Below are positions 1-64,000 of a stretch of DNA of 64,000 bases, in pieces. The DNA comes from an uncultured Bacteroidales bacterium (GTDB lineage: Bacteria; Bacteroidota; Bacteroidia; Bacteroidales; FEN-979), in NCBI GenBank assembly GCA_903945175.1, contig CAJAUM010000089.1:62001-126000 (forward strand). The letters run 5' to 3'. Within the stretch, counting starts at the first letter, position 1. Each line of letters begins with the position of its first letter. The notes beneath the pieces are model-generated. The model worked only from the letters and a program-made list of their open reading frames with translations. It was not told where the DNA came from and did no database searches. The translations under genes and the position numbers were made by a program.

Positions 1-866
1 TGGCTAAAGCAGACACGATTACCATCTATTTTGACCCGACTGTTAAGCAGACCTTTAAAAATACCATTATCAGCTCCCTGAAACAGTATAATTACAAAAT
101 TGAATCAGAAATGATTTTTTCCACCTTTAACCATGAGATGGCTAAAGCATTTCCGACTTACCAGCCCCCGGATCTGATGTTTAAGGATGCTGTTGAATTC
201 CATGAGGTTTTTCCTTCCTACCATGCAATTGACAAGATACCCACCACAGCACAACACAATGTGCCGTCATGGGCCGTTTTTGCAATGTTCTTCATCATTA
301 TCCCCTTGACTTCAAGTATGATTGTTGAAAGGGAGGAAGGAAGCATGTTCCGTATCATGGCCATGCCAGTCAACTACCTGATGCTGCTTATCGGAAAGGT
401 GTTTGTTTATATGGTCGTCTGTTTTGTCCAGACTGTCTTTATGATCCTTGCCGGAATATTTATCCTTCCGTTATTCAATTCCGCTCCTTTGGTTATGGGA
501 AATCACATATTTCCGCTTGTGGTGATGACCATCATGAGTGCCCTTGCAGCATTGGGATATGGTGTGATGGTTGGAACAATGGCCACCACGCATCAGCAGG
601 CAGCTGCATTTGGGGCAGTTTCCATCATCATCATGGCCGCCCTGGGCGGACTCTGGGTGCCCATGTACCTCATGGCCCCGGTTATGCAGCACGTGGCAAC
701 CTTCAGCCCTTTGAACTGGGCATTAAGCGGTTATTATGATATTTTTATCCGGGGAGGCGGATTGAAAGAGATCCTTCCTGAATTATTGAAATTGTTGATT
801 TTTTTCCTCTCTTCCATTGTAATAACCGGGATATATATGAAAGTTAAAAATCCCATGTCTAAATAA
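1..866 (+). CDS. ABC-2 type transporter permease, 5' end outside the window
   Basis: Membrane subunit of an ABC-2 (DrrB-like) exporter. The frame is open from the first bases of the window, so the ATG at 111 is internal and the gene starts upstream. About six hydrophobic segments follow a soluble stretch, with the family-typical EREEGS loop after the first of them. It resembles the complete permease at 56441-57652 in order and in motifs ('FAMFF', then an acidic E-E/N-E-G-S loop). No ATPase subunit is visible here; it may lie upstream. The next gene starts 3 nt after the stop, so it is co-transcribed with the ketosynthase block and may export its product. Confidence 0.85.
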   Translation, partial: AKADTITIYFDPTVKQTFKNTIISSLKQYNYKIESEMIFSTFNHEMAKAFPTYQPPDLMFKDAVEFHEVFPSYHAIDKIPTTAQHNVPSWAVFAMFFIIIPLTSSMIVEREEGSMFRIMAMPVNYLMLLIGKVFVYMVVCFVQTVFMILAGIFILPLFNSAPLVMGNHIFPLVVMTIMSALAALGYGVMVGTMATTHQQAAAFGAVSIIIMAALGGLWVPMYLMAPVMQHVATFSPLNWALSGYYDIFIRGGGLKEILPELLKLLIFFLSSIVITGIYMKVKNPMSK

Positions 867-869
867 TTT

Positions 870-1283
870 ATGCAACTCATCGACTCCAGAGAGATCATTG
901 TGAGGTTCTCAGAAGTTGATTCCATGCGCATCGTATGGCATGGAAACTATCTGAAATACTTTGAAGATGGCCGTGAATCATTCGGATTGAAATACAGCCT
1001 TGGATACCTTGATGTCTATAAACACCATGTGATGATCCCGCTTGTCAAAATCAACTGTGACTACAAACGTCCACTTGAATATGGAGATACAGCCATCGTT
1101 GAAACCCGTTTTATTCCGACGGATGCCGCGAAGATTGTGTTTGAATACACCATCTACAAGAACAATGATCAGGATGTAGCCGCAACGGGTTCTTCCACCC
1201 AGGTTTTTCTTACTCCCGAGGGTGAATTGCTGCTGAACTCCCCTGAATTTTTCACCGGTTGGAAAAAGAGATGGGGCGTTTAA
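870..1283 (+). CDS. hotdog-fold acyl thioesterase (4HBT/YbgC type)
   Basis: A 137-residue single hotdog domain, the usual length for 4-hydroxybenzoyl-CoA thioesterase-like enzymes. The segment VDSMRIVWHGNYLKYFEDGR carries the family Asp and the 'H-x-N-Y-hydrophobic-FE' helix. It probably hydrolyses an acyl thioester (ACP- or CoA-bound) in the cytoplasm, releasing or proofreading chains made by the neighbouring ketosynthases. It is tightly coupled to the upstream permease and overlaps or abuts the next gene. A second enzyme of this type is at 31089-31478. The substrate cannot be read from the sequence. Confidence 0.85.
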   Translation: MQLIDSREIIVRFSEVDSMRIVWHGNYLKYFEDGRESFGLKYSLGYLDVYKHHVMIPLVKINCDYKRPLEYGDTAIVETRFIPTDAAKIVFEYTIYKNNDQDVAATGSSTQVFLTPEGELLLNSPEFFTGWKKRWGV

Positions 1284-1294
1284 CCGTGAACAAA

Positions 1295-2470
1295 ATGAAA
1301 CCAGTTTATATTTTTAATGACAGCATCATCTCTTCACTTGGATTTACCACAGCCGAAAATGTTGCTGCCATTAAAAACGATACCATCGGGATCCGCATGG
1401 TGAATGATCCTGCGCTTTACCCTAAACCGGTTCTGCTTTCACTTGTTGATACCGATAAACTCAATGTGAGATTTGCGGAAGTTTTGAAGGAATACAAAAA
1501 AAGCGTTCCGGCTGAATCATTTACCCGCCTCGAAAAAATGTTCATCGTTTCAATCTCAGATGCCTTGAAAGAACAGGCAAATGTCCTGCGAAGTCGCCAA
1601 ACGCTGCTGGTAATCTCAACGACAAAAGGAAACATCGATCTTCTTGAGAATCGCCACAAGGCTGCCTTCAGCCACAAACGGGTTTATCTTTGGGAACTGG
1701 GGCGGGTCATTCAACAGTTTTTTGGTTTCCTGAATCCTCCGTTGATTATCTCCAATGCCTGTATTTCAGGTGTTGTAGCCATGATGACGGCAACCCGTTG
1801 TCTGCAGTCGGGAGCCTATGACCATGCCATTGTTACAGGAGGCGATATGGCCTCTGAATTCGTCATCTCCGGTTTTGCCTCATTCCAGGCTCTGAGCCCT
1901 GATGCGTGCAAACCCTTCGATATGAACCGGTCCGGATTATCGCTGGGCGAAGGATGTGGGACCGTGGTTCTTTCAACCGAACAGCCGCTATCTTCTGAAG
2001 GTGATATGATCAGGGTTGCAGGTGCGTCGACCAGCAATGACGCCAATCATATCTCAGGCCCCTCCCGCACAGGAGAAGAGCTGAGCGGAGCCATCAGCGA
2101 AGCCATGAAACAAGCCGGACTCACTGCTGCGGATATCCATTATATTTCGGCTCATGGCACGGCAACCCCCTACAATGATGAAATGGAATCAAAAGCAATT
2201 GAGCTGAGCGGACTGCTCCATGTTCCCGTAAACAGCCTGAAGGGCTACTGGGGCCACACACTGGGAGCTGCCGGAATCATCGAATCGATTGCAGCCATTT
2301 CATCCATGAGAAACAACATGCTCATTCGCTCGGCAGGGTTTGAAACCTTGGGTGTCACGGCCCTGCTGAATGTGATTTCAGCACACCAGCCAGCCCTGAT
2401 TTCATCATGCCTTAAAACTGCATCAGGGTTTGGCGGATGCAATGCCGCCATCATTTATCAGAAACAATAA
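1295..2470 (+). CDS. beta-ketoacyl-ACP synthase (KAS I/II type), active site intact
   Basis: Condensing enzyme of the thiolase fold that elongates an ACP-bound chain with malonyl-ACP. The triad is visible: nucleophile Cys in SNACISG (about residue 156), His in SAHGTATPYND, and His in GYWGHTLGAAG. I chose the ATG at 1295 because the protein then begins at the first KS beta strand (MKPVYIFND), 11 nt after the thioesterase stop; an ATG at 1271 would overlap that gene by 13 nt and is possible. It is less like the two KS genes downstream than they are like each other, so it probably has a separate role such as priming. Confidence 0.88.
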   Translation: MKPVYIFNDSIISSLGFTTAENVAAIKNDTIGIRMVNDPALYPKPVLLSLVDTDKLNVRFAEVLKEYKKSVPAESFTRLEKMFIVSISDALKEQANVLRSRQTLLVISTTKGNIDLLENRHKAAFSHKRVYLWELGRVIQQFFGFLNPPLIISNACISGVVAMMTATRCLQSGAYDHAIVTGGDMASEFVISGFASFQALSPDACKPFDMNRSGLSLGEGCGTVVLSTEQPLSSEGDMIRVAGASTSNDANHISGPSRTGEELSGAISEAMKQAGLTAADIHYISAHGTATPYNDEMESKAIELSGLLHVPVNSLKGYWGHTLGAAGIIESIAAISSMRNNMLIRSAGFETLGVTALLNVISAHQPALISSCLKTASGFGGCNAAIIYQKQ

Positions 2471-2471
2471 C

Positions 2472-3122
2472 ATGGACCGAATTATCACCTCATACAGCCA
2501 TCTCTATGATAACAAGGTCATCGTGAATGGCCGACTCCTGTTTTATCAGGAAAATATTGTTAAATTTGCAGAGGTTTTAAAGTCAGTTTACAAGCAGGAA
2601 CAGATCAGTTATCCCAAGTTTTATAAGATGGATGCCGTCAGCAAACTTGGATTCATGGCGGCTGAACTGGTTTTGAAGGAAAAATCGATTGCAGGGTTTC
2701 AACCTGAACGGATCGGGGTGGTTTTGGCTAATTCAAGCTCAAGTCTTGATACAGACATCGCACACAACGAAACAATCAAAGACCGTTCGGCTTATTACCC
2801 AAGTCCTTCAGTTTTTGTTTACACCCTGCCCAATATTGTCATAGGGGAAATTTGTATCAGACATAAAATCAAAGGAGAAAATGCATTTTTGATCTCTGAA
2901 ACATTCAACAGCCAAATGCTGTCAGGTTATGTGGAGGAGTTATTTAACAATGGGCGGGTGGATGCCTGCCTTTGCGGATGGGTTGAAGTGCTGGGTGAAA
3001 ATCACAACGCCATGGTGGCCCTGGTTGAAAATGTTGACCGGGATAAGCAAGGGGTGGATTCAGCCTTTAATCCGCTGTATTTTAACATGGAGAATTTGAA
3101 TTTATTAATTACCCACAATTGA
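2472..3122 (+). CDS. half-length ketosynthase-like protein without catalytic Cys
   Basis: About 216 residues that match only the N-terminal lobe of a ketosynthase (Ketoacyl-synt_2-like). The region that should hold the nucleophile reads LISETFNSQML, with no Cys, and the lobe carrying both His residues is absent. The ATG at 2472 lies 1 nt after the upstream KS stop. Such truncated KS-like proteins accompany aryl-polyene-type clusters, where they may act as a scaffold or chain-length partner; that role is inference. The frame is clean and ends just before the ACP gene, so it looks like a maintained gene and not a decaying one. Confidence 0.72.
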   Translation: MDRIITSYSHLYDNKVIVNGRLLFYQENIVKFAEVLKSVYKQEQISYPKFYKMDAVSKLGFMAAELVLKEKSIAGFQPERIGVVLANSSSSLDTDIAHNETIKDRSAYYPSPSVFVYTLPNIVIGEICIRHKIKGENAFLISETFNSQMLSGYVEELFNNGRVDACLCGWVEVLGENHNAMVALVENVDRDKQGVDSAFNPLYFNMENLNLLITHN

Positions 3123-3131
3123 CCGTTTATT

Positions 3132-3386
3132 ATGGAAGAGTTAATCATCAAACTGAAAAAAGAGGTTATTGAGCAATTAAACCTGGAAGATATTTCCCCT
3201 GAAGATATCAATCCTGATTCGCCCCTTTTTGGCGAAGGCCTGGGATTGGATTCAATTGATGCTCTGGAACTGATTGTGTTATTGGAGAAAAACTACGGAA
3301 TAAAGATCGAAGATCCCAAAGATGGAAAGAAAATTTTCTTTTCTATCCGTACCATGGCTGAATACATTACGGAGCATAAAAAATAA
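3132..3386 (+). CDS. acyl carrier protein
   Basis: An 84-residue acidic four-helix carrier protein. The phosphopantetheine attachment site is LGLDSIDALEL, with Ser near residue 41 at the start of helix II. It carries the growing chain for the surrounding ketosynthases. It sits between the half-KS and the first KS/CLF pair, 9 and 6 nt from its neighbours, so it is in the same transcript. Two further ACPs are at 38289 and 59211; each may serve a different sub-pathway. Confidence 0.93.
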   Translation: MEELIIKLKKEVIEQLNLEDISPEDINPDSPLFGEGLGLDSIDALELIVLLEKNYGIKIEDPKDGKKIFFSIRTMAEYITEHKK

Positions 3387-3392
3387 CCCCCG

Positions 3393-4598
3393 ATGCCCAA
3401 ACGGATATTTATTACCGGTTATGGCATCATATCCTGCATCGGCAATAATGTTGCAGAAAATTTAAACTCCCTGCGTCAGTCAAAGTCTGGACTGGGCAAG
3501 CTGCTTCATATTGAAACAGTGCTCAGGGATGAATTGTTCGTAGGTGAGGTATCCAAATCACTGGATGAGCTTTTTATCATGGCCGGAATCACGCCTGCTG
3601 AAGGCTACTCGAGGAATGCCCTGCTAGGCATCATCGCCGCGCGCGAAGCATTTTCTCAAGCCCGGCTGGATGAAAACAGGTTTTTGAAAACCGGCCTGAT
3701 ATCTGCAACCACAGTTGGAGGGATGGATCGTTGCGAACGCTATTACCATGATTTTCTTACCAACGATACCCGCAATGCCTACATCGATTCCTACGATTGT
3801 GCTGACAGTACAGAGAAAATTGCCTCCCTGCTGGGAATTGATGATTTTGTGACAACCATCAGTACGGCCTGCTCCTCTGCAGCCAATGCCATTTTGCTGG
3901 GAGCACGCATGATCCGGAGCGGGAAACTTGACCGCGTTCTGACCGGAGGTTGCGAGTCCCTCACAAAATTTCATCTGAATGGCTTCAATGCATTGAAAAT
4001 CCTTGATAAAAATCCCTGTAAGCCTTTTGATCAGCAGCGTGCTGGTATCAACCTGGGCGAAGGAGCCGCTTATCTGGCCCTTGAATCGGAAGAGAGTCTT
4101 GCGAAAACCGGAAATACACCCCTGTGCGAACTGGCAGGCTGGGGCAATGCATGTGAAGCTTTTCACCAAACAGCTTCGTCACCGGATGGAGTCGGAGCTT
4201 ACCTGGCAATGAAAAAGGCACTCGATATGAGTGGCCTTGCACCTGATTCGATCGACTATGTAAATGCCCACGGTACCGGAACCGATAACAATGACCTTTC
4301 TGAAGGCCGTGCCATCGAAAGGCTTTTTGGTGAAAGAATCCCCATGGTGAGTTCGACCAAGCCATTCACAGGGCATACAACCAGCGCTGCCGGTTCCACC
4401 GAGGCGATTCTGTCTATTCTTTGCCTGCAGTACCAGGTCGTATGGCCTAACCTGAATTTCAGCGAAAGAATTAACGAACTCTCCTTCTCCCCCGTTGAAA
4501 AAATTATCACGGATCTCCCTGTTAATGTGGTGATGTCAAACTCGTTTGGATTTGGTGGGAACGATACGTCGTTGATTTTTAAGAGCGTAATGAAGTAA
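3393..4598 (+). CDS. beta-ketoacyl-ACP synthase, KS-alpha of pair 1
   Basis: Full-length 401-residue ketosynthase with an intact triad: Cys160 in ISTACSSAANA, His in NAHGTGTDNND, and His in FTGHTTSAAGS. It is followed by a ketosynthase lacking the Cys (4637-5695), giving a KS-alpha/chain-length-factor arrangement like type II polyketide and polyene systems. It is closely similar along its whole length to 5758-6963; both share ATTVGGMDR and the N-terminus KR-[FV]-[IY]-ITG, so the pair has been duplicated. The ATG at 3393 is 6 nt after the ACP stop. Confidence 0.92.
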   Translation: MPKRIFITGYGIISCIGNNVAENLNSLRQSKSGLGKLLHIETVLRDELFVGEVSKSLDELFIMAGITPAEGYSRNALLGIIAAREAFSQARLDENRFLKTGLISATTVGGMDRCERYYHDFLTNDTRNAYIDSYDCADSTEKIASLLGIDDFVTTISTACSSAANAILLGARMIRSGKLDRVLTGGCESLTKFHLNGFNALKILDKNPCKPFDQQRAGINLGEGAAYLALESEESLAKTGNTPLCELAGWGNACEAFHQTASSPDGVGAYLAMKKALDMSGLAPDSIDYVNAHGTGTDNNDLSEGRAIERLFGERIPMVSSTKPFTGHTTSAAGSTEAILSILCLQYQVVWPNLNFSERINELSFSPVEKIITDLPVNVVMSNSFGFGGNDTSLIFKSVMK

Positions 4599-4629
4599 AT
4601 TGGTCATTGGTAATTGGTAATTGGTAATT
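4599..4629. repeat. 7-bp tandem repeat ATTGGTA, about four units
   Basis: The gap between the first KS and its partner is almost entirely made of the word ATTGGTA (first unit ATTGGTC), ending 7 nt before the ATG at 4637. It replaces any recognisable ribosome-binding site. Similar short word repeats fill other small gaps in this window (22661-22753, 49325-49342, 50644-50659). A function is not evident. Confidence 0.8.
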
Positions 4630-4636
4630 ATTGTAT

Positions 4637-5695
4637 ATGTCTTTTATAAACGGAATCGGCCTCATCTCTCCCCAAAACACAGCGGAAACAAAGGAATTTC
4701 TTCCTGAGATTGTTGAATACAATGCCGATTACCTGAAATGTATTGAACCGGTTTACCGGAATTACATCGATCCCATTCAATCACGCAGAATGAGCCGTTT
4801 GATTAAAATGGGGATAGCTGCTGCAAAGATGAGCGTAGCCGAAGCAGGACTTCACATGCCCGATGCCATCATTACCGGAACCGGTTTGGGAAGCGTGGAA
4901 GACACCGAAAAAATTCTTGATGACCTAACCAAAGAGGAACGATTCCTCAACCCCACCCCATTCATCCAGTCAACTTACAATACCATCAGCTCCCAGGTGG
5001 CGATCCAGTTGAAATGCCACCACTACAACTCTACCTATGTTCATCGTACCTTTTCATTTGAAAGCGGATTGATCGACGGACTGTTGCAACTTGAAGAACG
5101 GACTGCAACGAATGTCCTTATTGGAGCAATTGATGAGATGACTGCCAATCATTTGCTGATTACCAGGAAAATAGGACAATGGAAAATGCATCAGGTTTCA
5201 AATCTCAAGCTCCTTGATGATGAAACCCCCGGTGCCCTGGCAGGAGAAGGTGCCGCATTTTTTGTTCTTGGATCAGAAAAAATCGCATCGACCTATGCCA
5301 ACATAAAAGATGTCAAAACCTGGATCCAGTTTAATAACACATCCCGTGCTGAGACTATCCTCGGCGAGTTTCTCCTAAAGAATGAACTCCTGACGGGAGA
5401 TATTGATTTGATTCTGCTGGGAATCAATGGGGACTGTCATTATGATCCTGTTTATCGTCAGTTTGCCGGCAATTTTTTTCCCGGATTTGCGCAGGCATGG
5501 TATAAGCATCTCTGTGGAGAGTATCACACCGCAACAGGGTTCGGTTTGTATGTTGCGGCCAACATCTTGAAACATCAACATTATCCAGAGATTTTGAAGT
5601 TAAACCAGACTACGCCTCCCCGGCTGAAAAACATTTTGATTTACAATCAGTTCAGAAATGTCAACCATTCATTTATTTTGGTACAGGCCGTGTAA
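4637..5695 (+). CDS. chain-length-factor-like ketosynthase, no catalytic Cys (pair 1)
   Basis: A ketosynthase-fold protein of about 352 residues, 50 shorter than its partner. At the nucleophile position the sequence is YVHRTFSFESGL, so Cys is lost; a C-terminal His remains in LCGEYHTATGF at the usual GHTxGAAG position. It therefore cannot condense alone and most likely heterodimerises with the KS at 3393-4598, as chain-length factors do (inference from family precedent and gene order). The start is ATG 4637; an in-frame TTG two codons earlier is less likely. Its paralogue is 7060-8163. Confidence 0.83.
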   Translation: MSFINGIGLISPQNTAETKEFLPEIVEYNADYLKCIEPVYRNYIDPIQSRRMSRLIKMGIAAAKMSVAEAGLHMPDAIITGTGLGSVEDTEKILDDLTKEERFLNPTPFIQSTYNTISSQVAIQLKCHHYNSTYVHRTFSFESGLIDGLLQLEERTATNVLIGAIDEMTANHLLITRKIGQWKMHQVSNLKLLDDETPGALAGEGAAFFVLGSEKIASTYANIKDVKTWIQFNNTSRAETILGEFLLKNELLTGDIDLILLGINGDCHYDPVYRQFAGNFFPGFAQAWYKHLCGEYHTATGFGLYVAANILKHQHYPEILKLNQTTPPRLKNILIYNQFRNVNHSFILVQAV

Positions 5696-5757
5696 AATAA
5701 AAGGTGCCGGCCCAATGATTTAATCTGCTAATTTTGCTGAAAAATGACAACCTAAGA

Positions 5758-6963
5758 ATGTCGAAACGGGTTTATATTACAGGCATCGGTATCATCTGTG
5801 CCATCGGTAACAATGTCATTGAAACGTTAGCGTCACTTTTGACATCAAGCTCTGGGATCGGAAAAATCACCCATTTACACACCATCCATCAGGGAACCAT
5901 TCCAATGGCGGAGGTGAAACTTTCTACCGAACAACTGCTGAAACAAACCGGTTATACAGGCCGGAAGGAATTCACGCGAACAGCGTTGCTGGGAATTGCA
6001 GCGGCAAAAGAAGCCATTATATCCGCAGGAATAGAGGATATAAGTGAATTCAAAACCGGTCTCATCTCGGCAACCACCGTCGGGGGCATGGACCGCAGCG
6101 AAAATTTTTATGCATCGTTCCTTTCTGACTCCGGGAAAGGGCATATGATCGACATCGTAAATCATGATTGCGGCGACAGTACCGAACGCATTGCTGCAGC
6201 GCTTGGGATCACCGATTTTGTTACGACCGTCAGTACGGCTTGCTCATCCTCTGTGAACGCACTGATGTTGGGCTCAAACCTGATTAAGACTGGTCAACTC
6301 GACCGTGTCATCGTTGGTGGAAATGATTCTGTAACAAAATTCACCCTGAATGGCTTCAACACCCTGATGATCCTTGATAAAACCGGATGCCATCCCTTTG
6401 ACGAACACCGCGCAGGTCTAACCCTGGGTGAAGGGGCCGCCTTTCTTGTTTTGGAATCTGAAGAAATCGTAATGAAGCATCCTAAGACCATATTGGCTGA
6501 AGTTTCAGGTTATGGCAATGCCAATGATGCCTATCATCAAACGGCCTCATCGCCGGAAGGCACCGGAGCCTTTTTGGCCATGTCGAAAGCCCTTGAGATG
6601 AGCGGGCTGAAGCCAGGCGAAATTGATTACATCAACGTTCATGGTACGGGAACTGAAAATAACGATCTTTCCGAAGGCATTGCCATCGAACGGATTTTCG
6701 GAACGCATGTTCCACCATTCAGTTCAACCAAAGGCTTTACAGGTCATACACTGGGCGCTGCAGGGGCGGTAGAGGCTGTGATTTCGGTTCTGGCTATTCA
6801 AAACCGGGTTATTTTTCCGAATCTGAATTTTTCGACCCCCATGAAAGAACTGCATATCAGTCCGGTTTCCCGGCTGAAACCTGATACTGAAATTCACCAT
6901 GTTCTTTCAAACTCCTTTGGATTCGGGGGTAATAATTCGGCGGTGATTCTGTCAAAAGTGTGA
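5758..6963 (+). CDS. beta-ketoacyl-ACP synthase, KS-alpha of pair 2
   Basis: A ketosynthase of about 401 residues with a full triad: Cys162 in VSTACSSSVNA, His in NVHGTGTENND, and His in FTGHTLGAAGA. It is the duplicate of 3393-4598 and is again followed by a Cys-less partner. I chose the ATG at 5758 so that the protein begins with MSKRVYITG, matching its paralogue; the open frame extends upstream only to a TTG at 5734. The second pair may act at a different chain length or on a different substrate, which the sequence alone does not reveal. Confidence 0.92.
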   Translation: MSKRVYITGIGIICAIGNNVIETLASLLTSSSGIGKITHLHTIHQGTIPMAEVKLSTEQLLKQTGYTGRKEFTRTALLGIAAAKEAIISAGIEDISEFKTGLISATTVGGMDRSENFYASFLSDSGKGHMIDIVNHDCGDSTERIAAALGITDFVTTVSTACSSSVNALMLGSNLIKTGQLDRVIVGGNDSVTKFTLNGFNTLMILDKTGCHPFDEHRAGLTLGEGAAFLVLESEEIVMKHPKTILAEVSGYGNANDAYHQTASSPEGTGAFLAMSKALEMSGLKPGEIDYINVHGTGTENNDLSEGIAIERIFGTHVPPFSSTKGFTGHTLGAAGAVEAVISVLAIQNRVIFPNLNFSTPMKELHISPVSRLKPDTEIHHVLSNSFGFGGNNSAVILSKV

Positions 6964-7059
6964 TGCGTGATGCATGACATGTAGCGCGTGACAAAACAAA
7001 TGAAAAGTTTGAGTTAGAAGACATAGAGGGAAAGAGGAGAAACGTAAAAAGGATTAACA

Positions 7060-8163
7060 ATGTCCCATATTCCGATATATATCAATGGTCTTGGCAATAT
7101 TTCGCCTCAGAAAACGACTGACAGCAACCATTTCCTGGAGGAGCCGCTGTCGTTTGAATCCAACAGGTTGAAGTGCATCGACCCGGGGTACAAGGAGTTC
7201 ATCCCAGCCGAGTCAATCCGCAGGATGAGCCGGATCATAAAAATGGGAATCGCCGCCTCAAAATTATGCCTTAACGATGCCGGATGCAGCCCGGAGATCC
7301 CGCCGGAGGGAAATACCACCCCCAATGCAATTATTACGGGAACCGGTCTTGGATGTGTGGAGGATACAGAAAAATTCCTGGCTTCCATGATCAAAAATAA
7401 CGAAGAATTTCTCACCCCTACTGCGTTTATCCAAAGCACCCACAACACTGTTGCCGGGCAGATCGCCCTGCTCCTCAAATGCCATAGCTATAATTTTACA
7501 TACGTACACCGCGGTATTTCATTCGAAACTGCACTCATCGATGCCATGACCCAGGTGCAACTGGGCGAATTCTCCAATGCCTTGGTTGGGGGATCTGATG
7601 AACTCACAGACAACGCGTTTGCCATCACCTCCAGGCTGGGATATTGGAAACGAAAACCAATTCAGACGTTGAACCTGCTGAATGATTACCAGCGCGGTTC
7701 AATAGCCGGTGAAGGAGCCTCCTTTATGTTTCTGGATCATCATCAGAACGGACACAGCTATGCCAAGGTTTCAGCAGTGACCACCTTCCTGAAACCTCCC
7801 TCCCATATGGATATAAGTCGCCGGCTTCATGATTTTCTTTCTGGTCAGCGATTGACTGCCCATGACATCAGCCTCGTGCTCCTTGGATTGAATGGAGATC
7901 CGCGCACCGACCTGGTATACCATCAACTTGTCAAAACGGATTTTCAGTCTGCTAAACTGGCATATTTCAAACATCTTTGCGGAGAATACCATACTGCTTC
8001 AGCATTTGCCACCTGGCTTGCAGCAATGATTCTCAAAACACAATCAGTTCCTGAGGTGATCAGGGTGAATAACAATCCCATCCCATCCCGGCTTGATCAT
8101 GTGCTCATTTACAACCATTTCCAGGGAAACAACCATGCTTTTATTCTGCTAAGCCGCCCGTAA
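7060..8163 (+). CDS. chain-length-factor-like ketosynthase, no catalytic Cys (pair 2)
   Basis: A 367-residue ketosynthase-fold protein, paralogue of 4637-5695: both contain PQ-[NK]-T, RRMSR, IITGTGLG and LCGEYHTA. The nucleophile position reads YVHRGISFETAL, so the Cys is absent. It pairs with the active KS just upstream. The 96-nt gap before it contains short repeated words (TGATGCG/TGATGCA) and an AG-rich stretch, but no clear promoter. The next gene starts directly after its stop. Confidence 0.83.
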   Translation: MSHIPIYINGLGNISPQKTTDSNHFLEEPLSFESNRLKCIDPGYKEFIPAESIRRMSRIIKMGIAASKLCLNDAGCSPEIPPEGNTTPNAIITGTGLGCVEDTEKFLASMIKNNEEFLTPTAFIQSTHNTVAGQIALLLKCHSYNFTYVHRGISFETALIDAMTQVQLGEFSNALVGGSDELTDNAFAITSRLGYWKRKPIQTLNLLNDYQRGSIAGEGASFMFLDHHQNGHSYAKVSAVTTFLKPPSHMDISRRLHDFLSGQRLTAHDISLVLLGLNGDPRTDLVYHQLVKTDFQSAKLAYFKHLCGEYHTASAFATWLAAMILKTQSVPEVIRVNNNPIPSRLDHVLIYNHFQGNNHAFILLSRP

Positions 8164-8964
8164 ATGATTACCTTCCGTCGTCTCACCCTGCTATTTTTCA
8201 TCCTCCTGCTCAGCCTGAATCTATTGAATATAGTGCCCTGCAATGCGGCCTGTGGATTTATTCACCCTCCTGCACCTTATGTATATGCGTTTCTGATCTC
8301 CCTCTACCTGGGAATCTCTGTTGCGATGGCCTTTCTGCCCTGCTCCAATTTTCATCACCCGGTGATATGCAAGGGGGAAACAGAAAAAAAGATAGTATCC
8401 ATTACCTTCGATGATGGCCCTGATCCAATAAAAACGCCAGGGATCCTGGATGTTTTGAAAAAAAACAATGCCACGGCGACCTTCTTCTGCATAGGCCATA
8501 AACTTAGAGGCAATGAGCAGATCTTAACACGCATAAACGAGGAAGGACACCTCATTGGCAACCACTCATTCTCCCATTCCAAATGGTTTGATTTCTTTCC
8601 TGCCCGGAAAATGAGCGCTGAATTAATGGAAACTGACCGGATAATCCGGGATATTACAGGAAAATCTCCCCTGTTTTTCCGCCCGCCGTTCGGCGTTGTA
8701 AATCCAATGGTTAGCAAGGCGCTGAAACATATGCCCTGGAAGACGGTTTGCTGGAACATCCGCTCTTTGGATACCATGGGCTCAAATCAACGCAAAATCA
8801 TGAATCATATAATTTATCATCTGAAACCCGGATCGATCATCCTGATGCATGATTTTACCCCTTTCGTCGAAAATTGCCTCGATGAACTGCTTGTCAGGAT
8901 AGATGAGGCAGGTTACGAGATTGCACCCCTGGATATACTGTTAAATACCTCAGCATATGCATAG
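8164..8964 (+). CDS. membrane-anchored polysaccharide deacetylase-like protein (NodB domain)
   Basis: Two N-terminal hydrophobic segments (roughly residues 5-25 and 38-55) precede a NodB homology domain. The metal-binding motifs are visible: TFDDGPDP (catalytic and metal Asp), NHSFSH (two His), and RPPFG. These enzymes remove N- or O-acetyl groups from carbohydrates, usually outside the cytoplasmic membrane. Genes of this family occur in aryl-polyene/flexirubin-like clusters of Bacteroidota, where the substrate is unknown. It starts at the base after the upstream stop and overlaps the next gene by 8 nt. Confidence 0.88.
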   Translation: MITFRRLTLLFFILLLSLNLLNIVPCNAACGFIHPPAPYVYAFLISLYLGISVAMAFLPCSNFHHPVICKGETEKKIVSITFDDGPDPIKTPGILDVLKKNNATATFFCIGHKLRGNEQILTRINEEGHLIGNHSFSHSKWFDFFPARKMSAELMETDRIIRDITGKSPLFFRPPFGVVNPMVSKALKHMPWKTVCWNIRSLDTMGSNQRKIMNHIIYHLKPGSIILMHDFTPFVENCLDELLVRIDEAGYEIAPLDILLNTSAYA

Positions 8965-9622
8965 CATTCAAATCAAAGGCCATGCCTTGTGCATCATATC
9001 AGCCATCCTCATTGCCTTGTTGATTCCCCGCCAGTCGTTGTCGCAGAATAAACCGATGAATGCCATGTCGGTCGAAACGTTAAAGCTTCAGGTAACTGCG
9101 TTGTCGCGAAATTCCCAAACAATTTCCAGTGACTTTGTTCAGGAGAAAATGATGACCATGATCACGGAAAAGATCATCACCAGGGGGAAATTCTTTTTTA
9201 AAAAGGAGAAGATGCTTCGCTGGGAATATACTGAACCCTTCTCCTACCTCATCATTATCAACAACGACCAGATTTCGGTAAAGGATGAGAACAAAGTGAA
9301 CCATTTCAACGTACAATCCAATAAAATTTACCTTGAGATCAACAAGATCATCCTTGGCAGCATTCAGGGTACCTTGCTGAATGATGAGAAAAATTTTAAA
9401 TCCATTTTTATGGAGAATGAGTCATCCTTCATTGTCCTGCTCAAGCCCCTGGCGCCGAAACTGAAGGAGTCGCTCACAGATGTTGTCATTCATTTCGACC
9501 GCAGGGATTTTACCGTCAGCCAGATTGAAATGCTGGAACCTGGTGGCGACCGGACAAGGATTACCTTTTCCGGAAAGAAATTTAATCAACCCATGGCCGA
9601 TGAAAAATTCCTGGTTCATTAG
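8957..9622 (+). CDS. LolA-like outer membrane lipoprotein carrier homologue
   Basis: A 221-residue exported protein: hydrophobic signal segment at about residues 9-27, followed by a single LolA-fold domain recognisable by SSDFVQEK, the GKFFFKK strand, and LRWEYTEPF. LolA chaperones lipidated cargo across the periplasm; homologues inside polyene clusters are thought to carry the pathway's lipid product to the outer membrane (family-level inference). It is tightly coupled upstream (8-nt overlap) and downstream (23-nt overlap). It is not the housekeeping lolA by context. Confidence 0.85.
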   Translation: MHSIQIKGHALCIISAILIALLIPRQSLSQNKPMNAMSVETLKLQVTALSRNSQTISSDFVQEKMMTMITEKIITRGKFFFKKEKMLRWEYTEPFSYLIIINNDQISVKDENKVNHFNVQSNKIYLEINKIILGSIQGTLLNDEKNFKSIFMENESSFIVLLKPLAPKLKESLTDVVIHFDRRDFTVSQIEMLEPGGDRTRITFSGKKFNQPMADEKFLVH

Positions 9623-10286
9623 CATCTTTGTCCTTTTATTTGCCGGTTGTGTCTCGGTGAAACCGGCAAAGCTGACACGTGACCCGTCACAGATAACCAG
9701 GAATAATGTCATCCATCAACCATTGCAGGTCATACCCTTTTCATCCCGCTTTCTGCTTTTCAAAGCCTCCCTGGATATTAAAAAACATCACCTCACCGGT
9801 TTGTTGGTTATCAAACGCATGGATTCACTCATTGATGCAGGAAATCCAGGCAGGGGCATCCGGCCGGTATACCGGATTGTGTTCGCAAATGAAATTGGCA
9901 TGACCTTCTTTGATCTGGAACTGACTTGCGACAGTTTAAAAGTCATTTCCTGCTTTGAGTCATTGAATAAGAAGGCCCTGATGAAAATTTTCAGGACTGA
10001 TTTCCTGTTGTTAACTGGCATGGACACCATGACAGAAAAACGTTTTTACACGCAATCACCAACAAACAATCTGGTTGTTTTTGGAAAAGCAGGAAAGCTT
10101 AAAAGCTGGCAGACTTTTTCGCCATCAGGCGACACACTCATCAAAACATCAGGAAAATCAACCATAGCCGATCCGGTGATCATCTCCTATCTGAAGTATG
10201 AAAAAGGATTTCCAACAAGAATTACCGTAGAGAACCCATTTATCAGCATGAAATTGACGATGAGATTATTGAATCGTAAACCATAA
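9600..10286 (+). CDS. predicted outer membrane lipoprotein of the ketosynthase cluster
   Basis: The frame is open from 9480, but the ATG at 9600 gives a proper lipoprotein signal: Met-Lys-Asn, a hydrophobic core, then the lipobox LFAGC, with the Cys about 16 residues in. About 228 residues, no TM segment after the signal, mostly beta-rich. It overlaps the LolA-like gene by 23 nt, suggesting that the two act together, the lipoprotein perhaps receiving product at the outer membrane. I do not recognise a named family with certainty; DUF3261-type proteins occupy this place in proteobacterial aryl polyene clusters. Last gene of block 1. Confidence 0.72.
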   Translation: MKNSWFISIFVLLFAGCVSVKPAKLTRDPSQITRNNVIHQPLQVIPFSSRFLLFKASLDIKKHHLTGLLVIKRMDSLIDAGNPGRGIRPVYRIVFANEIGMTFFDLELTCDSLKVISCFESLNKKALMKIFRTDFLLLTGMDTMTEKRFYTQSPTNNLVVFGKAGKLKSWQTFSPSGDTLIKTSGKSTIADPVIISYLKYEKGFPTRITVENPFISMKLTMRLLNRKP

Positions 10287-10315
10287 TCTTCATTTGGCAA
10301 AGCTCGCCTGATTCT

Positions 10316-12358
10316 TTAAAGTACCACGAAATGTTTTATTTTATCCAGCAAATCCTCTTTGCTCAATGGCTTTGAAAGGTATTCATCAAAACCCGCCTCC
10401 AGCGCCTTTTTCTCATCGCCACTCATGGCGAATGCGGTAATTCCAATGATGGGTAAATTTTTTCTGAATAATTTGATTTTCCCGGTAGCCTCGAGTCCAT
10501 CCATTCCCGGCATTTTTATGTCCATTAAAACCAGGGAGATTTCAGGATGTTTGTGACACAGATCGATCGCCTCTTTGCCATTTGAAGCCTCCAGCAAGGT
10601 AGCCTTGGTTTTATATAAAAATGTATTCAACAGAAATTTGTTTGATTCATCATCTTCAACAATCAGGATTACGGCATGGTCATTTACCGGGCCTTCGTCA
10701 GGAACCTCATCGCACAGGCCCACTTCCATTTTTTTTCCATCAAATGGTATGGTGAAGAAAAAGTTTGAGCCGCTTCCTTTTTTGGATTCCAACCTCAACT
10801 CCCCACCGATTAGTCTTACAAATCCCTGTGCAATCGACAATCCCAGCCCGCTGCCTTCATGGCACCTGGTGGGCAATTTTTCTTCCTGGGTGAAGCTTTC
10901 GAAAATCAGGGCATGAGATTCAACGCCAACGCCGATGCCGGTATCTTTCACATAAAATTGAATTGTATTTGACTTAAAGATATACCCAAGTGAAATTTTA
11001 CCATGATCCGTAAATTTCACAGCATTGTCAAGCAAATGAATCAGAATTTTCCTTAACAACTCTTCATCGGAAAAAAGAATGATCTTTCCGATATCGTCAG
11101 GAATGTCAACCAATAACTCAATCTCTTTATTGGCGCACAAGGGTTGAAACAGGTCAATGAGATTATAAAGCAACTTGTGCAGGTCGATGGATTTACGTTT
11201 CACCTCAATATTTCCAGATGCGATAAGGGAAATATCCATATAACTGGTGATCGTGGTGAGTAACCGGTTGCTGCTGCTCTTTATAAGGGAATAATACTGC
11301 TGTTTTTCATCGTCTGTTATGTCGGGTTGTGTGATCAGATTGCTAAAACCGAGAACGCCATTTAAGGGTGTGCGCACTTCGTGGGAGATGTTGTTCATGA
11401 AAGCCGTTTTAAGGAGGTTGCTGGATTCAGCTTTTATCAGCGCCTCCTTGAGCGCCTCCTCTGCCCTCCTTCTTTCTGTGATATCCTCAACAGTCCCATC
11501 ATAATAAAGAGGTTTCCCATCCGAATCGCGGACCACCTTTGCACGCTCACGTACGATGATGGCCTCACCATTGCGGCAGATCCATTTTGCTTCCAGGTTT
11601 TTAACCTCCCCGAACTTTTCAATTTGCTCCGAAAATTGAGCTCGCCGGTACAAGGGCTCAAACCCTAACTCCTCAAGATTTGTGAATGAATGTGCATCAA
11701 AGTCAGAGAACCCAAGCATATCATATATGGCCCGGTTTGCCATTAATATGGTTCCCTCAGCAGTCGTTCGATACAATCCAACAGGAGCATCGTTGTACAG
11801 ACTGTGGAATTGATCTTCACTGCTCAACAACGCCTCATGCAATAACGTTCGTTGCTCCATTACAGCCTTCAACTCTTCAAGTAGGTTCAATGCGCTGCGG
11901 TTACTCTCTTCAAGCCCTTGTGTCCGCTCCTGAACCAGTATCTCAAGCCGTTGGTTCTCTTGTCTGACCTTATCCTCAGATTGTTTGATGCGAAGCATCG
12001 AGGAAACCTGCGCCGTCAGTTCTGCTCTGTCGATTGGTTTGGATAAAAAAGTTTCAGCGCCCATCTTCAGCGCCATGGCACGACTGCCGTGTTCCTGATC
12101 CATCGCGGATAATATGATGATGGGGATTCGCTGCAGCAAATCGTCTTCCTTTAGTAGTTTGCATGTTTCAAATCCATCCATCACGGGCATTATAAGGTCA
12201 AGCAAAATTACGTCAGGATTTTCAATCCGTGCTTTCTCAATGCCATCTTTCCCCGACAGAGAGGTGATGATTTCGGCGTCAGGAAATGCATAGGATAGCA
12301 AGGTGGTCAAAGCCATCAGGTTATCATTATTGTCATCGATGGTCAGAATTTTAGTCAT
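10316..12358 (-). CDS. hybrid histidine kinase, REC-PAS-HisKA-HATPase-REC
   Basis: A cytoplasmic hybrid sensor of about 680 residues without TM segments. Order: receiver (DVILLDLIMP, phospho-Asp near residue 54), coiled coil, PAS/PAC domain, HisKA with SHEVRTPLNG, HATPase with DNAVKF and GSGLGLS, and a second receiver (LVLMDIKMPGMDG). The start is the ATG at 12358, giving MTKILTIDD; the longer open frame begins with a poor leader. It follows gvpK by 52 nt on the same strand and could be the last gene of the gas vesicle transcript. No HTH output is present, so it must signal through a partner, perhaps the regulator at 26800-28194. Confidence 0.9.
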   Translation of the reverse strand: MTKILTIDDNNDNLMALTTLLSYAFPDAEIITSLSGKDGIEKARIENPDVILLDLIMPVMDGFETCKLLKEDDLLQRIPIIILSAMDQEHGSRAMALKMGAETFLSKPIDRAELTAQVSSMLRIKQSEDKVRQENQRLEILVQERTQGLEESNRSALNLLEELKAVMEQRTLLHEALLSSEDQFHSLYNDAPVGLYRTTAEGTILMANRAIYDMLGFSDFDAHSFTNLEELGFEPLYRRAQFSEQIEKFGEVKNLEAKWICRNGEAIIVRERAKVVRDSDGKPLYYDGTVEDITERRRAEEALKEALIKAESSNLLKTAFMNNISHEVRTPLNGVLGFSNLITQPDITDDEKQQYYSLIKSSSNRLLTTITSYMDISLIASGNIEVKRKSIDLHKLLYNLIDLFQPLCANKEIELLVDIPDDIGKIILFSDEELLRKILIHLLDNAVKFTDHGKISLGYIFKSNTIQFYVKDTGIGVGVESHALIFESFTQEEKLPTRCHEGSGLGLSIAQGFVRLIGGELRLESKKGSGSNFFFTIPFDGKKMEVGLCDEVPDEGPVNDHAVILIVEDDESNKFLLNTFLYKTKATLLEASNGKEAIDLCHKHPEISLVLMDIKMPGMDGLEATGKIKLFRKNLPIIGITAFAMSGDEKKALEAGFDEYLSKPLSKEDLLDKIKHFVVL

Positions 12359-12410
12359 CCGGTATTTCTTGACTGAATCATGAAATGTGTGCGTTGTTCC
12401 AGATTTATTC

Positions 12411-12755
12411 CTACATAAGGTCTCCCAACGGACCAAGATTGATATTTAAATCCCGGTCAGTAAGGTTAAAATGCTTTTTCATCTCCTCCATCTTTTCCTC
12501 CAGCTTCATCAGCGTTGCACCAAGCCGCTCAATCTCGTCATCAGTTAACGATCCGCCATCGACTCTTCGCATGGCCTGCTTTTCGACCAATTTTCGGATG
12601 AGTTCAACCAGGGTCAACACCAGTTTTGCAAGCCCTGAATCTGCATTATCGGGGGTGAGCTTTAACCTGGATTCTTCGTTGCTGGTAAGTTTCCCGATCT
12701 CCTCCGAAATCCCATCAAACGATCCGGCCTCAAATAGAATTTTATTTTCACTCAT
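12411..12755 (-). CDS. gvpK: gas vesicle protein GvpK
   Basis: A 114-residue acidic helical protein matching GvpK: a short N-terminal part, then LAKLVLTLVELIRKLVEKQA followed by the RRVDGGSL turn, the ERLG helix, and the typical LNINLGPLGDL C-terminus. GvpK is a minor assembly component required in most gas vesicle systems; its exact role is not settled. It starts 13 nt after the end of the GvpF/L gene at 12769-13524 and is the last canonical gvp gene of the locus. Confidence 0.93.
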   Translation of the reverse strand: MSENKILFEAGSFDGISEEIGKLTSNEESRLKLTPDNADSGLAKLVLTLVELIRKLVEKQAMRRVDGGSLTDDEIERLGATLMKLEEKMEEMKKHFNLTDRDLNINLGPLGDLM

Positions 12756-12768
12756 ATATCAGGTCTGA

Positions 12769-13524
12769 TTATTTTACTGTGAAATCAACGAAATTATAAG
12801 GGGGCCAAGGACCGGTCAAAACAAAGGTTAAACTGCTATGCTGGTTTTGTAAATCCGCTACTGCCCCGATCAATGCATCTTTTCGCTCCATATCAAGTAA
12901 AAAAACCGCATCAATGATCATGGTTGAGGTTTTCATTTTGTTAAATTTACTTACGGCTTGCAACATGCAAAGGTGTCCCTTGATCTCCGCAATTACAGAA
13001 TCAACATAGGTTAGTAACATTTCCTCCAACCGGTGCTCTTTAAGTTTCTTATTTACCCAGTCCCGATAGATTGATTGGGTGATTTCCTGATCGGCTGTCT
13101 CTGCCTTCTTTGACATGGCCTCCGGTTTTGCCTTCAAATCAGCTTTTAATTTCTCAGAATCACAAAAAATCTTCAACCCGAACTCGTATTTTTTTTCAAC
13201 TTTAAGCAGGTTTTGCTGAATGTCATCAAGGTTCCGCTCCAGCATTTGAAGGATTGCATCCGTCGATTCCATCACTGATCCAAATCGCACAGGAAGCAGG
13301 GTGAAATGTTGCGCCAGCATTTCGATCACACTGGCATATTCAATGGCATTGTATGAATTTGCAATAATATCATCTCTTTTAATGTCGCAGGCCACTACAG
13401 CCATTTCAGCAGTGGAAACCAAGTAGAGGTCAGCTCCTGAAAGACCCTTTCGCCCGGCCAAAAGGGAAATCACCTCCTTTTGATCCGTATTTGCGGATAA
13501 CAGTGCATAAATCATCTTTTCCAT
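12769..13524 (-). CDS. GvpF/GvpL family protein, copy 5
   Basis: A 251-residue GvpF/L protein: an N-terminal half starting MEKMIYALL, the central LPVRFGSV signature, and the C-terminal GPWPPYNFVDF signature. GvpF/L proteins bind GvpA and nucleate the vesicle shell from the cytoplasmic side. This is the last of five family members in transcription order. The central region (about residues 110-170) is a lysine/glutamate-rich coiled coil. It lies between a GvpA/J-family gene and gvpK. I give no F or L symbol because paralogues cannot be assigned safely by eye. Confidence 0.92.
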   Translation of the reverse strand: MEKMIYALLSANTDQKEVISLLAGRKGLSGADLYLVSTAEMAVVACDIKRDDIIANSYNAIEYASVIEMLAQHFTLLPVRFGSVMESTDAILQMLERNLDDIQQNLLKVEKKYEFGLKIFCDSEKLKADLKAKPEAMSKKAETADQEITQSIYRDWVNKKLKEHRLEEMLLTYVDSVIAEIKGHLCMLQAVSKFNKMKTSTMIIDAVFLLDMERKDALIGAVADLQNQHSSLTFVLTGPWPPYNFVDFTVK

Positions 13525-13534
13525 CTCTGCGGAA

Positions 13535-13744
13535 TTACTGAATCTCCTTAATTGACCTTCCCGACTTCAATTGTTCCATTGTTTCAACCGAGCTTAACAT
13601 CAATTTCACACCGAGATAGATCAGATCGATGTCTGCTATTGAAATCACAACATCCCCGGTGAGGATGACCCCTTTATTCAGTACTCTGTCAAGTGCTTCA
13701 AGAATGGAAATGTCTTTTGAACGATCAACGATGTTATCGTGCAT
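13535..13744 (-). CDS. GvpA/GvpJ family minor shell protein, short form
   Basis: A 69-residue protein with the GvpA-fold core ALDRVLNKGVILTGDVVIS and the second amphipathic helix LIYLGVKLMLSSVETM. It lacks the long C-terminal extension of 22010-22309. GvpJ/M/S-type paralogues are minor components thought to form the tips or start the shell. Its ATG overlaps the end of the upstream GvpF/L gene by 11 nt, so the two are translationally coupled. It could equally be called GvpM or GvpS. Confidence 0.88.
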   Translation of the reverse strand: MHDNIVDRSKDISILEALDRVLNKGVILTGDVVISIADIDLIYLGVKLMLSSVETMEQLKSGRSIKEIQ

Positions 13745-14534
13745 TATTTTTCTCTTTTATCGTGATAAAACTGAATGGAGGCCATGGCCCGGTGATTTCC
13801 AAGTCAAAACCAAGCCCGGAATTCTTTTTCCTCAGGATGTCAGAAGTAGATACAATGTCAATGGCCTTATCCTTCCCAACAAGAAAAGTTGAATTGAGAA
13901 TCATGTCGTCGCTCCTTTCACTGAATTCTTTCGGAACAAGATTATTGAGGCTGAACGAATCGCTCAGTTTTTTGAATTCATCAAAATATTCCTGTCCGTA
14001 AACCTTGCATAACCGGTCCGCCTCATTTTCAATCAGATCGGTTTTTTTTCTTTTCATCAGGAATGCCCGTCCTGGTGAACTTGCCATGATCTCCCTTTCA
14101 AGTTTTGCAGCTTCTTCGCTCAATTCATCTATCTGATCGATCAATACTTTACGATCACAATAGATTTTTACCGTCCATTCCTCCTTCCACTCAACAAAAA
14201 GAAGGTTGTCAACCAATGAATCGCTATAATCCTCCATAAACTTCTTCACTGGCTCCTCAGAACGGTAGATGGTCCCAAAATTGAACGGAATCACAGTACA
14301 ATCTTCCATCAACAGGCTGATTATCAACACATGGTTGCGGGCATTGGTATCAAGCCATGCTAAATCGGAAAGATTCTTTTTAAGGTTCTCCTCTGAGAAT
14401 TCGTCAGATGAAACCATCTTGACAACTGTATAAAAACCTCCGGACTCAATGCATTTCAGCCCTTTAAATTCAACTTCCCGGTTTAAATCCGGCGGGGTGT
14501 TTGTTAAACAATATGCATATATCAGGTCATTCAT
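13734..14534 (-). CDS. GvpF/GvpL family protein, copy 4
   Basis: A 266-residue member with MNDLIYAY at the N-terminus, a diverged central signature IPFNFGTI, and the C-terminal TGPWPPFSF. It is the most divergent of the five in its first half, carrying Cys residues early in the chain (residues 9 and 28). It overlaps the next gene, a GvpA/J paralogue, by 11 nt. Physical coupling with a shell protein gene fits a role in delivering that subunit, but this is inference. Confidence 0.9.
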   Translation of the reverse strand: MNDLIYAYCLTNTPPDLNREVEFKGLKCIESGGFYTVVKMVSSDEFSEENLKKNLSDLAWLDTNARNHVLIISLLMEDCTVIPFNFGTIYRSEEPVKKFMEDYSDSLVDNLLFVEWKEEWTVKIYCDRKVLIDQIDELSEEAAKLEREIMASSPGRAFLMKRKKTDLIENEADRLCKVYGQEYFDEFKKLSDSFSLNNLVPKEFSERSDDMILNSTFLVGKDKAIDIVSTSDILRKKNSGLGFDLEITGPWPPFSFITIKEKNNAR

Positions 14535-14552
14535 TTCTCAGGTTGTTAAATG

Positions 14553-14825
14553 TCAGGAATCAATTCCATCCATTCCTTCAAAGGAATTTAGTCGCTCAAA
14601 GGAGGTGATTTCAAGTTTATCGTCCATTTTGACCAGGTAGAACAGCCGAACTTTTTTCGGTGGGAGGTTCATTGATTTTAAAAATGAATCATCTTCATAT
14701 ACCTCAGCCACTGATCTCCATATCTCCTGAACTTTTTCAATTTTAATGACCGTTACATCAAAGCAGTTAATGTTCTCTTTCAAGAACTTGACTACTGATT
14801 TTTTTACATCGATAATGTTGCTCAT
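14553..14825 (-). CDS. small gas vesicle protein, GvpO-like
   Basis: A 90-residue protein of GvpO-like layout: a helix, then beta strands with VAEVYEDD, VRLFYLVKMDDKLEIT and a closing FERL. Its resemblance to GvpO is weaker than that of 21730-21984, so the assignment is tentative. GvpO proteins are accessory and needed for vesicle formation in haloarchaea. The start has a strong GGAGG ribosome-binding site 7 nt upstream. Neighbours on both sides are gvp genes. Confidence 0.68.
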   Translation of the reverse strand: MSNIIDVKKSVVKFLKENINCFDVTVIKIEKVQEIWRSVAEVYEDDSFLKSMNLPPKKVRLFYLVKMDDKLEITSFERLNSFEGMDGIDS

Positions 14826-14875
14826 AAAGTTGCCTCCAATATTTTAAATGTTTGATTTCAGTGCGTGTTGTCTTG

Positions 14876-15094
14876 TTACTTTTTCGTTGTAACTTTTTCT
14901 ACCGGTGCACTTTTCTGCGCATCCGTTTTTTTCATATTGTGTCCGCACCCTGGACAAAATTTGTATTCAAACATAAAGCGCCATGATTCACCGCATTCGG
15001 GACAGGTAATGTTAAGCGACTGCCCGCATTCTATGCAATATTTCTCGTTTCCACCTGTCAATTTTCCACATTTCGGACATTTAAATGCACCCAT
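14876..15094 (-). CDS. small double zinc-ribbon protein in the gas vesicle operon
   Basis: A 72-residue protein with four CxxC pairs (CPKC, CIEC, CPEC, CPGC), enough for two zinc ribbons, then a short basic tail. A strong AGGAGG site lies just upstream of the ATG. No catalytic motif is visible. It stands between gvpG and the GvpO-like gene, so it probably belongs to vesicle assembly, perhaps as an adaptor or redox-sensitive chaperone partner; the role is unknown. Confidence 0.82.
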   Translation of the reverse strand: MGAFKCPKCGKLTGGNEKYCIECGQSLNITCPECGESWRFMFEYKFCPGCGHNMKKTDAQKSAPVEKVTTKK

Positions 15095-15135
15095 TTTTCC
15101 TCCTTTTTTATATGATTATACGTCGCGTTGATGTT

Positions 15136-15372
15136 TCACCTATTTTGTTTTTCAGTTCTGATTCTTTCAAGCAATTGTAACAATTCATCCTCCCTTCTGT
15201 CGTATTCTTCTTCATCAATCTCATCCATCTCAAATTTCAATTGTAGGGCCATAAGTCTTTCTTTTATGGTACCTTCATCGGACATCTCTTTGTCAATAAC
15301 CTCAGTGATTTTTTTTCCGATGAAAATAACGCCCTTCAATGGCGCCAGAAGAATATCATCAATTAAAAACAT
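15136..15372 (-). CDS. gvpG: gas vesicle protein GvpG
   Basis: A 78-residue protein matching GvpG: MFLIDDILLAPLKGVIFIGK at the N-terminus, then a charged helix with the EMDEIDEEEYDRRE pattern and a coiled-coil end. GvpG is an essential accessory protein that works with the GvpF/L proteins. Its ATG follows the stop of the upstream GvpF/L gene by one base, a coupling often seen for gvpF-gvpG. Confidence 0.94.
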   Translation of the reverse strand: MFLIDDILLAPLKGVIFIGKKITEVIDKEMSDEGTIKERLMALQLKFEMDEIDEEEYDRREDELLQLLERIRTEKQNR

Positions 15373-15373
15373 A

Positions 15374-16165
15374 TTAAAGTTCTTTGGTGTTAATTATAAG
15401 GTTGACAAAATTATAGGGAGGCAACGTGCCAACATACTTAAAGGTCATAAACTGTCCATATTTTTCATCCAGTTCAATCACAGCTTTGTCAAAATCAGGC
15501 TCGGTAATGCTTTTTATCAGAAAAGCCGCATTGAGGATCATCAACTCCCCATAATTGTCATTTATTTTGACATCATCTGCAAATGGCTTTAATACATCCA
15601 GGATGGTGTTTTTATAATTTTCTACCTCCTTTTTTAATGCTTCAGCTACCATTTCACCAATTTTCATACGTTGGTAATGGGTTTTGTCTGGGGGCAGGTT
15701 AATCAGTTTTCCCCTGAGAGACCTGATTTCGTCATATTTTTCGATGATATTCGCATAAATCGCTGTTTCCTGTGCAAGTATCTTGAGCCCCAACTCTTTT
15801 TTACCATCCATCTTTGTAAGAAGGTCGTCAAATTTCTTATAATCCTTTTCCAGAATCTTCAGTATTCCTGAGTCATCGCTGTGCTCGGAGATGGTTGAAA
15901 ACCTGACCGGAAGAACTGTAAATTGTTTCATTACCTCCTCTAAAACCTTTTCATGGGTGGTCATGTTTACCCTGCGGGCCTCATATTGAATTACCGGGGA
16001 ATTGCTAACGATCGCGCTGATATCATTGAAATTGATACCATAAACCAGATCGGCGCGCTTTCCGATCCCGATGTTACCAAACTCAATCGGGCCGGTCTGC
16101 CTGATAATTCCATAGATATATTTTCCCTCTTTCAGAATTTCCACTTCATTTTCCATAGCTGTCAT
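15374..16165 (-). CDS. gvpF: GvpF/GvpL family protein, copy 3
   Basis: About 263 residues with the best family match in the set: GKYIYGIIRQTGP near the N-terminus, ALVSNSP-like SAIVSNSP, LPVRFSTI, and the C-terminal LPPYNFVNL. Its place directly before gvpG is the usual one for gvpF, hence the symbol, although L cannot be excluded. I chose the ATG at 16165; the open frame reaches 16204, but its extra residues do not look like family sequence. GvpF is an inner-surface shell or nucleation protein that binds GvpA. Confidence 0.9.
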   Translation of the reverse strand: MTAMENEVEILKEGKYIYGIIRQTGPIEFGNIGIGKRADLVYGINFNDISAIVSNSPVIQYEARRVNMTTHEKVLEEVMKQFTVLPVRFSTISEHSDDSGILKILEKDYKKFDDLLTKMDGKKELGLKILAQETAIYANIIEKYDEIRSLRGKLINLPPDKTHYQRMKIGEMVAEALKKEVENYKNTILDVLKPFADDVKINDNYGELMILNAAFLIKSITEPDFDKAVIELDEKYGQFMTFKYVGTLPPYNFVNLIINTKEL

Positions 16166-16207
16166 TATGATATAGTTTGTTTGAATCGGATGTGTCGATC
16201 CCATGCA

Positions 16208-16981
16208 TTATAATTCCCATTTTTCGGGAAAAATTTTCAGGTCGATAAAATTAAAAATCGGCAATGGGGCCGTATATACAAAGTCGCTCCGGTCCTGGTA
16301 TTTAATGCCAAGGTCGGCCATGATGTTGTCGAATTCCACCTCCCTGCCGCTGTTTACCAGAAATGCCGTATTCATAAACATGGCATCGCTGTTCTTTTTG
16401 TTGTGTTTAAATTCGAATACTGATTTCCGGAAGGCGTCGATAATATTTTCGGTCTCCTGCTCCTTTTTTTCGATCAGTACTTTTTCTACAAGTTTCCCGG
16501 CTTCGTCAATTTTCAGATTTCTTTTTGCCGGGTCATCCAGTTTTTCGATTTCGGCCCTGATTTTTTGCAGTTCAACGTGCTCCCTGTCGATTTCTTTGTA
16601 AATCATCCCCATGTTTTTCCAGTTACCCCTTACATTGAGCTCAACTTTATTCTCGAATTGCTTCAGCAGCTCCATAAACTCGCTGTACCGCCGGTTAAGC
16701 AGATTGCGTATTTCATCAGGTGTTGCAGCAATGGTGCCAAACCTGATTGGAAGGATGCTTCTGAACTCCTTCATCACCTCTTCAATCACCTTTTGATGTG
16801 CCAGCATATTCTCAGGATTCACAACAAATCTGGTGAGGGGATGGTCGCTGACTACCATACAAAGTCCATCGAACCCAATGGTTGAAACAAGATCACCCCG
16901 ACCGCCGACCCCGATAGGGCCAAGGCTTACATCGTAATCCGAAGCAATGATGCAATAAATATATTTTCCGTCGCGTTGCAT
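16208..16981 (-). CDS. GvpF/GvpL family protein, copy 2
   Basis: A 257-residue protein starting MQRDGKYIYCII, with CMVVSDHPLTRF, the central LPIRFGTI signature, a long charged helix (residues 110-175), and C-terminal LPIFNFIDL. It starts 1 nt after the stop of the GvpL-J fusion gene and is followed by copy 3 after about 40 nt, so three family members stand in a row. They may form hetero-oligomers on GvpA. Confidence 0.92.
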   Translation of the reverse strand: MQRDGKYIYCIIASDYDVSLGPIGVGGRGDLVSTIGFDGLCMVVSDHPLTRFVVNPENMLAHQKVIEEVMKEFRSILPIRFGTIAATPDEIRNLLNRRYSEFMELLKQFENKVELNVRGNWKNMGMIYKEIDREHVELQKIRAEIEKLDDPAKRNLKIDEAGKLVEKVLIEKKEQETENIIDAFRKSVFEFKHNKKNSDAMFMNTAFLVNSGREVEFDNIMADLGIKYQDRSDFVYTAPLPIFNFIDLKIFPEKWEL

Positions 16982-16982
16982 A

Positions 16983-18023
16983 TTATCCTTTTATTTTTAC
17001 CAGGGTTAAATTTTCATTCACATTCTGTTTGGCCAGCGAAATTTCCGAATCTGTAGACCCTTGCCGCACCGATGCTGCATAGTCAACCAGGGCATGGTAA
17101 GCCTTTTGAATTTCATTGAAATTATCTGCATCCCCCGGGTCATAACCGTTGTCGGGATGGAATAACTTTGCTTTCTCCAAATAGGCCTTCTTTATTTCAC
17201 CTTCTGTGGTTTTTTCTTTCATGCCAAGCATCTTCCTGGCTTTCTCAATTTGATCGGCATTCAGGTTGCTTACTTCAAGCGTGTAAAATGAATAACAAGG
17301 CAATGGCCCTACAATTTTGAAATTCAAAATTCCATCAAATTCCTCATCCAGCTTTTCAATCGCTTTTTCAAAATATCCTGCCTGATTCCTCTTAATCAGA
17401 ATGGCAGAATTGGTGATCATCTGATCATTCATTACCTCATGAATCTTAATATCCATGCTGAGAGATGAAAAGGCTTCCAAAATCCTTAATTCGACCAATT
17501 TGTTTTTTTCATCCAGCTTTTCTTTTAATAACATGCCGACTTTCACCTGATCAATCTGCGTCAGGGCATTTCCGCTTTGTAACAACTCATTCCGCAACCC
17601 GATGATGTCGGGGTGGTTCGCAATTTCATTGAGTGTACCGGGAAAATCGGCCCAGGTTACAGCAAGATCCACCTCAGAAAGATATTCAATGTCTTTAAGG
17701 GTTGCAATGATTAAATCATGACCCTTTGTAAGAATGCTCAGCACCTCTTCCCTTGTTTTCACAATCGTTCCAAGCTTCATGGGAATGATCATGTTGAAAC
17801 CCTTTGACATGAGGTCTTCAATCGTTTTCTGGTGATGCACCAGCGTGTGGGCCAGCGATTCCCTGTCTAAAAAATCGAGAAACGCAGTATCCCGGTCAGA
17901 AACAATGGCTGAGATATTTTGAAACGTGACCGCATAGACCCCTGAATTTTCAAGTAACTGAAAATGGGTTGATCCATAAAAATTCGGAACAATTCCGTAG
18001 ATGTATATTCCTTTAATCCCCAT
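16983..18023 (-). CDS. GvpF/GvpL domain fused to a C-terminal J domain
   Basis: A 346-residue fusion. Residues 1-252 are a GvpF/L protein (GIYIYGIVP, central IPMKLGTI, C-terminal GPLPCYSF). Residues about 258-318 form a DnaJ J domain: ARKMLGM, EIKKAYLEKAKLFHPD with the HPD tripeptide at 289-291, and FNEIQKAYHAL. J domains stimulate DnaK ATPase, so the fusion should recruit Hsp70 to the GvpF/L-GvpA complex (inference from the domain). The rest of DnaJ is absent, but a separate cysteine-rich DnaJ-type zinc finger is encoded at 23944-24255. It is next to the CDC48-like ATPase. Confidence 0.92.
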   Translation of the reverse strand: MGIKGIYIYGIVPNFYGSTHFQLLENSGVYAVTFQNISAIVSDRDTAFLDFLDRESLAHTLVHHQKTIEDLMSKGFNMIIPMKLGTIVKTREEVLSILTKGHDLIIATLKDIEYLSEVDLAVTWADFPGTLNEIANHPDIIGLRNELLQSGNALTQIDQVKVGMLLKEKLDEKNKLVELRILEAFSSLSMDIKIHEVMNDQMITNSAILIKRNQAGYFEKAIEKLDEEFDGILNFKIVGPLPCYSFYTLEVSNLNADQIEKARKMLGMKEKTTEGEIKKAYLEKAKLFHPDNGYDPGDADNFNEIQKAYHALVDYAASVRQGSTDSEISLAKQNVNENLTLVKIKG

Positions 18024-18070
18024 ACACTTATAGTTTAAATCGTTTCATTATGCTACACCGATCCCAATAT

Positions 18071-20233
18071 TCACATTTTTTTCGTCGCATTTTGTTTCAA
18101 AACCAGGTCAATGGCCTCTTCGAAATGATTATCCAGGATAACGATCTCTCCAGTGATTTCATCTGATTTTCCGCGCTTCTGGTCAATCAGGCTGCGAATG
18201 GCAAGCATGGCGGCTTTCCGGCAAATAAATTCAATGTCCGACCCTGTCAGTGTATCCGTTTTCAGGGCCAGCTGATGCAATTTAACCTTTTTCCCCAGTG
18301 GTTTTTTACGGGTATGGATATCGAATATTTTCTCTCTTGTTTGTATATCGGGAAGCGGCAATTCAAATATCAGATCAAACCTGCCGCTTCTTAACAATGC
18401 GGGGTCAATCAGATCGATCCTGTTGGTTGCAGCCAGAACAATTACCCCTTTCAGATCTTCGATGCCATCCATTTCGGTTAGGAACTGGCCGATCACACGA
18501 TCGATCACGCCTGAACCGGAGCTGTCATTGCTCCGCCGGGGGGTCAGACTGTCTATTTCATCAAGGAACAGGATGCATGGCGATGCTTGTTTGGCCATTC
18601 TGAATAGTTCACGCACCCCCTTTTCCGATTCTCCAATGTAGCGGCTTAATATCTGTGGCCCTTTAACTGAGATGAAATTAACACCACTTTCACTGGCCAG
18701 TGCTTTTGCCAGATATGTTTTGCCTGTTCCGGGTTTCCCGTGAAGAATTATGCCTTTCGGTGGATTTGTATCTGCCTTTTTAAACAGGTCGGCATACTTC
18801 AAAGGCCACTCCACTGTCTCCTTCAGCGCCTCTTTTATCTCATCAAGACCGCCAACATCATCCCATTTCACATCAGGCACCTCGACAAATACCTCCCTGA
18901 TTGCTGATGGTTCCACCTCTTTCATCGCATCCATGAAATTATCCATGGTCACTTCAAGCGACATCAAAAGTTCATATGGAATCTCGGCGAGTTCGAAATC
19001 GATTTGCGGCAGAATTTTCCGCAGCGCCGTCATGGCCGCTTCCCGTGCAAGCGCTTCCAGATCGGCACCCACAAAGCCATGGGTGATTTCAGCAAGCTTT
19101 TCCATATCCACATCCATCGACAAGGGTATGCCCCGGGTATGGATATGAAGAATTTCCAGCCTGCCCTTCTTGTCAGGAATAGAAATTGATATTTCGCGAT
19201 CGAACCGTCCCGGCCTTCTCAGCGCAGGATCTATGGAGTTGGGAATATTGGTCGCACCGATCACGATGACCTTCCCGCGTGATTCAAGCCCGTCCATCAG
19301 CGATAAAAGCTGGGCAACCACACGTTTTTCTACCTGCTTTTCACCACCCATGTCCTCTCTTTTAGGAGCAATGGCATCAATTTCATCGATGAAAATGATG
19401 GCTGGCGCGTGTTGCTGGGCCTCTTCAAAAATTTTTCTTATGCGCCCTTCACTCTCACCATAAAACTTTCCCATGATCTCGGGACCGGATATGTTAATGA
19501 AATAGGCATCTGTTTCATGCGCAACGGCTCTGACAATGAGCGTCTTTCCTGTTCCCGGAGGGCCGTATAGGAAAACACCTTTGGGTGGCTGAACGCCAAG
19601 CCGTTCGAAAATTTCCGGATATTTCAATGGAAGTTCAATCATCTCCCTGATCCGTTGAACCTGATTTCCAAGTCCTCCGATGTCTTCATAGGAAACCTTG
19701 TGCTTCCGCTCCCCCTCCTGCTTTGTCAATTCAAGCTGGAAGGTGGTATTCGGGTGAATCAGCACCACCCCCTCCGGATTGACCCCTGTAACAGTGTAAT
19801 CAACAGAGCGTGATCCAAAAAGATTGGCTCTCACCTTATCCCCCTTAGAAACCGGGAGACCATTGATAAGCGATCCAATGTATTTGGCATCATCTGTTTT
19901 GAACAAGGATCCGGATTTTGTATCTGGCTTGAGTTTTATTTTTGCAGCCTGGCGGCACGTTGTTTTGGTGATCGTCACCTTTTCATCTATTCCAGCCTGG
20001 CCATTTTCCCTGGTGATCCCGTCAATTTGAATAATTCCCTTATCCCTGTCTTCGGGATAGCAGGGCATGATTTTTACCGGCGTGGCACGCTTGCCGGTAA
20101 TCACAATCACATCTCCACTTTCAATGCCGATTAATTTCATGTCTTTTGGATCGATCCTGGCAATCGCCCTTCCAACATCCTTTACCAGTGCTTCTTTAAC
20201 CCGGAGGACTATTTCATCTTTTATTTTGGCCAT
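18071..20233 (-). CDS. CDC48/p97-type AAA+ ATPase with two ATPase domains
   Basis: A 720-residue protein with the full archaeal VAT/CDC48 layout: an N-domain with a double-psi barrel (residues 1-100, DPKDMKLIGIESGDVIVITG region), D1 with Walker A GPPGTGKT (224-231) and Walker B FIDEIDAI, and D2 with GKPGTGKT (499-506) and FLDEIDSL; arginine-finger and sensor segments are present in both. Such ATPases unfold or extract proteins from complexes. Inside an operon of gas vesicle genes it probably remodels GvpA assemblies. The C-terminus is short, with no HbYX proteasome motif. It is unusual for a Bacteroidota gene and possibly moved with the locus. Confidence 0.95.
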   Translation of the reverse strand: MAKIKDEIVLRVKEALVKDVGRAIARIDPKDMKLIGIESGDVIVITGKRATPVKIMPCYPEDRDKGIIQIDGITRENGQAGIDEKVTITKTTCRQAAKIKLKPDTKSGSLFKTDDAKYIGSLINGLPVSKGDKVRANLFGSRSVDYTVTGVNPEGVVLIHPNTTFQLELTKQEGERKHKVSYEDIGGLGNQVQRIREMIELPLKYPEIFERLGVQPPKGVFLYGPPGTGKTLIVRAVAHETDAYFINISGPEIMGKFYGESEGRIRKIFEEAQQHAPAIIFIDEIDAIAPKREDMGGEKQVEKRVVAQLLSLMDGLESRGKVIVIGATNIPNSIDPALRRPGRFDREISISIPDKKGRLEILHIHTRGIPLSMDVDMEKLAEITHGFVGADLEALAREAAMTALRKILPQIDFELAEIPYELLMSLEVTMDNFMDAMKEVEPSAIREVFVEVPDVKWDDVGGLDEIKEALKETVEWPLKYADLFKKADTNPPKGIILHGKPGTGKTYLAKALASESGVNFISVKGPQILSRYIGESEKGVRELFRMAKQASPCILFLDEIDSLTPRRSNDSSGSGVIDRVIGQFLTEMDGIEDLKGVIVLAATNRIDLIDPALLRSGRFDLIFELPLPDIQTREKIFDIHTRKKPLGKKVKLHQLALKTDTLTGSDIEFICRKAAMLAIRSLIDQKRGKSDEITGEIVILDNHFEEAIDLVLKQNATKKM

Positions 20234-20247
20234 ATCCCGAATTGATA

Positions 20248-21183
20248 TTAGTTGAATAGAAATGATTTTAAATGATTCAAAGCCTTCAATCCTTTGACTT
20301 CCTCAGCAAACATCGGAATTTTAACCATATTGAAATCTTTGAATATCTGACTGATTTCAGTTAAATAGGGTAATTGAGCATCCCTTCTTCTCCTGCAAAA
20401 ATCACAATCATCCGATACCATCACATTGTTCACAATGATTTGACGGGGAGTGATTTCAGACTTTCCAAGGTCCAAAAGCAACCTGCCTGTTTCCATGATT
20501 GCCATTGACTCGGGGATACATACCGGTATGAACTCACATCTGGTATTATCCCGTAAAAGGTTCTCAATCCGCTTCACTGTTTTTTTGAGACTAAGTAACA
20601 GTGCATCCACCTCATCCTGTTTGTATGTTCCGGAAAAGCTGGTGATCATGTAGCGGTATTTCCACCTCATCCTGGCAGCAACCTTTATCCATTCATCCAA
20701 AAGCTTTGGAGATGAAATAAGTCGCAACGCATGACCGGTCGGCGCTGTGTCCACGACATATTTTTCGTATTCGCCCTCTTCAATAAAATCAATGATGGTC
20801 TTAAAACTCATCACCTCATCAATACCAGGTATTGACAAAGAAAGCATTTCCTCAATGTCCTGATTGTCTAAATTGGTAGATGTTTCAAGCAGCTTTTTCA
20901 ACTCCAGCTGATGCGCCTTCATAAACCCAGAAAGCGCCTCATCGGCAACCACTTCAATAGCTGACAGATTATCTATACCGGCAACCTTAACTACGTTAAA
21001 TCCAATTTGTTGTTCGAGGCAGTCCGATACAGAATGAGCCGGATCCGTAGAAATGAGCAGCGTTTTGGCATGCTCGGCCAATGCAACCGCTGTAGCAATG
21101 GCACAACTGGTTTTTCCAACACCGCCTTTTCCGCCGAAAATGATCAGTTCAAGTTCGTTGTTCCTTAAGCCAGCAAGTGCCAT
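20248..21183 (-). CDS. ArsA/Get3 family ATPase of the gas vesicle operon
   Basis: A 311-residue SIMIBI ATPase with the deviant Walker A GGKGGVGKT (17-25), switch motif STDPAHSVSD, and PTGHALRL switch II, as in Get3/ArsA. A Cys pair, CDFC near residues 259-262, matches the zinc-binding CxxC of Get3 rather than the arsenite site of ArsA. Get3 shields hydrophobic helices, so a role in handling GvpA-type subunits is plausible (inference). No arsenic resistance genes are nearby. It lies between the Hsp20-like and CDC48-like genes with 5- and 14-nt gaps. Confidence 0.9.
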   Translation of the reverse strand: MALAGLRNNELELIIFGGKGGVGKTSCAIATAVALAEHAKTLLISTDPAHSVSDCLEQQIGFNVVKVAGIDNLSAIEVVADEALSGFMKAHQLELKKLLETSTNLDNQDIEEMLSLSIPGIDEVMSFKTIIDFIEEGEYEKYVVDTAPTGHALRLISSPKLLDEWIKVAARMRWKYRYMITSFSGTYKQDEVDALLLSLKKTVKRIENLLRDNTRCEFIPVCIPESMAIMETGRLLLDLGKSEITPRQIIVNNVMVSDDCDFCRRRRDAQLPYLTEISQIFKDFNMVKIPMFAEEVKGLKALNHLKSFLFN

Positions 21184-21188
21184 GACAA

Positions 21189-21707
21189 TTATTTTTTTAT
21201 CCTGATCTCAAGGATTCCATTGGTGAATTTATGACGTAAGTTTTGTTTAATGACTTTTACAGGCAGCAGCATCTCCTTTCGGTAGGTTCTGCTTTTGCTT
21301 GTAGCTGAAATTTCAAGAATATCCCCCTTAAGATCTATTTTCAGGTCGGTTTCCTCAATTCCAGGCATTTCAGCAATAATTACGAGTTCATTCTTTTCAT
21401 CGAAAATATCGGTAATCGGCTCACGCTCCTCATCCACTTTAGGCCCCTCTGGTGTTTTTTTGATATTCCCAAAGGTCTCCACCTTCGGAGTCCCTCCACC
21501 CGCCGTGTTGATGGTAAAACCATAAACACCTTTCATCCCCTTTTTGATATGATCAAAATTGATCTCGCCCTCTTTATGGATTCCGCCCTTGTCCTCGAGC
21601 TTCCCTGCAAGATCAACCAACTTTTCGATGCCTTTAAACAAACCGCCCAGGCCGAAAAGATCAAAATCAGCATCTTCCCTTTTATCTTTACTCTTATCTT
21701 TTTCCAT
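21189..21707 (-). CDS. gvpH: GvpH-like small heat shock protein (Hsp20/alpha-crystallin)
   Basis: A 172-residue protein. The N-terminal part is acidic with FGLGGLFKGIEKLVDLAG, typical of GvpH-type proteins. The C-terminal 80 residues are an alpha-crystallin domain: ELVIIAEMPGIEETDLKIDL, then LPVKV and the closing NGILEIRIKK. Small heat shock proteins hold aggregation-prone clients without ATP; here the likely clients are GvpA-family proteins. It is preceded by gvpO and followed by the Get3-like ATPase. Confidence 0.88.
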   Translation of the reverse strand: MEKDKSKDKREDADFDLFGLGGLFKGIEKLVDLAGKLEDKGGIHKEGEINFDHIKKGMKGVYGFTINTAGGGTPKVETFGNIKKTPEGPKVDEEREPITDIFDEKNELVIIAEMPGIEETDLKIDLKGDILEISATSKSRTYRKEMLLPVKVIKQNLRHKFTNGILEIRIKK

Positions 21708-21729
21708 TTTAACCGGTTTTAAGAATCAA

Positions 21730-21984
21730 TTAGCAAATATCTTTTTCACAACGCTTCCTCATCCTGACTCTCTCATAACCCAACAGGCTCCCGGCAACGC
21801 TTACCCTGACATCATATATTCCGAGCAGATCAAGATTGGAGGATTCAGAAGACTTTTCAGTCATTTCAATGGTAATGTGCCAGATGTCTGCCTCTTTGTT
21901 AATACCAATTGCTTTGGGAGAGGTAAATCCAGTGAGCTCAACCAACCCCGTATTGGCAATTTCAACAATATCTTTAATTTCCAT
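21730..21984 (-). CDS. gvpO: gas vesicle protein GvpO
   Basis: An 84-residue protein of the GvpO family: a helix with ANTGLVELTGF, the strand WHITIEMTEKS, a LGIYDVRVSVAGSLLGYER hairpin, and a basic end. This order (helix, W-x-[IV]-x-[IV]-E, Y-[DE]-V-x-[VL]-[DS], Y-x-R) is the family hallmark. It is an accessory factor needed for vesicle formation in haloarchaea. It lies between gvpJ and gvpH. A second, weaker GvpO-like protein is at 14553-14825. Confidence 0.87.
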   Translation of the reverse strand: MEIKDIVEIANTGLVELTGFTSPKAIGINKEADIWHITIEMTEKSSESSNLDLLGIYDVRVSVAGSLLGYERVRMRKRCEKDIC

Positions 21985-22009
21985 CCTTTATCCTGTTTTG
22001 GGATTCATC

Positions 22010-22309
22010 CTATAATGGTTTATTTAGTGCTTCCAGCTTTTCGAGGCGGGCATCCAGCGACTCCTGCTGCTCCGTAAGCTCCTTTTCCCTCGCTTTCGTT
22101 GAGAGATAGGTGTCTTCCTGCCACCAGTTAATCCCCATCTCCAGGGCTTTGTCAACCGAACAGACCAACAGCCGGATTTTTATGGTGAGTAATTCTACAT
22201 CCGCAAGACTGATCTTGATATCTCCCGCAATGACGATCCCTTTGTCAAGTACCCTTTCGAGAATATCAGCAAGGCCGGTCGCATTTATTGATTTGGTAGG
22301 TTCTAACAT
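22010..22309 (-). CDS. gvpJ: gas vesicle protein GvpJ
   Basis: A 99-residue GvpA paralogue with the core LERVLDKGIVIAGDIKIS and VELLTIKIRLLVCSVDKA, then an extra C-terminal coiled coil (about residues 65-95, ending RLEKLEALNKPL) absent from GvpA. That extension is characteristic of GvpJ, a minor component proposed to start or cap the shell. It lies between an unknown coiled-coil gene and gvpO. Confidence 0.9.
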   Translation of the reverse strand: MLEPTKSINATGLADILERVLDKGIVIAGDIKISLADVELLTIKIRLLVCSVDKALEMGINWWQEDTYLSTKAREKELTEQQESLDARLEKLEALNKPL

Positions 22310-22326
22310 ATATTGTTACGCTTTAT

Positions 22327-22641
22327 TTAATAGTCAATCGACATCGTTTTCCAATCATTCTTTTCCTCTTTTTTAGACTTTTTAATCTTTTCAGGATGTA
22401 CAGAGGTATGCATCTCTCCTGCTTTTTCATCATAGTATGCCTGGATCTCCTTTAATCTGCCCTGAATGAGCTCAAGCCTTTGGATAATCCTGATCTCTTC
22501 ACTCTTCAGCCGGGTTCTCTCCTTTTCAAGCATATACAATTTAATGAAATCTGAATCCTCCTTGTTAGGAATACCTGATTTGACTACACTCTGCATGCTC
22601 TTGATGCTTTGAAGTCCTTTGATTGCAGTTGAAATTGGCAT
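22327..22641 (-). CDS. unknown small coiled-coil protein of the gas vesicle operon
   Basis: A 104-residue protein with a short N-terminal part, a heptad-rich helix (about residues 28-72, charged, with RLKSEEIRIIQRLELIQGRL), and a lysine-rich tail. No TM segment or known motif. It is spaced 17 nt before gvpJ and follows gvpN across the 8-bp repeat array. It probably belongs to vesicle assembly by context only; I do not recognise the family. Confidence 0.72.
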   Translation of the reverse strand: MPISTAIKGLQSIKSMQSVVKSGIPNKEDSDFIKLYMLEKERTRLKSEEIRIIQRLELIQGRLKEIQAYYDEKAGEMHTSVHPEKIKKSKKEEKNDWKTMSIDY

Positions 22642-22660
22642 AATAAAATATTTTTATAAA

Positions 22661-22753
22661 TTACCCTGTTACCCTGTTACCTTGTTACCCTGTTACCCTG
22701 TTACCCTGTTACCCTGTTACCCTGTCACCCTGTTACCTTGTTACCCTGTCACC
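22661..22753. repeat. 8-bp tandem repeat array TTACCCTG, about 11.6 units
   Basis: Eleven full units of TTACCCTG and a partial twelfth run from 22661 to 22753. Variants are TTACCTTG (units 3 and 10) and TCACCCTG (unit 9 and the final partial unit). The array fills the whole gap between gvpN and the next gene and touches the gvpN stop codon. On the transcribed strand the unit reads CAGGGTAA. It has no spacers and is not a CRISPR. The length could vary by slippage. Confidence 0.95.
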
Positions 22754-23673
22754 TAACGTGAATATTGTTCGATCAGTTCGTTCACAATAATTTTCACCTT
22801 CTCCTGGTTCGTTTTTGATCCGATTCTGCTGGTTTCCGAGGTAAGAATATCCTGACAAATCTTACGGAATACCTCTTTTGATTTGGATGGGGTTGTTTTT
22901 AAAGTTGCCAGTGTTTTGGCTATCATGATAGAACCACGAATGGTCGGATCAAATTCGGTTTTTCCGGATTCCCGGAGCCCTCTGACAATCTTTACGATGA
23001 TTTCAGTATCCTTTAGTGAAAGGTCAGATTTTGCCCTGGTAATCTTCAATTCGGTTTCATAATCAAAATGGTCAAGATCCATCGTGACCATCCTGTCGCG
23101 CAAAGCATCCTGGGTTCGGTTTACACCTGCATATTCCTCGGGATTTGAGGTAAAGATGGCACGAAACTCAGGATGAACCTTCATGTAATAATCCTCCTCC
23201 TTGGCTGCCGAAGTACTCAGCATTCTTTCCTGTAAAATGGGTAGAAGAATGTTGTTTGCTTCAGGCCTGGAACGTGTAAATTCGTCATAAATCAAAGTAA
23301 ATCCGTTCTTTACTGCAATGGTTAAACGATTGTTCACCCATTGTTTACTCATATCCTCTTCGTACTTATGCACTGAGTGGATAAACTTGTCATCCAGCTT
23401 TTTGTATTTATAACCCTGTTCGCTACCGATCAGATCAGAGGTTTTATATTCAGCATCGCCATGAATAATCACAACAGGTCTCCCGATTTTACTGGCCAGG
23501 TGCATTGCGACAGTCGTTTTCCCTGTCCCAGACGCTCCCCTGAAATGTACCGGAAATCCAGCTTTTATATAGGTAAGACCACGTCCTGTAATGTCTTTAA
23601 TGTAATCGGTTTCAACAAAATTCGACATCGGTTTTAGCTCCAGTACGGTGTTCATTTCATTGTTGTTGCTCAT
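22753..23673 (-). CDS. gvpN: gas vesicle ATPase GvpN (MoxR-type AAA+)
   Basis: A 306-residue AAA+ ATPase of the MoxR/GvpN group: Walker A GASGTGKT (46-53), IHGDAEYKTSDLIG, Walker B TLIYDEFTRSRPEANN, and sensor FTSNPEEYAGVNR. GvpN promotes vesicle growth and is present in nearly all gvp clusters. The C-terminus ends inside the 8-bp repeat array, so repeat drift could alter or extend its last codons. The gap upstream (23674-23750) is AT-rich with repeated GAAAATGT words. Confidence 0.95.
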   Translation of the reverse strand: MSNNNEMNTVLELKPMSNFVETDYIKDITGRGLTYIKAGFPVHFRGASGTGKTTVAMHLASKIGRPVVIIHGDAEYKTSDLIGSEQGYKYKKLDDKFIHSVHKYEEDMSKQWVNNRLTIAVKNGFTLIYDEFTRSRPEANNILLPILQERMLSTSAAKEEDYYMKVHPEFRAIFTSNPEEYAGVNRTQDALRDRMVTMDLDHFDYETELKITRAKSDLSLKDTEIIVKIVRGLRESGKTEFDPTIRGSIMIAKTLATLKTTPSKSKEVFRKICQDILTSETSRIGSKTNQEKVKIIVNELIEQYSR

Positions 23674-23750
23674 GGTAGAAAATGATTATTTGAAAATGTG
23701 AAAATGTAAAATTTGAAATATGCTGATCTCTGTTTGCTCATGACGGGGGT

Positions 23751-23936
23751 CTATTGACTAAATGGCTGGGGAGGCAATTGTTCCAAGGTCTTTTTCCAAA
23801 TGATTCTCGCCTCTTCAATCTCATTGAGTATCTGTTCCCTGGAGGATAAATATTCCCTCTTTTTGCTCTGGAACCTCTCCAAGGCTTCCTGACGCCTAAT
23901 CATACTTTGTCTGATCCTCCCACCGACTTTATTCAT
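23751..23936 (-). CDS. small coiled-coil protein between gvpN and the zinc-finger gene
   Basis: A 61-residue, very basic and acidic helical protein (IRQSMIRRQEALERFQSKK, then EEARIIWKKTLEQL) ending in a proline-rich tail. No Cys, no TM. The frame begins 7 nt after the preceding zinc-finger gene's stop and is flanked on both sides by same-strand gvp-linked genes, which supports it being real. I do not recognise the family. Confidence 0.6.
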   Translation of the reverse strand: MNKVGGRIRQSMIRRQEALERFQSKKREYLSSREQILNEIEEARIIWKKTLEQLPPQPFSQ

Positions 23937-23943
23937 TGAATCC

Positions 23944-24255
23944 TTAATTTAATCCTTTTCCTCCGCAACGCGTACAAGGCAATCCATCGCTCGATTTTCC
24001 CTTACCGTTGCATTGTTGACAGGCCATGTTGCTTTCAATGGTATTACATCCCTTGCCTCCGCAAACAATGCATGTGACCCTTGCACCCAGTGGATTTTTT
24101 CCCGATCCCGAACAAAAAACACATTTTTTTACCGGTTCCGCAAGCTCAATACTTCCTGTTCCATTACAAACAAGGCAATGAGATATGGGAGAGAGTAAAT
24201 CAAAGGGATCCTTTCCCGTCCCGCCGCAAAATGCACATTTTATTATTTTCATCAT
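23944..24255 (-). CDS. stand-alone DnaJ-type cysteine-rich zinc-finger protein
   Basis: A 103-residue protein made almost wholly of CxxCxGxG-type units: CAFCGGTGK, CLVCNGTGS, CVFCSGSGK, CIVCGGKGC, CQQCNGKGK and CTRCGGKGL. DnaJ itself has four such units binding two zinc ions; six here could bind three. There is no J domain in this protein, but one is fused to GvpF/L at 16983-18023. In DnaJ this finger binds substrate and DnaK. First gene after the terminator-like hairpin at 24281-24337. Confidence 0.88.
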   Translation of the reverse strand: MMKIIKCAFCGGTGKDPFDLLSPISHCLVCNGTGSIELAEPVKKCVFCSGSGKNPLGARVTCIVCGGKGCNTIESNMACQQCNGKGKSSDGLPCTRCGGKGLN

Positions 24256-24280
24256 GGCCCAAATGCTAAATTAAAATAAA

Positions 24281-24337
24281 AAGTGCGGAGTCAAAGTGAC
24301 CTAAGGAGATGAACCGGTCACTTCGACTCTGCGCATT
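24281..24337 (-). terminator. rho-independent terminator or attenuator after the GvpC-like gene
   Basis: A long imperfect inverted repeat: the right arm GGTCACTTCGACTCTGCGCA (24316-24335) pairs with GTGCGGAGTCAAAGTGACC (24283-24301) around a 14-nt loop, with one mismatch and a 2-nt bulge. On the minus strand the stem is followed by a T-rich tract. It lies just past the stop of 24347-25522 and before the rest of the gvp genes. It should end most transcripts, making gvpA and the two coiled-coil proteins much more abundant than the assembly factors. Confidence 0.8.
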
Positions 24338-24346
24338 TACTGATGA

Positions 24347-25522
24347 TTATTTCAAAGGGAAATAAATGTTGTCGATTTTTTGCACCTTTCCTGCGTCAAG
24401 TAAGGTTTTGGCAGTATATCCAAGTTTCATCCGCGACACTCCCAGTGGCTCTTCCATTTCTGAAATTCTGGTCCCTTTTGGATGTTTGTTGATATAATCC
24501 AAAACTTTCGCTTCAATGGTCATTGGTTCCTTGGGAGCGGGGGCAACAACTGGTTTTTCCTTAACTGGAACCGCTTTTACCACCTCTTTTATCACTTCAG
24601 GTGCAACCACAACTTTAACCTCCTTTTTTTCAGCCTTCTTGACTGTCTGTTTCACAGGCTTTACAACCCCTGTTTTCCTTATCTGCGACATTTCGTCCTG
24701 CATTTTGCTCCATGAAGCTGCAGCGTCGACACGGTTTTGCAACAGATCACTTTGAATGTCTTTAACCTCTTTGCGGATACCCTTAATTGACACATGGATT
24801 CCTTTCATGATCGCATGGTAGTCGCTGAGTCTTTCAGTTTCGCCATTGGCAAGATCTTTTCTCAGTTTTTGGGCCATTTTTTGATTTTCTTTGCTGATTT
24901 CCGATAATCTTTTTTGGAAGCCGTTCAGTAAGGTCCTTGTATATTCAACTCTTTCTGCCAAATTTTTTCCCAATTCTGCGCGAAGTTCAGCCGACATATC
25001 CTGGTGCTCCTTTTCAAAACGGTCGAGCATATTGTTCGTATCCTTGAAAATGGTTGAAACATCATCATTGATACTTTTTATGTCGTCATTGATACTTTTC
25101 ATCAGGGCGCTGAATTCCTTCATCCTGTTTTTTTCGTTCTGCTTCCTGTCAGCCCTGCCTTTTGAGAAGAATTTATTCAATTCTTCAGCCATATTTGCCC
25201 GGTCTGTTGAGAATTCATTGATCATGTTGAGGGTAGAGGTCTGAATAGCCACTACCTCTTTCTGTATTGAAGCGATTGTACCATGAATACCCGACATCAA
25301 TCCGTTGAAGGTGGCTAACCGTTCCTTTTCACCACGAGCAAGTCCCTTTCGCAATGCCATTGCACTGGCATTCAGGGATGCGGCCAATTCCATTTGGTCT
25401 TTCCGAAAACCATCAAGTGTGCTCTGTACATCGTTTACAAGCGCTTCATTATCCTTGATCCGTTGTTTGAATGAAGACAGTAAATCTTCAGTCAGGTTCT
25501 TCATTTCTGATGCTAGTCCCAT
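24347..25522 (-). CDS. GvpC-like repeat coiled-coil protein with C-terminal winged helix
   Basis: A 391-residue protein. Residues about 45-275 contain roughly four imperfect repeats of 40-65 residues; the first and last align well (LRKGLARGEKERLATFNGLM against LRKDLANGETERLSDYHAIM, both followed by GIH). A Lys/Val/Pro/Ala-rich linker (280-332) leads to a winged-helix-like domain of about 55 residues (ISEMEEPLGVSRMKLGYTAK). GvpC strengthens the shell with helical repeats, and this gene's place two genes after gvpA fits. It lacks a clear 33-residue GvpC repeat, so it is an analogue or a diverged homologue. It shares its leader AAAATAGGAGAT with gvpA. Confidence 0.72.
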   Translation of the reverse strand: MGLASEMKNLTEDLLSSFKQRIKDNEALVNDVQSTLDGFRKDQMELAASLNASAMALRKGLARGEKERLATFNGLMSGIHGTIASIQKEVVAIQTSTLNMINEFSTDRANMAEELNKFFSKGRADRKQNEKNRMKEFSALMKSINDDIKSINDDVSTIFKDTNNMLDRFEKEHQDMSAELRAELGKNLAERVEYTRTLLNGFQKRLSEISKENQKMAQKLRKDLANGETERLSDYHAIMKGIHVSIKGIRKEVKDIQSDLLQNRVDAAASWSKMQDEMSQIRKTGVVKPVKQTVKKAEKKEVKVVVAPEVIKEVVKAVPVKEKPVVAPAPKEPMTIEAKVLDYINKHPKGTRISEMEEPLGVSRMKLGYTAKTLLDAGKVQKIDNIYFPLK

Positions 25523-25564
25523 TTTTTTATCTCCTATTTTTAAATAAATGTTTCATTACCTGAA

Positions 25565-26173
25565 TTATTGGATGTCGTGAATAATTTGATCTTTGACCTT
25601 TTTTATATCCTGAATCAGAATGTGATCACCTTTTTCAAGCAAACTTTCAAGGCAATCCATCATCTTTTTATGCATCTGCTGAAAATCCAAAAATGTTTTC
25701 ATGACTGTTTCCTTTCTCGTTTCCTGAAGTATGGAAATTCGGGAAAGCTGATCTTTTACCAGGGAAATTCTTTCTCCTGTATCCTGAGAGGCAGTCTCTT
25801 TCATCTCAAGGATGCTGTTTTTAAGCGATTGCGCACTCTCTTTTTGCGCTTCTAAAAAGCTTAGGAACTGTTGTTCGGCTTCTTTTTCCTTGTTGTCAAG
25901 AATATCAAGAAGGCCCGACATCATCGTATTGTAATCTTTTTTACGCAGGGACCCGTTTTTGGCGAGGTTTTCGCAAAGTTTGGAATTTAGGATGTCCCGT
26001 TCTTTTTTAAGTTCATTTAAAGAATGGTGTACATTATCAAATAGGGAATGGGATGATTCTGTTATAATTTCGGATGACTGGAAAGCCGTCTGAATTTTTT
26101 GAATCCTCGATTCATATGAATGAATGATGTTGTCGAAAAAAATATCAATATTTAATTCAGGCTGGGTACTCAT
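25565..26173 (-). CDS. coiled-coil protein related to the GvpC-like protein
   Basis: A 202-residue helical protein with no TM segment. Residues about 75-105 contain one copy of the repeat seen in 24347-25522 (LCENLAKNGSLRKKDYNTMM against LRKDLANGETERLSDYHAIM). Other parts are heptad-rich and acidic. It is the first gene after gvpA, before the terminator, so it should be highly expressed with it. A surface-binding GvpC-like role is the best guess; the family is not one I can name. Confidence 0.68.
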   Translation of the reverse strand: MSTQPELNIDIFFDNIIHSYESRIQKIQTAFQSSEIITESSHSLFDNVHHSLNELKKERDILNSKLCENLAKNGSLRKKDYNTMMSGLLDILDNKEKEAEQQFLSFLEAQKESAQSLKNSILEMKETASQDTGERISLVKDQLSRISILQETRKETVMKTFLDFQQMHKKMMDCLESLLEKGDHILIQDIKKVKDQIIHDIQ

Positions 26174-26214
26174 GTTATTCGGAATTTATTTTATTTTCGA
26201 TTTAAAAAGCGAAA

Positions 26215-26251
26215 TTCCTGGTAAATCATGCTTTCGGGTTTTGGCCAGGAA
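26215..26251 (-). other. inverted repeat after gvpA, possible attenuator or RNA stabiliser
   Basis: TTCCTGG (26215-26221) and CCAGGAA (26245-26251) form a perfect 7-bp stem with a 23-nt loop, about 40 nt past the gvpA stop in transcription direction. An AT-rich tract with a second weak hairpin follows. It could thin transcription after gvpA or protect the gvpA message end. The stem is short, so the call is weak. Confidence 0.4.
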
Positions 26252-26292
26252 GGATGTTTTAGCAAGAATAACTGCTTTGACTGCAATGTGCC

Positions 26293-26499
26293 TTATGCGG
26301 CTTTAGCAGTTAATCCAATGGCTTCTGCATACTTCAGGTATGTTTCAACAGAGGCAACAACTACCCTTGCTTCAATTGCAAGCAGTTCGATACCTACCAA
26401 TGATACTCTTACCCATGCGTCAACTACAACACCTTTGTCAAGGATACGGTCGATAACCTCTACGAGGCTGGATGACCCGATTGTCTTTTCTACTGCCAT
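26293..26499 (-). CDS. gvpA: major gas vesicle shell protein GvpA
   Basis: A 68-residue protein with the highly conserved GvpA order: [20 protein letters not shown] (helix 1 and first strand), [20 protein letters not shown] (turn, second strand, helix 2), then [13 protein letters not shown]. It forms the ribs of the gas-permeable, water-excluding shell. A strong AGGAG ribosome-binding site lies 8-9 nt upstream of the ATG. It is the first gene of the operon, about 70 nt after the predicted sigma-54 start site. The other GvpA-fold paralogues here are 22010-22309 and 13535-13744. Confidence 0.97.
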
Positions 26500-26579
26500 T
26501 TTTTTAATCTCCTATTTTTGATTATTGTTTACCGTGCTCGACATTAGAGGGACGGCTTACCTCTTGTGCTAAAAGGATA

Positions 26580-26595
26580 GGCAAAGGGAGTGCCA
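26580..26595 (-). promoter_or_regulatory. sigma-54 promoter of the gas vesicle operon
   Basis: Read on the minus strand the site is TGGCACTCCCTTTGCC. It matches the sigma-54 (RpoN) -24/-12 consensus TGGCAC-N5-TTGC, with GG and GC separated by exactly 10 nt. Transcription should start about 12 nt beyond the GC, near 26569, leaving a leader of about 70 nt before the gvpA ATG. The only gene between this site and the next promoter upstream is an NtrC-type regulator operon, the expected activator class. Confidence 0.88.
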
Positions 26596-26701
26596 GAAAT
26601 TGTCGGCAAATCAAAAAGAGGGAGTTTTTATATGCTAACCCGCTGGAAATGATCGTAAAAAAAAAATAAACTTAAAATTAAAAAAGATTTTTTTTGGGAA
26701 A

Positions 26702-26754
26702 AATCGCGGAGGGTTCAAATTAAATTCAATGAAATAATCGCGTATTTACGCGGA
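26702..26754. promoter_or_regulatory. candidate enhancer site for the NtrC-type activator
   Basis: About 120-170 bp upstream of the sigma-54 promoter lies a perfect 6-bp inverted repeat, CGCGTA-TT-TACGCG (26739-26752). AATCGCG occurs twice (26702 and 26736) and CGCGGA twice (26705 and 26749) in otherwise AT-rich DNA. Position and dyad symmetry suit a binding site for a dimeric activator such as 26800-28194. The rest of the 26500-26799 gap holds the sigma-54 promoter, poly-A runs, and no gene. Confidence 0.5.
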
Positions 26755-26799
26755 AATGAGCCAAAAAAATTGTTACCTGTTACCCGGGTTTCCCTGATC

Positions 26800-28194
26800 C
26801 TATGATTCTTCGTTTCTGGAAACAGCAATATTGTACTTTTTCATCTTCCGGCTAAGCGCATCGCGGTGTATGCCTAGAATGTCCGCTGCAGTTTGCTGAT
26901 TGTAATTTGCTCTTTTAAGGGCCTTTTGAATCAAGTATAGTTCATTCAATTTCAGATTGACCGAATCGGTCTGTTTTTCCTGGATGGGAATTTTTTGTGA
27001 TTTTACAGGAAAGTCATTGATTCCAAGCGTGTTCCCTTTACATAAGATAATGGCCCGTTCGACCATGTTTCTCAGTTCCCTGACATTTCCCGGAAAATCA
27101 TATTTCAGGAGTGAATCAAAAACCTCCTTGCTTACCTTGAGATTCGGTTTTTTGAATTGCGTTGTATAAATATGAACAAAATGAACAAGCAGGGGTTTGA
27201 TGTCATCAAGTCTCTCCCTGAGTGGCGGGATATGTATATGAAGGGTGTTGAGCCTGTGAAGCAGGTCGAGCCTGAATTTTTTTTTCTCCACCCCTTGATT
27301 CAAATCATGATTGGTTGCTGAAATGATGCGGAAATCGGTACGGATCTGGTTTGTATCTCCCACCCTTGTGATTACCTTCTCTTCCGTGGCACGCAAAATT
27401 TTTGCCTGCAGGGCCAATGGCATATCGGCAATTTCATCCAGGAAAAGGGTTCCCTTGTTGCATACTTCAAAGAAACCCATTTTATCGGTAATGGCGCCGG
27501 TAAACGATCCCTTTTTATGACCAAAAAATTCACTTTCCAAAAGCGTTTCAGTGATCGCACTGCTGTTTACAGCACAAAAAACATGATCTTTCCTGGTACT
27601 GGAATAATGTATAATTCTGGCAATATTTTCCTTCCCTGTTCCACTTTCACCGGTGATCAGAACATTCGCATCCGGATATTTTGAGGCGGTTATGGATTGG
27701 TCAAATACTTCAAGTATCTGCGGGCTGATGCCAATGAACTGCCTGTTGATTTTTTCTTCAAGGGTTTTTGAAATCAGCGAGTTCCTTTCTTCCATCAGTT
27801 TCAGCTTGCGGTGCAATTGAAGATACTTTTGGGTACGCTCAATGGCAATCTGAATATCAATGTACCGGAAAGGTTTCCGCAGGTAATCGAACGCTCCAAG
27901 CCGCATGGCCTTGATCACGGTGTCCATATCGCCATGAGCAGAAATGATGATCACCTCCATATCCGGGTACTGAATTTTCACCTCCTTAAGAATATCCAGG
28001 CCATTTACACCGGGCAACCTGACATCCAGGATGAGAAGGTCAATGTCGTGGTCGGTTAATATTTTTCTCGCCTCCTTTTCCGTGTTGGCTTCATAGGACT
28101 CAAAGTCAGCCCCCTGAAAAAAACCACTTAATTCTTCCGTGAATTGCTTCTCATCATCCAGAATAAGAATTTTTATTTTTTCTTTATCTCCCAT
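26800..28194 (-). CDS. NtrC-family sigma-54-dependent response regulator
   Basis: A 464-residue activator: receiver domain with phospho-Asp in LLILDVRLPG (about residue 57), an AAA+ domain with Walker A GESGTGKE, the sigma-54 contact loop GSFTGA (a variant of GAFTGA), Walker B TLFLDEIADMP and the arginine-finger FRLDLLHRLN segment, then a C-terminal Fis-type helix-turn-helix (QQTAADILGIHRDALSRKM). I chose the ATG at 28194; the open frame runs to a TTG at 28215 inside the kinase gene. The kinase stop is 2 nt upstream. It most likely drives the sigma-54 promoter at 26580-26595. Confidence 0.95.
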   Translation of the reverse strand: MGDKEKIKILILDDEKQFTEELSGFFQGADFESYEANTEKEARKILTDHDIDLLILDVRLPGVNGLDILKEVKIQYPDMEVIIISAHGDMDTVIKAMRLGAFDYLRKPFRYIDIQIAIERTQKYLQLHRKLKLMEERNSLISKTLEEKINRQFIGISPQILEVFDQSITASKYPDANVLITGESGTGKENIARIIHYSSTRKDHVFCAVNSSAITETLLESEFFGHKKGSFTGAITDKMGFFEVCNKGTLFLDEIADMPLALQAKILRATEEKVITRVGDTNQIRTDFRIISATNHDLNQGVEKKKFRLDLLHRLNTLHIHIPPLRERLDDIKPLLVHFVHIYTTQFKKPNLKVSKEVFDSLLKYDFPGNVRELRNMVERAIILCKGNTLGINDFPVKSQKIPIQEKQTDSVNLKLNELYLIQKALKRANYNQQTAADILGIHRDALSRKMKKYNIAVSRNEES

Positions 28195-28196
28195 TA

Positions 28197-30560
28197 TTAT
28201 TTTTTCATTTGACAATCAAGAACCAGCCTGATTTTTGTTCCTTGTAACTTTTCACTTAAAATATCAATGGTTCCGTTCATTTCCTTGATAATCTGATAAC
28301 AAATGGACAACCCTAAACCAGTACCCTTTCCTTCATCCTTCGTGGTGTAAAACGGAAGAAAGATATTGTTAATATCTTCATTGGTGACCCCAATGCCATT
28401 ATCTGTAACCTCCACAATGATGTTCTGATTTTCCAGATAGGACGTAATGCCTACAACCATGGGAGAATCATCATTCCTGCTATCATTAAGGTCGATTACA
28501 GCATCTTTGGCATTGACGAGCAGGTTTATGATTACTTGCTCAAACTTATAGGTATTGCCGCTTATCTGCGGGAGATTTTTTTCGAGTTGAAGCTGAAGAT
28601 TGATTCCAAGATGCTTAAATTGTTCGGATATCATAGATACAGCATTTACGATGCTGTCATTGATATCAAACATTGTCGAAATGAAATCGTCGCGGTTTCT
28701 CGAAAAAGCCCGGATATGATCGATGATGTTCTTAATGCGTGTAATGTTCTCGAATATTTTGGCTGATTTAATCTTCAGGAATTCAATATCAACAGCACTT
28801 GTTCTCTCAGTCTCAAATAAAATTTTATCCATAACCATGGAGATGATGTTCAATGGCTGGTTGATTTCGTGCGCAATGCCTGTGGCCATTTCTCCCAGAT
28901 TGGCCATACGATCAGCATGAATCTGCTTTGTCTCCATTTTCGTGCGTTGTGAAATATCACGTATGATAATCATGAAGGAAAGGGGCGCGCCACGAGGATC
29001 CTGGATCAGGGTTGCACTTGTTTCCCCTGAAAATAATGACTGGTTTATTTTTTTTATTTTTAACCCGATATTTTGTGTAAGTCCATCATTCATAGTTCTT
29101 TCGAACATTTCTTCCAGGGTATCAAATTCTTCCGATGGAATAAAATTTGAAATATCTTTGCCTAAAAGATCATCTCTGTTATCGGTGCCAAATAATTCAA
29201 GCCCGATATCGGATACCTCCGTTATTTTACGTTTCAAGTCGACCAGTAAAATACCATCCGGAGAAGCATTCAACATCGTTTTGTATTTTTTCTCGCTTAA
29301 TTTCAGTGCCTCTTCCGATTGCCTGCGCTCTGTGATATCAACTGCATTAATTAAACATTGTTTGCCATTCCCCACCACCACGCCTTCCAAATGCACATAC
29401 ATTTTCCTGCTCCCTGTTGTATCAAGCTTAATTTCGCATGTCTCCTTGACTTTGCTGATAAAAACCTGATAAAAAAAAGTGTAGAACAGGGGTAGTGTAT
29501 CCTTAGAAACGAACAATCCGAATTGATTTGATATGATAACTGAACGATCCTTGCCAAGCATCCGGGCTCCGCTATGGTTAAGCTCTTGAATTTCACCTTG
29601 TGACGAAAGTGTAAAGTGACCAGAAGGGGAAAAATCGTAAAGATCAACATATCTTTCGTGAGCAATTTCTGCTTTTTCTTTTGCCTTTTTGAGCTCCTCA
29701 TTCTGCATTTCCAATTGAATCGGATATGCTCGCAAAGCCTCCTCCATCGATTTACGCTGTGTGATGTCTTTTGAAAAACCCAGATATCGTGTATTTGAAA
29801 GTCTGACAGCCTCCACAGCCCACCATTTCTTTGATCCGTTTTTATGCTTGATAGCCAGTTCAGTTTTCGAAATCCCCGTTTTAGCCGCATTCCTGAAATG
29901 ACTCATGCCTTCAATGAGTGATTCATCCGGGAGTAAATCCGAAATTGACATGGTTAAAAGCTCTTCCTTAAGGTACCCTGACATCGCGCAGGCGGAAGGG
30001 TTCACCTCGATAAATTTTCCGGTTTGATCAGAAACAATAACCCCATCAGGAGCATTGTCAATATAGCTTCTGTATTTCTCCTCACTCTGAGAAATGACGG
30101 CATGGGCAACGGCAAGTGCATCAGACGATTGCCGTAAAAGAAATGCATCCCTGAGAATGGTCTGCTTCTGATTATGCAGATCAACGAATACACTGACTTT
30201 GCTTTTAAGTATTTGATTATCGATGGGCTTAAAAATGTAGTCGACTGCCCCGGATTCATACCCTTCGACTATTTGCATTTCATTCTTATGGCTTGCCGTA
30301 AGAAAAATAATTGGCACCTTTTCCCCCGCTCTTTTTTCATTCAATTTCCGTGCAAGTTGATGGCCATTCATGACAGGCATTTGAACATCGATGATCGCAA
30401 GCGCAAGTTCAACACCCTCCGTTTTTTCCAAAGCTTCAAAACCTGAAAGTGCCTGGATGAGATTTACATCAAGGATTCCGATAATGGACTCAAGTAAAAA
30501 GAGATTTTGGTCAGAGTCGTCGACAACGAGTAGGTTCGGTTTTTGAATTATTGTATTCAA
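28197..30560 (-). CDS. hybrid histidine kinase, REC-PAS x3-HisKA-HATPase, partner of the NtrC-type regulator
   Basis: A 787-residue soluble kinase. An N-terminal receiver (LAIIDVQMPVMNG) is followed by three PAS domains (about 165-280, 300-410, 420-540), a HisKA with IAHEINQPLN, and a HATPase (NLLVNAKDA, DNGIGV, GKGTGLGLS). No TM segment, so the signal is cytoplasmic, perhaps redox or energy state sensed by PAS. The start appears to be the TTG at 30560, as an in-frame TAG lies six codons upstream. Its stop is 2 nt before the response regulator, making a cognate pair. Confidence 0.92.
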   Translation of the reverse strand: MNTIIQKPNLLVVDDSDQNLFLLESIIGILDVNLIQALSGFEALEKTEGVELALAIIDVQMPVMNGHQLARKLNEKRAGEKVPIIFLTASHKNEMQIVEGYESGAVDYIFKPIDNQILKSKVSVFVDLHNQKQTILRDAFLLRQSSDALAVAHAVISQSEEKYRSYIDNAPDGVIVSDQTGKFIEVNPSACAMSGYLKEELLTMSISDLLPDESLIEGMSHFRNAAKTGISKTELAIKHKNGSKKWWAVEAVRLSNTRYLGFSKDITQRKSMEEALRAYPIQLEMQNEELKKAKEKAEIAHERYVDLYDFSPSGHFTLSSQGEIQELNHSGARMLGKDRSVIISNQFGLFVSKDTLPLFYTFFYQVFISKVKETCEIKLDTTGSRKMYVHLEGVVVGNGKQCLINAVDITERRQSEEALKLSEKKYKTMLNASPDGILLVDLKRKITEVSDIGLELFGTDNRDDLLGKDISNFIPSEEFDTLEEMFERTMNDGLTQNIGLKIKKINQSLFSGETSATLIQDPRGAPLSFMIIIRDISQRTKMETKQIHADRMANLGEMATGIAHEINQPLNIISMVMDKILFETERTSAVDIEFLKIKSAKIFENITRIKNIIDHIRAFSRNRDDFISTMFDINDSIVNAVSMISEQFKHLGINLQLQLEKNLPQISGNTYKFEQVIINLLVNAKDAVIDLNDSRNDDSPMVVGITSYLENQNIIVEVTDNGIGVTNEDINNIFLPFYTTKDEGKGTGLGLSICYQIIKEMNGTIDILSEKLQGTKIRLVLDCQMKK

Positions 30561-30664
30561 GAAAAAAAGGATTGGCTAATAAATGTTCTATTATGTATGA
30601 TCTGTAAAGATAATTCAAAAACAATTCCTAAGATTGATTATCGGCAGTTTTTCTTTTATTTTTT

Positions 30665-30672
30665 TACCTTTG
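30665..30672 (+). promoter_or_regulatory. candidate Bacteroidota -7 element of block 3
   Basis: TACCTTTG matches the Bacteroidota -7 consensus TAnnTTTG, 30 nt before the ATG at 30703. No TTTG/TTG -33 element at the proper 17-23 nt distance is visible; the nearest TTG is 28 nt upstream. The gap 30561-30702 separates divergent operons, so a promoter is expected here. Confidence 0.45.
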
Positions 30673-30702
30673 TCATGTTACATTAGACTAAATAAACCAG
30701 GA

Positions 30703-31089
30703 ATGCTGTTTGATGATTTTTTTGAAATAGTTTCAATAACGTGCAATTTCGTTGGAGAATCCGAACAAAAACTCCAGTCGGTCATACTATTAAGACCCAA
30801 CCACCCGATTTTTGCCGGCCATTTTCCGGGGAACCCCGTGGTTCCTGGAGTATGCCAGGTACAAATGATCAAAGAACTGGTTGAAAAGGCGTTGAACCAT
30901 CCGCTCAGACTTTATGAGTCGGACAACATTAAGTTTTTATCGATGATCGATCCCCGCGGAACAACCCAGCTTGAGGTTGAAATAAATATCAAAAAAATTG
31001 CAGAAAATCAATATAGTGCCAATGCTTTGATCAAATTTGAATCTACGGTATGTTTAAAATTTAAAGGGAAATTCGAAATCGAATCATAA
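30703..31089 (+). CDS. FabZ-like hotdog protein, altered catalytic Glu
   Basis: About 128 residues of the 3-hydroxyacyl-ACP dehydratase (FabZ/ApeI-like) hotdog family. The active His loop is clear: HPIFAGHFPGNPVVPG. In FabZ the following helix supplies a Glu (VLxxEA); here it reads GVCQVQMIK, with Gln instead. It may therefore be a diverged dehydratase or a binding protein. The ATG at 30703 (MLFDDFFEI) is chosen over the frame opening at 30634, whose extra residues look like untranslated leader. The next gene overlaps its stop by one base (TAATG). Confidence 0.8.
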   Translation: MLFDDFFEIVSITCNFVGESEQKLQSVILLRPNHPIFAGHFPGNPVVPGVCQVQMIKELVEKALNHPLRLYESDNIKFLSMIDPRGTTQLEVEINIKKIAENQYSANALIKFESTVCLKFKGKFEIES

Positions 31090-31478
31090 TGTCGAAAAAA
31101 ATGACAATTACCTTTTCAGCCCGCGGCTATGAACTCGATTCATATGGTCATATCAACAATTCGGTTTACCTGAATTATTTCGAACATGCACGGTGGGAGT
31201 TTTTTCGCGGGTTGGACGTGTACAGCTTTTTAAAGGAAAATGGAAATCTTCCTGTAGTTACCGATATACATATCCGATATCAGCGGGAAATCAAGTTATT
31301 CGATGTGCTGACAATCGAATCGTTTTGTTTTCAGGAAAAACCTTATCTTATCTTTCAGCAAAAAATCACCAATAACACTACGCACATGACCTCAGCCAGG
31401 GCAACAACCAAATTGATATTTCTCGATACAGATAAGATGGCCGGAGATGTTCCGCAAGAGGTCCTGGATAGAATTTAA
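31089..31478 (+). CDS. hotdog-fold acyl thioesterase (4HBT/FatA-like)
   Basis: A 129-residue 4HBT-type thioesterase: the motif ELDSYGHINNSVYLNYFEHA carries the active Asp and the HxNN-Y-x-x-YFE helix. It is a second, independent thioesterase of the locus, distinct from 870-1283. It may release the finished acyl chain of block 3 or remove stalled ones. It overlaps the FabZ-like gene by one base and is 11 nt before the first enoyl-CoA hydratase. Confidence 0.86.
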   Translation: MSKKMTITFSARGYELDSYGHINNSVYLNYFEHARWEFFRGLDVYSFLKENGNLPVVTDIHIRYQREIKLFDVLTIESFCFQEKPYLIFQQKITNNTTHMTSARATTKLIFLDTDKMAGDVPQEVLDRI

Positions 31479-31489
31479 CACCGGTTTGC

Positions 31490-32242
31490 ATGAGCCAGAT
31501 TGATTTTGCAACATTTGAAATACTTAACGAAGTGGGGATTATCACCCTGGATCTTCCTCCGGGGAATTATTTACCGATCCCCGGGTTTATCCCGTTAAAA
31601 ATATTTAAACAATGGATTGGCTCAGATCATCTCAAGGGGCTGATCATCAGAGGACGGGGTAAAAATTTTTCAGCTGGTGGCAATCTTGAACAACTTTTTA
31701 AAGAAAGTGGTCCCCCAGATACCATGCAATGCCTTATGAATGAAGGAATTGAACTTCTTAATTGCATTCAGAACCTCGAAATTCCTGTTATTTCCGTCAT
31801 CAGCGGGGTATGCTTTGGGGGAGGATTGGAAATTGCACTGGCATCTCACATCAGGGTGGCTTCTGAAAATGCCCTGCTTGCATTTCCTGAGGTGAGCCAC
31901 AACCTGATGCCTGGCATGGGAGGAACTGTCCGGCTTCCAGGTGTGATTGGATGGTCCTACGCAGTCAATATGATCCTGGGCGGTGACATCATAAACGCAA
32001 AAGCCGGCAAGGAAATGGGGCTGATCGATTATATTGTACCCAAAGACCAGCCATTCACCTTTGCGCTGAACCTGATGCAAAAAATGACCCGCGACCGTCC
32101 GTTGAAGGTGATTAAGTCGATCATGAAATCGTTGAAGAATGCAAGGACACTCAGCCCTGAAGCAGCCATGGCAGAAGAAACAAAGCTTTTTTGCAAGTTG
32201 GCTGCAGATGAAGCCGAACGCCGTAAAACTGAGGAGGCCTGA
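31490..32242 (+). CDS. enoyl-CoA hydratase/isomerase family protein, copy 1
   Basis: A 250-residue crotonase-fold enzyme. The oxyanion segment GKNFSAGGN is present, and both Glu residues used by hydratases are visible: one in GGGLEIALAS and one in FPEVSHNLMPGMGG. It could hydrate or dehydrate an acyl thioester, or decarboxylate if used in a beta-branching set. It is immediately followed by a second family member, a pairing also seen in beta-branching (ECH1/ECH2) cassettes; see the findings. The start is ATG 31490. Confidence 0.9.
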   Translation: MSQIDFATFEILNEVGIITLDLPPGNYLPIPGFIPLKIFKQWIGSDHLKGLIIRGRGKNFSAGGNLEQLFKESGPPDTMQCLMNEGIELLNCIQNLEIPVISVISGVCFGGGLEIALASHIRVASENALLAFPEVSHNLMPGMGGTVRLPGVIGWSYAVNMILGGDIINAKAGKEMGLIDYIVPKDQPFTFALNLMQKMTRDRPLKVIKSIMKSLKNARTLSPEAAMAEETKLFCKLAADEAERRKTEEA

Positions 32243-32245
32243 TCT

Positions 32246-32887
32246 ATGATGATTCACTGGATGATAGAAGGAGGGATCGGGCACTTGAAGCTGAATCAGC
32301 CACCATCGAATACCATGACCATGGACTTCTTCCGCGAAATGCGGGATTTGGTTAATAAAATTAAGTATGCTCCAGGGTTGAAGGCGATTATCATTCATGG
32401 CCATGGCCGGCATTTCTCTTCCGGAGCTGACATCAATGAATTATTGGACAATGTGGATGAACAGGCCATGCTTGAGAACCATCGTTTGTTTGCACAAATG
32501 GAGCAGTTTAAGATTCCTGTGATTTCAGCGATCAGAGGTGTTTGCATCGGATCGGCCTTTGAACTTGCACTTTTCAGCCACTTCCGAATTTGCTCCGAAG
32601 ATGCCGTCCTTGGATTACCTGAGTCAAACTTTAATCTCATGCCTGGCATCGGAGGCATCCAAAGGGTAGCCAGGCTTGCTGGAAGCGCAAAAGCGATTGA
32701 AATTACACTTAGGGGCAACACATTTCCTGCTGAGGATGCCTTGAAAATGGGGCTTGTTGATGTTGTGGTTCCAAAGGGAGAGGTACTGCCGCTGGCACTC
32801 ATTTTTGCCAGGGAACTGCCCGAAAATATTGATATTGAATACCGGGCTTTTTATCTTCATAAATATATAAAACCTTTGAATGCATAA
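32246..32887 (+). CDS. enoyl-CoA hydratase/isomerase family protein, copy 2
   Basis: A 213-residue crotonase-fold protein, shorter than usual (about 260) because the C-terminal helices are trimmed. The oxyanion motif GRHFSSGADI and both Glu positions (SAFELALF, LPESNFNLMPG) are kept, so it should be active. Its ATG follows copy 1 by 3 nt, and the next gene overlaps it by 8 nt (ATGCATAA). A missing C-terminal part often alters trimer packing or substrate size. Confidence 0.88.
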   Translation: MMIHWMIEGGIGHLKLNQPPSNTMTMDFFREMRDLVNKIKYAPGLKAIIIHGHGRHFSSGADINELLDNVDEQAMLENHRLFAQMEQFKIPVISAIRGVCIGSAFELALFSHFRICSEDAVLGLPESNFNLMPGIGGIQRVARLAGSAKAIEITLRGNTFPAEDALKMGLVDVVVPKGEVLPLALIFARELPENIDIEYRAFYLHKYIKPLNA

Positions 32888-34004
32888 TCAGCATAGCGAA
32901 ATATATGTCAGGGTGGCCGGCAGCGGCTCCTTTCTTCCCGGATTACCCATCCCTGCTGACGAAGTTGATTACTTCCTGGGAGAACTGACTGAGGCTCCGG
33001 TGAAGATCAGAAAATGGCTCAAACGCATCAGGATCTTGATGAAAGAGCTTATTGAAGTCGAATATTATCATTTCGCACTGGACCCGGTTACCAGGAAATT
33101 CACGGAAGACAATGTGACCATGGCGACAAAAGCCGCAACGGCAGCCATTGCTGATGCCGGATTAACGGCCCGCGACATCGATCTGATTGTATATGGGAGC
33201 GCCCACCAGGACCAGATGCCAACGGCCAGTGTCCGAATCCAGGAAGCTCTTGGGATTGAGCAGTGCGCTGAAATTTCAGTGCACGCCAATTGTACTTCAG
33301 CATACAAGGCATTGCTGCTTGGTTCCGACCTGATTCGCAATGGCAGATATAAAACTGCGCTTGTCATATCCTCTGGCATTTCGTCGTCGGAATTGGTTGC
33401 TGAATATTACAATCAGCCACTTGTGAAGAAGGAGGAGCTCTTTTTACGTTATTTTTTAAGCGATGGCGCTTCAGCCATTGTATTGCAGGCAGCCGATGTC
33501 TGTGCCGACGGATTATTTATAGAATATAACTACATGGAATCCATCGGGGGGATGAAACCATCAGCCATGGGAAATAAACGTCCCGCCTATTTTATGAATC
33601 CCAGGGAGGAGTTTGAACTGGGATATCACCATCTGGCCCAGATGTTTCAGGAGGAGTTGCGCGAGAATTTTCATGATGAGGAGGGATCGGTATTCCTGAA
33701 AGGATTGAAGCGGATGCTTGTCAAGCACCCGGTTGATCTGGACAAAATCAGATTCTTTCAGATCAATTTTCCCTCCAAACATATCTCTGAACTGATCATG
33801 GACGAATGTGCTGAATTGGGAATTCCCCGGGAAACGCACTATTCAAAAATGGCCGAGATGGGATATATTGGCCCCCCAATGGCCCTGTTATGCCTTGATA
33901 AAATAAGGAAAGAGGAAAAACTTGAACCCGGAGAAATAATTCTGAGTTTTGTAACAGAGGTCAGCAAATTTATGCAGGCGGGATATGTTATTAAAAAATG
34001 GTGA
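32880..34004 (+). CDS. KASIII (FabH)-like thiolase-fold protein, unusual active site
   Basis: A 374-residue FabH-type protein. The nucleophile is kept: Cys138 in VHANCTSAYKALL. Where FabH has HQAN the sequence reads FFQINFPSKH, and where it has GNTSAA it reads GYIGPPMALL, so the usual His and Asn appear changed. It may use a different base or act as an acyltransferase (CerJ-like) and not as a decarboxylating starter enzyme. HMG-CoA synthase-like chemistry was considered but the match is poor. It probably selects the starter unit of block 3. Confidence 0.82.
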   Translation: MHNQHSEIYVRVAGSGSFLPGLPIPADEVDYFLGELTEAPVKIRKWLKRIRILMKELIEVEYYHFALDPVTRKFTEDNVTMATKAATAAIADAGLTARDIDLIVYGSAHQDQMPTASVRIQEALGIEQCAEISVHANCTSAYKALLLGSDLIRNGRYKTALVISSGISSSELVAEYYNQPLVKKEELFLRYFLSDGASAIVLQAADVCADGLFIEYNYMESIGGMKPSAMGNKRPAYFMNPREEFELGYHHLAQMFQEELRENFHDEEGSVFLKGLKRMLVKHPVDLDKIRFFQINFPSKHISELIMDECAELGIPRETHYSKMAEMGYIGPPMALLCLDKIRKEEKLEPGEIILSFVTEVSKFMQAGYVIKKW

Positions 34005-34016
34005 TTTGGTTATAAG

Positions 34017-36596
34017 ATGTCTGAAAAAAAACGATATACACTCTATCTGATCAGTCCACGCCAACGGTTTGTCAACTATCCGGCACACAGCGAAATGGCT
34101 AAAATGTTCGGAAAGCGGAGGCTGATGATTCCCCTTGCTTTGCCAACCATTGCCTCGCTAACACCTGATACCTATGATATCCGCATTTTTGATGAGGAGA
34201 TCGAGGAATTACCAAAAAACGGAAAGCCTGACATTGTAGCGATCACAACACTGGCCGCCACGGGGAAAAGGGCATTTGAATTGGGCGATGCCTATCGCGC
34301 CGCCGGTGCCAAAGTGGTTTTTGGCGGGCCCTACGCCTCCTTTATCCGGGAAGAGGCACTCAAACATGGCGATTGCGTTATTGCGGGTGAAGCCGAGGGA
34401 AAATGGGAACAATGCCTGACTGATTTTGAAAACGGTTGCATGAAGCAGGTCTATGAATCACAAACCTATGTAACGTATAAATCACAAAAACCTCCACGCT
34501 GGGACCTGGTCAACACAAAGCGGATTTTTCAGGTCGCCATCCAGGTTTCGCGCGGATGCCCATTTAACTGTGATTTTTGCCTTGTTTCCAAAAACTTCGG
34601 TCAAACAATGCGGTATCGTGACATCGCAAATGTGGTGGAAGAGATCAAAGCGGCCCCTTCAAAATATTTTTTCTTTGTGGACGACAACCTGACCATCAAC
34701 AAGAAATACGCAAAGGAGCTGATGCGGGCCATCATCCCTCTGAAAATTTCCTGGGGATGTATGTGCAGCCTGGATGTGGCAACCGATGATGAACTGCTCC
34801 GTTTGATGGCTGATGCAGGCTGTTTTAACATTCTGGTAGGTTTCGAATCCCTGAATCCTGACAGCCTTGATGAATCGCAAAAACACCATAACCGGGGCGG
34901 TAAGATATATGCAGAGGCCATCAATAAAATTCATGCTGCAGGTATTCATATCAATGCCAGTTTTGTCGTAGGATTCGACAGCGACACGCTGGATGAATTT
35001 GACCGGATTTTCGATTTTTCCATGAAGCACAATCTGCCCAATGTCAATCTGCATCTTTTAAATGCCCCGCCTGGAACCGAAACACACCGAAAATTAAGTG
35101 AGGAGGGACGACTGCTATCCTGTGACCCGGAATTGGGTGTCGGCCACTTCCCTACCCTGCAGTACATGAATATGTCGCAGATCGAGATTTTCGACAAATA
35201 CATGGAGACCATTACAAAACTATATTCTTTCGACACAATTCGGAAAAAGGGTGAAGCGCTTTTCTCCAACGGTGCATTTACACGGCCGGGCGGAGAAATA
35301 TCGGCTTTGATGAAAGCACGCCTCTCATGGATTACGTTCAAGGAATTTGTCCTTACCCGCGATCCTGACCGGAAAAAACTCTTTTTTTTCATCCTGAATC
35401 TTATCAGGACCAAGAAAATAGCCATTGATAAGGGTCTTGGATTCCTGCTTTCCATGTTGGGATATAACCGCCACATCAGGGCACATCAGCGAAACATGGC
35501 CGAATACCGGAGAATTGTCATGGCACAGGACAAAGGAGCATGGAAACAAAAGGCCATTAACCTTCAACCAACAAGAAAAATTCAAAAAATCGGGATCATC
35601 GGCGAGGGGAAAATGGGATCAGCCATTTTCAACTACCTGCTCGATTTCAACTTTGATCTGGTGTGGATATGCAGTTCTGATGCAGATACCGATAAAATTA
35701 TCCGGCAATTTGGCAAAAGAATCAAGCGGTCAATGGAGGCCGGAATAATTGACAGGCAGCGATTGGATGTTTTGATGCAAACACCTATCACCAAGAATGT
35801 TGTGGAATTGAATGACTGTGACCTGATCATCGAAGCAATACCTGAGATCCTGGATCTGAAACGAAACCTGTTTAATCAACTGGATACGATCGTCAAGGCT
35901 GATTCCATCTTCACATCCAACTCATCTTCCATTAATCCTTCAGCATTGGCCCCTCCAGGTGGCCGGAAAGTTCATTTTGCAGGTCTTCATTTTTTCTATC
36001 CTGTTCCGTTCAAAAATATTGTCGAATTCACCATAACCCCGGAGACTTCAAATCAAACGATCACTGCAGTGGAGGAATTCCTCCATGCCATTGGCAGGAG
36101 ATCTATCACCCTGGATGAAAAAAACAGTTTCATCCTGAACAAGATTTTTCTCGATTTTCAGAATGAAGCTTACCGAATCGTACTTGCCGGCAATTGTACC
36201 CATGCCCAGATAGATCAGCTGGTTAAAAAGCATTTTTTTCACTTCGGCGTTTTTGATTTCTGCGATAGTGTCGGAATTGACACGATGCTTGCTTCGATTC
36301 AGAATTATACACGCGATTATCCACATAAAGATTATTACGGTTCCTTCATTACCGCTCTAAATGACCTGGCGTTAGCCGGAAAATTCGGGGTCAAATCGCA
36401 GGAAGGTTTTTACACATATCCGAATGAGGGGGTCACTGACGAATTTCCTGCCGGATCTGACGGTATTGTTGAACATCTTCGTCAGACCTGGCTTTCGGCA
36501 TCAAAACGATATACTGCACAGTCACATCTCCCGATTGAAGATATGAACTGGGCCATTAAGGAGTATTTTAGCCTGGAAAAAGGACCATTTGAATAA
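34017..36596 (+). CDS. B12-binding radical SAM protein fused to 3-hydroxyacyl-CoA dehydrogenase
   Basis: An 859-residue fusion. Residues about 1-150: B12-binding-like Rossmann domain (no DxHxxG motif seen). 170-400: radical SAM domain with C181, C185 and C188 in RGCPFNCDFC and a typical GFESLNPDSL loop. 400-515: helical linker. 522-859: 3-hydroxyacyl-CoA dehydrogenase with the NAD motif GEGKMG (GxGxxG, 529-534), catalytic His658 in GLHFFYPVP and Asn in FILNKIF. One chain thus couples radical chemistry to ketone reduction or alcohol oxidation. It is 12 nt after the KASIII-like gene. No frameshift lies between the parts. Confidence 0.92.
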   Translation: MSEKKRYTLYLISPRQRFVNYPAHSEMAKMFGKRRLMIPLALPTIASLTPDTYDIRIFDEEIEELPKNGKPDIVAITTLAATGKRAFELGDAYRAAGAKVVFGGPYASFIREEALKHGDCVIAGEAEGKWEQCLTDFENGCMKQVYESQTYVTYKSQKPPRWDLVNTKRIFQVAIQVSRGCPFNCDFCLVSKNFGQTMRYRDIANVVEEIKAAPSKYFFFVDDNLTINKKYAKELMRAIIPLKISWGCMCSLDVATDDELLRLMADAGCFNILVGFESLNPDSLDESQKHHNRGGKIYAEAINKIHAAGIHINASFVVGFDSDTLDEFDRIFDFSMKHNLPNVNLHLLNAPPGTETHRKLSEEGRLLSCDPELGVGHFPTLQYMNMSQIEIFDKYMETITKLYSFDTIRKKGEALFSNGAFTRPGGEISALMKARLSWITFKEFVLTRDPDRKKLFFFILNLIRTKKIAIDKGLGFLLSMLGYNRHIRAHQRNMAEYRRIVMAQDKGAWKQKAINLQPTRKIQKIGIIGEGKMGSAIFNYLLDFNFDLVWICSSDADTDKIIRQFGKRIKRSMEAGIIDRQRLDVLMQTPITKNVVELNDCDLIIEAIPEILDLKRNLFNQLDTIVKADSIFTSNSSSINPSALAPPGGRKVHFAGLHFFYPVPFKNIVEFTITPETSNQTITAVEEFLHAIGRRSITLDEKNSFILNKIFLDFQNEAYRIVLAGNCTHAQIDQLVKKHFFHFGVFDFCDSVGIDTMLASIQNYTRDYPHKDYYGSFITALNDLALAGKFGVKSQEGFYTYPNEGVTDEFPAGSDGIVEHLRQTWLSASKRYTAQSHLPIEDMNWAIKEYFSLEKGPFE

Positions 36597-36604
36597 TCTT
36601 TGGT

Positions 36605-36612
36605 TATCTTTG
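36605..36612 (+). promoter_or_regulatory. candidate Bacteroidota -7 element before the haem protein gene
   Basis: TATCTTTG fits TAnnTTTG and lies 22 nt before the ATG at 36634. A TTTG stands 13 nt upstream, too close for a standard -33 element. It could give a second transcript for the haem protein, KS, ACP and acyltransferase. Confidence 0.5.
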
Positions 36613-36633
36613 TTCAAATCTAATCAATAAATT

Positions 36634-37026
36634 ATGAAAAAAATTATGTTTCTGTTCTTTCTGGCAATCAGCATATCGCTTGCCCTGATTTTAGTATTGA
36701 ACCCGCAGCCTGTCAATGGATCAAAGTACACCACTCCAGCTTTGCCGGGAACGGAATTACCTGACAGTGTCATGAAGGTCGTAAAGAAAGCATGCATGGA
36801 CTGTCATGCCGATGATGGAAATTTCATGGCAAAAGGAAAGGTTAATTTCTCCACCTGGGGATCCTATGATGATCAAAAGCAGATGAAAAAAGCAGCATCC
36901 ATCTGCAAACAACTGACCAAAAGTTCCATGCCACCCAAAAAATGGTGTGCCAATAATCTTGAGGCAGTTCCGACTCAGGCAGAAAAAGATGTGATTTGCA
37001 GGTGGGCGAATAGTTTACAAAAATAA
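36634..37026 (+). CDS. small exported c-type haem-binding protein
   Basis: A 130-residue protein with an N-terminal signal/anchor (residues 1-25) and a single CxxCH haem site, CMDCHADDG, near residue 55. Met residues in SSMPPKKW may supply the distal ligand. It resembles the Bacteroidota 'haem-binding domain' proteins with the pattern CxDCH...W...H/M. It would act outside the cytoplasmic membrane. Its place inside a lipid operon suggests electron delivery to a tailoring enzyme, or simple hitch-hiking. It is 8 nt from the next KS. Confidence 0.82.
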   Translation: MKKIMFLFFLAISISLALILVLNPQPVNGSKYTTPALPGTELPDSVMKVVKKACMDCHADDGNFMAKGKVNFSTWGSYDDQKQMKKAASICKQLTKSSMPPKKWCANNLEAVPTQAEKDVICRWANSLQK

Positions 37027-37034
37027 TTGTCAGA

Positions 37035-38249
37035 ATGTCTCAAGATGTCGTCATTACAGGGATGAGTCTTATTACATCCCTCGGTTTATCCTATGAGGAA
37101 AATTGGAAAAACCTTGTTGCCGGAAAAAGCGGCGTGAAGAATATTACACTGTTCGATGCCGGGGCGTTGGCTACCCGGTTTGCAGCAGAAGTTCCGAACG
37201 AGTTCGAGGAATTATCCAGGACATACATTAAAAAACGTGCCGCAAGCCAGATGACCCGCGTGACCCGGATGTGCGTTACCGCAGCTAAAATCGCAGTGGA
37301 AGATGCAGGAATCAACTTTGATCTGGCTGACCGTACAAGGTGCAGCGTGATCATCGGCGTTGTGAATACCGGAAATTCCAGCGCCGAAAAGGATACCTCC
37401 CCGCAGAATACGGTTTTTAAAACCATGACCAACTCAATGCCTGCCTGGATATCGCTGGAATACCAGTTGGCCGGGCCCAATTTTGCTGTCAATACCGCAT
37501 GTGCATCATCGGCCTATGCCATTGCATTCGGATTTGAGATGATCAAAAGCGGTCAGGCTGATGTGGTCATCGTCGGGGGTGCCGATTCCATCATTAACTT
37601 TGAGGAAATACAGGGATTCAACGCGCTGTACGCCCTGTCTGTGGCAAATGACACACCGGAAAGCGCCAGCAAACCATTCTCGCATGACCGGGATGGGTTT
37701 GTGATCGGAGAGGGTGCCGGGGTGCTGATCCTGGAGTCGAAAAAACACGCCTTGGCACGCAATGCCCGCATCCATGCCGAAATAGCAGGATATTCCCTGA
37801 CAAGCGAAGGTTACAATATCATGGCACCCATGAAAGATGGCGAAGGCATGGCCCAAACCATGGAACTTGCCATTAAAAATGCTGGGATAAAAAAAGAGGA
37901 TGTCGGGTACATCAATGCACATGGGACCTCTACTGAATTGAACGATCGTTATGAAACCATGGCCATCAGGAAGGTTTTTGGAGATTTTGCCAATCAGGTT
38001 CCTGTCTCCTCCTCGAAATCCATGCTTGGCCATACCATCGGCGCTGCCGGCGCCATTGAGGCAATCATAACGGTACAAAGTCTCAAATATGGCATCCTGC
38101 CGCCAACCATCAACTATCTGCAGCCTGATCCGGACCTTGATCTCGATTTTGTTCCAAATGTGGCACGTCCAAAGAAGATCAGGTTTGCTTTGTCAAATTC
38201 ATTTGGATTTGGCGGTCACAATGCAACCATCGTTCTAAAAAAAATCTAA
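37035..38249 (+). CDS. beta-ketoacyl-ACP synthase II-like (FabF type)
   Basis: A 404-residue ketosynthase with all catalytic residues: Cys156 in VNTACASSAYA, His in NAHGTSTELND and His in MLGHTIGAAGA. It looks closer to standard FabF than the block 1 enzymes do. With the ACP and acyltransferase that follow, it forms a small elongation set in which malonyl loading, carrier and condensation are encoded side by side. It has no Cys-less partner next to it. Confidence 0.92.
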   Translation: MSQDVVITGMSLITSLGLSYEENWKNLVAGKSGVKNITLFDAGALATRFAAEVPNEFEELSRTYIKKRAASQMTRVTRMCVTAAKIAVEDAGINFDLADRTRCSVIIGVVNTGNSSAEKDTSPQNTVFKTMTNSMPAWISLEYQLAGPNFAVNTACASSAYAIAFGFEMIKSGQADVVIVGGADSIINFEEIQGFNALYALSVANDTPESASKPFSHDRDGFVIGEGAGVLILESKKHALARNARIHAEIAGYSLTSEGYNIMAPMKDGEGMAQTMELAIKNAGIKKEDVGYINAHGTSTELNDRYETMAIRKVFGDFANQVPVSSSKSMLGHTIGAAGAIEAIITVQSLKYGILPPTINYLQPDPDLDLDFVPNVARPKKIRFALSNSFGFGGHNATIVLKKI

Positions 38250-38288
38250 CCTGAAATTTTGCGAAAAAGTTTATTTTTGCAAAAAATA

Positions 38289-38609
38289 ATGAAAAAACTC
38301 ATGGCTACAATCACTGAAAAGACAAAGGAAGAAGTCAAAGAGGTCGTTTATAGTTTTTTTGCTGAAGAATGTGAAGTCGATATTGAACAAATCAATGAAA
38401 ACACCAGTATTATAAAGGATCTCGATGGAGATTCACTGATGTTCCTTGAACTGATTGAAATATTCAAGAAAAAATACAACCTCGATATTGAATTGAAAGT
38501 CATTGGCAAGTATGCTGTAAAACACCCGGTTTCAACCATCGGACAATTGATCGAAATGCAATTGCTTATCATTGAGCATGAAAACCGGCTATTGGATATT
38601 GAACCGTAA
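38289..38609 (+). CDS. acyl carrier protein
   Basis: About 107 residues with the attachment site KDLDGDSLMFLEL (Ser near residue 49). The DGDSL form differs from the LDS forms of the other two ACPs here and may direct it to the adjacent KS. The start could be ATG 38289 (MKKLMATITE) or 38301; the open frame extends to a TTG at 38259, which I reject because that stretch looks like leader. A TATTTTTG word lies at 38272. Confidence 0.9.
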   Translation: MKKLMATITEKTKEEVKEVVYSFFAEECEVDIEQINENTSIIKDLDGDSLMFLELIEIFKKKYNLDIELKVIGKYAVKHPVSTIGQLIEMQLLIIEHENRLLDIEP

Positions 38610-38623
38610 CAGCACAAATAATT

Positions 38624-39538
38624 TTGTCAGACAATCAATTAGCATTTATTTTCCCTGCTTTTACCAGCGACTATACTAATCATCCCGGTCACGGTATTCC
38701 AGGTTTTGCACTGCAATTTGACACCTTCCTGCGAACTGCTTCAAACAAGGTTGATCCATTGCTTAAGGAGTTTACGTTTACCGGAAATACATTCCTTGAG
38801 GATGAATTACTTACCCAGTACCTCACCTATATTTACAGTTGCGCATCCGCTTCTGCATTGAGAAATCTTGGTTTTTCTCCATCAATGAATGCCGGTTACA
38901 GCATGGGTATCTATGCTTCTCTTTTTGATGCAGGATCTGTTTCGTTTGAGACCGGACTGGAACTCATCCGACTGGCCTTCCAATCGCTGAAGATGGCCAT
39001 CAGCAGTGCCTCATTCGGAATGGTTTCGGTCATTGGCCTGAGCGGTAGAGACATTCACCATCTGATTGATCAATACGATCTTCGGGTGGAGATTACAAAC
39101 CAGAATGCATCGCCTTCCTTTGTCTTATCTGGTTTTCTTGACGATGTCATGGCGTTCATGAAACTGGCAATGGAAGAAGGGGCCCTGCACACACGCGATT
39201 TGGGAGTCTCCATCCCTTATCACGCCAGCTTTTTAAAAGAGGGCGCAAAGCATTTCGGAAAATTGATCAGCAGCCTGGAAATAAAACAGCCGGAAAATAA
39301 GATCATTTCCATGATTGATCAAACATTGTTATTAACCCCTTCAATTATCCGTCAGGAGTTGATTAACAACCTCTATTATCCGCTAAACTGGTTCCGCACC
39401 AAACAAGTCATGCTTGAACATCAGGTTTCGGTCTTTGTAGAATGTGGTCCATCAAAAGGGCTCACAAAGAATTCAAAATTCGTTGAAGGGAATTTCCGTT
39501 TTTACTCGTTAAATTCTTTTCCGCTAAATCAGATTTAA
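38624..39538 (+). CDS. malonyl-CoA:ACP acyltransferase-like protein (FabD fold)
   Basis: A 304-residue acyltransferase domain. The nucleophile elbow is GYSMGIYAS (Ser93) and the catalytic His is in IPYHASFL (His200), as in FabD. The usual N-terminal GQGS-type oxyanion motif is replaced by FIFPAFTSDY, and the Arg that binds the malonyl carboxylate in FabD (GRSLG context) is not obvious, so the substrate may not be malonyl-CoA. The start appears to be the TTG at 38624, 14 nt after the ACP stop; no closer ATG exists. Confidence 0.85.
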   Translation: MSDNQLAFIFPAFTSDYTNHPGHGIPGFALQFDTFLRTASNKVDPLLKEFTFTGNTFLEDELLTQYLTYIYSCASASALRNLGFSPSMNAGYSMGIYASLFDAGSVSFETGLELIRLAFQSLKMAISSASFGMVSVIGLSGRDIHHLIDQYDLRVEITNQNASPSFVLSGFLDDVMAFMKLAMEEGALHTRDLGVSIPYHASFLKEGAKHFGKLISSLEIKQPENKIISMIDQTLLLTPSIIRQELINNLYYPLNWFRTKQVMLEHQVSVFVECGPSKGLTKNSKFVEGNFRFYSLNSFPLNQI

Positions 39539-39571
39539 GACGAATCCTGTTGTTTTTCTGGTATTCGGCGG

Positions 39572-40912
39572 CTAAATAACATCTGTCCCCTTCTTTATCA
39601 ACCAAAGGGCACCAATGCGCCTGTGAAATTCATCATGCGGCAAGGTCGTCTTCATGACCGAATTGAAGAAATTATACTTTCGATAATTATGGTCCACTAT
39701 TTTATGTTTAACCTGCTGATAATAAACAGTTCCGGGCATCGGGGTCAGCACGGTGTAACCCGCAAACACAACACGATTTTTATCGGCGTAGTCCGCAAGC
39801 GCCTCAAAATCATGGTGCGTATAATCCGGTGGAACAACATAATTCCCACGGACCATAATCCCGTTTTGTTCAAATACCTTCACCGCCTCATGGTTGTCGA
39901 CTGCAGGAGAATCCTTATGATATTTCTTTAACTCTTCATCACGGAATGATTCAAACCCACAGATAACCACCTTCAGTCCGCCAAGGGCAAGCTTTTCGAT
40001 GATATCAGGTCTGTTCGCAGCTACATCAGCACGAATATCCATGATAAATGTTTTCCGAATTCCCTCCTCGCCAATTCTTTTGAAGAGATGCAAAATAAAC
40101 TGCAAATCCACTACGGTATTTGCATCTGCAAACCTTACCACCGGGTATTCATCAATGCCTTTCAATTCCGTAATCAGGCTTTCCACGCTGCGTTGGTAGT
40201 ATTTCCCCCTGAATTGAGACCAGATAGAACAAAAGGTGCATTTGTATGGACAACCCAGCGAGGTAAAAACATAGGTGGTGGGAAAAGGGCTGTCACCCAC
40301 CTTATACGTATCGATCCATCGCGAGAGATGACTGCGGTCGGGCAAAAGGTAATCAGCACCGGCTGCATCCCAGGCTACTGGTTTTCCGACAGTTCGTATC
40401 AGCCCTTTTTCAGAATTGATAAGAATACCGGGAATGGATTCAAATAAACCTCCCCTCTCCTTTACCTTTACAACCTCCCGGAAAATCTGCGGACACTGAC
40501 CGGGAATGATGATGTCAAAGGATGGATCGGTAAAGTCATCGGGACAGAGTGTAGCATGCAAACCTCCGGCTACCGTCAGAATCGAAGGATCGGTCAGTTT
40601 TACCGTTCTGCAAATATCTACGCTGAAATCAAATTCGGATGTGATCACCGTAACGCCAACCAGGTCGGGCTGATGTTTTTCTAGCAGTTCCCTTACCAGC
40701 ACATGGAGTTCAGGAGTATCCCGCATAAGATCATATTCCCCCTTGGTATCAAAAACAGTGACATCATGGTCTTTCACTGAAGCAGCAATGGTAAGTAATC
40801 CAAGTGGCGGACCGATCAGCCGCTTATGGATAAACCGCCTGGCCTCTTCCGGGGCGTACTTCAGTATGTTGTTTTCGGGAGAACGTGGCGGATTTATCAA
40901 CAGAATTTTCAT
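39572..40912 (-). CDS. B12-binding domain radical SAM protein (BchE-like)
   Basis: A 446-residue protein. Residues 1-145 form a cobalamin-binding-type Rossmann domain (MKILLINPPRSPE start; AGGLHATLCPDDF). The radical SAM domain has the CxxxCxxC cluster motif in LGCPYKCTFC, followed by a TIM barrel with GFESFRDEELKKY. It is the only gene on this strand between two plus-strand blocks, and its 3' end converges on the acyltransferase gene. Members of this class do methyl transfer, ring formation or oxidation on unactivated carbon; the reaction here is unknown. Confidence 0.9.
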   Translation of the reverse strand: MKILLINPPRSPENNILKYAPEEARRFIHKRLIGPPLGLLTIAASVKDHDVTVFDTKGEYDLMRDTPELHVLVRELLEKHQPDLVGVTVITSEFDFSVDICRTVKLTDPSILTVAGGLHATLCPDDFTDPSFDIIIPGQCPQIFREVVKVKERGGLFESIPGILINSEKGLIRTVGKPVAWDAAGADYLLPDRSHLSRWIDTYKVGDSPFPTTYVFTSLGCPYKCTFCSIWSQFRGKYYQRSVESLITELKGIDEYPVVRFADANTVVDLQFILHLFKRIGEEGIRKTFIMDIRADVAANRPDIIEKLALGGLKVVICGFESFRDEELKKYHKDSPAVDNHEAVKVFEQNGIMVRGNYVVPPDYTHHDFEALADYADKNRVVFAGYTVLTPMPGTVYYQQVKHKIVDHNYRKYNFFNSVMKTTLPHDEFHRRIGALWLIKKGTDVI

Positions 40913-41052
40913 CGCACAAATTTAATCAAATCTCCAAGAAAGGCAGCACCCACCTGTCAGGGAGTACGCTTATCCTGAAAGTGTATATGACGGTGTTGAT
41001 GAAAAATCCTATATTTGTTCCAGTAAAACTGTCATTACTGTTTACAGAAACT

Positions 41053-42240
41053 ATGCTTGACTTGAACCTGATGCGGCAAAAATTCGCAGAACTTCAGTGT
41101 TGCATCATCATTCCAACCTATAACAACGACCATGCCCTGGAAGATGTTATCAATGGGGTTTTACAATATACCCTTGATGTGATTGTAGTGAACGATGGGT
41201 CTACAGACAAAACCCCGTTTATCCTTGAGCAATTTCCTCAAATTCAGTCACTCCATATTCCTTTGAATACAGGCAAAGGCTGGGCTTTACGCCAGGGTTT
41301 CATACATGCTATTGAAAAGGGATACAGGTATGCCATTACCATTGACAGCGACGGTCAGCATTTTCCGGACGATTTGCCCCTGTTCCTTGATTTGATTGAG
41401 AAACAACCTGACTCCATGATTCTCGGAGCCCGTGATATGACAAGAGAAGAGGTGCCGGGAACCAGCAGCTTTGGTCATAAATTTTCAATTTTCTGGTTTA
41501 AAATTGAAACCGGAATCACCGTACTGGATGTTCAGACAGGTTATCGCCTCTATCCTCTTCACAAAATCAAGGAGATCAGGTGGGTGATGTCGAAGAAGTA
41601 TGAGTATGAGGTTGAAATTCTGGTCCGGTTGGCCTGGCGTGGTGTCAATGTACTTTCAGTTCCGGTCAGGATCTATTATGCCCCTAAGGATATCCGTATT
41701 TCTCATTTCAGAAAATTCAGGGATTTTACCAGGGTAAGTATCGCCAACAGTTTGCTGGTATTCATGGCCATTCTATGGGTGCGTCCCTTGTCCTTCTTCA
41801 AGGGACTTCGGAAAAAATCGATCCGTGACTTCATTCAGGAATATATTGTTAACAGCCAGGATTCAAATTTAAAAATTGCTTTTTCTGTGGCCCTCGGACT
41901 ATTCATTGGTGTCATACCCATTTGGGGATGGCAAATGCTGGCCACCTTTGGTCTTGCACACCTGTTTAAACTAAATAAATTTGTGGCTGTTGCCTCTTCA
42001 AATATCAGTTTACCTCCGATGCTGCCTTTGATCATCTTTTTAAGCTACATGATCGGCGGATGGGTTATGGGCGCAAATATATCGAACCTTGATTACAGTC
42101 AAGGATTTGGAATACAGTGGATAAAGGAAAACCTGATACAATACTTGCTGGGGAGCCTGATCCTTGGGTTGATGTTTGCCCTGTTTTTAGGCCCTGTTAC
42201 CTACCTGCTTTTATCCTTTTTCAGAAAAAAGAATGTCTGA
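41053..42240 (+). CDS. family 2 glycosyltransferase with C-terminal DUF2062 membrane domain
   Basis: A protein of about 395 residues. The N-terminal GT-A domain has IIIPTYNND, VVNDGSTDKT and IDSDGQHFPDD (the nucleotide- and metal-binding DxD-type motif). The C-terminal 150 residues are a DUF2062 domain with three or four TM segments (FSVALGLFIGVIPIWGWQML). This exact fusion recurs in flexirubin/aryl-polyene-like clusters of Bacteroidota. It probably glycosylates the lipid product at the membrane. I chose the ATG at 41053; the frame opens at 40885 inside the opposite-strand gene, so the longer form is unlikely. It overlaps the next gene by 8 nt. Confidence 0.88.
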   Translation: MLDLNLMRQKFAELQCCIIIPTYNNDHALEDVINGVLQYTLDVIVVNDGSTDKTPFILEQFPQIQSLHIPLNTGKGWALRQGFIHAIEKGYRYAITIDSDGQHFPDDLPLFLDLIEKQPDSMILGARDMTREEVPGTSSFGHKFSIFWFKIETGITVLDVQTGYRLYPLHKIKEIRWVMSKKYEYEVEILVRLAWRGVNVLSVPVRIYYAPKDIRISHFRKFRDFTRVSIANSLLVFMAILWVRPLSFFKGLRKKSIRDFIQEYIVNSQDSNLKIAFSVALGLFIGVIPIWGWQMLATFGLAHLFKLNKFVAVASSNISLPPMLPLIIFLSYMIGGWVMGANISNLDYSQGFGIQWIKENLIQYLLGSLILGLMFALFLGPVTYLLLSFFRKKNV

Positions 42241-45200
42241 TTTCATTGTATATATATACCGGTTTTTTCAAACAAAAAAGACATTTTTCTATGTTCTTCT
42301 CGCGCTGGTTTCCGTTTCAATCATCCTCCTGGCTTCAAAAATCAGGTTTGAAGAGAATATCTCGGGTTCAATTCCAAAAAATGATGCGCATGACCTGACG
42401 GGATATGTGCTGGCAAACCTGAATCAGACAGATAAAATAATTGTTGATATTTCCCTGGCAGACTCAAACAGCCAGCCTGAGCCTGCAGCGCTCGTCGCTT
42501 TTGGTCAGTCATTTTATGATTCCCTCAAAGCAAGACTTGATTCTACCCACATCAAATCGATACTTTACAAAGCATCGGATGAAACCATGCTGGCCATGAT
42601 GGATATGGCACTGAATCATTTGCCATCCTTCCTCGATGAATCTGATTATCTGAAAATCGACAGTTTGTTGTTGCCAGGGTATGTCGAACAGTCGATGGTC
42701 AATAATTACAAGATACTGGCCTCCCCTGCCAGCATGGTTTTGAAAAAAAGAATTTCATTGGACCCTTTGGGCATAACGAACTTTGCAATTGTCAAACTTA
42801 AATCGTTGCGCGCAGGAGAAAATTTTGAACTCTATGATGGATGTGTGGTCACCAGGGATATGCGACATCTCCTGATCTTTATAGAACCTGCCAGCCCTGC
42901 GAATGAAACATCTGCCAACAGGTATCTTATCAATCGTTTGGATGAGATCATCCTGGCGCTTTCAAAAACGAATGGTGAAAAATTTGAAGCCCAGTATTTC
43001 GGGGGTGCTGCAGTTGCCGTCGCCAATGCCCGGCAAATCAAGAGGGATATTGCACTGACCATGATCATCTCCTTCGGATTGATCTTTATCCTTGTTGGCT
43101 GGTATTTTAAAGATCTCCGCGCCCGTCTCCTGGGATTGCTTCCTGCTGTTTTTGGCGCAGGATTGGCTTTGGCCATGCTCTATCTGTTCAAAGGAAGCAT
43201 ATCAGCGATCTCTCTGGGCATAGGATCTGTAATTCTTGGATTGATCGTCGATTATGCGATGTATTTCATGAACAATTACAGGAAATCGGGCCATATTGAA
43301 GAGGCCATAAGGGATATGTCATATGTGATTTTATTGTGTGCTGTAACTACCGCGGGAGCCTTGCTTTGTCTGACATTTCTGAATTCTACGGTACTGCGTG
43401 ATCTTGGATGGTTTGCCACCCTAAGTGTTGTCGGAGCGGCTATATTTACGTTAATCATTCTTCCCCAGTTTGTTCATTTTGTCTCTTTAAAACAACCAGA
43501 GACCAAATCCGGGAATTTCATTGACCGATTGGGATCGTATCCTTTCCACCGGAAGAGCTGGTTGTTGATCATCATACTAATTATCGCCATTATCAGCGCC
43601 TTTTTCGCGGGGCAGGCCTCTTTCGAACAAGACATGAATGCGCTTAATTTCATGACACCTTCATTGAAAAAGGCCGAATCAGACCTGGACCGTATCAGCA
43701 ATTATAAACTCAAAAACGTATTTCTCGTTTCAACCGGAACAACAACAGAAGCTGCTTTGCGCAACCACGATCGGCTGGCGCCAACCATCAGAACCCTTTT
43801 AAGAGATTCCATTATTCAGGGTATTTCTGATGCGGGTCCCTTGTTAACCTCTGATTCGCTGCAGCAGGTTAGGATTCATCGGTGGAATTCTTTCTGGAGT
43901 AAAGAAAAGAAGGACAAGTTGACCTATACGATCTCAGTAGCAGCAAGCAAAGCAGGGTTCAATGAATCTGCCTTTCGTCCCTTTTTCACCTATCTGGATC
44001 GCAATTTTCAACCAATTACGTTGGAGATGCTTGATCTTAAAGAAAATCATCTGGTCAGCGGTTGGATCACCATCAAATCTGACAGGGTGCTCCTTCCAAC
44101 CATTCTGAAAGTCAAAGAAGAAAACAAAGAGGCGTTGTACCAGGCCGTCCAGATCAATGATTCGATTGTAATGTATGATAAACAATCGCTGACAAGAAAA
44201 TTCGTCGAAGGTGTAAAAAATGATTTTGACCGTCTGGTTTTGCTTTCTATGGTTTTTGTCACACTCCTGCTGATCTTTTCATATGGCAGACTGGGACTTG
44301 GTCTTATAACAGCCCTGCCGATGTACGGGAGCTGGCTGATCACCTTAGGGTTCATGGGTATTACCGGTAACACCTTCAATATCTTCAATATTATATTGTC
44401 GTCGTTCATTTTTGGACTGGGAGTTGATCACAGCATCCTGGTCATGCGCGGATTGCAACGAACTTTAAAATATGGAACAGACGAATTATCCTCATACAGG
44501 GTCTCAGTCATTTTATCCTCAGGGGCAACCCTGTTCGGAGCCGGGGCACTTTTCATGGCTCAGCACCCTGCGCTGCATTCCATTGCGCTGATTTCCCTTT
44601 TTGGTATGATCACCGTGGTTATTTTATCTTTTACCCTGCAGCCGTGGCTCTACAACAAGCTTATCCTCGAACGCAGCCGCCGGCATCGATTTCCGGTCAC
44701 GTTGCGGATCGTTATTAAAACATTTGTGACATGGGGAAATATTGTGGCCATTGCGGTGATCCTGATGATCCTTGGAAGCTTGATCAATATACTGCTGCCA
44801 ATGAAGCGCAAAAAAAAGGAGATGCTCTTTCACCGGCTATTTTACTGGCTTACAAAGGCATACATCGCATTTACCTTTGCCTGGGACCGAAAACTGATCA
44901 ATGAACCCGGTGAGGATTTTACCAAACCTGCCATCATCATCAGCAATCATCAAAGCCTGATTGAAACACCTGCATTCCTGCGATTATACCCGAAAATAAT
45001 CATCCTGACAACCTCCTGGGTCTATCGGTCGCCAATTTTCGGACCCATTGCCCGGCTTGCGAATTTTTACAACGTCGACACTGGGATTGAAAGCATCATT
45101 GATCTGCTGAAGGAAAAGGTGAATGAAGGCTTTTCAATCCTGATTTTTCCCGAAGCCCATCGTTCATATGATCAGCATATCCAGCGTTTTCACAGGGGGG

Positions 45201-46129
45201 CATTTTACCTTGCTGAAAAACTACAGGTTGACATTTTACCCATTTTGGTCTTCGGCACCGGGGATTTTTTGGGGAAAGGGGCATTCTGGGGAAGGCCCAA
45301 CAGTTTCAGGATGAAGATACTTAGCCGGGTCCCCTGTGATGATCTCTCATTCGGAAATTCCTACCAGGAGCGGTCCAGGAATTTACGAAAGTTTTACATT
45401 ACCCAATATGCGCAATTTAAAGCTGAGGAGGGGAACGCACATTATTACCGCCGGAAGCTTGCGCTGAACTATACACTGAAGGGTCCTATACTTGAATGGT
45501 ACATGCGGGTTAAGCTGAAACTGGAAAACAACTATGAAATTTATAACCAGCTCATGCCTCGCGAGGGTGAAATTCTTGACCTGGGGTGCGGATATGGATT
45601 TATCTCCTATATGCTTATGTTCACTGGGGATGAGCGAAAAATTACCGGGGTTGATTACGATGCTGAAAAAATCGAGGTGGCCGAAAATTGTTATTCGAAA
45701 AATGAGCGGATCAGTTTTTTTTGCCAGGATATTTCAGAATATAAAGTGACACCTAAAAATGGATTTCTTCTCTGTGATGTACTTCATTATCTTACTCCTG
45801 AAAAGCAGGAGAAATTGCTCAGGGATTGCTTTTCTAATTTGCATCCCGGTGGTACAATCCTTATCAGGGAGGCAAATGCAGAACTGGAAAAAAGACACAA
45901 AAAATCATTGGTTACAGAATTTCTCTCAACGAGAATCGGTTTCAATAAAACCCAAACAAACGATAAGCAACTCTTTTTTACATCTGCCGACGCAATTAGA
46001 GCTGTTGCTGTAGAGTTTGGCCTGACCATGGAGGTCATTGACAATAAAAAAGTTACGTCGAATAACCTTTTTGTCTTGAAGCACAAGCACCCTGGCTCGC
46101 ATGGTGAAGGAGGGACGGTTCATGGATAA
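42233..46129 (+). CDS. MMPL-family exporter fused to acyltransferase and methyltransferase
   Basis: A 1298-residue three-part fusion. Residues 1 to about 850: RND/MMPL transporter with two sets of TM segments around two periplasmic loops (GLIVDYAMYFMNNYR and FIFGLGVDHSILVMRG are the paired family motifs). About 860-1080: PlsC-like acyltransferase with SNHQSLIET (H-x4-E rather than H-x4-D) and FPEAHRS. About 1090-1290: SAM methyltransferase with LDLGCGYGF. This layout occurs in polyene/flexirubin-type clusters of Bacteroidota. It probably esterifies, methylates and exports the lipid. The N-terminus overlaps the glycosyltransferase gene by 8 nt. Confidence 0.92.
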   Translation: MSDFIVYIYRFFQTKKTFFYVLLALVSVSIILLASKIRFEENISGSIPKNDAHDLTGYVLANLNQTDKIIVDISLADSNSQPEPAALVAFGQSFYDSLKARLDSTHIKSILYKASDETMLAMMDMALNHLPSFLDESDYLKIDSLLLPGYVEQSMVNNYKILASPASMVLKKRISLDPLGITNFAIVKLKSLRAGENFELYDGCVVTRDMRHLLIFIEPASPANETSANRYLINRLDEIILALSKTNGEKFEAQYFGGAAVAVANARQIKRDIALTMIISFGLIFILVGWYFKDLRARLLGLLPAVFGAGLALAMLYLFKGSISAISLGIGSVILGLIVDYAMYFMNNYRKSGHIEEAIRDMSYVILLCAVTTAGALLCLTFLNSTVLRDLGWFATLSVVGAAIFTLIILPQFVHFVSLKQPETKSGNFIDRLGSYPFHRKSWLLIIILIIAIISAFFAGQASFEQDMNALNFMTPSLKKAESDLDRISNYKLKNVFLVSTGTTTEAALRNHDRLAPTIRTLLRDSIIQGISDAGPLLTSDSLQQVRIHRWNSFWSKEKKDKLTYTISVAASKAGFNESAFRPFFTYLDRNFQPITLEMLDLKENHLVSGWITIKSDRVLLPTILKVKEENKEALYQAVQINDSIVMYDKQSLTRKFVEGVKNDFDRLVLLSMVFVTLLLIFSYGRLGLGLITALPMYGSWLITLGFMGITGNTFNIFNIILSSFIFGLGVDHSILVMRGLQRTLKYGTDELSSYRVSVILSSGATLFGAGALFMAQHPALHSIALISLFGMITVVILSFTLQPWLYNKLILERSRRHRFPVTLRIVIKTFVTWGNIVAIAVILMILGSLINILLPMKRKKKEMLFHRLFYWLTKAYIAFTFAWDRKLINEPGEDFTKPAIIISNHQSLIETPAFLRLYPKIIILTTSWVYRSPIFGPIARLANFYNVDTGIESIIDLLKEKVNEGFSILIFPEAHRSYDQHIQRFHRGAFYLAEKLQVDILPILVFGTGDFLGKGAFWGRPNSFRMKILSRVPCDDLSFGNSYQERSRNLRKFYITQYAQFKAEEGNAHYYRRKLALNYTLKGPILEWYMRVKLKLENNYEIYNQLMPREGEILDLGCGYGFISYMLMFTGDERKITGVDYDAEKIEVAENCYSKNERISFFCQDISEYKVTPKNGFLLCDVLHYLTPEKQEKLLRDCFSNLHPGGTILIREANAELEKRHKKSLVTEFLSTRIGFNKTQTNDKQLFFTSADAIRAVAVEFGLTMEVIDNKKVTSNNLFVLKHKHPGSHGEGGTVHG

Positions 46130-47621
46130 ATTTGATGTAGTTATCATCGGATCTGGTCTGGGAGGTTTGCTTTGCGGGTATATCCTGAGCAAAGAGGGTT
46201 TCAATGTATGCATCCTTGAGAAACACAGTCAGCCTGGCGGTAATCTACAAACCTTTACACGTCATGGAAACAAATTTGAGACCGGGGTACATTATGTCGG
46301 GGCACTTGGAAAAGATCAGACACTCGCCAGGTATTGGAACTATTTTGGGCTTACGAAGTCGCTCCCCTTCAAGCAGCTTGATCAAAACTGCTACGACATG
46401 GTCTCTTATGGAGAACATGAATTTCCTCTTGCGCAGGGCTTCGAAAATTTTGCAGATCAGTTGCTTCCCTACTTCCCGGAAACTGAACTTGCATTGAATG
46501 AATATATTAGGGACATTCATGAGGTTGTCTCCGCTTTCCCCCTCTATAATCTTGAATTACCCAAAGATCATCGAGAACACCTATATACAACCCGAAGCAC
46601 CTATGAGTTTCTGAGGAAATTTTCCCATAATGTCAATATCAAATCCCGGATACCGCTATCCTCTGTGCTTGCCGGGAATAATTACCTTTATGGAGGCAGC
46701 AGAATGACACCGGTAAATGTAGCTTCCTTAATCAACCATTCATTTATTTCCGGAGCATACAGGATTGTTGGTGGCAGCGATCAGATTTCGCAGTCGCTTT
46801 GCAAAGCTGTCACGGCCCAGGGAGGAACCATACTGAATAACCAAGATGTGAATGGAATCAGTCAGATTCAGGGGGAATTCACAATCAGCACGGAAAGCGG
46901 GCAGCAATTCCATTCTGCGATGGTCATATCCAATATTCATCCTGCAGCCACACTTTCGATGATGCCTGCTGAAATGGTCCGGCAGGCCTATCAGAAACGC
47001 ATTGTCTCCCTCAAAAACACGACATCATCCTTCATCGTTTACCTCTCCCTGAAACCTGGTATATTTCCTTATCTGAACTACAATTATCATTATCATGCAT
47101 CGCCTGACACGTGGGACGAAGCTGAAGCAAATGATAAACCATGGCCAAGGATGTTCCTGTTATCCACGGGATGTCAGGCGCATGAACAGCAGTTTGCCGA
47201 AACCGTGACCATCCTCACCTACATGCAATTTGAGGAGGTTTTAACATGGGAGAAAACCACTGTCGGAAGAAGGGGAGCTGAATACATGGATTTTAAACAG
47301 CAAAAATCAGATAGGCTCCTCGAACTGGTGTATTTAAAATTTCCGGAGTTAAAGTCAGCCATTGAACATGTGGAAATTTCAACACCCCTTACCTACCGCG
47401 ACTATACGGGGACACCGGAAGGCTCATTGTATGGCATTCAGAAAAATTTTCACGATCCTTTGCTGACCACCGTGATGCCCAGAACAAAAATCCCGGGCTT
47501 CTATTTTACAGGACAGAACACAAATCTTCACGGGGCTCTCGGAGTAACAATCGGTTCGGTGGTAACATGTGGCGAAATCCTCGGGTTGGCGTATCTTTTG
47601 AAAAAAATTCAAAATGGCTGA
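46122..47621 (+). CDS. FAD-dependent oxidoreductase of the phytoene desaturase (CrtI) group
   Basis: A protein of about 499 residues starting MDKFDVVIIGSGLGGLLCGY, the dinucleotide-binding motif, followed by EKHSQPGGNL. C-terminal FTGQNTNLHGALGVTIGS is typical of the CrtI/CrtO and carotenoid isomerase clade. It should saturate, desaturate or isomerise a polyene-like chain. The ATG at 46122 is placed so that the protein begins at the Rossmann strand; it overlaps the upstream stop by 8 nt (ATGGATAA) and the next gene by 8 nt, so the three are coupled. Confidence 0.9.
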   Translation: MDKFDVVIIGSGLGGLLCGYILSKEGFNVCILEKHSQPGGNLQTFTRHGNKFETGVHYVGALGKDQTLARYWNYFGLTKSLPFKQLDQNCYDMVSYGEHEFPLAQGFENFADQLLPYFPETELALNEYIRDIHEVVSAFPLYNLELPKDHREHLYTTRSTYEFLRKFSHNVNIKSRIPLSSVLAGNNYLYGGSRMTPVNVASLINHSFISGAYRIVGGSDQISQSLCKAVTAQGGTILNNQDVNGISQIQGEFTISTESGQQFHSAMVISNIHPAATLSMMPAEMVRQAYQKRIVSLKNTTSSFIVYLSLKPGIFPYLNYNYHYHASPDTWDEAEANDKPWPRMFLLSTGCQAHEQQFAETVTILTYMQFEEVLTWEKTTVGRRGAEYMDFKQQKSDRLLELVYLKFPELKSAIEHVEISTPLTYRDYTGTPEGSLYGIQKNFHDPLLTTVMPRTKIPGFYFTGQNTNLHGALGVTIGSVVTCGEILGLAYLLKKIQNG

Positions 47622-49317
47622 TCGGAAAAACAGATGGTTAAAGCGAATTGGGATCTCTATTTTGATCCTTATAACCATCTTTGTTGTGTTTGCAGCATGG
47701 TTTCATTTTACAACCCAAATTAGGCCTCCTAAGCCTGATAACATTACCTCCATAAGCCTTACAGTTGAAAACCCTGCCACCGATTTTTACAAAATCGGAC
47801 CAAACTGGCTGAAAAAAAGTTCAAACGGATTGTGGGAAATGTACATTGAAGGAAAACCGTTTGAACGGGGTGTGATCAATGGAAAATTATCCAAACATCT
47901 TATTGCTGCGCAGGAAAAGGCATTCATTGACCAGATCCGTGAAATGATCCCCTCTGATTTTTACCTGCGTTTTCTGAAATACTTCATCTATTGGTTCAAT
48001 CGCGACCTTGACAAATATCTTACTGATGAGTACAAACTTGAAATTTATGGGATTTCCTTGTCAGCCTCAGATCAATATTCTTTCATCGGTTCAAATTATC
48101 AGCGGATACTGAACTATCACTCGGCGCACGACATCGGCCATGCTTTGCAGGATTTTAGCCTTGTGGGATGCAGCAGTCTGGGGGTTTGGGGCAACAAGTC
48201 GAAAGACAGCTCCCTGATTATCGGCCGAAATTTCGATTTTTATATGGGAGATGAATTTGCCCGCAATAAGATCATCTGTTTTGAGAAACCCGATCAGGGC
48301 TACGGTTTCATGATGGTCACCTGGGGCGGAATGATCGGGACTGTTTCAGGGATGAACGAGGCCGGCCTGACCGTGACCATCAATGCGGCCAAATCGGAGA
48401 TTCCAACTTCGGCAAAAACACCCATTTCTATACTTGCACGCGAAATTCTTCAGTATGCATCCGATATCAGCGAAGCATGGGCCATCGCCCAAAAGCGGGA
48501 GACATTCGTATCTGAATCCATCCTCATAGGTTCTGCCAGAGACAAGCAAACCGCAATCATCGAAAAGTCACCATTTAAAATCGCCCTGGTCTTACCACCA
48601 AATAATGATATGGCTTGCGCAAACCATTTTCAATCGCAGGAATTTTCTTTAGATCCGCTCAATATCCGAAATATAAAGGAAAATGCATCCTTTTACCGTT
48701 TCAAACGACTTCAGCAGGATATTACAGAAAATCATCCAATCGATTACCTGGGCATGGCCTCAATTCTCCGCGACCAGCAAGGACTAAACGGAGTTAACAT
48801 CGGAATGGGTAACGAGAAGGCAATGAATCAGCTGATCGCCCACCACTCAATTATTTTCATGCCTGAAAAATTACTCGTCTGGGTCTCAACAACGCCATGG
48901 CAAGTGGGGCCATATGTATGTTACGACCTAAATAAAATTTTTCGTAACTTTGCAGGGCTTCAGCACAAGGTTGAGATTACGGAACCGGATAAAACCATTC
49001 CACCAGATTCTTTTCTCGGATCCAATGATTACGAGCGCTTTCTTCGCTTCAAAGAGATGAGAAAAATTCTGAAATATACGATCCGGACTAAAAAAACCGA
49101 CGAGCTGCCAGGTTCTTTTCTTGATGATTTCCGGGTGACCAATCCCATGTATTATGAGGTTTTTGACCTGATTGGCGATTATTATTCCCAAAAGGGCCAA
49201 TGGCAACTTGCACAAGCTGAATATCATCATGCGCTTTCGTTGGTTATCCCCCGCTGGAATGAGAAGGAAAAAATCATAAAAAAGCTTGCAAATTGCAATG
49301 TCAGAATACAAAATTGA
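47614..49317 (+). CDS. membrane-anchored C45 family Ntn-hydrolase/acyltransferase with C-terminal TPR-like repeat
   Basis: A 567-residue protein with a TM anchor at residues 11-31, then a domain of the acyl-CoA:6-aminopenicillanate acyltransferase (C45) type. The expected self-cleaved nucleophile is Cys186 in LVGCSSLGVWG, followed by IIGRNFDF and GMNEAGLTVTINAA. The last 60 residues look like one TPR pair (GDYYSQKGQWQLAQAEYHHA). C45 enzymes form or break amide/ester bonds with acyl chains; in polyene-type clusters they may attach the chain to its head group. Cleavage would give two subunits, with the anchor on the first. Confidence 0.87.
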   Translation: MADRKNRWLKRIGISILILITIFVVFAAWFHFTTQIRPPKPDNITSISLTVENPATDFYKIGPNWLKKSSNGLWEMYIEGKPFERGVINGKLSKHLIAAQEKAFIDQIREMIPSDFYLRFLKYFIYWFNRDLDKYLTDEYKLEIYGISLSASDQYSFIGSNYQRILNYHSAHDIGHALQDFSLVGCSSLGVWGNKSKDSSLIIGRNFDFYMGDEFARNKIICFEKPDQGYGFMMVTWGGMIGTVSGMNEAGLTVTINAAKSEIPTSAKTPISILAREILQYASDISEAWAIAQKRETFVSESILIGSARDKQTAIIEKSPFKIALVLPPNNDMACANHFQSQEFSLDPLNIRNIKENASFYRFKRLQQDITENHPIDYLGMASILRDQQGLNGVNIGMGNEKAMNQLIAHHSIIFMPEKLLVWVSTTPWQVGPYVCYDLNKIFRNFAGLQHKVEITEPDKTIPPDSFLGSNDYERFLRFKEMRKILKYTIRTKKTDELPGSFLDDFRVTNPMYYEVFDLIGDYYSQKGQWQLAQAEYHHALSLVIPRWNEKEKIIKKLANCNVRIQN

Positions 49318-49324
49318 CCCCTTT

Positions 49325-49342
49325 AGGGTGGGAAGGGTGGGA
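49325..49342. repeat. two copies of the 9-bp word AGGGTGGGA
   Basis: AGGGTGGGA occurs twice in direct succession in the 46-nt gap between the C45 gene and the radical SAM gene. Similar in style to the other word repeats filling gaps in this window. No function is evident. Confidence 0.7.
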
Positions 49343-49363
49343 AAACTTAATAAAAAATGACAA

Positions 49364-50635
49364 ATGAAATTTAAACTGATATATCCCCGCTGGGAAAAAC
49401 TTGAAGGACAAACAATTTTTAACCTTCCTCCCCATGGACCAGTCGTTATGGCTGCCGCAATTCCCCATCATGTTGAGATCGACTTCACGGATGAAAATGT
49501 CGAAGAGCTTGTAATTGATGAAAGCCCCGATTTCGTTGGAATTTCAATGATGCTGACAACCCAGGTAAAGCGGGGATGGGAAATTGCTGACCAGTATCGT
49601 AAACTTGGCAAGAAAGTTATTTTCGGCGGTATTTCCACCATGCTGCATGCTGAAGAGACCATGTTACATGCCGATTCGGTCTTTCTGGGTGAAGTCGAAG
49701 GTCGACTCGACCTGGTCTTTCAGGATTTTCATAAAAATGACCTCAAGAAGATTTATAACTTCATGAGCAAGCCTCCCGATATGGGCCTGATCGGTCCCGC
49801 AAAAAGGGATATCCTGAAAAAAGATTTATACTACCACAAGGGCTTCCGCATGGTTGACCTCTTTCATGCATCCCGGGGATGTATCTACGACTGTTATCCC
49901 TGCGCCGTTCGTTACCTTGGCGGTCGTAATTTCCGGCCCCGACCCATCGACCGCGTTGTGGAAGAGCTGTCACAAATGGATAACAACCGCCTCTTCATCG
50001 TGGATAATTCTCTTGCCCTGGATACCCAATGGGAAAAAGATCTGTTTAAAGCGATGATTCCTTTAAAGAAAAAATGGGTGAGCCACACCATTGAAGACAA
50101 AGATGAAGTTTTGGACCTTGCTGCCCAGGCGGGTGCCTGGTATGTATACCAAGCTGTATTTGATACTTCTGATTATATTAAAAATCGCATTAAACAGTAT
50201 CATGAATATGGCATTGCTGTTGAAGGAACTATTTTATTGGGACTCGACAACCAAACCGAGGATGACATCAAACGCCTGGTGGACTTTCTGCTTGAAATAG
50301 AACTGGACCTGGCTGAATTCACTGTTCTTGCACCATTTCCGCATACAAAAGCATACAGTGACCTGTTAAAGCAGGGACGGATTTTTGATACAGACTGGAA
50401 TCATTATAACGCAGGTAAAGTGGTCTACCATCCAAAGCACATGTCAGCTGAAAGATTGTCTGAACTTTATCAGTATGCATGGGATACATTTTATAAGGAC
50501 GAACCTCAGACCATGAAGATGTTCAATCTGATCAACAAGGTTGTTTCCCGTGAAATTGCCGATGGAACCTATACCCCGCGCCGTCGAGACATCGCCGATC
50601 TTAGCTTCGGAAAAAAAGTTCCAAAAGTTGCATAA
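49364..50635 (+). CDS. B12-binding domain radical SAM protein, third copy
   Basis: A 423-residue protein with an N-terminal B12-binding-like domain (MMLTTQVKRGWE, VIFGGISTMLHAEE) and a radical SAM core with the cluster motif SRGCIYDCYPC (C-x3-C-x2-C). It is a different subgroup from 39572-40912 and lacks the dehydrogenase of 34017-36596. With these two it gives three radical SAM enzymes in 16 kb, each preceding or following lipid-modifying genes. The substrate is unknown. It starts 46 nt after the C45 gene. Confidence 0.9.
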   Translation: MKFKLIYPRWEKLEGQTIFNLPPHGPVVMAAAIPHHVEIDFTDENVEELVIDESPDFVGISMMLTTQVKRGWEIADQYRKLGKKVIFGGISTMLHAEETMLHADSVFLGEVEGRLDLVFQDFHKNDLKKIYNFMSKPPDMGLIGPAKRDILKKDLYYHKGFRMVDLFHASRGCIYDCYPCAVRYLGGRNFRPRPIDRVVEELSQMDNNRLFIVDNSLALDTQWEKDLFKAMIPLKKKWVSHTIEDKDEVLDLAAQAGAWYVYQAVFDTSDYIKNRIKQYHEYGIAVEGTILLGLDNQTEDDIKRLVDFLLEIELDLAEFTVLAPFPHTKAYSDLLKQGRIFDTDWNHYNAGKVVYHPKHMSAERLSELYQYAWDTFYKDEPQTMKMFNLINKVVSREIADGTYTPRRRDIADLSFGKKVPKVA

Positions 50636-50643
50636 TTTTTAAA

Positions 50644-50659
50644 TTCGCTATTTCGCTAT
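50644..50659. repeat. two copies of the 8-bp word TTCGCTAT
   Basis: TTCGCTAT is repeated twice in the 29-nt gap before the ATG at 50665. It stands where a ribosome-binding site would lie, as does the ATTGGTA array before 4637. No function is evident. Confidence 0.65.
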
Positions 50660-50664
50660 TTGAT

Positions 50665-51051
50665 ATGGAAACCAATCCCGAATTCGACCAATACATGGAC
50701 CGCTACTTCAACTACCTGGGACAATGGGAAAGCCCGTCTAAATGCGGATTAAAAGTCGTAAACCGAAAAGATGGCAAAACCCTGGCCATTGCCACTGAAA
50801 TCTACAGGCAAAACCCCGGAACGCCTGTTACAGAATGGTGTGCCCCCCTTGCAACCAACATCATGATGGAACTGCAATGCCCGCATGAACAATTTATTTT
50901 CATTGAACACACCCCGGATTTAGGTAGTAAGCTGACATTCTATGACGAGTCTTTCGACCTGGTTAATTTCGAATGGAATGGCGAAAGTCTCATCCATCCT
51001 ACATGGACACGACTCACCCCTGAGCAGGTGGAAAAAATGATGCTGGATTGA
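50665..51051 (+). CDS. unknown small cytoplasmic protein following the radical SAM gene
   Basis: A 128-residue soluble protein with no signal, TM or known motif. It contains two Cys residues in the second half (EWCAPLATNIMMELQCP) and an aromatic-rich C-terminus (WTRLTPEQVEKMM). It directly follows the third radical SAM gene, so it may be its partner or a carrier, but I do not recognise the family. Confidence 0.7.
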   Translation: METNPEFDQYMDRYFNYLGQWESPSKCGLKVVNRKDGKTLAIATEIYRQNPGTPVTEWCAPLATNIMMELQCPHEQFIFIEHTPDLGSKLTFYDESFDLVNFEWNGESLIHPTWTRLTPEQVEKMMLD

Positions 51052-51077
51052 ATAATCCTTGATTTTTTTTACCTTGC
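51048..51077 (+). promoter_or_regulatory. weak candidate promoter of the TonB receptor gene
   Basis: TTG at 51048 and TACCTTGC at 51070 are 19 nt apart, the spacing of Bacteroidota promoters, but the -7 element departs from TAnnTTTG in two of the four right-hand positions. It lies 20 nt before the TTG start at 51098. Confidence 0.3.
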
Positions 51078-51097
51078 GCCGTCATCTCTAATCGGCA

Positions 51098-53512
51098 TTG
51101 AAATTTTATACAAATAATTTATCCGGACTTGGTTTTAAAACACTTGTATTTACAGGTGTTCTTATTATTTTATCATGGCTTTACATCCCGACATTTCTTT
51201 CTGCACAGCCTGTTTTGCGCTCAGCAATTACAGGTTTGGTCCTTGATCATCAAACCCAGGCTCCCCTGCCCGGCGCTACTGTTATAATTCCTGATACCGA
51301 TCCGATCATTGGTGCAATTACCGACTCACTGGGACGTTTCAGGATTGAACGCCTTAAAATCGGCCAGTACCAGCTGAAGGTCTCTTTTCTGGGATATTCC
51401 GCTGTAATTACCGACCCGCTCATCGTTACCACCGGGAAGGAGACCATGACAACCATTTTATTGGTCGAAACTGCGCTGAACGCTCCAGAAGTAGAGATCA
51501 GGGCCGGTTACCGTAAAAATGAAGCCATCAACAAAATGGCTACAGTGAGCGTAAGATCCTTCAGCGTGGATGAAACATTCAGGTTTGCCGGCAGCTACAA
51601 TGATCCTGCACGCATGGTGGCCAATTTTGCGGGGGTGACCAGTGGCATCGACAACCGAAACGACATCATCGTGCGTGGAAATTCACCAACAGGACTTCAA
51701 TGGCGCATCGATGACATGGAGATCCCCAACCCGAACCATTTTGCAGCAGTTGGAACAACAGGAGGACCGGTAACGGTGCTCAACAACAACCTCGTTACGA
51801 ATTCCGATTTTTTTACAGGTGCCTTCCCGGCGCAATATGGCAATACCCTGGCAGGTATCTTCGACCTAAAAATGAGAACCGGGAATTCTGAACAACGGGA
51901 ATATTGGTTCGAAATCGGTTGGAATGGTCTGGAATTCGGTACGGAGGGACCTATCTCTAAAAAAAGCAGGGCCTCTTACCTCATCTCCTACCGTTATTCC
52001 CCGCTTCAATTTCTAAATTGGTTCAATATTAACGTTGGAATCGTTCCGAAATACCAGGACCTGAATATCAAAATCGACATCCCGACCCGCAAAGCTGGGA
52101 CATTTACAATTACAGGGATTGGCGGACTCAGTAATATTGAACTTTTTGACAGCAGGAAAGAGCAGTCTGCATGGCTGTTCCCCGATTACGGAGAGGATCT
52201 CACCAACGGTTCTAACCTGGGGGTCCTGGGGATTTCTCACCAGATTTTTCTCAAAAAGGATTTAAGATGGAAAACCATGCTCTATCTGGTTGCATCTGAT
52301 ACACGTTCCAAGATCGATACATTTTCCAATGTACAGCAAATACCCGCTCCCTGGGCCGGTGAACGATCCACAGAAATTAAATATTCATTTTCCTCAGTTG
52401 TTACAAAAAAAATTTCATGGAAAAACATTGTAAACAGTGGATTCTACTGGGATTTCTTCCAGATGGCCTTTGCCGACAGTGTGATGTACATGGGGATTTT
52501 TCAGCACAATACCGGATCGAGGGAACAAATGCATATGCTTCGGGGATTTTCACAATGGAACCATGTATTCAGCGATAAATTTTCAAGTACCCTGGGAATT
52601 TATGGTTCATGGCTTTCACTCAACAACACCTGGGCGGTGGAACCAAGGGTCGGATTTGACTGGAATATCAATGAAAACCATTCAATTAACTTTGGAACAG
52701 GACTGTATAGCCAAATGCAACCCAGGGTGATCTATTTTATCTTGTCAAAACAACCGGATGGGCAACTGATAAAACCCAACACAAACCTGGACCTAACCCG
52801 GAGTGCTCAAATCGCACTTGGATACAACTACCTGATTAATAATGATCTGAGATTCAAAGCGGAACTTTATTATCAATACCTTTATGATATACCAGTTAAA
52901 AGCGCTATTCCCCAGTATGCCTTAAGCAACCAGGGTCATGAATTTTTTATCAATCGCCAATATGCGGACAGCTTGGTAAATCAGGGAACCGGAGAGAATT
53001 ACGGACTGGAATGTACCTTCGAACGGTTTTTTAAAAAAAATTATTATTTTCTTTTCTCAGCTTCTGTTTTTAACTCGGTCTACGATGGCTTCGACCATAT
53101 TACCCGAAATTCGGCATTCAATGTGAACTATGCCCTGAATGCAGCCGGCGGATACGAATTTGTCATGGGAAAGCGCAAATGGGGGGTAATGTCCTTCGGT
53201 TTGAGGGCAACCTGGGCAGGAGGCAGCCCTTATATCCCCTATGATGTTGCTTCAACCGTTGCTTATGGAGAAGCCATGTACGATTGGACCCAGGCCTACT
53301 CGCCTCGCTATCCTGATTACAAGCGGCTCGCTTTCCGATTTGGTATCAGACGAAATCTTCCGGGATATAACATTGAATTTTTCATGGATCTTCAGTACCG
53401 TACAAGTTTTACAAACATTTCACTGCAGCGTATCAACCCAAAAACAGGGGAGATTAGGGACTTCTTTTCCATGGGTTTTTTCCCGATGGGAACCTGGCGG
53501 ATACAATTTTAG
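51098..53512 (+). CDS. TonB-dependent receptor with N-terminal carboxypeptidase-regulatory-like domain
   Basis: An 804-residue outer membrane protein: signal segment (about 12-36, ending FLSAQP), a CarboxypepD_reg-like domain (about 40-120, ITGLVLDHQTQAPLPGATV), a plug with IIVRGNSPTGLQWRIDDMEI, then a 22-strand-type barrel ending in Phe (GTWRIQF). It takes up a ligand using TonB energy, or possibly helps export or retrieve the lipid of this locus. No SusD partner follows. The start seems to be the TTG at 51098; no ATG is near. Confidence 0.9.
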   Translation: MKFYTNNLSGLGFKTLVFTGVLIILSWLYIPTFLSAQPVLRSAITGLVLDHQTQAPLPGATVIIPDTDPIIGAITDSLGRFRIERLKIGQYQLKVSFLGYSAVITDPLIVTTGKETMTTILLVETALNAPEVEIRAGYRKNEAINKMATVSVRSFSVDETFRFAGSYNDPARMVANFAGVTSGIDNRNDIIVRGNSPTGLQWRIDDMEIPNPNHFAAVGTTGGPVTVLNNNLVTNSDFFTGAFPAQYGNTLAGIFDLKMRTGNSEQREYWFEIGWNGLEFGTEGPISKKSRASYLISYRYSPLQFLNWFNINVGIVPKYQDLNIKIDIPTRKAGTFTITGIGGLSNIELFDSRKEQSAWLFPDYGEDLTNGSNLGVLGISHQIFLKKDLRWKTMLYLVASDTRSKIDTFSNVQQIPAPWAGERSTEIKYSFSSVVTKKISWKNIVNSGFYWDFFQMAFADSVMYMGIFQHNTGSREQMHMLRGFSQWNHVFSDKFSSTLGIYGSWLSLNNTWAVEPRVGFDWNINENHSINFGTGLYSQMQPRVIYFILSKQPDGQLIKPNTNLDLTRSAQIALGYNYLINNDLRFKAELYYQYLYDIPVKSAIPQYALSNQGHEFFINRQYADSLVNQGTGENYGLECTFERFFKKNYYFLFSASVFNSVYDGFDHITRNSAFNVNYALNAAGGYEFVMGKRKWGVMSFGLRATWAGGSPYIPYDVASTVAYGEAMYDWTQAYSPRYPDYKRLAFRFGIRRNLPGYNIEFFMDLQYRTSFTNISLQRINPKTGEIRDFFSMGFFPMGTWRIQF

Positions 53513-53523
53513 AGAAAAAGACG

Positions 53524-53531
53524 TATCTTTG
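53524..53531 (+). promoter_or_regulatory. candidate Bacteroidota -7 element before 53551
   Basis: TATCTTTG matches TAnnTTTG, 19 nt before the ATG at 53551. No -33 TTTG is seen at the right distance. It would start the transcript for the unknown protein, the O-methyltransferase and the second permease. Confidence 0.5.
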
Positions 53532-53550
53532 CATTTCCTTAATCCATTTC

Positions 53551-55359
53551 ATGAATAAAAATAACCCGCATTCGTTCCATATCCCGGTATTGGGAATTGG
53601 TTATTCCATTGATACACCCGTGAAGGTGGCCCATCTTGGAATCTCATCTGTAATTTCATTGCTGGATGACATGCTTATGGAGAAGCTTCGGGAATTTTAC
53701 AGTAAGAAATTTGATATTCCTTTTCAAGCTATTTCTGAAAAAATAGATGATTTCAGGGCAAAACGAATCACTGCCTATCTCAACCTGGTCGACAAAATTG
53801 CGAGAGACAAATTTGAAGAGTTAAAAGTCACCTACGATCAGAAAAGCAGTGAATTTTCCAGATATATTGATATGCTGCATGATTCCTCCCATCTGAAGCA
53901 AAAATTTGAACAGCTTAAGCAGGATTGGGAAAAATTGGATGTAAAGCAATGGATTCAGGAAAACCTTTCCATGGGTGACATTGATGTGAACATCATGACC
54001 AAAGTGGACAAGGAAAATTACCGTAATAACGAAAAGCTTCCCATCGAATACAATGATGGACATGCCGCCCTGCGCGGGTTTGTAAAAAGCGACCTATCTT
54101 CCTCTGTTGTGTTTTCAGCTGGGATGAGCCCCCGTTTATATAATTATCTCGAATCATTCGACGAATTTTATCCAGACCAGAATTTCAGGTTAAAGAAAAA
54201 AATCACCCTGAAGGTAAGTGATCACAGATCGGCCCTCATACAAGGTAAATACCTGGCAAAAAAGGGATTATGGGTATCCGAATACCGCATCGAATCAGGA
54301 TTGAACTGTGGAGGCCATGCCTTCCCTACCACAGGGTACCTGCTGGGACCGGTGCTGGAGGAGATTAATCGCAATCGCGAAGATCTCATTAAACAAACAT
54401 TTGGTTTACTTAAGGTTGCTCTTAAAGCGAAAAACCGTCCCTGCCCTGAAGAACCTCTCGAAATCAAAATCACTGCCCAGGGTGGTGTGGGAACCGCAGA
54501 AGAACATCAATTCCTGGCCGACCATTACCAGCTTGACTCAGTTGGTTGGGGAACCCCCTTTCTCCTTGTCCCGGAAATAGTCAATGTTGATGAAAAAACG
54601 CTTAAATTGTTATGCGACGCGAAGGAAGAAGATCTCTATATAAGCAATATCAGTCCATTGGGTGTGCCGTTCAATAACTTGAGAGGCAATACAAAGGATA
54701 TCGAAAAGGAAAACTATATTGGGCAAAATACCCCTGGTAATCCATGTCCAAAAAAATATGCAGCCCTTAGCAATGAATTCGGAGAACCTACGCTTTGTAC
54801 CGCCTCAAGAAAATATCAAAAGCTTAAAATCCAGGAACTTAAAGCGCATGAAATGAGTGTGACAGAATTTCAGGAAGAATACAATAAAATTGTAGAAAAA
54901 GCCTGTATTTGCGTTGGACTTGGAACCTCTGCCCTGCTGGTAAACAATTTGGATACAAGAATAGAAAACCCGGGTGTTTCAGTTTGCCCGGGACCCAATA
55001 TCGCCTATTTTTCTCAGGTGATGACCCTGAAGGAGATGGCGGATCATATCTATGGCAAAATCAATGTGATTAAACGAAATGACCGCCCTCATATGTTCAT
55101 TAAAGAACTGAATATATACATTGATTACCTTAAAGATAAAATGGAGGAGACGGCATTGCCCTGGTCAGAAAAGCAGCAGGAATACTTTATCTCCTTCCGC
55201 GACAACCTTGATAAAGGCATTCAGTACTACAAAGAACTCTTTTCAAATGCGAAGTCAAACCTCCGGGAGAAAAAGACGAAACTTATTTCAGAGCTTGAAA
55301 AATATGAGATGCAGCTGAAAAACATCTCCCTCCCTCAGTTGGAAGAGGCAACAGTTTGA
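53551..55359 (+). CDS. unknown 602-residue protein, possible TIM-barrel core between coiled coils
   Basis: A large soluble protein. Residues about 30-150 and 520-600 are charged helices, the last a coiled coil. The middle carries ESGLNCGGHAFPTTGY, then KITAQGGVGTAEEHQFLADH, SVGWGTPFLLVPE, and several Cys (NPCPKK, CTAS, KACICVGLGTSAL, VCPGPN). The GGVGTAEEHQFL and VGWGTPF segments recall FMN-dependent TIM barrels of the glutamate synthase/nitronate type, but this is only a resemblance. The Cys group could bind iron-sulphur. It is followed by an O-methyltransferase after 6 nt. Confidence 0.78.
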   Translation: MNKNNPHSFHIPVLGIGYSIDTPVKVAHLGISSVISLLDDMLMEKLREFYSKKFDIPFQAISEKIDDFRAKRITAYLNLVDKIARDKFEELKVTYDQKSSEFSRYIDMLHDSSHLKQKFEQLKQDWEKLDVKQWIQENLSMGDIDVNIMTKVDKENYRNNEKLPIEYNDGHAALRGFVKSDLSSSVVFSAGMSPRLYNYLESFDEFYPDQNFRLKKKITLKVSDHRSALIQGKYLAKKGLWVSEYRIESGLNCGGHAFPTTGYLLGPVLEEINRNREDLIKQTFGLLKVALKAKNRPCPEEPLEIKITAQGGVGTAEEHQFLADHYQLDSVGWGTPFLLVPEIVNVDEKTLKLLCDAKEEDLYISNISPLGVPFNNLRGNTKDIEKENYIGQNTPGNPCPKKYAALSNEFGEPTLCTASRKYQKLKIQELKAHEMSVTEFQEEYNKIVEKACICVGLGTSALLVNNLDTRIENPGVSVCPGPNIAYFSQVMTLKEMADHIYGKINVIKRNDRPHMFIKELNIYIDYLKDKMEETALPWSEKQQEYFISFRDNLDKGIQYYKELFSNAKSNLREKKTKLISELEKYEMQLKNISLPQLEEATV

Positions 55360-55365
55360 AAGATT

Positions 55366-56448
55366 ATGACCCTGCCTCCTGTTTGGTTAGTCAAAACCAT
55401 CAACGCCTTTCGCACATCATTACTCCAGTTGAACAGGAAATTATTTCCCGGAAATGTGGTGCTTTATGAGCAATTCCAATATTTCTGGATGTTACCCTCC
55501 CTGTATGTCGCAGCAAAATTCGATATTGCATCGCACCTCAAGGAGCAGCCGCTTTCAGTAGATGAAATTGCAAAAAAAATCAATGCGGATCCGGCGAATA
55601 TTCATCGCATATTGCGCGCACTTTCAAGCCAGGGCATTTTCAGGCAGACCCGCGATGGCCGGTTTGCTCTTAACAAAATGGCCAAAGGGCTTCTGAATGA
55701 ACCCGGCTCTTTACGCTTTATGATACTCCATCATCTGGGTCCGGTTAACTGGAATTTGATGAGCAACCTTGAATTTGCAGTGCGTACAGGGCAAGATGCA
55801 TTTAACGATGCATATGGAGAAGCGATTTACGCGTATCTGAAAAATCATCCTGATGAAAACGCCCTTTTTGATAAGTCCATGTCAAATCTTTCGGATCTGG
55901 GCCTTGGTCCGATACTCCATGCATATGACTTTTCAAAATTTAAAATGATTGCTGACGTCGGAGGAGGTGAAGGATTTCTTCTGTTCAATATCCTGCATCA
56001 AAATTCAGGTTGCCGCGGGATTCTTTTTGATACCTCCCGTGCAGTGGCAAACGCACCTCAACTAGCTCTCCGCTATCAGGTTGAAAACAGGACACAAATC
56101 CTCACAGGTGATTTTTTCGACTCTATCCCTGCCCATGCCAACCTGTTTATGATGAAAAATATCATCCATAACTGGTGTGATGATGCCTGTGTTGAACTTC
56201 TAAAGAAGGTCCATCAGGCAATGGACCCAAATGGACTATTGCTGATAATTGAAATGGTCGTTCCCGCTGACAATGCACCATCACTTGCTAAATTATTAGA
56301 CATCCAGATGATGGCAACAATGTCGGGGGGGAAAGAACGCACCGCTGCTGAATTTCACAGATTGCTTGAACGTGCCGGATTCTGCATTACCCGTATTATT
56401 CCTACCATTGCACCGATCAGCCTGATCGAAGCAAAAAAGAATGGATAA
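55366..56448 (+). CDS. SAM-dependent O-methyltransferase (COMT/hydroxyindole OMT type)
   Basis: A 360-residue class I methyltransferase with an N-terminal winged-helix dimerisation domain (about 30-110, DIASHLKEQPLSVDEIAKKI) and a catalytic domain with IADVGGGEGFLL and MMKNIIHNWCDD, in which the His is the usual base of small-molecule O-methyltransferases. It would methylate a phenolic or hydroxyl group, fitting an aryl-type product. The next gene starts within its stop codon (ATGGATAA, 8-nt overlap). Confidence 0.9.
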   Translation: MTLPPVWLVKTINAFRTSLLQLNRKLFPGNVVLYEQFQYFWMLPSLYVAAKFDIASHLKEQPLSVDEIAKKINADPANIHRILRALSSQGIFRQTRDGRFALNKMAKGLLNEPGSLRFMILHHLGPVNWNLMSNLEFAVRTGQDAFNDAYGEAIYAYLKNHPDENALFDKSMSNLSDLGLGPILHAYDFSKFKMIADVGGGEGFLLFNILHQNSGCRGILFDTSRAVANAPQLALRYQVENRTQILTGDFFDSIPAHANLFMMKNIIHNWCDDACVELLKKVHQAMDPNGLLLIIEMVVPADNAPSLAKLLDIQMMATMSGGKERTAAEFHRLLERAGFCITRIIPTIAPISLIEAKKNG

Positions 56449-57652
56449 ATCTTCCTATTTTTGCTCAATGCTGAAATTGCGGTTTATCCTTAGGAAAGAA
56501 TTTCTTGTGCTCTTCAGGGACCTCCCCGGATTGATCATCCTTTTCCTGATGCCCGTATTACTCATTTTCGTTGTAACCCTGGCCCAGGAAAACGCCCTTA
56601 AAAGCCAGAATTCGAAGACCCAGATATTGTTCGTTCATGAATCAATGACGCCATTTTCTGAAAAGCTGTTTGAAAGCCTTGATTCATCCGGTTTTTTTCA
56701 TCCTATTGATAAAATTAACCAGCTTCCGGTCACCTTTGCAGAAGCCAAAACGCTTATTGGCAAAGGAGATTTCAAGTTTGGCGTGATCATCACCTCTATT
56801 CCTGAAGTTGTGCTGCTCATTGACCCCACCCTTCAGGCAAACTACAAAAATCCTGTAATCAACTCACTGAATTTTATTATCAAGAGTACCCAGGCAAAGG
56901 AGGTCATGCATGATATTTTAAGCAATCTGCCTGCAAATACAAGACCTGTTATACAATCAATGGTGGCCGAAAAAATGCAAAAACTTCCTCCAATAAAGGA
57001 GACCTATGCCCTCAGGGAAAAATCTGCCATTCAGCCCAATGTAATACAAAACAACGTTCCTGGCTTCATCCTGTTTGCTATGTTTTTCATTGTTATTCCT
57101 ATGGCCGGCAGTTTAATTACAGAGAAAAATGAAGGCAGCTTTCAGCGTCTGCGTTCCCTGCCTGTGCCAATAGCTATTATTTTGAGCGGGAAAGTGCTTG
57201 CTTACCTCGCTGTTTGCCTCATTCAATTTTTGCTGATGCTTACAATCGGAATCTGGGTGTTTCCAACCTGTTTCGGATTGCCGCAACTGCAAATTGGCCA
57301 TCAGTATCTGGCCATCGCTTTGGCAACAATGGCCTCATCCATGGCGGCTGTAGGGTTCGGAATTATAGTCGGAACAGCTGCTTCAACCCACAACCAGGCC
57401 GCCCTGTTTGGATCGGTGATGGTGGTTTTGCTGGGCGTGATCAGTGGCACTTTTTTGCCAATACACCTTATGCCCGAATTTATCCAGTATGTCAGCTATC
57501 TCTCTCCAATCCGCTGGGGAATAGATAATTATCTGAATCTTTTTATTCGGGAAGGAAATATTGTCAGTATCATGCCTAAAACGATTTTACTGATCCTTTT
57601 TTTTGGTTTTGCAATGATCACCAGCATTGCTATTTTTGCAAGACAGAAATAA
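56441..57652 (+). CDS. ABC-2 type transporter permease
   Basis: A 403-residue permease: one TM near the N-terminus (about 28-48), a soluble extracytoplasmic loop of about 150 residues, then five TM segments from about residue 205. It carries the loop SLITEKNEGSFQRL. It is a paralogue of the partial permease at 1-866. Start ATG 56441 (8-nt overlap with the OMT) or 56468 (MLKLRFILRKE). No ATPase follows, so it may share one encoded outside the window. It is probably part of an export complex for the locus product. Confidence 0.87.
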   Translation: MDKSSYFCSMLKLRFILRKEFLVLFRDLPGLIILFLMPVLLIFVVTLAQENALKSQNSKTQILFVHESMTPFSEKLFESLDSSGFFHPIDKINQLPVTFAEAKTLIGKGDFKFGVIITSIPEVVLLIDPTLQANYKNPVINSLNFIIKSTQAKEVMHDILSNLPANTRPVIQSMVAEKMQKLPPIKETYALREKSAIQPNVIQNNVPGFILFAMFFIVIPMAGSLITEKNEGSFQRLRSLPVPIAIILSGKVLAYLAVCLIQFLLMLTIGIWVFPTCFGLPQLQIGHQYLAIALATMASSMAAVGFGIIVGTAASTHNQAALFGSVMVVLLGVISGTFLPIHLMPEFIQYVSYLSPIRWGIDNYLNLFIREGNIVSIMPKTILLILFFGFAMITSIAIFARQK

Positions 57653-57674
57653 CGGAAATCTTAATGTTCATTCG

Positions 57675-58181
57675 ATGAAAGAAAAAGATGGATTTGTTGA
57701 TTATCCTGAACAACAGATGATTCTTTATGTAGAAAAAGATGACGGAAAATATGGACCTATGCAAACAGGTTCCTTCATTTCGGCGAACTACATGGAGGAT
57801 TATATCTTTAAGCGCAGAAATCTGGAAATAGTGCTGAGAGAGCAATTATATAAAAACGACATCAGCCCGGTTAAATACTATATGGTTCTCGAAGAACTCT
57901 CCCTCTCTGAATTATCATCCAGGGCAGGAATAAGGAAATCACGGACAAAAAAACATCTTGATCCGAAACAGTTTGGTTGCGTCACTGCGGATGAGCTCCG
58001 CAGGTATGCCGATGTTTTTAATGTACCTGTTGCGAACCTTTTACAGGTTGTGCTGGTTAATGACCACGATATTTTTGAATCTAATTTCATCCTTGAAAAT
58101 AAAGCTGAAAAAATTTCCGTCCAACACGCATCAACTGACAATCCCTATATTGTGCTGACAAAAATTGAGGAAAGAAAATAG
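57675..58181 (+). CDS. unknown protein with a putative helix-turn-helix segment
   Basis: About 168 residues, no TM or signal. The middle, LSELSSRAGIRKSRTKKHLDP followed by VTADELRRYADVFNVPVANL, has the spacing of an XRE/Cro-type helix-turn-helix, where the domain would end in the helix preceding the 'VPVANLL' strand. It may regulate the locus or be a short adaptor. I chose the ATG at 57675 (MKEKDG) over the frame opening at 57627, which lies inside the permease gene. It directly precedes the BtrH-like gene. Confidence 0.6.
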   Translation: MKEKDGFVDYPEQQMILYVEKDDGKYGPMQTGSFISANYMEDYIFKRRNLEIVLREQLYKNDISPVKYYMVLEELSLSELSSRAGIRKSRTKKHLDPKQFGCVTADELRRYADVFNVPVANLLQVVLVNDHDIFESNFILENKAEKISVQHASTDNPYIVLTKIEERK

Positions 58182-59189
58182 ATGATCGTACAGAATTTCA
58201 ACCATAGAATGGCAGCTCACTGCGAATCAGGTGCCATTGCCTCATTGTTGAATCATGGAGGACTCCAACTCACGGAACCCCTGGTATTCGGCATTGCAAG
58301 CGGGATTTTTTTTGGATATTTCCATAAAATGAAATCATTTGCCTTCCCTACCTTCATCGTAAGGAACAAACCTGGACAAATGCGTACGAACATTGAAAAA
58401 CGTACAGGTGTCAGGTTCAAGACCTATGATTTTAAGGATCCTCTCCAGGGTCAGCAAACACTCGACCGGATGCTGATGCAAAACACCCCGACAGCCGCAC
58501 AGGTCGACTTCTTTTACATGGATTATGTTCCATCCTGGGAACGTGTGCATATCAACGTTCACTTCCTCGTGGTTGCAGGGAAAGAAGACAACAAATACCT
58601 CATTAGCGATGCCTACTTCCCTAAAATGGTCGAACTTGATGCTGCATCTTTAGAAAAGGGTCGTTTCGCAGGGGGAGCCATGTCGCCAAAGGGTTTTATT
58701 TTTCACCTTGATAAACTTCCAGCCGACATCGATTATAACAAGGCCATTGTAAAAGGAATCAAAAAGGCTTGCTTCTACATGCTAAAAATTCCAATTCCGT
58801 TCCTGGGGATTAAGGGAATGCGCATGTTTGCTAAAAAAGTGGTAGAATGGCCAAAGTTCGCAAGGGATACCGAACATTTATCACATGAAATCATGAAAAT
58901 AAATATTTTGCTCGAAGACCAGGGAACGGGTGGTGCAGGATTTCGGTTCATGTATGCGACATTCCTTCAGCAAGCTGCCACTTTGATTGATAAGCCTGAA
59001 CTGAAAAGCCTTTCAGGTGAACTGATGAAAATTGGAGATGGATGGCGTGAAATTTCACTCTTTTCCGCCCGTATCGGCAAAAATCGCGATCTTGGCCCAG
59101 AAAAACTTAAACAGCTGAGCGATATGATTTATGACCGGGCTGATGTGGAAGAGCGATTTTTCAAATCACTGTCTCAGGCTATTAAATAA
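58182..59189 (+). CDS. BtrH N-terminal domain-containing acyl-transfer protein
   Basis: A 335-residue protein with the butirosin biosynthesis H (BtrH) fold: an N-terminal FNHRMAAHCESGAIASLLNH containing the Cys expected for a papain-like acyl-enzyme, HVHINVHFLVV-like RVHINVHFLVVAG with His, and LISDAYFP with Asp. BtrH moves an acyl group from an ACP to an amine. Here an ACP gene follows 21 nt downstream, so it probably transfers a chain from that ACP to an amino or hydroxyl head group. It starts 1 nt after the upstream stop. Confidence 0.85.
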   Translation: MIVQNFNHRMAAHCESGAIASLLNHGGLQLTEPLVFGIASGIFFGYFHKMKSFAFPTFIVRNKPGQMRTNIEKRTGVRFKTYDFKDPLQGQQTLDRMLMQNTPTAAQVDFFYMDYVPSWERVHINVHFLVVAGKEDNKYLISDAYFPKMVELDAASLEKGRFAGGAMSPKGFIFHLDKLPADIDYNKAIVKGIKKACFYMLKIPIPFLGIKGMRMFAKKVVEWPKFARDTEHLSHEIMKINILLEDQGTGGAGFRFMYATFLQQAATLIDKPELKSLSGELMKIGDGWREISLFSARIGKNRDLGPEKLKQLSDMIYDRADVEERFFKSLSQAIK

Positions 59190-59210
59190 CAGCATACCAA
59201 GATATTACAT

Positions 59211-59510
59211 ATGACAAAACCAACAGAAGATCTGAAGCTTGAAATTAAAAAATTGATAATGAAAACACTGGTTATCAATGATATAAGCCCGAATGACGTG
59301 GATGATGAAAAACCTCTTTTCGGAGGAGATAACGCGCTAACCCTTGACTCTGTGGATGCCATTGAAATTATAATGGCCATCCAGCGAACCTACGGATTAC
59401 GTATTGCTGACCAAAACCTGGCCCGTGAAGTAGTCCGGTCTGTCAACAGCATCGCAGTGTTTATAACTGAGCAACAAGCAATTCAGTCATCCCAGGATCC
59501 CCCTGTTTAA
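59211..59510 (+). CDS. acyl carrier protein, likely partner of the BtrH-like enzyme
   Basis: A 99-residue carrier protein with the site GGDNALTLDSVDAIEI, Ser near residue 47. Its N-terminus (MTKPTEDLKLEIKKLI) and PLFGG segment resemble those of the ACP at 3132-3386 (PLFGEG), so it belongs to the same carrier subtype and not to that of 38289-38609. It is 21 nt after the BtrH-like gene and 11 nt before the sulfotransferase. Confidence 0.92.
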   Translation: MTKPTEDLKLEIKKLIMKTLVINDISPNDVDDEKPLFGGDNALTLDSVDAIEIIMAIQRTYGLRIADQNLAREVVRSVNSIAVFITEQQAIQSSQDPPV

Positions 59511-59521
59511 CAGCACGCGTT

Positions 59522-60604
59522 TTGAAAGATTCCTATCTTACTGCCGGAATCAAACTCGGTCAATTGGTTCGGCTTCTTAAGCGAAACCAGCTATCTTATT
59601 CCTTCAGAAATATCATGCGCCTGGTTTTCCTGGTTCAAAGTGCCTTCTGGTCATCATTTTTTTCCTGGATAGAAAAAATCAGGTTTTCGAACGCGTTGAA
59701 AAATGCGCCCCTTCCAGATAATCCCATCTTTATCATAGGTCACTGGCGAACTGGCTCTACCTTGTTGCATCAGCTGATGAGTCTTGATCCTCAATTGAGT
59801 GCACCAACCTTGTTCCAGGTTGCAGTTCCAGACAGCTTTCTTGTCTCTGCAACCTATTATCGCCCCATATTCAAACGGCTCATCTCAGAACACCGGCCCA
59901 TGGACCAGGTGAAGATCGGAATGGATGAACCGCAGGAAGATGAATATGCCATCTACCGGATCACAAACTGTTCACCACTGGAGGATCTCATCTTTGGCAA
60001 ATCAGGCCCCTATTTTCTGAACCATGAAACACAGTTTTTCCCATCCGGATCCAGTCTGGATGCATGGAAGAAAAATCTCATTGCCTTCTATACGAAACTT
60101 TATTATCACAGCAAGAAACGAATTGTTTCGAAAAATCCATTTAACTCATACAGAATCAAAATTCTATGTGAACTGTTTCCCAAAGCCAAATTCATCAACA
60201 TCGTCCGGCACCCTGATGATGTGGTTCCATCAACAATCCATATGTGGGATATTGTTCAGAGGCAGAATCGATTGAATAAACCTGTCGAACGACCAGGTTT
60301 TATTGAGGTCGTTGAGGTTTTAAAGAATATGATGGCTTCAATTGAAGCTGATTGTGAAAAGCTCCCTGCAGGTCACTACGCCGAAATACGGTTTGAGGAT
60401 CTGGAATCTCAACCCGTGGCTGTATTGAAAAAAATTTATCACCAGATTGACATCGATTTCACCCCCGAATTCGAGACAAAAATCAACGAATTCATTCGTC
60501 AGACTGCGGATTTTCGTAAAAATGAGTTTTCTCTTACATCCCAGGAAAAATCATATATCAGGAAAAATTTAATCGTGTATATGAATAAATATGATTATAT
60601 ATGA
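59522..60604 (+). CDS. sulfotransferase family protein
   Basis: A 360-residue protein of the PAPS-dependent sulfotransferase fold. The 5'-phosphosulfate loop is FIIGHWRTGSTLLHQLM, and the 3'-phosphate segment is VRHPDDVVPS. It would transfer sulfate to a hydroxyl of the product, giving an anionic lipid. The start looks like the TTG at 59522; the first Met is at about residue 28. A short hydrophobic stretch near the start may attach it to the membrane. Confidence 0.87.
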   Translation: MKDSYLTAGIKLGQLVRLLKRNQLSYSFRNIMRLVFLVQSAFWSSFFSWIEKIRFSNALKNAPLPDNPIFIIGHWRTGSTLLHQLMSLDPQLSAPTLFQVAVPDSFLVSATYYRPIFKRLISEHRPMDQVKIGMDEPQEDEYAIYRITNCSPLEDLIFGKSGPYFLNHETQFFPSGSSLDAWKKNLIAFYTKLYYHSKKRIVSKNPFNSYRIKILCELFPKAKFINIVRHPDDVVPSTIHMWDIVQRQNRLNKPVERPGFIEVVEVLKNMMASIEADCEKLPAGHYAEIRFEDLESQPVAVLKKIYHQIDIDFTPEFETKINEFIRQTADFRKNEFSLTSQEKSYIRKNLIVYMNKYDYI

Positions 60605-60613
60605 TCAATGTTG

Positions 60614-60621
60614 TATATTTG
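60614..60621 (+). promoter_or_regulatory. candidate Bacteroidota -7 element before 60652
   Basis: TATATTTG matches TAnnTTTG and lies 30 nt before the ATG at 60652. No TTTG is found at the -33 distance. It would express the beta-barrel protein and the ligase apart from the sulfotransferase. Confidence 0.5.
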
Positions 60622-60651
60622 AAAACATTTTAATCTTAAATAAAAATCATC

Positions 60652-61356
60652 ATGAAACGATACATCATCTTATCAATTTGTGCCTTGTTTTTTATTTCTT
60701 TCACAATCCAGGCTCAAGACACCATTAAAAATCCAGTTCAGGAGAGAAAAAACTATATCAAAGGTGGTTTTTACCTGGGGTTGGGCCCTGTTTTCCCGAT
60801 GCAGAAATATTCAGAAGGGCAAATCGTTCAACCGACTTCCGGTGCACAAAAAAGTAGCGGCCTGGTATACCTGCCGGCAAAAATCGGTGCGGCCCTTGAC
60901 ATGGGTTTCCTGATCTATTTTGGCCCCGCCTTTGCAAATAAGCATCTCAGGTTGGGACTCGACGCCACCTTCCTGAGTTTTTGGTTCAATTCCACCACGC
61001 CTGTTCTTAATCCAGGCAACAGTTATGAGCATTACTATTATTACGCCGGACAAAAATTCGGGCCTCTTTTGACCATCAATCCCGTCGACCGCCTGTTGAT
61101 TGATATCTCCTATAAGCTGAATGCTAATTTCGCCTATCATTTTGATGAATGGGACAGCTATTCAAGTTCCGATTTTTCAAAATATGGAGCCAACCTTTTT
61201 CAAAACGAGGTCAGTTTAAGCATCCGTTACGCTATTATGAGATTTTCTATCCAATATAATTTTGGGAACATGAAGTATGATAATTTTGAGAAATCACGTC
61301 CCACACAGACTGTTGAAACAAATACGCTTCGGATCCTCCTTGGTTTGAAATTTTAA
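60652..61356 (+). CDS. predicted outer membrane beta-barrel protein
   Basis: A 234-residue protein with a signal peptide (residues 1-22, FISFTIQAQD cleavage region) and alternating aromatic/hydrophobic strands ending in RILLGLKF, a C-terminal Phe typical of barrels. The size suits an 8- to 10-strand barrel. I see no specific family motif. It is followed after 2 nt by the PaaK-like ligase gene and may help place or retain the lipid product. Confidence 0.78.
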   Translation: MKRYIILSICALFFISFTIQAQDTIKNPVQERKNYIKGGFYLGLGPVFPMQKYSEGQIVQPTSGAQKSSGLVYLPAKIGAALDMGFLIYFGPAFANKHLRLGLDATFLSFWFNSTTPVLNPGNSYEHYYYYAGQKFGPLLTINPVDRLLIDISYKLNANFAYHFDEWDSYSSSDFSKYGANLFQNEVSLSIRYAIMRFSIQYNFGNMKYDNFEKSRPTQTVETNTLRILLGLKF

Positions 61357-61358
61357 AA

Positions 61359-62663
61359 ATGACCGTCCCCTTTTTTCCAAAAATCGAACAAGAATCATCT
61401 GCTGAAATTTTCCGGTATCAGAATGACAAACTTCAGGAAGCCCTTTCATACCTGAATGTGGCGTCCCCGTTTTACAAGGATATGTTTCGAAAACATTCCA
61501 TTGATGTTTCGAAGATAAACACCCTTGGCCACCTTGTTCACATTCCGGTTACCACAAAAGTTGACCTTCAGACACGAAATGATGACTTTGTTTGTGTCCC
61601 TAAGAATAAAATTATAGATTATATTACCACATCCGGCACCTTAGGGGATCCGGTAACCTTTGCAATGACAGATAAAGACCTTGACCGTCTTGCCTATAAC
61701 GAAGCCATTTCCTTCACATGTGCCAACGGAAGCGATGCCGATGTGTATCAACTAATGACCACCATCGACAGGCGTTTCATGGCAGGTCTCGCCTACTTTC
61801 TTGGAATCAGGAAACTGGGAGCAAGCGTAGTAAGGGTTGGAAACGGGATTCCGGAATTGCAGTGGGATACAATTCAAAGGATCAAACCAAATGCCATCAT
61901 TGCTGTTCCCTCCTTTATTTTGAAGATTATTGAATATGCTGAACAACGCGGCATTGATTACAAGTCAAGCAGTATCCAAAAAGCCGTTTGTATTGGTGAG
62001 CCTCTACGAAAACATGATCTAACCTTGAATACACTTGGACGAAAGATCCAGGAAAAATGGCCGTTAAAGTTGTATTCAACCTATGCCTCTACCGAAATGG
62101 GGAGCTCATTTACTGAATGTGAAGAGGGCATTGGAGGACATCATCATCCAGAATTGATCATTGTTGAATTTCTTGATGATGACAATAATCCGGTCAAAGA
62201 AGGTGAACTCGGAGAGGTAACAGTGACGACACTCGGAGTTGAAGGAATGCCGCTCCTCCGTTTTAAAACAGGAGATGTTTGTCATCACTATACAAACCCA
62301 TGTCATTGCGGTCGAAACACCATCCGTTTAGGGCCTGTTGTGGGAAGAAAAAACCAGATGATTAAATACAAAGGAACGACCCTTTTCCCTCCCGCACTTT
62401 ACGATATCCTTGATAATATTGACTTTATCTCAAGTTACATTGTTGAAGTATATACCAATGAAATCGGAACTGACGAAATTCTTATCCATGTCGGGTCAAA
62501 GGCTCCTGTAGAGGATCGGGAAAAAGACATCAAGGATCATTTCCGTGCAAAGTTACGGGTTGCCCCCCTGATCACATTTAAACCCCACGACGAGATCAGT
62601 AAAATCCAATTTCCGGAATCTGGACGTAAGTCATTGAAATTCATTGACAACAGGGAAAAATAA
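61359..62663 (+). CDS. phenylacetate-CoA ligase-like (PaaK) adenylate-forming enzyme
   Basis: A 434-residue enzyme of the PaaK/CoF type. The adenylate loop reads DYITTSGTLGDPVTF, followed by LYSTYASTEMGSSFTEC (A5-type motif) and the acidic hinge LRFKTGDVC. C-terminal Cys pairs (CHHYTNPCHCGRN) recall the zinc site of PaaK-type ligases. It activates a carboxylic acid, probably aromatic, as AMP ester then thioester, so it is the best candidate to supply the starter of this locus. It starts 2 nt after the barrel gene. Confidence 0.87.
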   Translation: MTVPFFPKIEQESSAEIFRYQNDKLQEALSYLNVASPFYKDMFRKHSIDVSKINTLGHLVHIPVTTKVDLQTRNDDFVCVPKNKIIDYITTSGTLGDPVTFAMTDKDLDRLAYNEAISFTCANGSDADVYQLMTTIDRRFMAGLAYFLGIRKLGASVVRVGNGIPELQWDTIQRIKPNAIIAVPSFILKIIEYAEQRGIDYKSSSIQKAVCIGEPLRKHDLTLNTLGRKIQEKWPLKLYSTYASTEMGSSFTECEEGIGGHHHPELIIVEFLDDDNNPVKEGELGEVTVTTLGVEGMPLLRFKTGDVCHHYTNPCHCGRNTIRLGPVVGRKNQMIKYKGTTLFPPALYDILDNIDFISSYIVEVYTNEIGTDEILIHVGSKAPVEDREKDIKDHFRAKLRVAPLITFKPHDEISKIQFPESGRKSLKFIDNREK

Positions 62664-62681
62664 TCATTTTTTTTACTATAT

Positions 62682-62713
62682 TTTGAATTGTCATTTCATT
62701 TATGATAATTTTG
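62682..62713 (+). promoter_or_regulatory. Bacteroidota housekeeping promoter
   Basis: TTTG (62682-62685) and TAATTTTG (62706-62713) are exactly 20 nt apart and match the Bacteroidota -33/-7 consensus TTTG-N19-20-TAnnTTTG. Transcription would start near 62720, 35 nt before the ATG at 62755. This is the clearest vegetative promoter in the window. Confidence 0.8.
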
Positions 62714-62754
62714 TAATGATAAACATTACAAAACAAACAATAAAAAGCAATCTT

Positions 62755-63396
62755 ATGAAAACGTTAAGTATCGTATTTATAGCAACATTTCTTATTCTGA
62801 CTTCAGCAAATGGTTTCTCTCAAAAATTGAAATCAGGAGATATTAAAGTTCTTAAAGGCGAAAAGATGATCAACCTCGCCTACGATTACGGCAAAATGGC
62901 CGTTGGAAAATTTGCAACCGAAGCGGAGTATCTGAAAAAGGGCATCGATGACAGGAATGCAAAAGAACCTGGCAGTGGCGATGCATGGGCTTCCAAGTGG
63001 AATGAAGGAAAAACTGAAAAATTTCAACCCGCGTTTGAGGAGGATTTTAATAAACAGGCTGAAGATTGCGGTCTTGCCGGAAAATCAGATCCTTCGGCAA
63101 AGTATACCTTGCTTTTACATGTTACTTTTGTTGAGCAGGGTGTTGAAACGGTGGTGATGGGAACTGCAAAATCGGCATCGGTCGACATGCTGATCGACCT
63201 GGTAGAAACATCCGCACCTGATAAGGTGATTGCCACCATCGAGGTAGATGGAATTAAACCCAAATCAACACCTAAAATGTCTGTTGGTGGAGTTTCAGTA
63301 AGCAAAACCGCCTATGATCCAACCCTTCGGATTGCCGAATGCTTTGAATCAGCCGGCAAACAGATCGGAAAACTGATCTGCAAGAATCTTAAATAG
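62755..63396 (+). CDS. exported protein of unknown function
   Basis: About 213 residues with a clear signal peptide (residues 1-21, LTSANGFSQK). The rest is soluble and mixed alpha/beta, with two Cys in the mature part. The frame opens at 62644, but the ATG at 62755 (MKTLSIVFI) gives the signal peptide and follows a good promoter, so I take it. It ends exactly where the convergent amidohydrolase gene ends. The family is not recognised; it may lie outside the lipid locus. Confidence 0.8.
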   Translation: MKTLSIVFIATFLILTSANGFSQKLKSGDIKVLKGEKMINLAYDYGKMAVGKFATEAEYLKKGIDDRNAKEPGSGDAWASKWNEGKTEKFQPAFEEDFNKQAEDCGLAGKSDPSAKYTLLLHVTFVEQGVETVVMGTAKSASVDMLIDLVETSAPDKVIATIEVDGIKPKSTPKMSVGGVSVSKTAYDPTLRIAECFESAGKQIGKLICKNLK

Positions 63397-64000
63397 TTAT
63401 TGTTTAAATACACGCACTCCATTGATGAAGGTATTCAAAACCTTGATCCTTGGAATCTCCTGTTCCGGAATCTCCATCAGATCCTGATCTAGAATGATAA
63501 AATCGGCGCTCTTCCCGGGCTCAAGGCTGCCTTTTTCTGCTTCAATAAAATCAGCCTTTGCAGCCCAGATGGTGACTGAACGCAAAGCTTCTTCCCTTGT
63601 TAACGCATTGTTCATAAGAAACCCGCCTTCAGGAAACCCCTTTAGATCTTTCCTGGATACGGAAGCATAAAAAGTGAGCAACGGTGAAATGCCCTCAATG
63701 GGAAAGTCTGTACCATTGGCGATCCAGCCATTCTGTTTCAGAAGGTCGCTGTATGCATAGGCCCCGTGCAAACGCTCTTTGCCTAACCTGCTTTCTGCCC
63801 AGTACATATCAGAAGTAGCATGGGTTGCCTGAACAGAAGGAATGACTGAATAGTCACCAAAAAAATGAATATCCTCCGTATCAACAACCTGGGCGTGTTC
63901 GATCCTCCAGCGCAAATCATTTTTTCCTTTTAGAAAGCTGCCGTAAATGGCTAAAATCAGAGAATTTGCTGAGTCCCCTATACAATGGGTATTGACCTGA
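63397..64000 (-). CDS. amidohydrolase (YtcJ-like), 5' part outside the window
   Basis: The frame stays open from 63397 to the window edge, so only about the last 200 residues are seen. Motifs: THCIGDSAN (metal-binding His of the fold), RWRIEHAQVV, the NGTDFPIE metal Asp, and the C-terminal GSLEPGKSADFIILD segment typical of metal-dependent hydrolases with a small beta sandwich. It would hydrolyse an amide or similar bond; the substrate is unknown. It converges on the preceding gene and probably marks the border of the lipid locus. Confidence 0.85.
   Translation of the reverse strand, partial: QVNTHCIGDSANSLILAIYGSFLKGKNDLRWRIEHAQVVDTEDIHFFGDYSVIPSVQATHATSDMYWAESRLGKERLHGAYAYSDLLKQNGWIANGTDFPIEGISPLLTFYASVSRKDLKGFPEGGFLMNNALTREEALRSVTIWAAKADFIEAEKGSLEPGKSADFIILDQDLMEIPEQEIPRIKVLNTFINGVRVFKQ

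Follow-up and report, generated by a model that had tools for sequence, protein, structure and literature searches.

A radical SAM–3-hydroxyacyl dehydrogenase fusion in a flexirubin-type cluster of a Bacteroidales bacterium: a conserved gene pair that recurs in joined form

Several described systems come close to one part or another of the locus analyzed here. BchE, the anaerobic Mg-protoporphyrin monomethyl ester cyclase, is a cobalamin radical SAM enzyme that converts the beta carbon of a propionate ester to a hydroxyl and then to a ketone without O2; the available portion of PMC13142503 describes it as performing all of the oxidations itself and does not mention a fused dehydrogenase. AprD4, a radical SAM enzyme with an aminoglycoside substrate, is served by a dedicated NADPH-dependent reductase, AprD3 (PMC5461906, in the part available), which is a separate protein. 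HpnJ is a radical SAM enzyme of the hopanoid pathway. Among dehydrogenases, HADH, bacterial Hbd, and the C-terminal part of FadB have a common fold and common catalytic Ser, His, Glu, and Asn residues, and in FadB the fusion partner is an enoyl-CoA hydratase. Flexirubin clusters (flx/dar) have been published for Chitinophaga pinensis and Flavobacterium johnsoniae, while FASII clusters for ladderanes or polyunsaturated hydrocarbons are known from Kuenenia and Desulfotalea (Rattray 2009, PMC2649909). The available part of the latter report lists FASII-like genes, several radical SAM genes (a B12 domain being present in one), a protein resembling phytoene desaturase, a membrane protein compared to Mmp, and a CoA ligase, and mentions neither a radical SAM–HADH fusion nor an aromatic lyase.

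The window, a 64,000-nucleotide stretch of a contig from an uncultured Bacteroidales bacterium, contains at 34017–36596 (plus strand) a single open reading frame of 859 amino acids. Reading of the window DNA bore out the frame, uninterrupted from end to end, at exactly the coordinates given by an earlier note made from the letters alone. The product combines an N-terminal B12-type radical SAM protein (34017–35552, approximately residues 1–512) with a complete C-terminal 3-hydroxyacyl dehydrogenase (HADH; 35571–36596), the two being separated by a short junction (35553–35570, residues 514–519) that was modeled with low confidence. Pfam searches revealed a Radical_SAM domain at residues 175–334 (71.4 bits, gathering score 29.5, E 1.3e-19), followed by 3HCDH_N at 524–699 (124.8 bits, cut-off 22, E 4.8e-36) and 3HCDH at 705–801 (55 bits, cut-off 22.1, E 1.2e-14). 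The B12-binding domain at residues 54–129 was barely over its cut-off (33.3 bits versus 32.1) and was partial (35–116 of 121), and cobalamin binding is predicted from this marginal match. The intact C-x3-C-x2-C motif and the catalytic His and Asn of a complete dehydrogenase, both claimed earlier, were likewise confirmed: all 26 aligned radical SAM rows keep C181, C185, and C188, and all 35 HADH rows keep Asn635, Ser637, Ser638, His658, Glu670, and Asn708. The fusion is genuine, and its halves belong to the radical SAM superfamily (domain above the gathering score, CxxxCxxC present) and to the 3-hydroxyacyl-CoA dehydrogenase superfamily (3HCDH_N, 3HCDH, and the catalytic Ser, His, Glu, and Asn).

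The best-scoring named families for the radical SAM half were HpnJ (100 bits) and BchE (87 bits), though these scores were low, came mostly from the core, and were far below the NCBIfam cut-offs of 577.6 and 481. The same was true for HpnR (59 versus 650), TIGR04072 (58 versus 360), and AprD4 (51 versus 500), and the protein is a member of none of the five families. Because every score is far below its cut-off, the chemistry is not readable from family assignment, and BchE-like oxidation, methylation, and AprD4-like dehydration may all be considered. When the profile was compared with the sequences of solved structures, AprD4 (6fd2) was the best match (E 4.4e-17) of only three sequences matched. 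The 50 Foldseek matches listed for the full-length model were all of the HADH type and uninformative on this half. Direct ladderane synthesis by the radical SAM half was considered and rejected, given its TIGR04072 score; a different gene of the cluster (L090:14118–15482) passes that model at 428 bits versus 360.

The HADH half was modeled with a pLDDT of 94.2, and its first Foldseek match was 1f12, an L-3-hydroxyacyl-CoA dehydrogenase with 3-hydroxybutyryl-CoA (TMt 0.83). While the fold and catalytic residues are those of known HADH enzymes, the protein differs from them in an additional C-terminal tail of ~50 residues beyond the Pfam domain, in its radical SAM partner, and in the position after beta-2 where NAD-specific enzymes have an acidic residue. 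This position (Cys552 in the window) is acidic in none of 35 rows, and the next one is Ser in 30 of 35. Because the NAD-selecting acid is absent throughout, the use of NADP(H) is suggested. The half was below the cut-off for all NCBIfam families among the best 25 of 43. The idea that it supplies a FabG otherwise missing from the operon is weakened by a FlxB reductase on the same contig, and is kept alive by genome G018, discussed below.

The joined state was compared with that of relatives. We inspected 42 homologous pairs: seven are joined, and the other 35 are adjacent genes that keep the same order; in most relatives, the radical SAM part is a gene of its own (~515 amino acids) with a stop shortly after a KGAWK-like end. 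Chance is excluded as the cause of this arrangement, since 35 of the 37 family genomes sampled encode the two proteins next to each other. In both trees the window gene is placed beside its nearest relative, the separate pair of locus L020 (support 98/91 for radical SAM and 89/82 for HADH), and at least three changes between joined and separate states are required in the radical SAM tree and at least four in the HADH tree. The HADH evolves approximately three-fold faster (median end branch 0.35 versus 0.11). The aligned ends of the halves are 229 nt apart in L020, whereas the window has them 39 nt apart and in frame; gaps in the operon range from −8 to +37 nt. An artifact of assembly across two genes might be suspected in a draft genome of 155 contigs whose sister has the genes apart, but it would require an in-frame loss of ~190 nt, not of a single base, and joined genes with other linkers occur in six further assemblies; we regard it as highly improbable, and the spacing rules out a one-base misread; the earlier note had named read evidence for a missed stop or an assembly join as grounds for refutation. 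Open-frame lengths suggested further joined genes in G005, G019, G020, G021 (L123), and G031 (L019); in each, the DNA shows that the radical SAM part ends in a stop codon. Joining is probably the derived condition, and the single-chain version in the window is probably recent. The earlier description of an undescribed fusion enzyme is therefore right insofar as the fusion is real and a text search of the open-access literature found no paper describing it, but seven joined pairs against 35 separate ones mark it as a conserved gene pair that is repeatedly found joined, and not as a distinct class of enzyme.

The interval considered earlier omits the decisive context, which is a flexirubin-type cluster. 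Upstream of the joined gene, on the same plus strand, are a FabA/FabZ-like hot-dog dehydratase (30634–31089, below NCBIfam cut-offs), a 4HBT/YbgC-like thioesterase (31089–31478), two enoyl-CoA hydratase family proteins, ECH1 (31490–32242) and ECH2 (32246–32887), and a distant StlD/DarB-family ketosynthase-fold protein (32880–34004). Both expected Glu residues are present in each hydratase, and are kept in 34 of 34 sequences of either, and both enzymes are apparently competent. Downstream are a Haem_bd protein (36634–37026, CxxCH seen in the translation), whose gene directly follows HADH in 31 of 39 loci, a beta-ketoacyl-ACP synthase II type protein (37035–38249), an acyl carrier protein (38259–38609), a malonyltransferase-like protein (38624–39538), and, on the minus strand, a second B12-type radical SAM protein (39572–40912; nearest HpnR, 140 bits versus 650). 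These are followed, on the plus strand, by a glycosyltransferase family 2 protein with DUF2062 (40885–42240), a single protein combining MMPL exporter, acyltransferase, and methyltransferase parts (42233–46129), a CrtI/CrtD-like FAD protein (46101–47621), a third B12-type radical SAM protein (49364–50635), and the flexirubin acyl-CoA ligase FlxY (61359–62663, 717.5 bits versus 520). Reading also identified a methyltransferase-type protein at 55366. Farther upstream, a pigment-cluster block at 870–10286 (plus strand) contains a thioesterase (by reading), KAS-type proteins (those at 1259, 3393, 4631, and 7060 were tested; those at 2430 and 5734 were identified by reading and through BLAST against other clusters), a polysaccharide deacetylase, LolA, and LolB2_flexi (74.4 bits versus 60). 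FlxA lyase (829 versus 700) and FlxB reductase (399.6 versus 340) also exceed their curated cut-offs, the latter lying ~8.4 kb before the window begins.

FlxA, FlxB, FlxY, and LolB2_flexi of the published flexirubin clusters are all matched here, and KAS, LolA, deacetylase, glycosyltransferase, and exporter are shared with the clusters in the available part of PMC3992019. The TIGR04072 member and the FASII-like and radical SAM genes recall ladderane-type clusters, as do the desaturase-like protein, the exporter, and the CoA ligase. The dialkylresorcinol genes set the locus apart. A DarA query found no relative in 41 family genomes (control, 8 of 8), DarA being named by position and not by a model; NF053538, tried as such a model, proved to be another family without a match anywhere. 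The DarB relative scores 86–91 bits versus 550 and has lost both catalytic His and Asn in 34 of 34 sequences (in the window, Cys138 is kept, and Asn296 and Tyr329 replace His and Asn); because of this loss, a DAR-type ring is perhaps not made. Compared with DarB-bearing genomes, the TIGR04072 radical SAM gene occupies the DarA-DarB position, and the ECH-ECH-radical SAM-HADH module is extra. In a proteobacterial locus (L070), a DarB-family gene (554.8 bits versus 450) immediately follows two B12-type radical SAM genes, and the best DarA match in that genome is 26% over 134 residues. A beta-branching cassette of the HMG-CoA-synthase type, which two ECH proteins and a ketosynthase fold might suggest, was rejected, since HMG-CoA synthase models reached ~35 bits compared to 91–107 for the DarB type.

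We tentatively favor, as likelier than any single rival but somewhat less probable than not, a reading in which both halves serve the flexirubin-type pathway through a shared carrier-bound acyl intermediate, as the single-chain form of enzymes usually encoded by adjacent genes. The two enzymes would act in the flexirubin-type (aryl-polyene) pigment pathway of this Bacteroidales family. Working beside the two enoyl-CoA hydratases and the ACP, the HADH half would interconvert 3-hydroxyacyl and 3-ketoacyl thioesters, with NADP(H) as its probable cofactor, and the radical SAM half would attack the same intermediate at or near C3, making or consuming the oxygen function that HADH handles; the nearest worked analog would be the O2-independent reaction of BchE. 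We infer the shared substrate, the oxygen-free setting, and the position of attack. Counted against this reading are the 35 of 42 unfused pairs, the faster change of HADH, the FlxB-type ketoreductase already in the cluster, the low family scores of the radical SAM half, its marginal B12-binding match, and the residues lost from the DarB-like protein. Points in its favor include the intact motifs, the recurrent adjacency, the arrangement in L070, and locus L040, outside flexirubin-type clusters, where the gene of a radical SAM relative and an SDR gene overlap, the latter again encoding an NAD(P)-type oxidoreductase, though of another family. The earlier note held the fusion to imply that the carbon attacked lies on the acyl chain handled at the beta position; this is a fair inference from the conserved pairing, but it is not implied by the fusion, and its strict version is disfavored by L040, by locus L047 (HADH on the opposite strand and not adjacent), and by G018. 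In the 20-kb stretch of G018 that was read, HADH, FabZ-like, and haem genes are kept, and the radical SAM, ECH1, ECH2, and DarB-like genes are absent. Since HADH occurs there without a radical SAM gene, obligate coupling is argued against, and HADH can apparently work without this partner.

Alternatively, the radical SAM half may be a cobalamin-dependent methylase branching the acyl chain, with HADH as the ketoreductase in the cycle that builds this chain. Methylase activity is presumed for most cobalamin radical SAM enzymes (PMC13142503, in the part available), KAS, ACP, and dehydratase-type proteins are present in the cluster, the HADH of G018 persists beside a FabZ-like protein as a plain ketoreductase would, and the flexirubin of C. 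pinensis bears a methionine-derived methyl group (PMC3992019, in the part available). We nevertheless consider this alternative unlikely, if a serious one, because HpnJ and BchE, the best named families for all their low, core-derived scores, are both non-methylases in the available part of PMC13142503, and because two other methyltransferase-type proteins (the C-terminal domain of the protein at 42233 and that at 55366) are already present. The predominance of separate pairs, together with the lone HADH of G018 and the non-adjacent one of L047, could also mean that two enzymes of one pathway with separate substrates were joined by operon read-through, without functional coupling. At least three changes of state, the adjacency in 35 of 37 genomes, and the oxidoreductase partner in L040 speak against such an accident, which we judge improbable. 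In a pair resembling AprD4 and AprD3, a vicinal diol or comparable group would be dehydrated by the radical SAM half, and the dehydrogenase half would reduce the resulting ketone with NADPH. Such a pair would fit the best match among solved sequences and the SDR partner in L040; AprD3 is of the SDR type. The low score against the AprD4 model and the three-sequence field in which 6fd2 ranked best weaken the case, and precursors of polyene or alkyl type would not be expected to contain a diol, making such a pair quite improbable.

A broader form of the shared-intermediate reading, which we regard as doubtful, is an oxygen-independent counterpart of flexirubin synthesis, in which the two ECH proteins would stand in for the DarA/DarB step together with an acyltransferase that has the DarB fold and only its Cys, a B12-type radical SAM enzyme of a new kind, and a coupled HADH using NADP(H), with a BchE-like radical attack on the beta carbon in fatty-acid-type biosynthesis. 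If the halves do share a substrate, they would form a self-contained system for non-methylating cobalamin radical SAM action on acyl thioesters, a question that ladderane lipids raise too, and the HADH half would offer a handle, since a 3-keto/3-hydroxy assay would report the position of the radical chemistry. A shared substrate would also hint at how flexirubin-type pigment clusters manage without DarA, and the presence of the fusion within this unusual pigment cluster points to a chemical step that is possibly oxygen-free.

The open reading frame at 34017–36596 (plus strand) starts at an ATG, is uninterrupted up to its stop codon, and encodes 859 amino acids, which bears out the single radical SAM-HADH frame proposed in the earlier note; the fusion is real. 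Pfam places its domains in the order B12-binding (a match barely above the cut-off), Radical_SAM, 3HCDH_N, and 3HCDH. The C-x3-C-x2-C motif is intact as claimed, Cys181, Cys185, and Cys188 being conserved in every row when 26 sequences of the B12-type radical SAM half are aligned. Invariant in a 35-row alignment of the 3-hydroxyacyl dehydrogenase (HADH) half are Asn635, Ser637, Ser638, His658, Glu670, and Asn708, among them the catalytic His and Asn that the note had named; judged by alignment with solved HADHs, these residues include what we take to be the known catalytic set. The model of this half (mean pLDDT 94.2) had L-3-hydroxyacyl-CoA dehydrogenases and FadB-type proteins as its top Foldseek matches. 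The full-length model (mean pLDDT 82.8) is acceptable per domain, and at a pTM of 0.58 it does not fix the domain arrangement. Solved HADHs aligned over the end of the second strand carry an Asp after it; the family has Cys (19 rows), Val (8), Gly (4), Ser (2), Leu (1), or Ile (1) at that position, followed by Ser in 30 of 35. This suggests that the cofactor may be NADP(H), and hence that the HADH half would work in the reductive, biosynthetic direction.

The radical SAM half scored below the curated NCBIfam cut-offs of HpnJ (100/578 bits), BchE (87/481), HpnR (59/650), TIGR04072 (58/360), and AprD4 (51/500), and belongs to none of these families. Its profile has three solved relatives, the best being AprD4 (6fd2). 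No NCBIfam family reached its cut-off for the first half (25 of 25 matches) or, among the best 25 of 43 matches, for the whole protein, and a search of one open-access library found no description of the architecture. On these grounds we regard it as undescribed, in agreement with the earlier note, which knew of no such enzyme.

In a scan of GTDB genomes, 40 of the best 79 loci (L009–L048) had at least 55% identity to the radical SAM half; 39 are labelled Bacteroidota-type and one (L041) alphaproteobacterial. The junction was inspected in 42 distinct pairs: 40 including the window, plus L147 and L150 (L148 and L149 coincide with L013 and L045, and were not counted again). The halves are joined in seven (the window, L010, L011, L012, L027, L029, and L036) and separate in 35, all on the same strand and in the same gene order, with 26–291 nt between their aligned ends (320 nt in L046, whose first half aligned only partly). 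Among the 33 separate pairs of the first 40, the HADH part starts at or before the first gene's stop in five, and that stop lies at most 20 codons past the last aligned residue in all except L046. At least three changes between the two states are required on the radical SAM tree (41 rows, L045 and L046 omitted as short) and at least four on the HADH tree (38 rows, L019 and L028 omitted as short), counts that alone do not separate gain from loss of the joined state; joining is the simpler reading, because the two genes are apart in the rows that fall outside the joined-gene clades. On both trees the window groups most closely with L020, whose genes are separate (support 98/91 for radical SAM, 89/82 for HADH). 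The HADH half evolves faster (median end branch 0.35 versus 0.11). The fusion is thus a state of a gene pair, not a family of its own.

The pair was followed in 61 genomes, 37 of the window's family and 24 of the same order. Both halves lie side by side in 35 of the 37; G018 has HADH without radical SAM, and G015 has neither half at that level (best E 2.0e-62). In the 24 same-order genomes, matches reach E 1.9e-66 (40% identity) at best. Among more distant radical SAM relatives (55–58%), L039 has the pair, the L043 contig ends directly after the radical SAM gene, and the cluster of L047 includes an HADH (29%) encoded on the opposite strand; in L040 the relative overlaps an SDR gene of 3Beta_HSD/Epimerase type, and the stretch examined around it has no cluster genes.

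The window gene sits in a tight operon (30634–39538; intergenic gaps −8 to +37 nt) in the order FabZ-like, thioesterase, two enoyl-CoA hydratases (ECHs), DarB-like, radical SAM-HADH, haem protein, ketosynthase (KAS), ACP, and malonyltransferase-like. In 34 of 39 loci the plus-strand frame directly before radical SAM is the DarB-like gene (another three loci start at radical SAM, and L040 and L047 are different); the haem protein directly follows HADH in 31 of 39, four more ending at that point. In the window this last gene lies at 36634–37026, and its haem-binding product has a CxxCH motif; the gene persists in G018, where the cluster is reduced. There, FabZ-like, HADH, and haem protein are retained, and the thioesterase, both ECHs, DarB-like, radical SAM, KAS, and ACP are absent from the 20-kb stretch. 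Taken more widely, the cluster belongs to the flexirubin type: curated cut-offs are exceeded by FlxY in the window, by FlxA and FlxB upstream on the same contig, and by LolB2_flexi in the window's cluster.

Other genes of the window were noted alongside. Gas-vesicle genes at 12769–23673 (minus strand; three proteins tested are GvpL/GvpF), beside a CDC48-type AAA protein and another that reads as GvpN-like, separate two pigment-cluster blocks that are contiguous in several family loci (e.g., L011, L013, L014, and L016). Degenerate KAS-type proteins at 4631–5695 and 7060–8163 (36 and 57 bits on FabF) each adjoin a fuller KAS-type gene, resembling chain-length-factor partners. A single 1298-residue protein (42233–46129) combines MMPL exporter, acyltransferase, and methyltransferase. 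Two proteins that match no Pfam family at E 0.001 (53551–55359 and 50665–51051) have G018 counterparts of 86% and 76% identity, and the radical SAM protein adjoining them (49364) is 97% identical there.

Published flexirubin clusters include darA and darB (PMC3992019, PMC3949708). Of 148 genomes sampled from the phylum, 7 have DarB above its cut-off. At four inspected DarB loci (three of the seven, plus G077 at 518.7, slightly under the cut-off) the next gene encodes a protein of ~300 residues, called DarA here by position; the one tested was named by no Pfam or NCBIfam model. A DarA query found relatives in 8 of 8 DarB-bearing genomes and in 0 of 41 of the window's family, a comparison in which absence is confounded with lineage. 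The radical SAM half had no comparable match in the seven DarB genomes, only two weak partial ones (29–30%) in G159, and the remaining matches of the window protein fall on the HADH half. Locus L141 has an acyltransferase on one side of DarA, DarB, and two small genes, and XRE/BtrH/ABC genes on the other; on the window's contig, upstream of the window itself, the same slot of the flexirubin-type cluster is taken by a radical SAM gene (L090:14118–15482) that scores 428/360 bits on TIGR04072 (rSAM_ladder_B12, "lipid biosynthesis B12-binding/radical SAM protein") and so exceeds its cut-off.

The DarB-like protein (32880–34004) reaches only 107/450 and 91/550 bits on the StlD/DarB models. Compared with four DarB proteins, all 34 rows retain Cys and replace the DarB His by Asn and the DarB Asn by Tyr. 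Cys, His, and Asn are presumably the catalytic set of this fold; with two of them replaced, the standard decarboxylating ketosynthase reaction would be unlikely, and the protein may perform Cys-only acyl transfer. Each ECH retains both of its presumed catalytic glutamates in 34 of 34 rows. In a proteobacterial metagenome-assembled genome (L070, 9992–15531), a canonical DarB (554.8/450 bits, His and Asn retained) directly follows two radical SAM genes of B12 type, and a BtrH-type gene stands next in the row; this genome has no good DarA match (best 26% over 134 residues). This independently hints that B12-type radical SAM proteins accompany DarB-type enzymes.

That two genes which almost always lie side by side have been joined more than once supports an intermediate shared by the two halves, and we consider it improbable that they are uncoupled. 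The weightiest single observation against tight coupling is G018, which has HADH alone. For the pairing of a radical SAM enzyme with a dedicated reductase there is a precedent in AprD4, which acts with the NADPH reductase AprD3 (PMC5461906). Methylation by the radical SAM half, together with plain ketoreduction by the HADH half, is a somewhat better prospect than no coupling, and still unlikely. BchE is the most instructive analogue: in the account of PMC13142503 it converts the beta carbon of a propionate ester to a hydroxyl and then a ketone without methylation, with oxygen proposed, on isotope studies, to come from water. From the enzyme class, we assume that the host lives without oxygen. 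The reading that we tentatively favour is that in this organism both halves would act in a coupled manner on a single acyl intermediate, at its C3 or close by; within this reading, a BchE-like oxidation by the radical SAM half is the leading guess.
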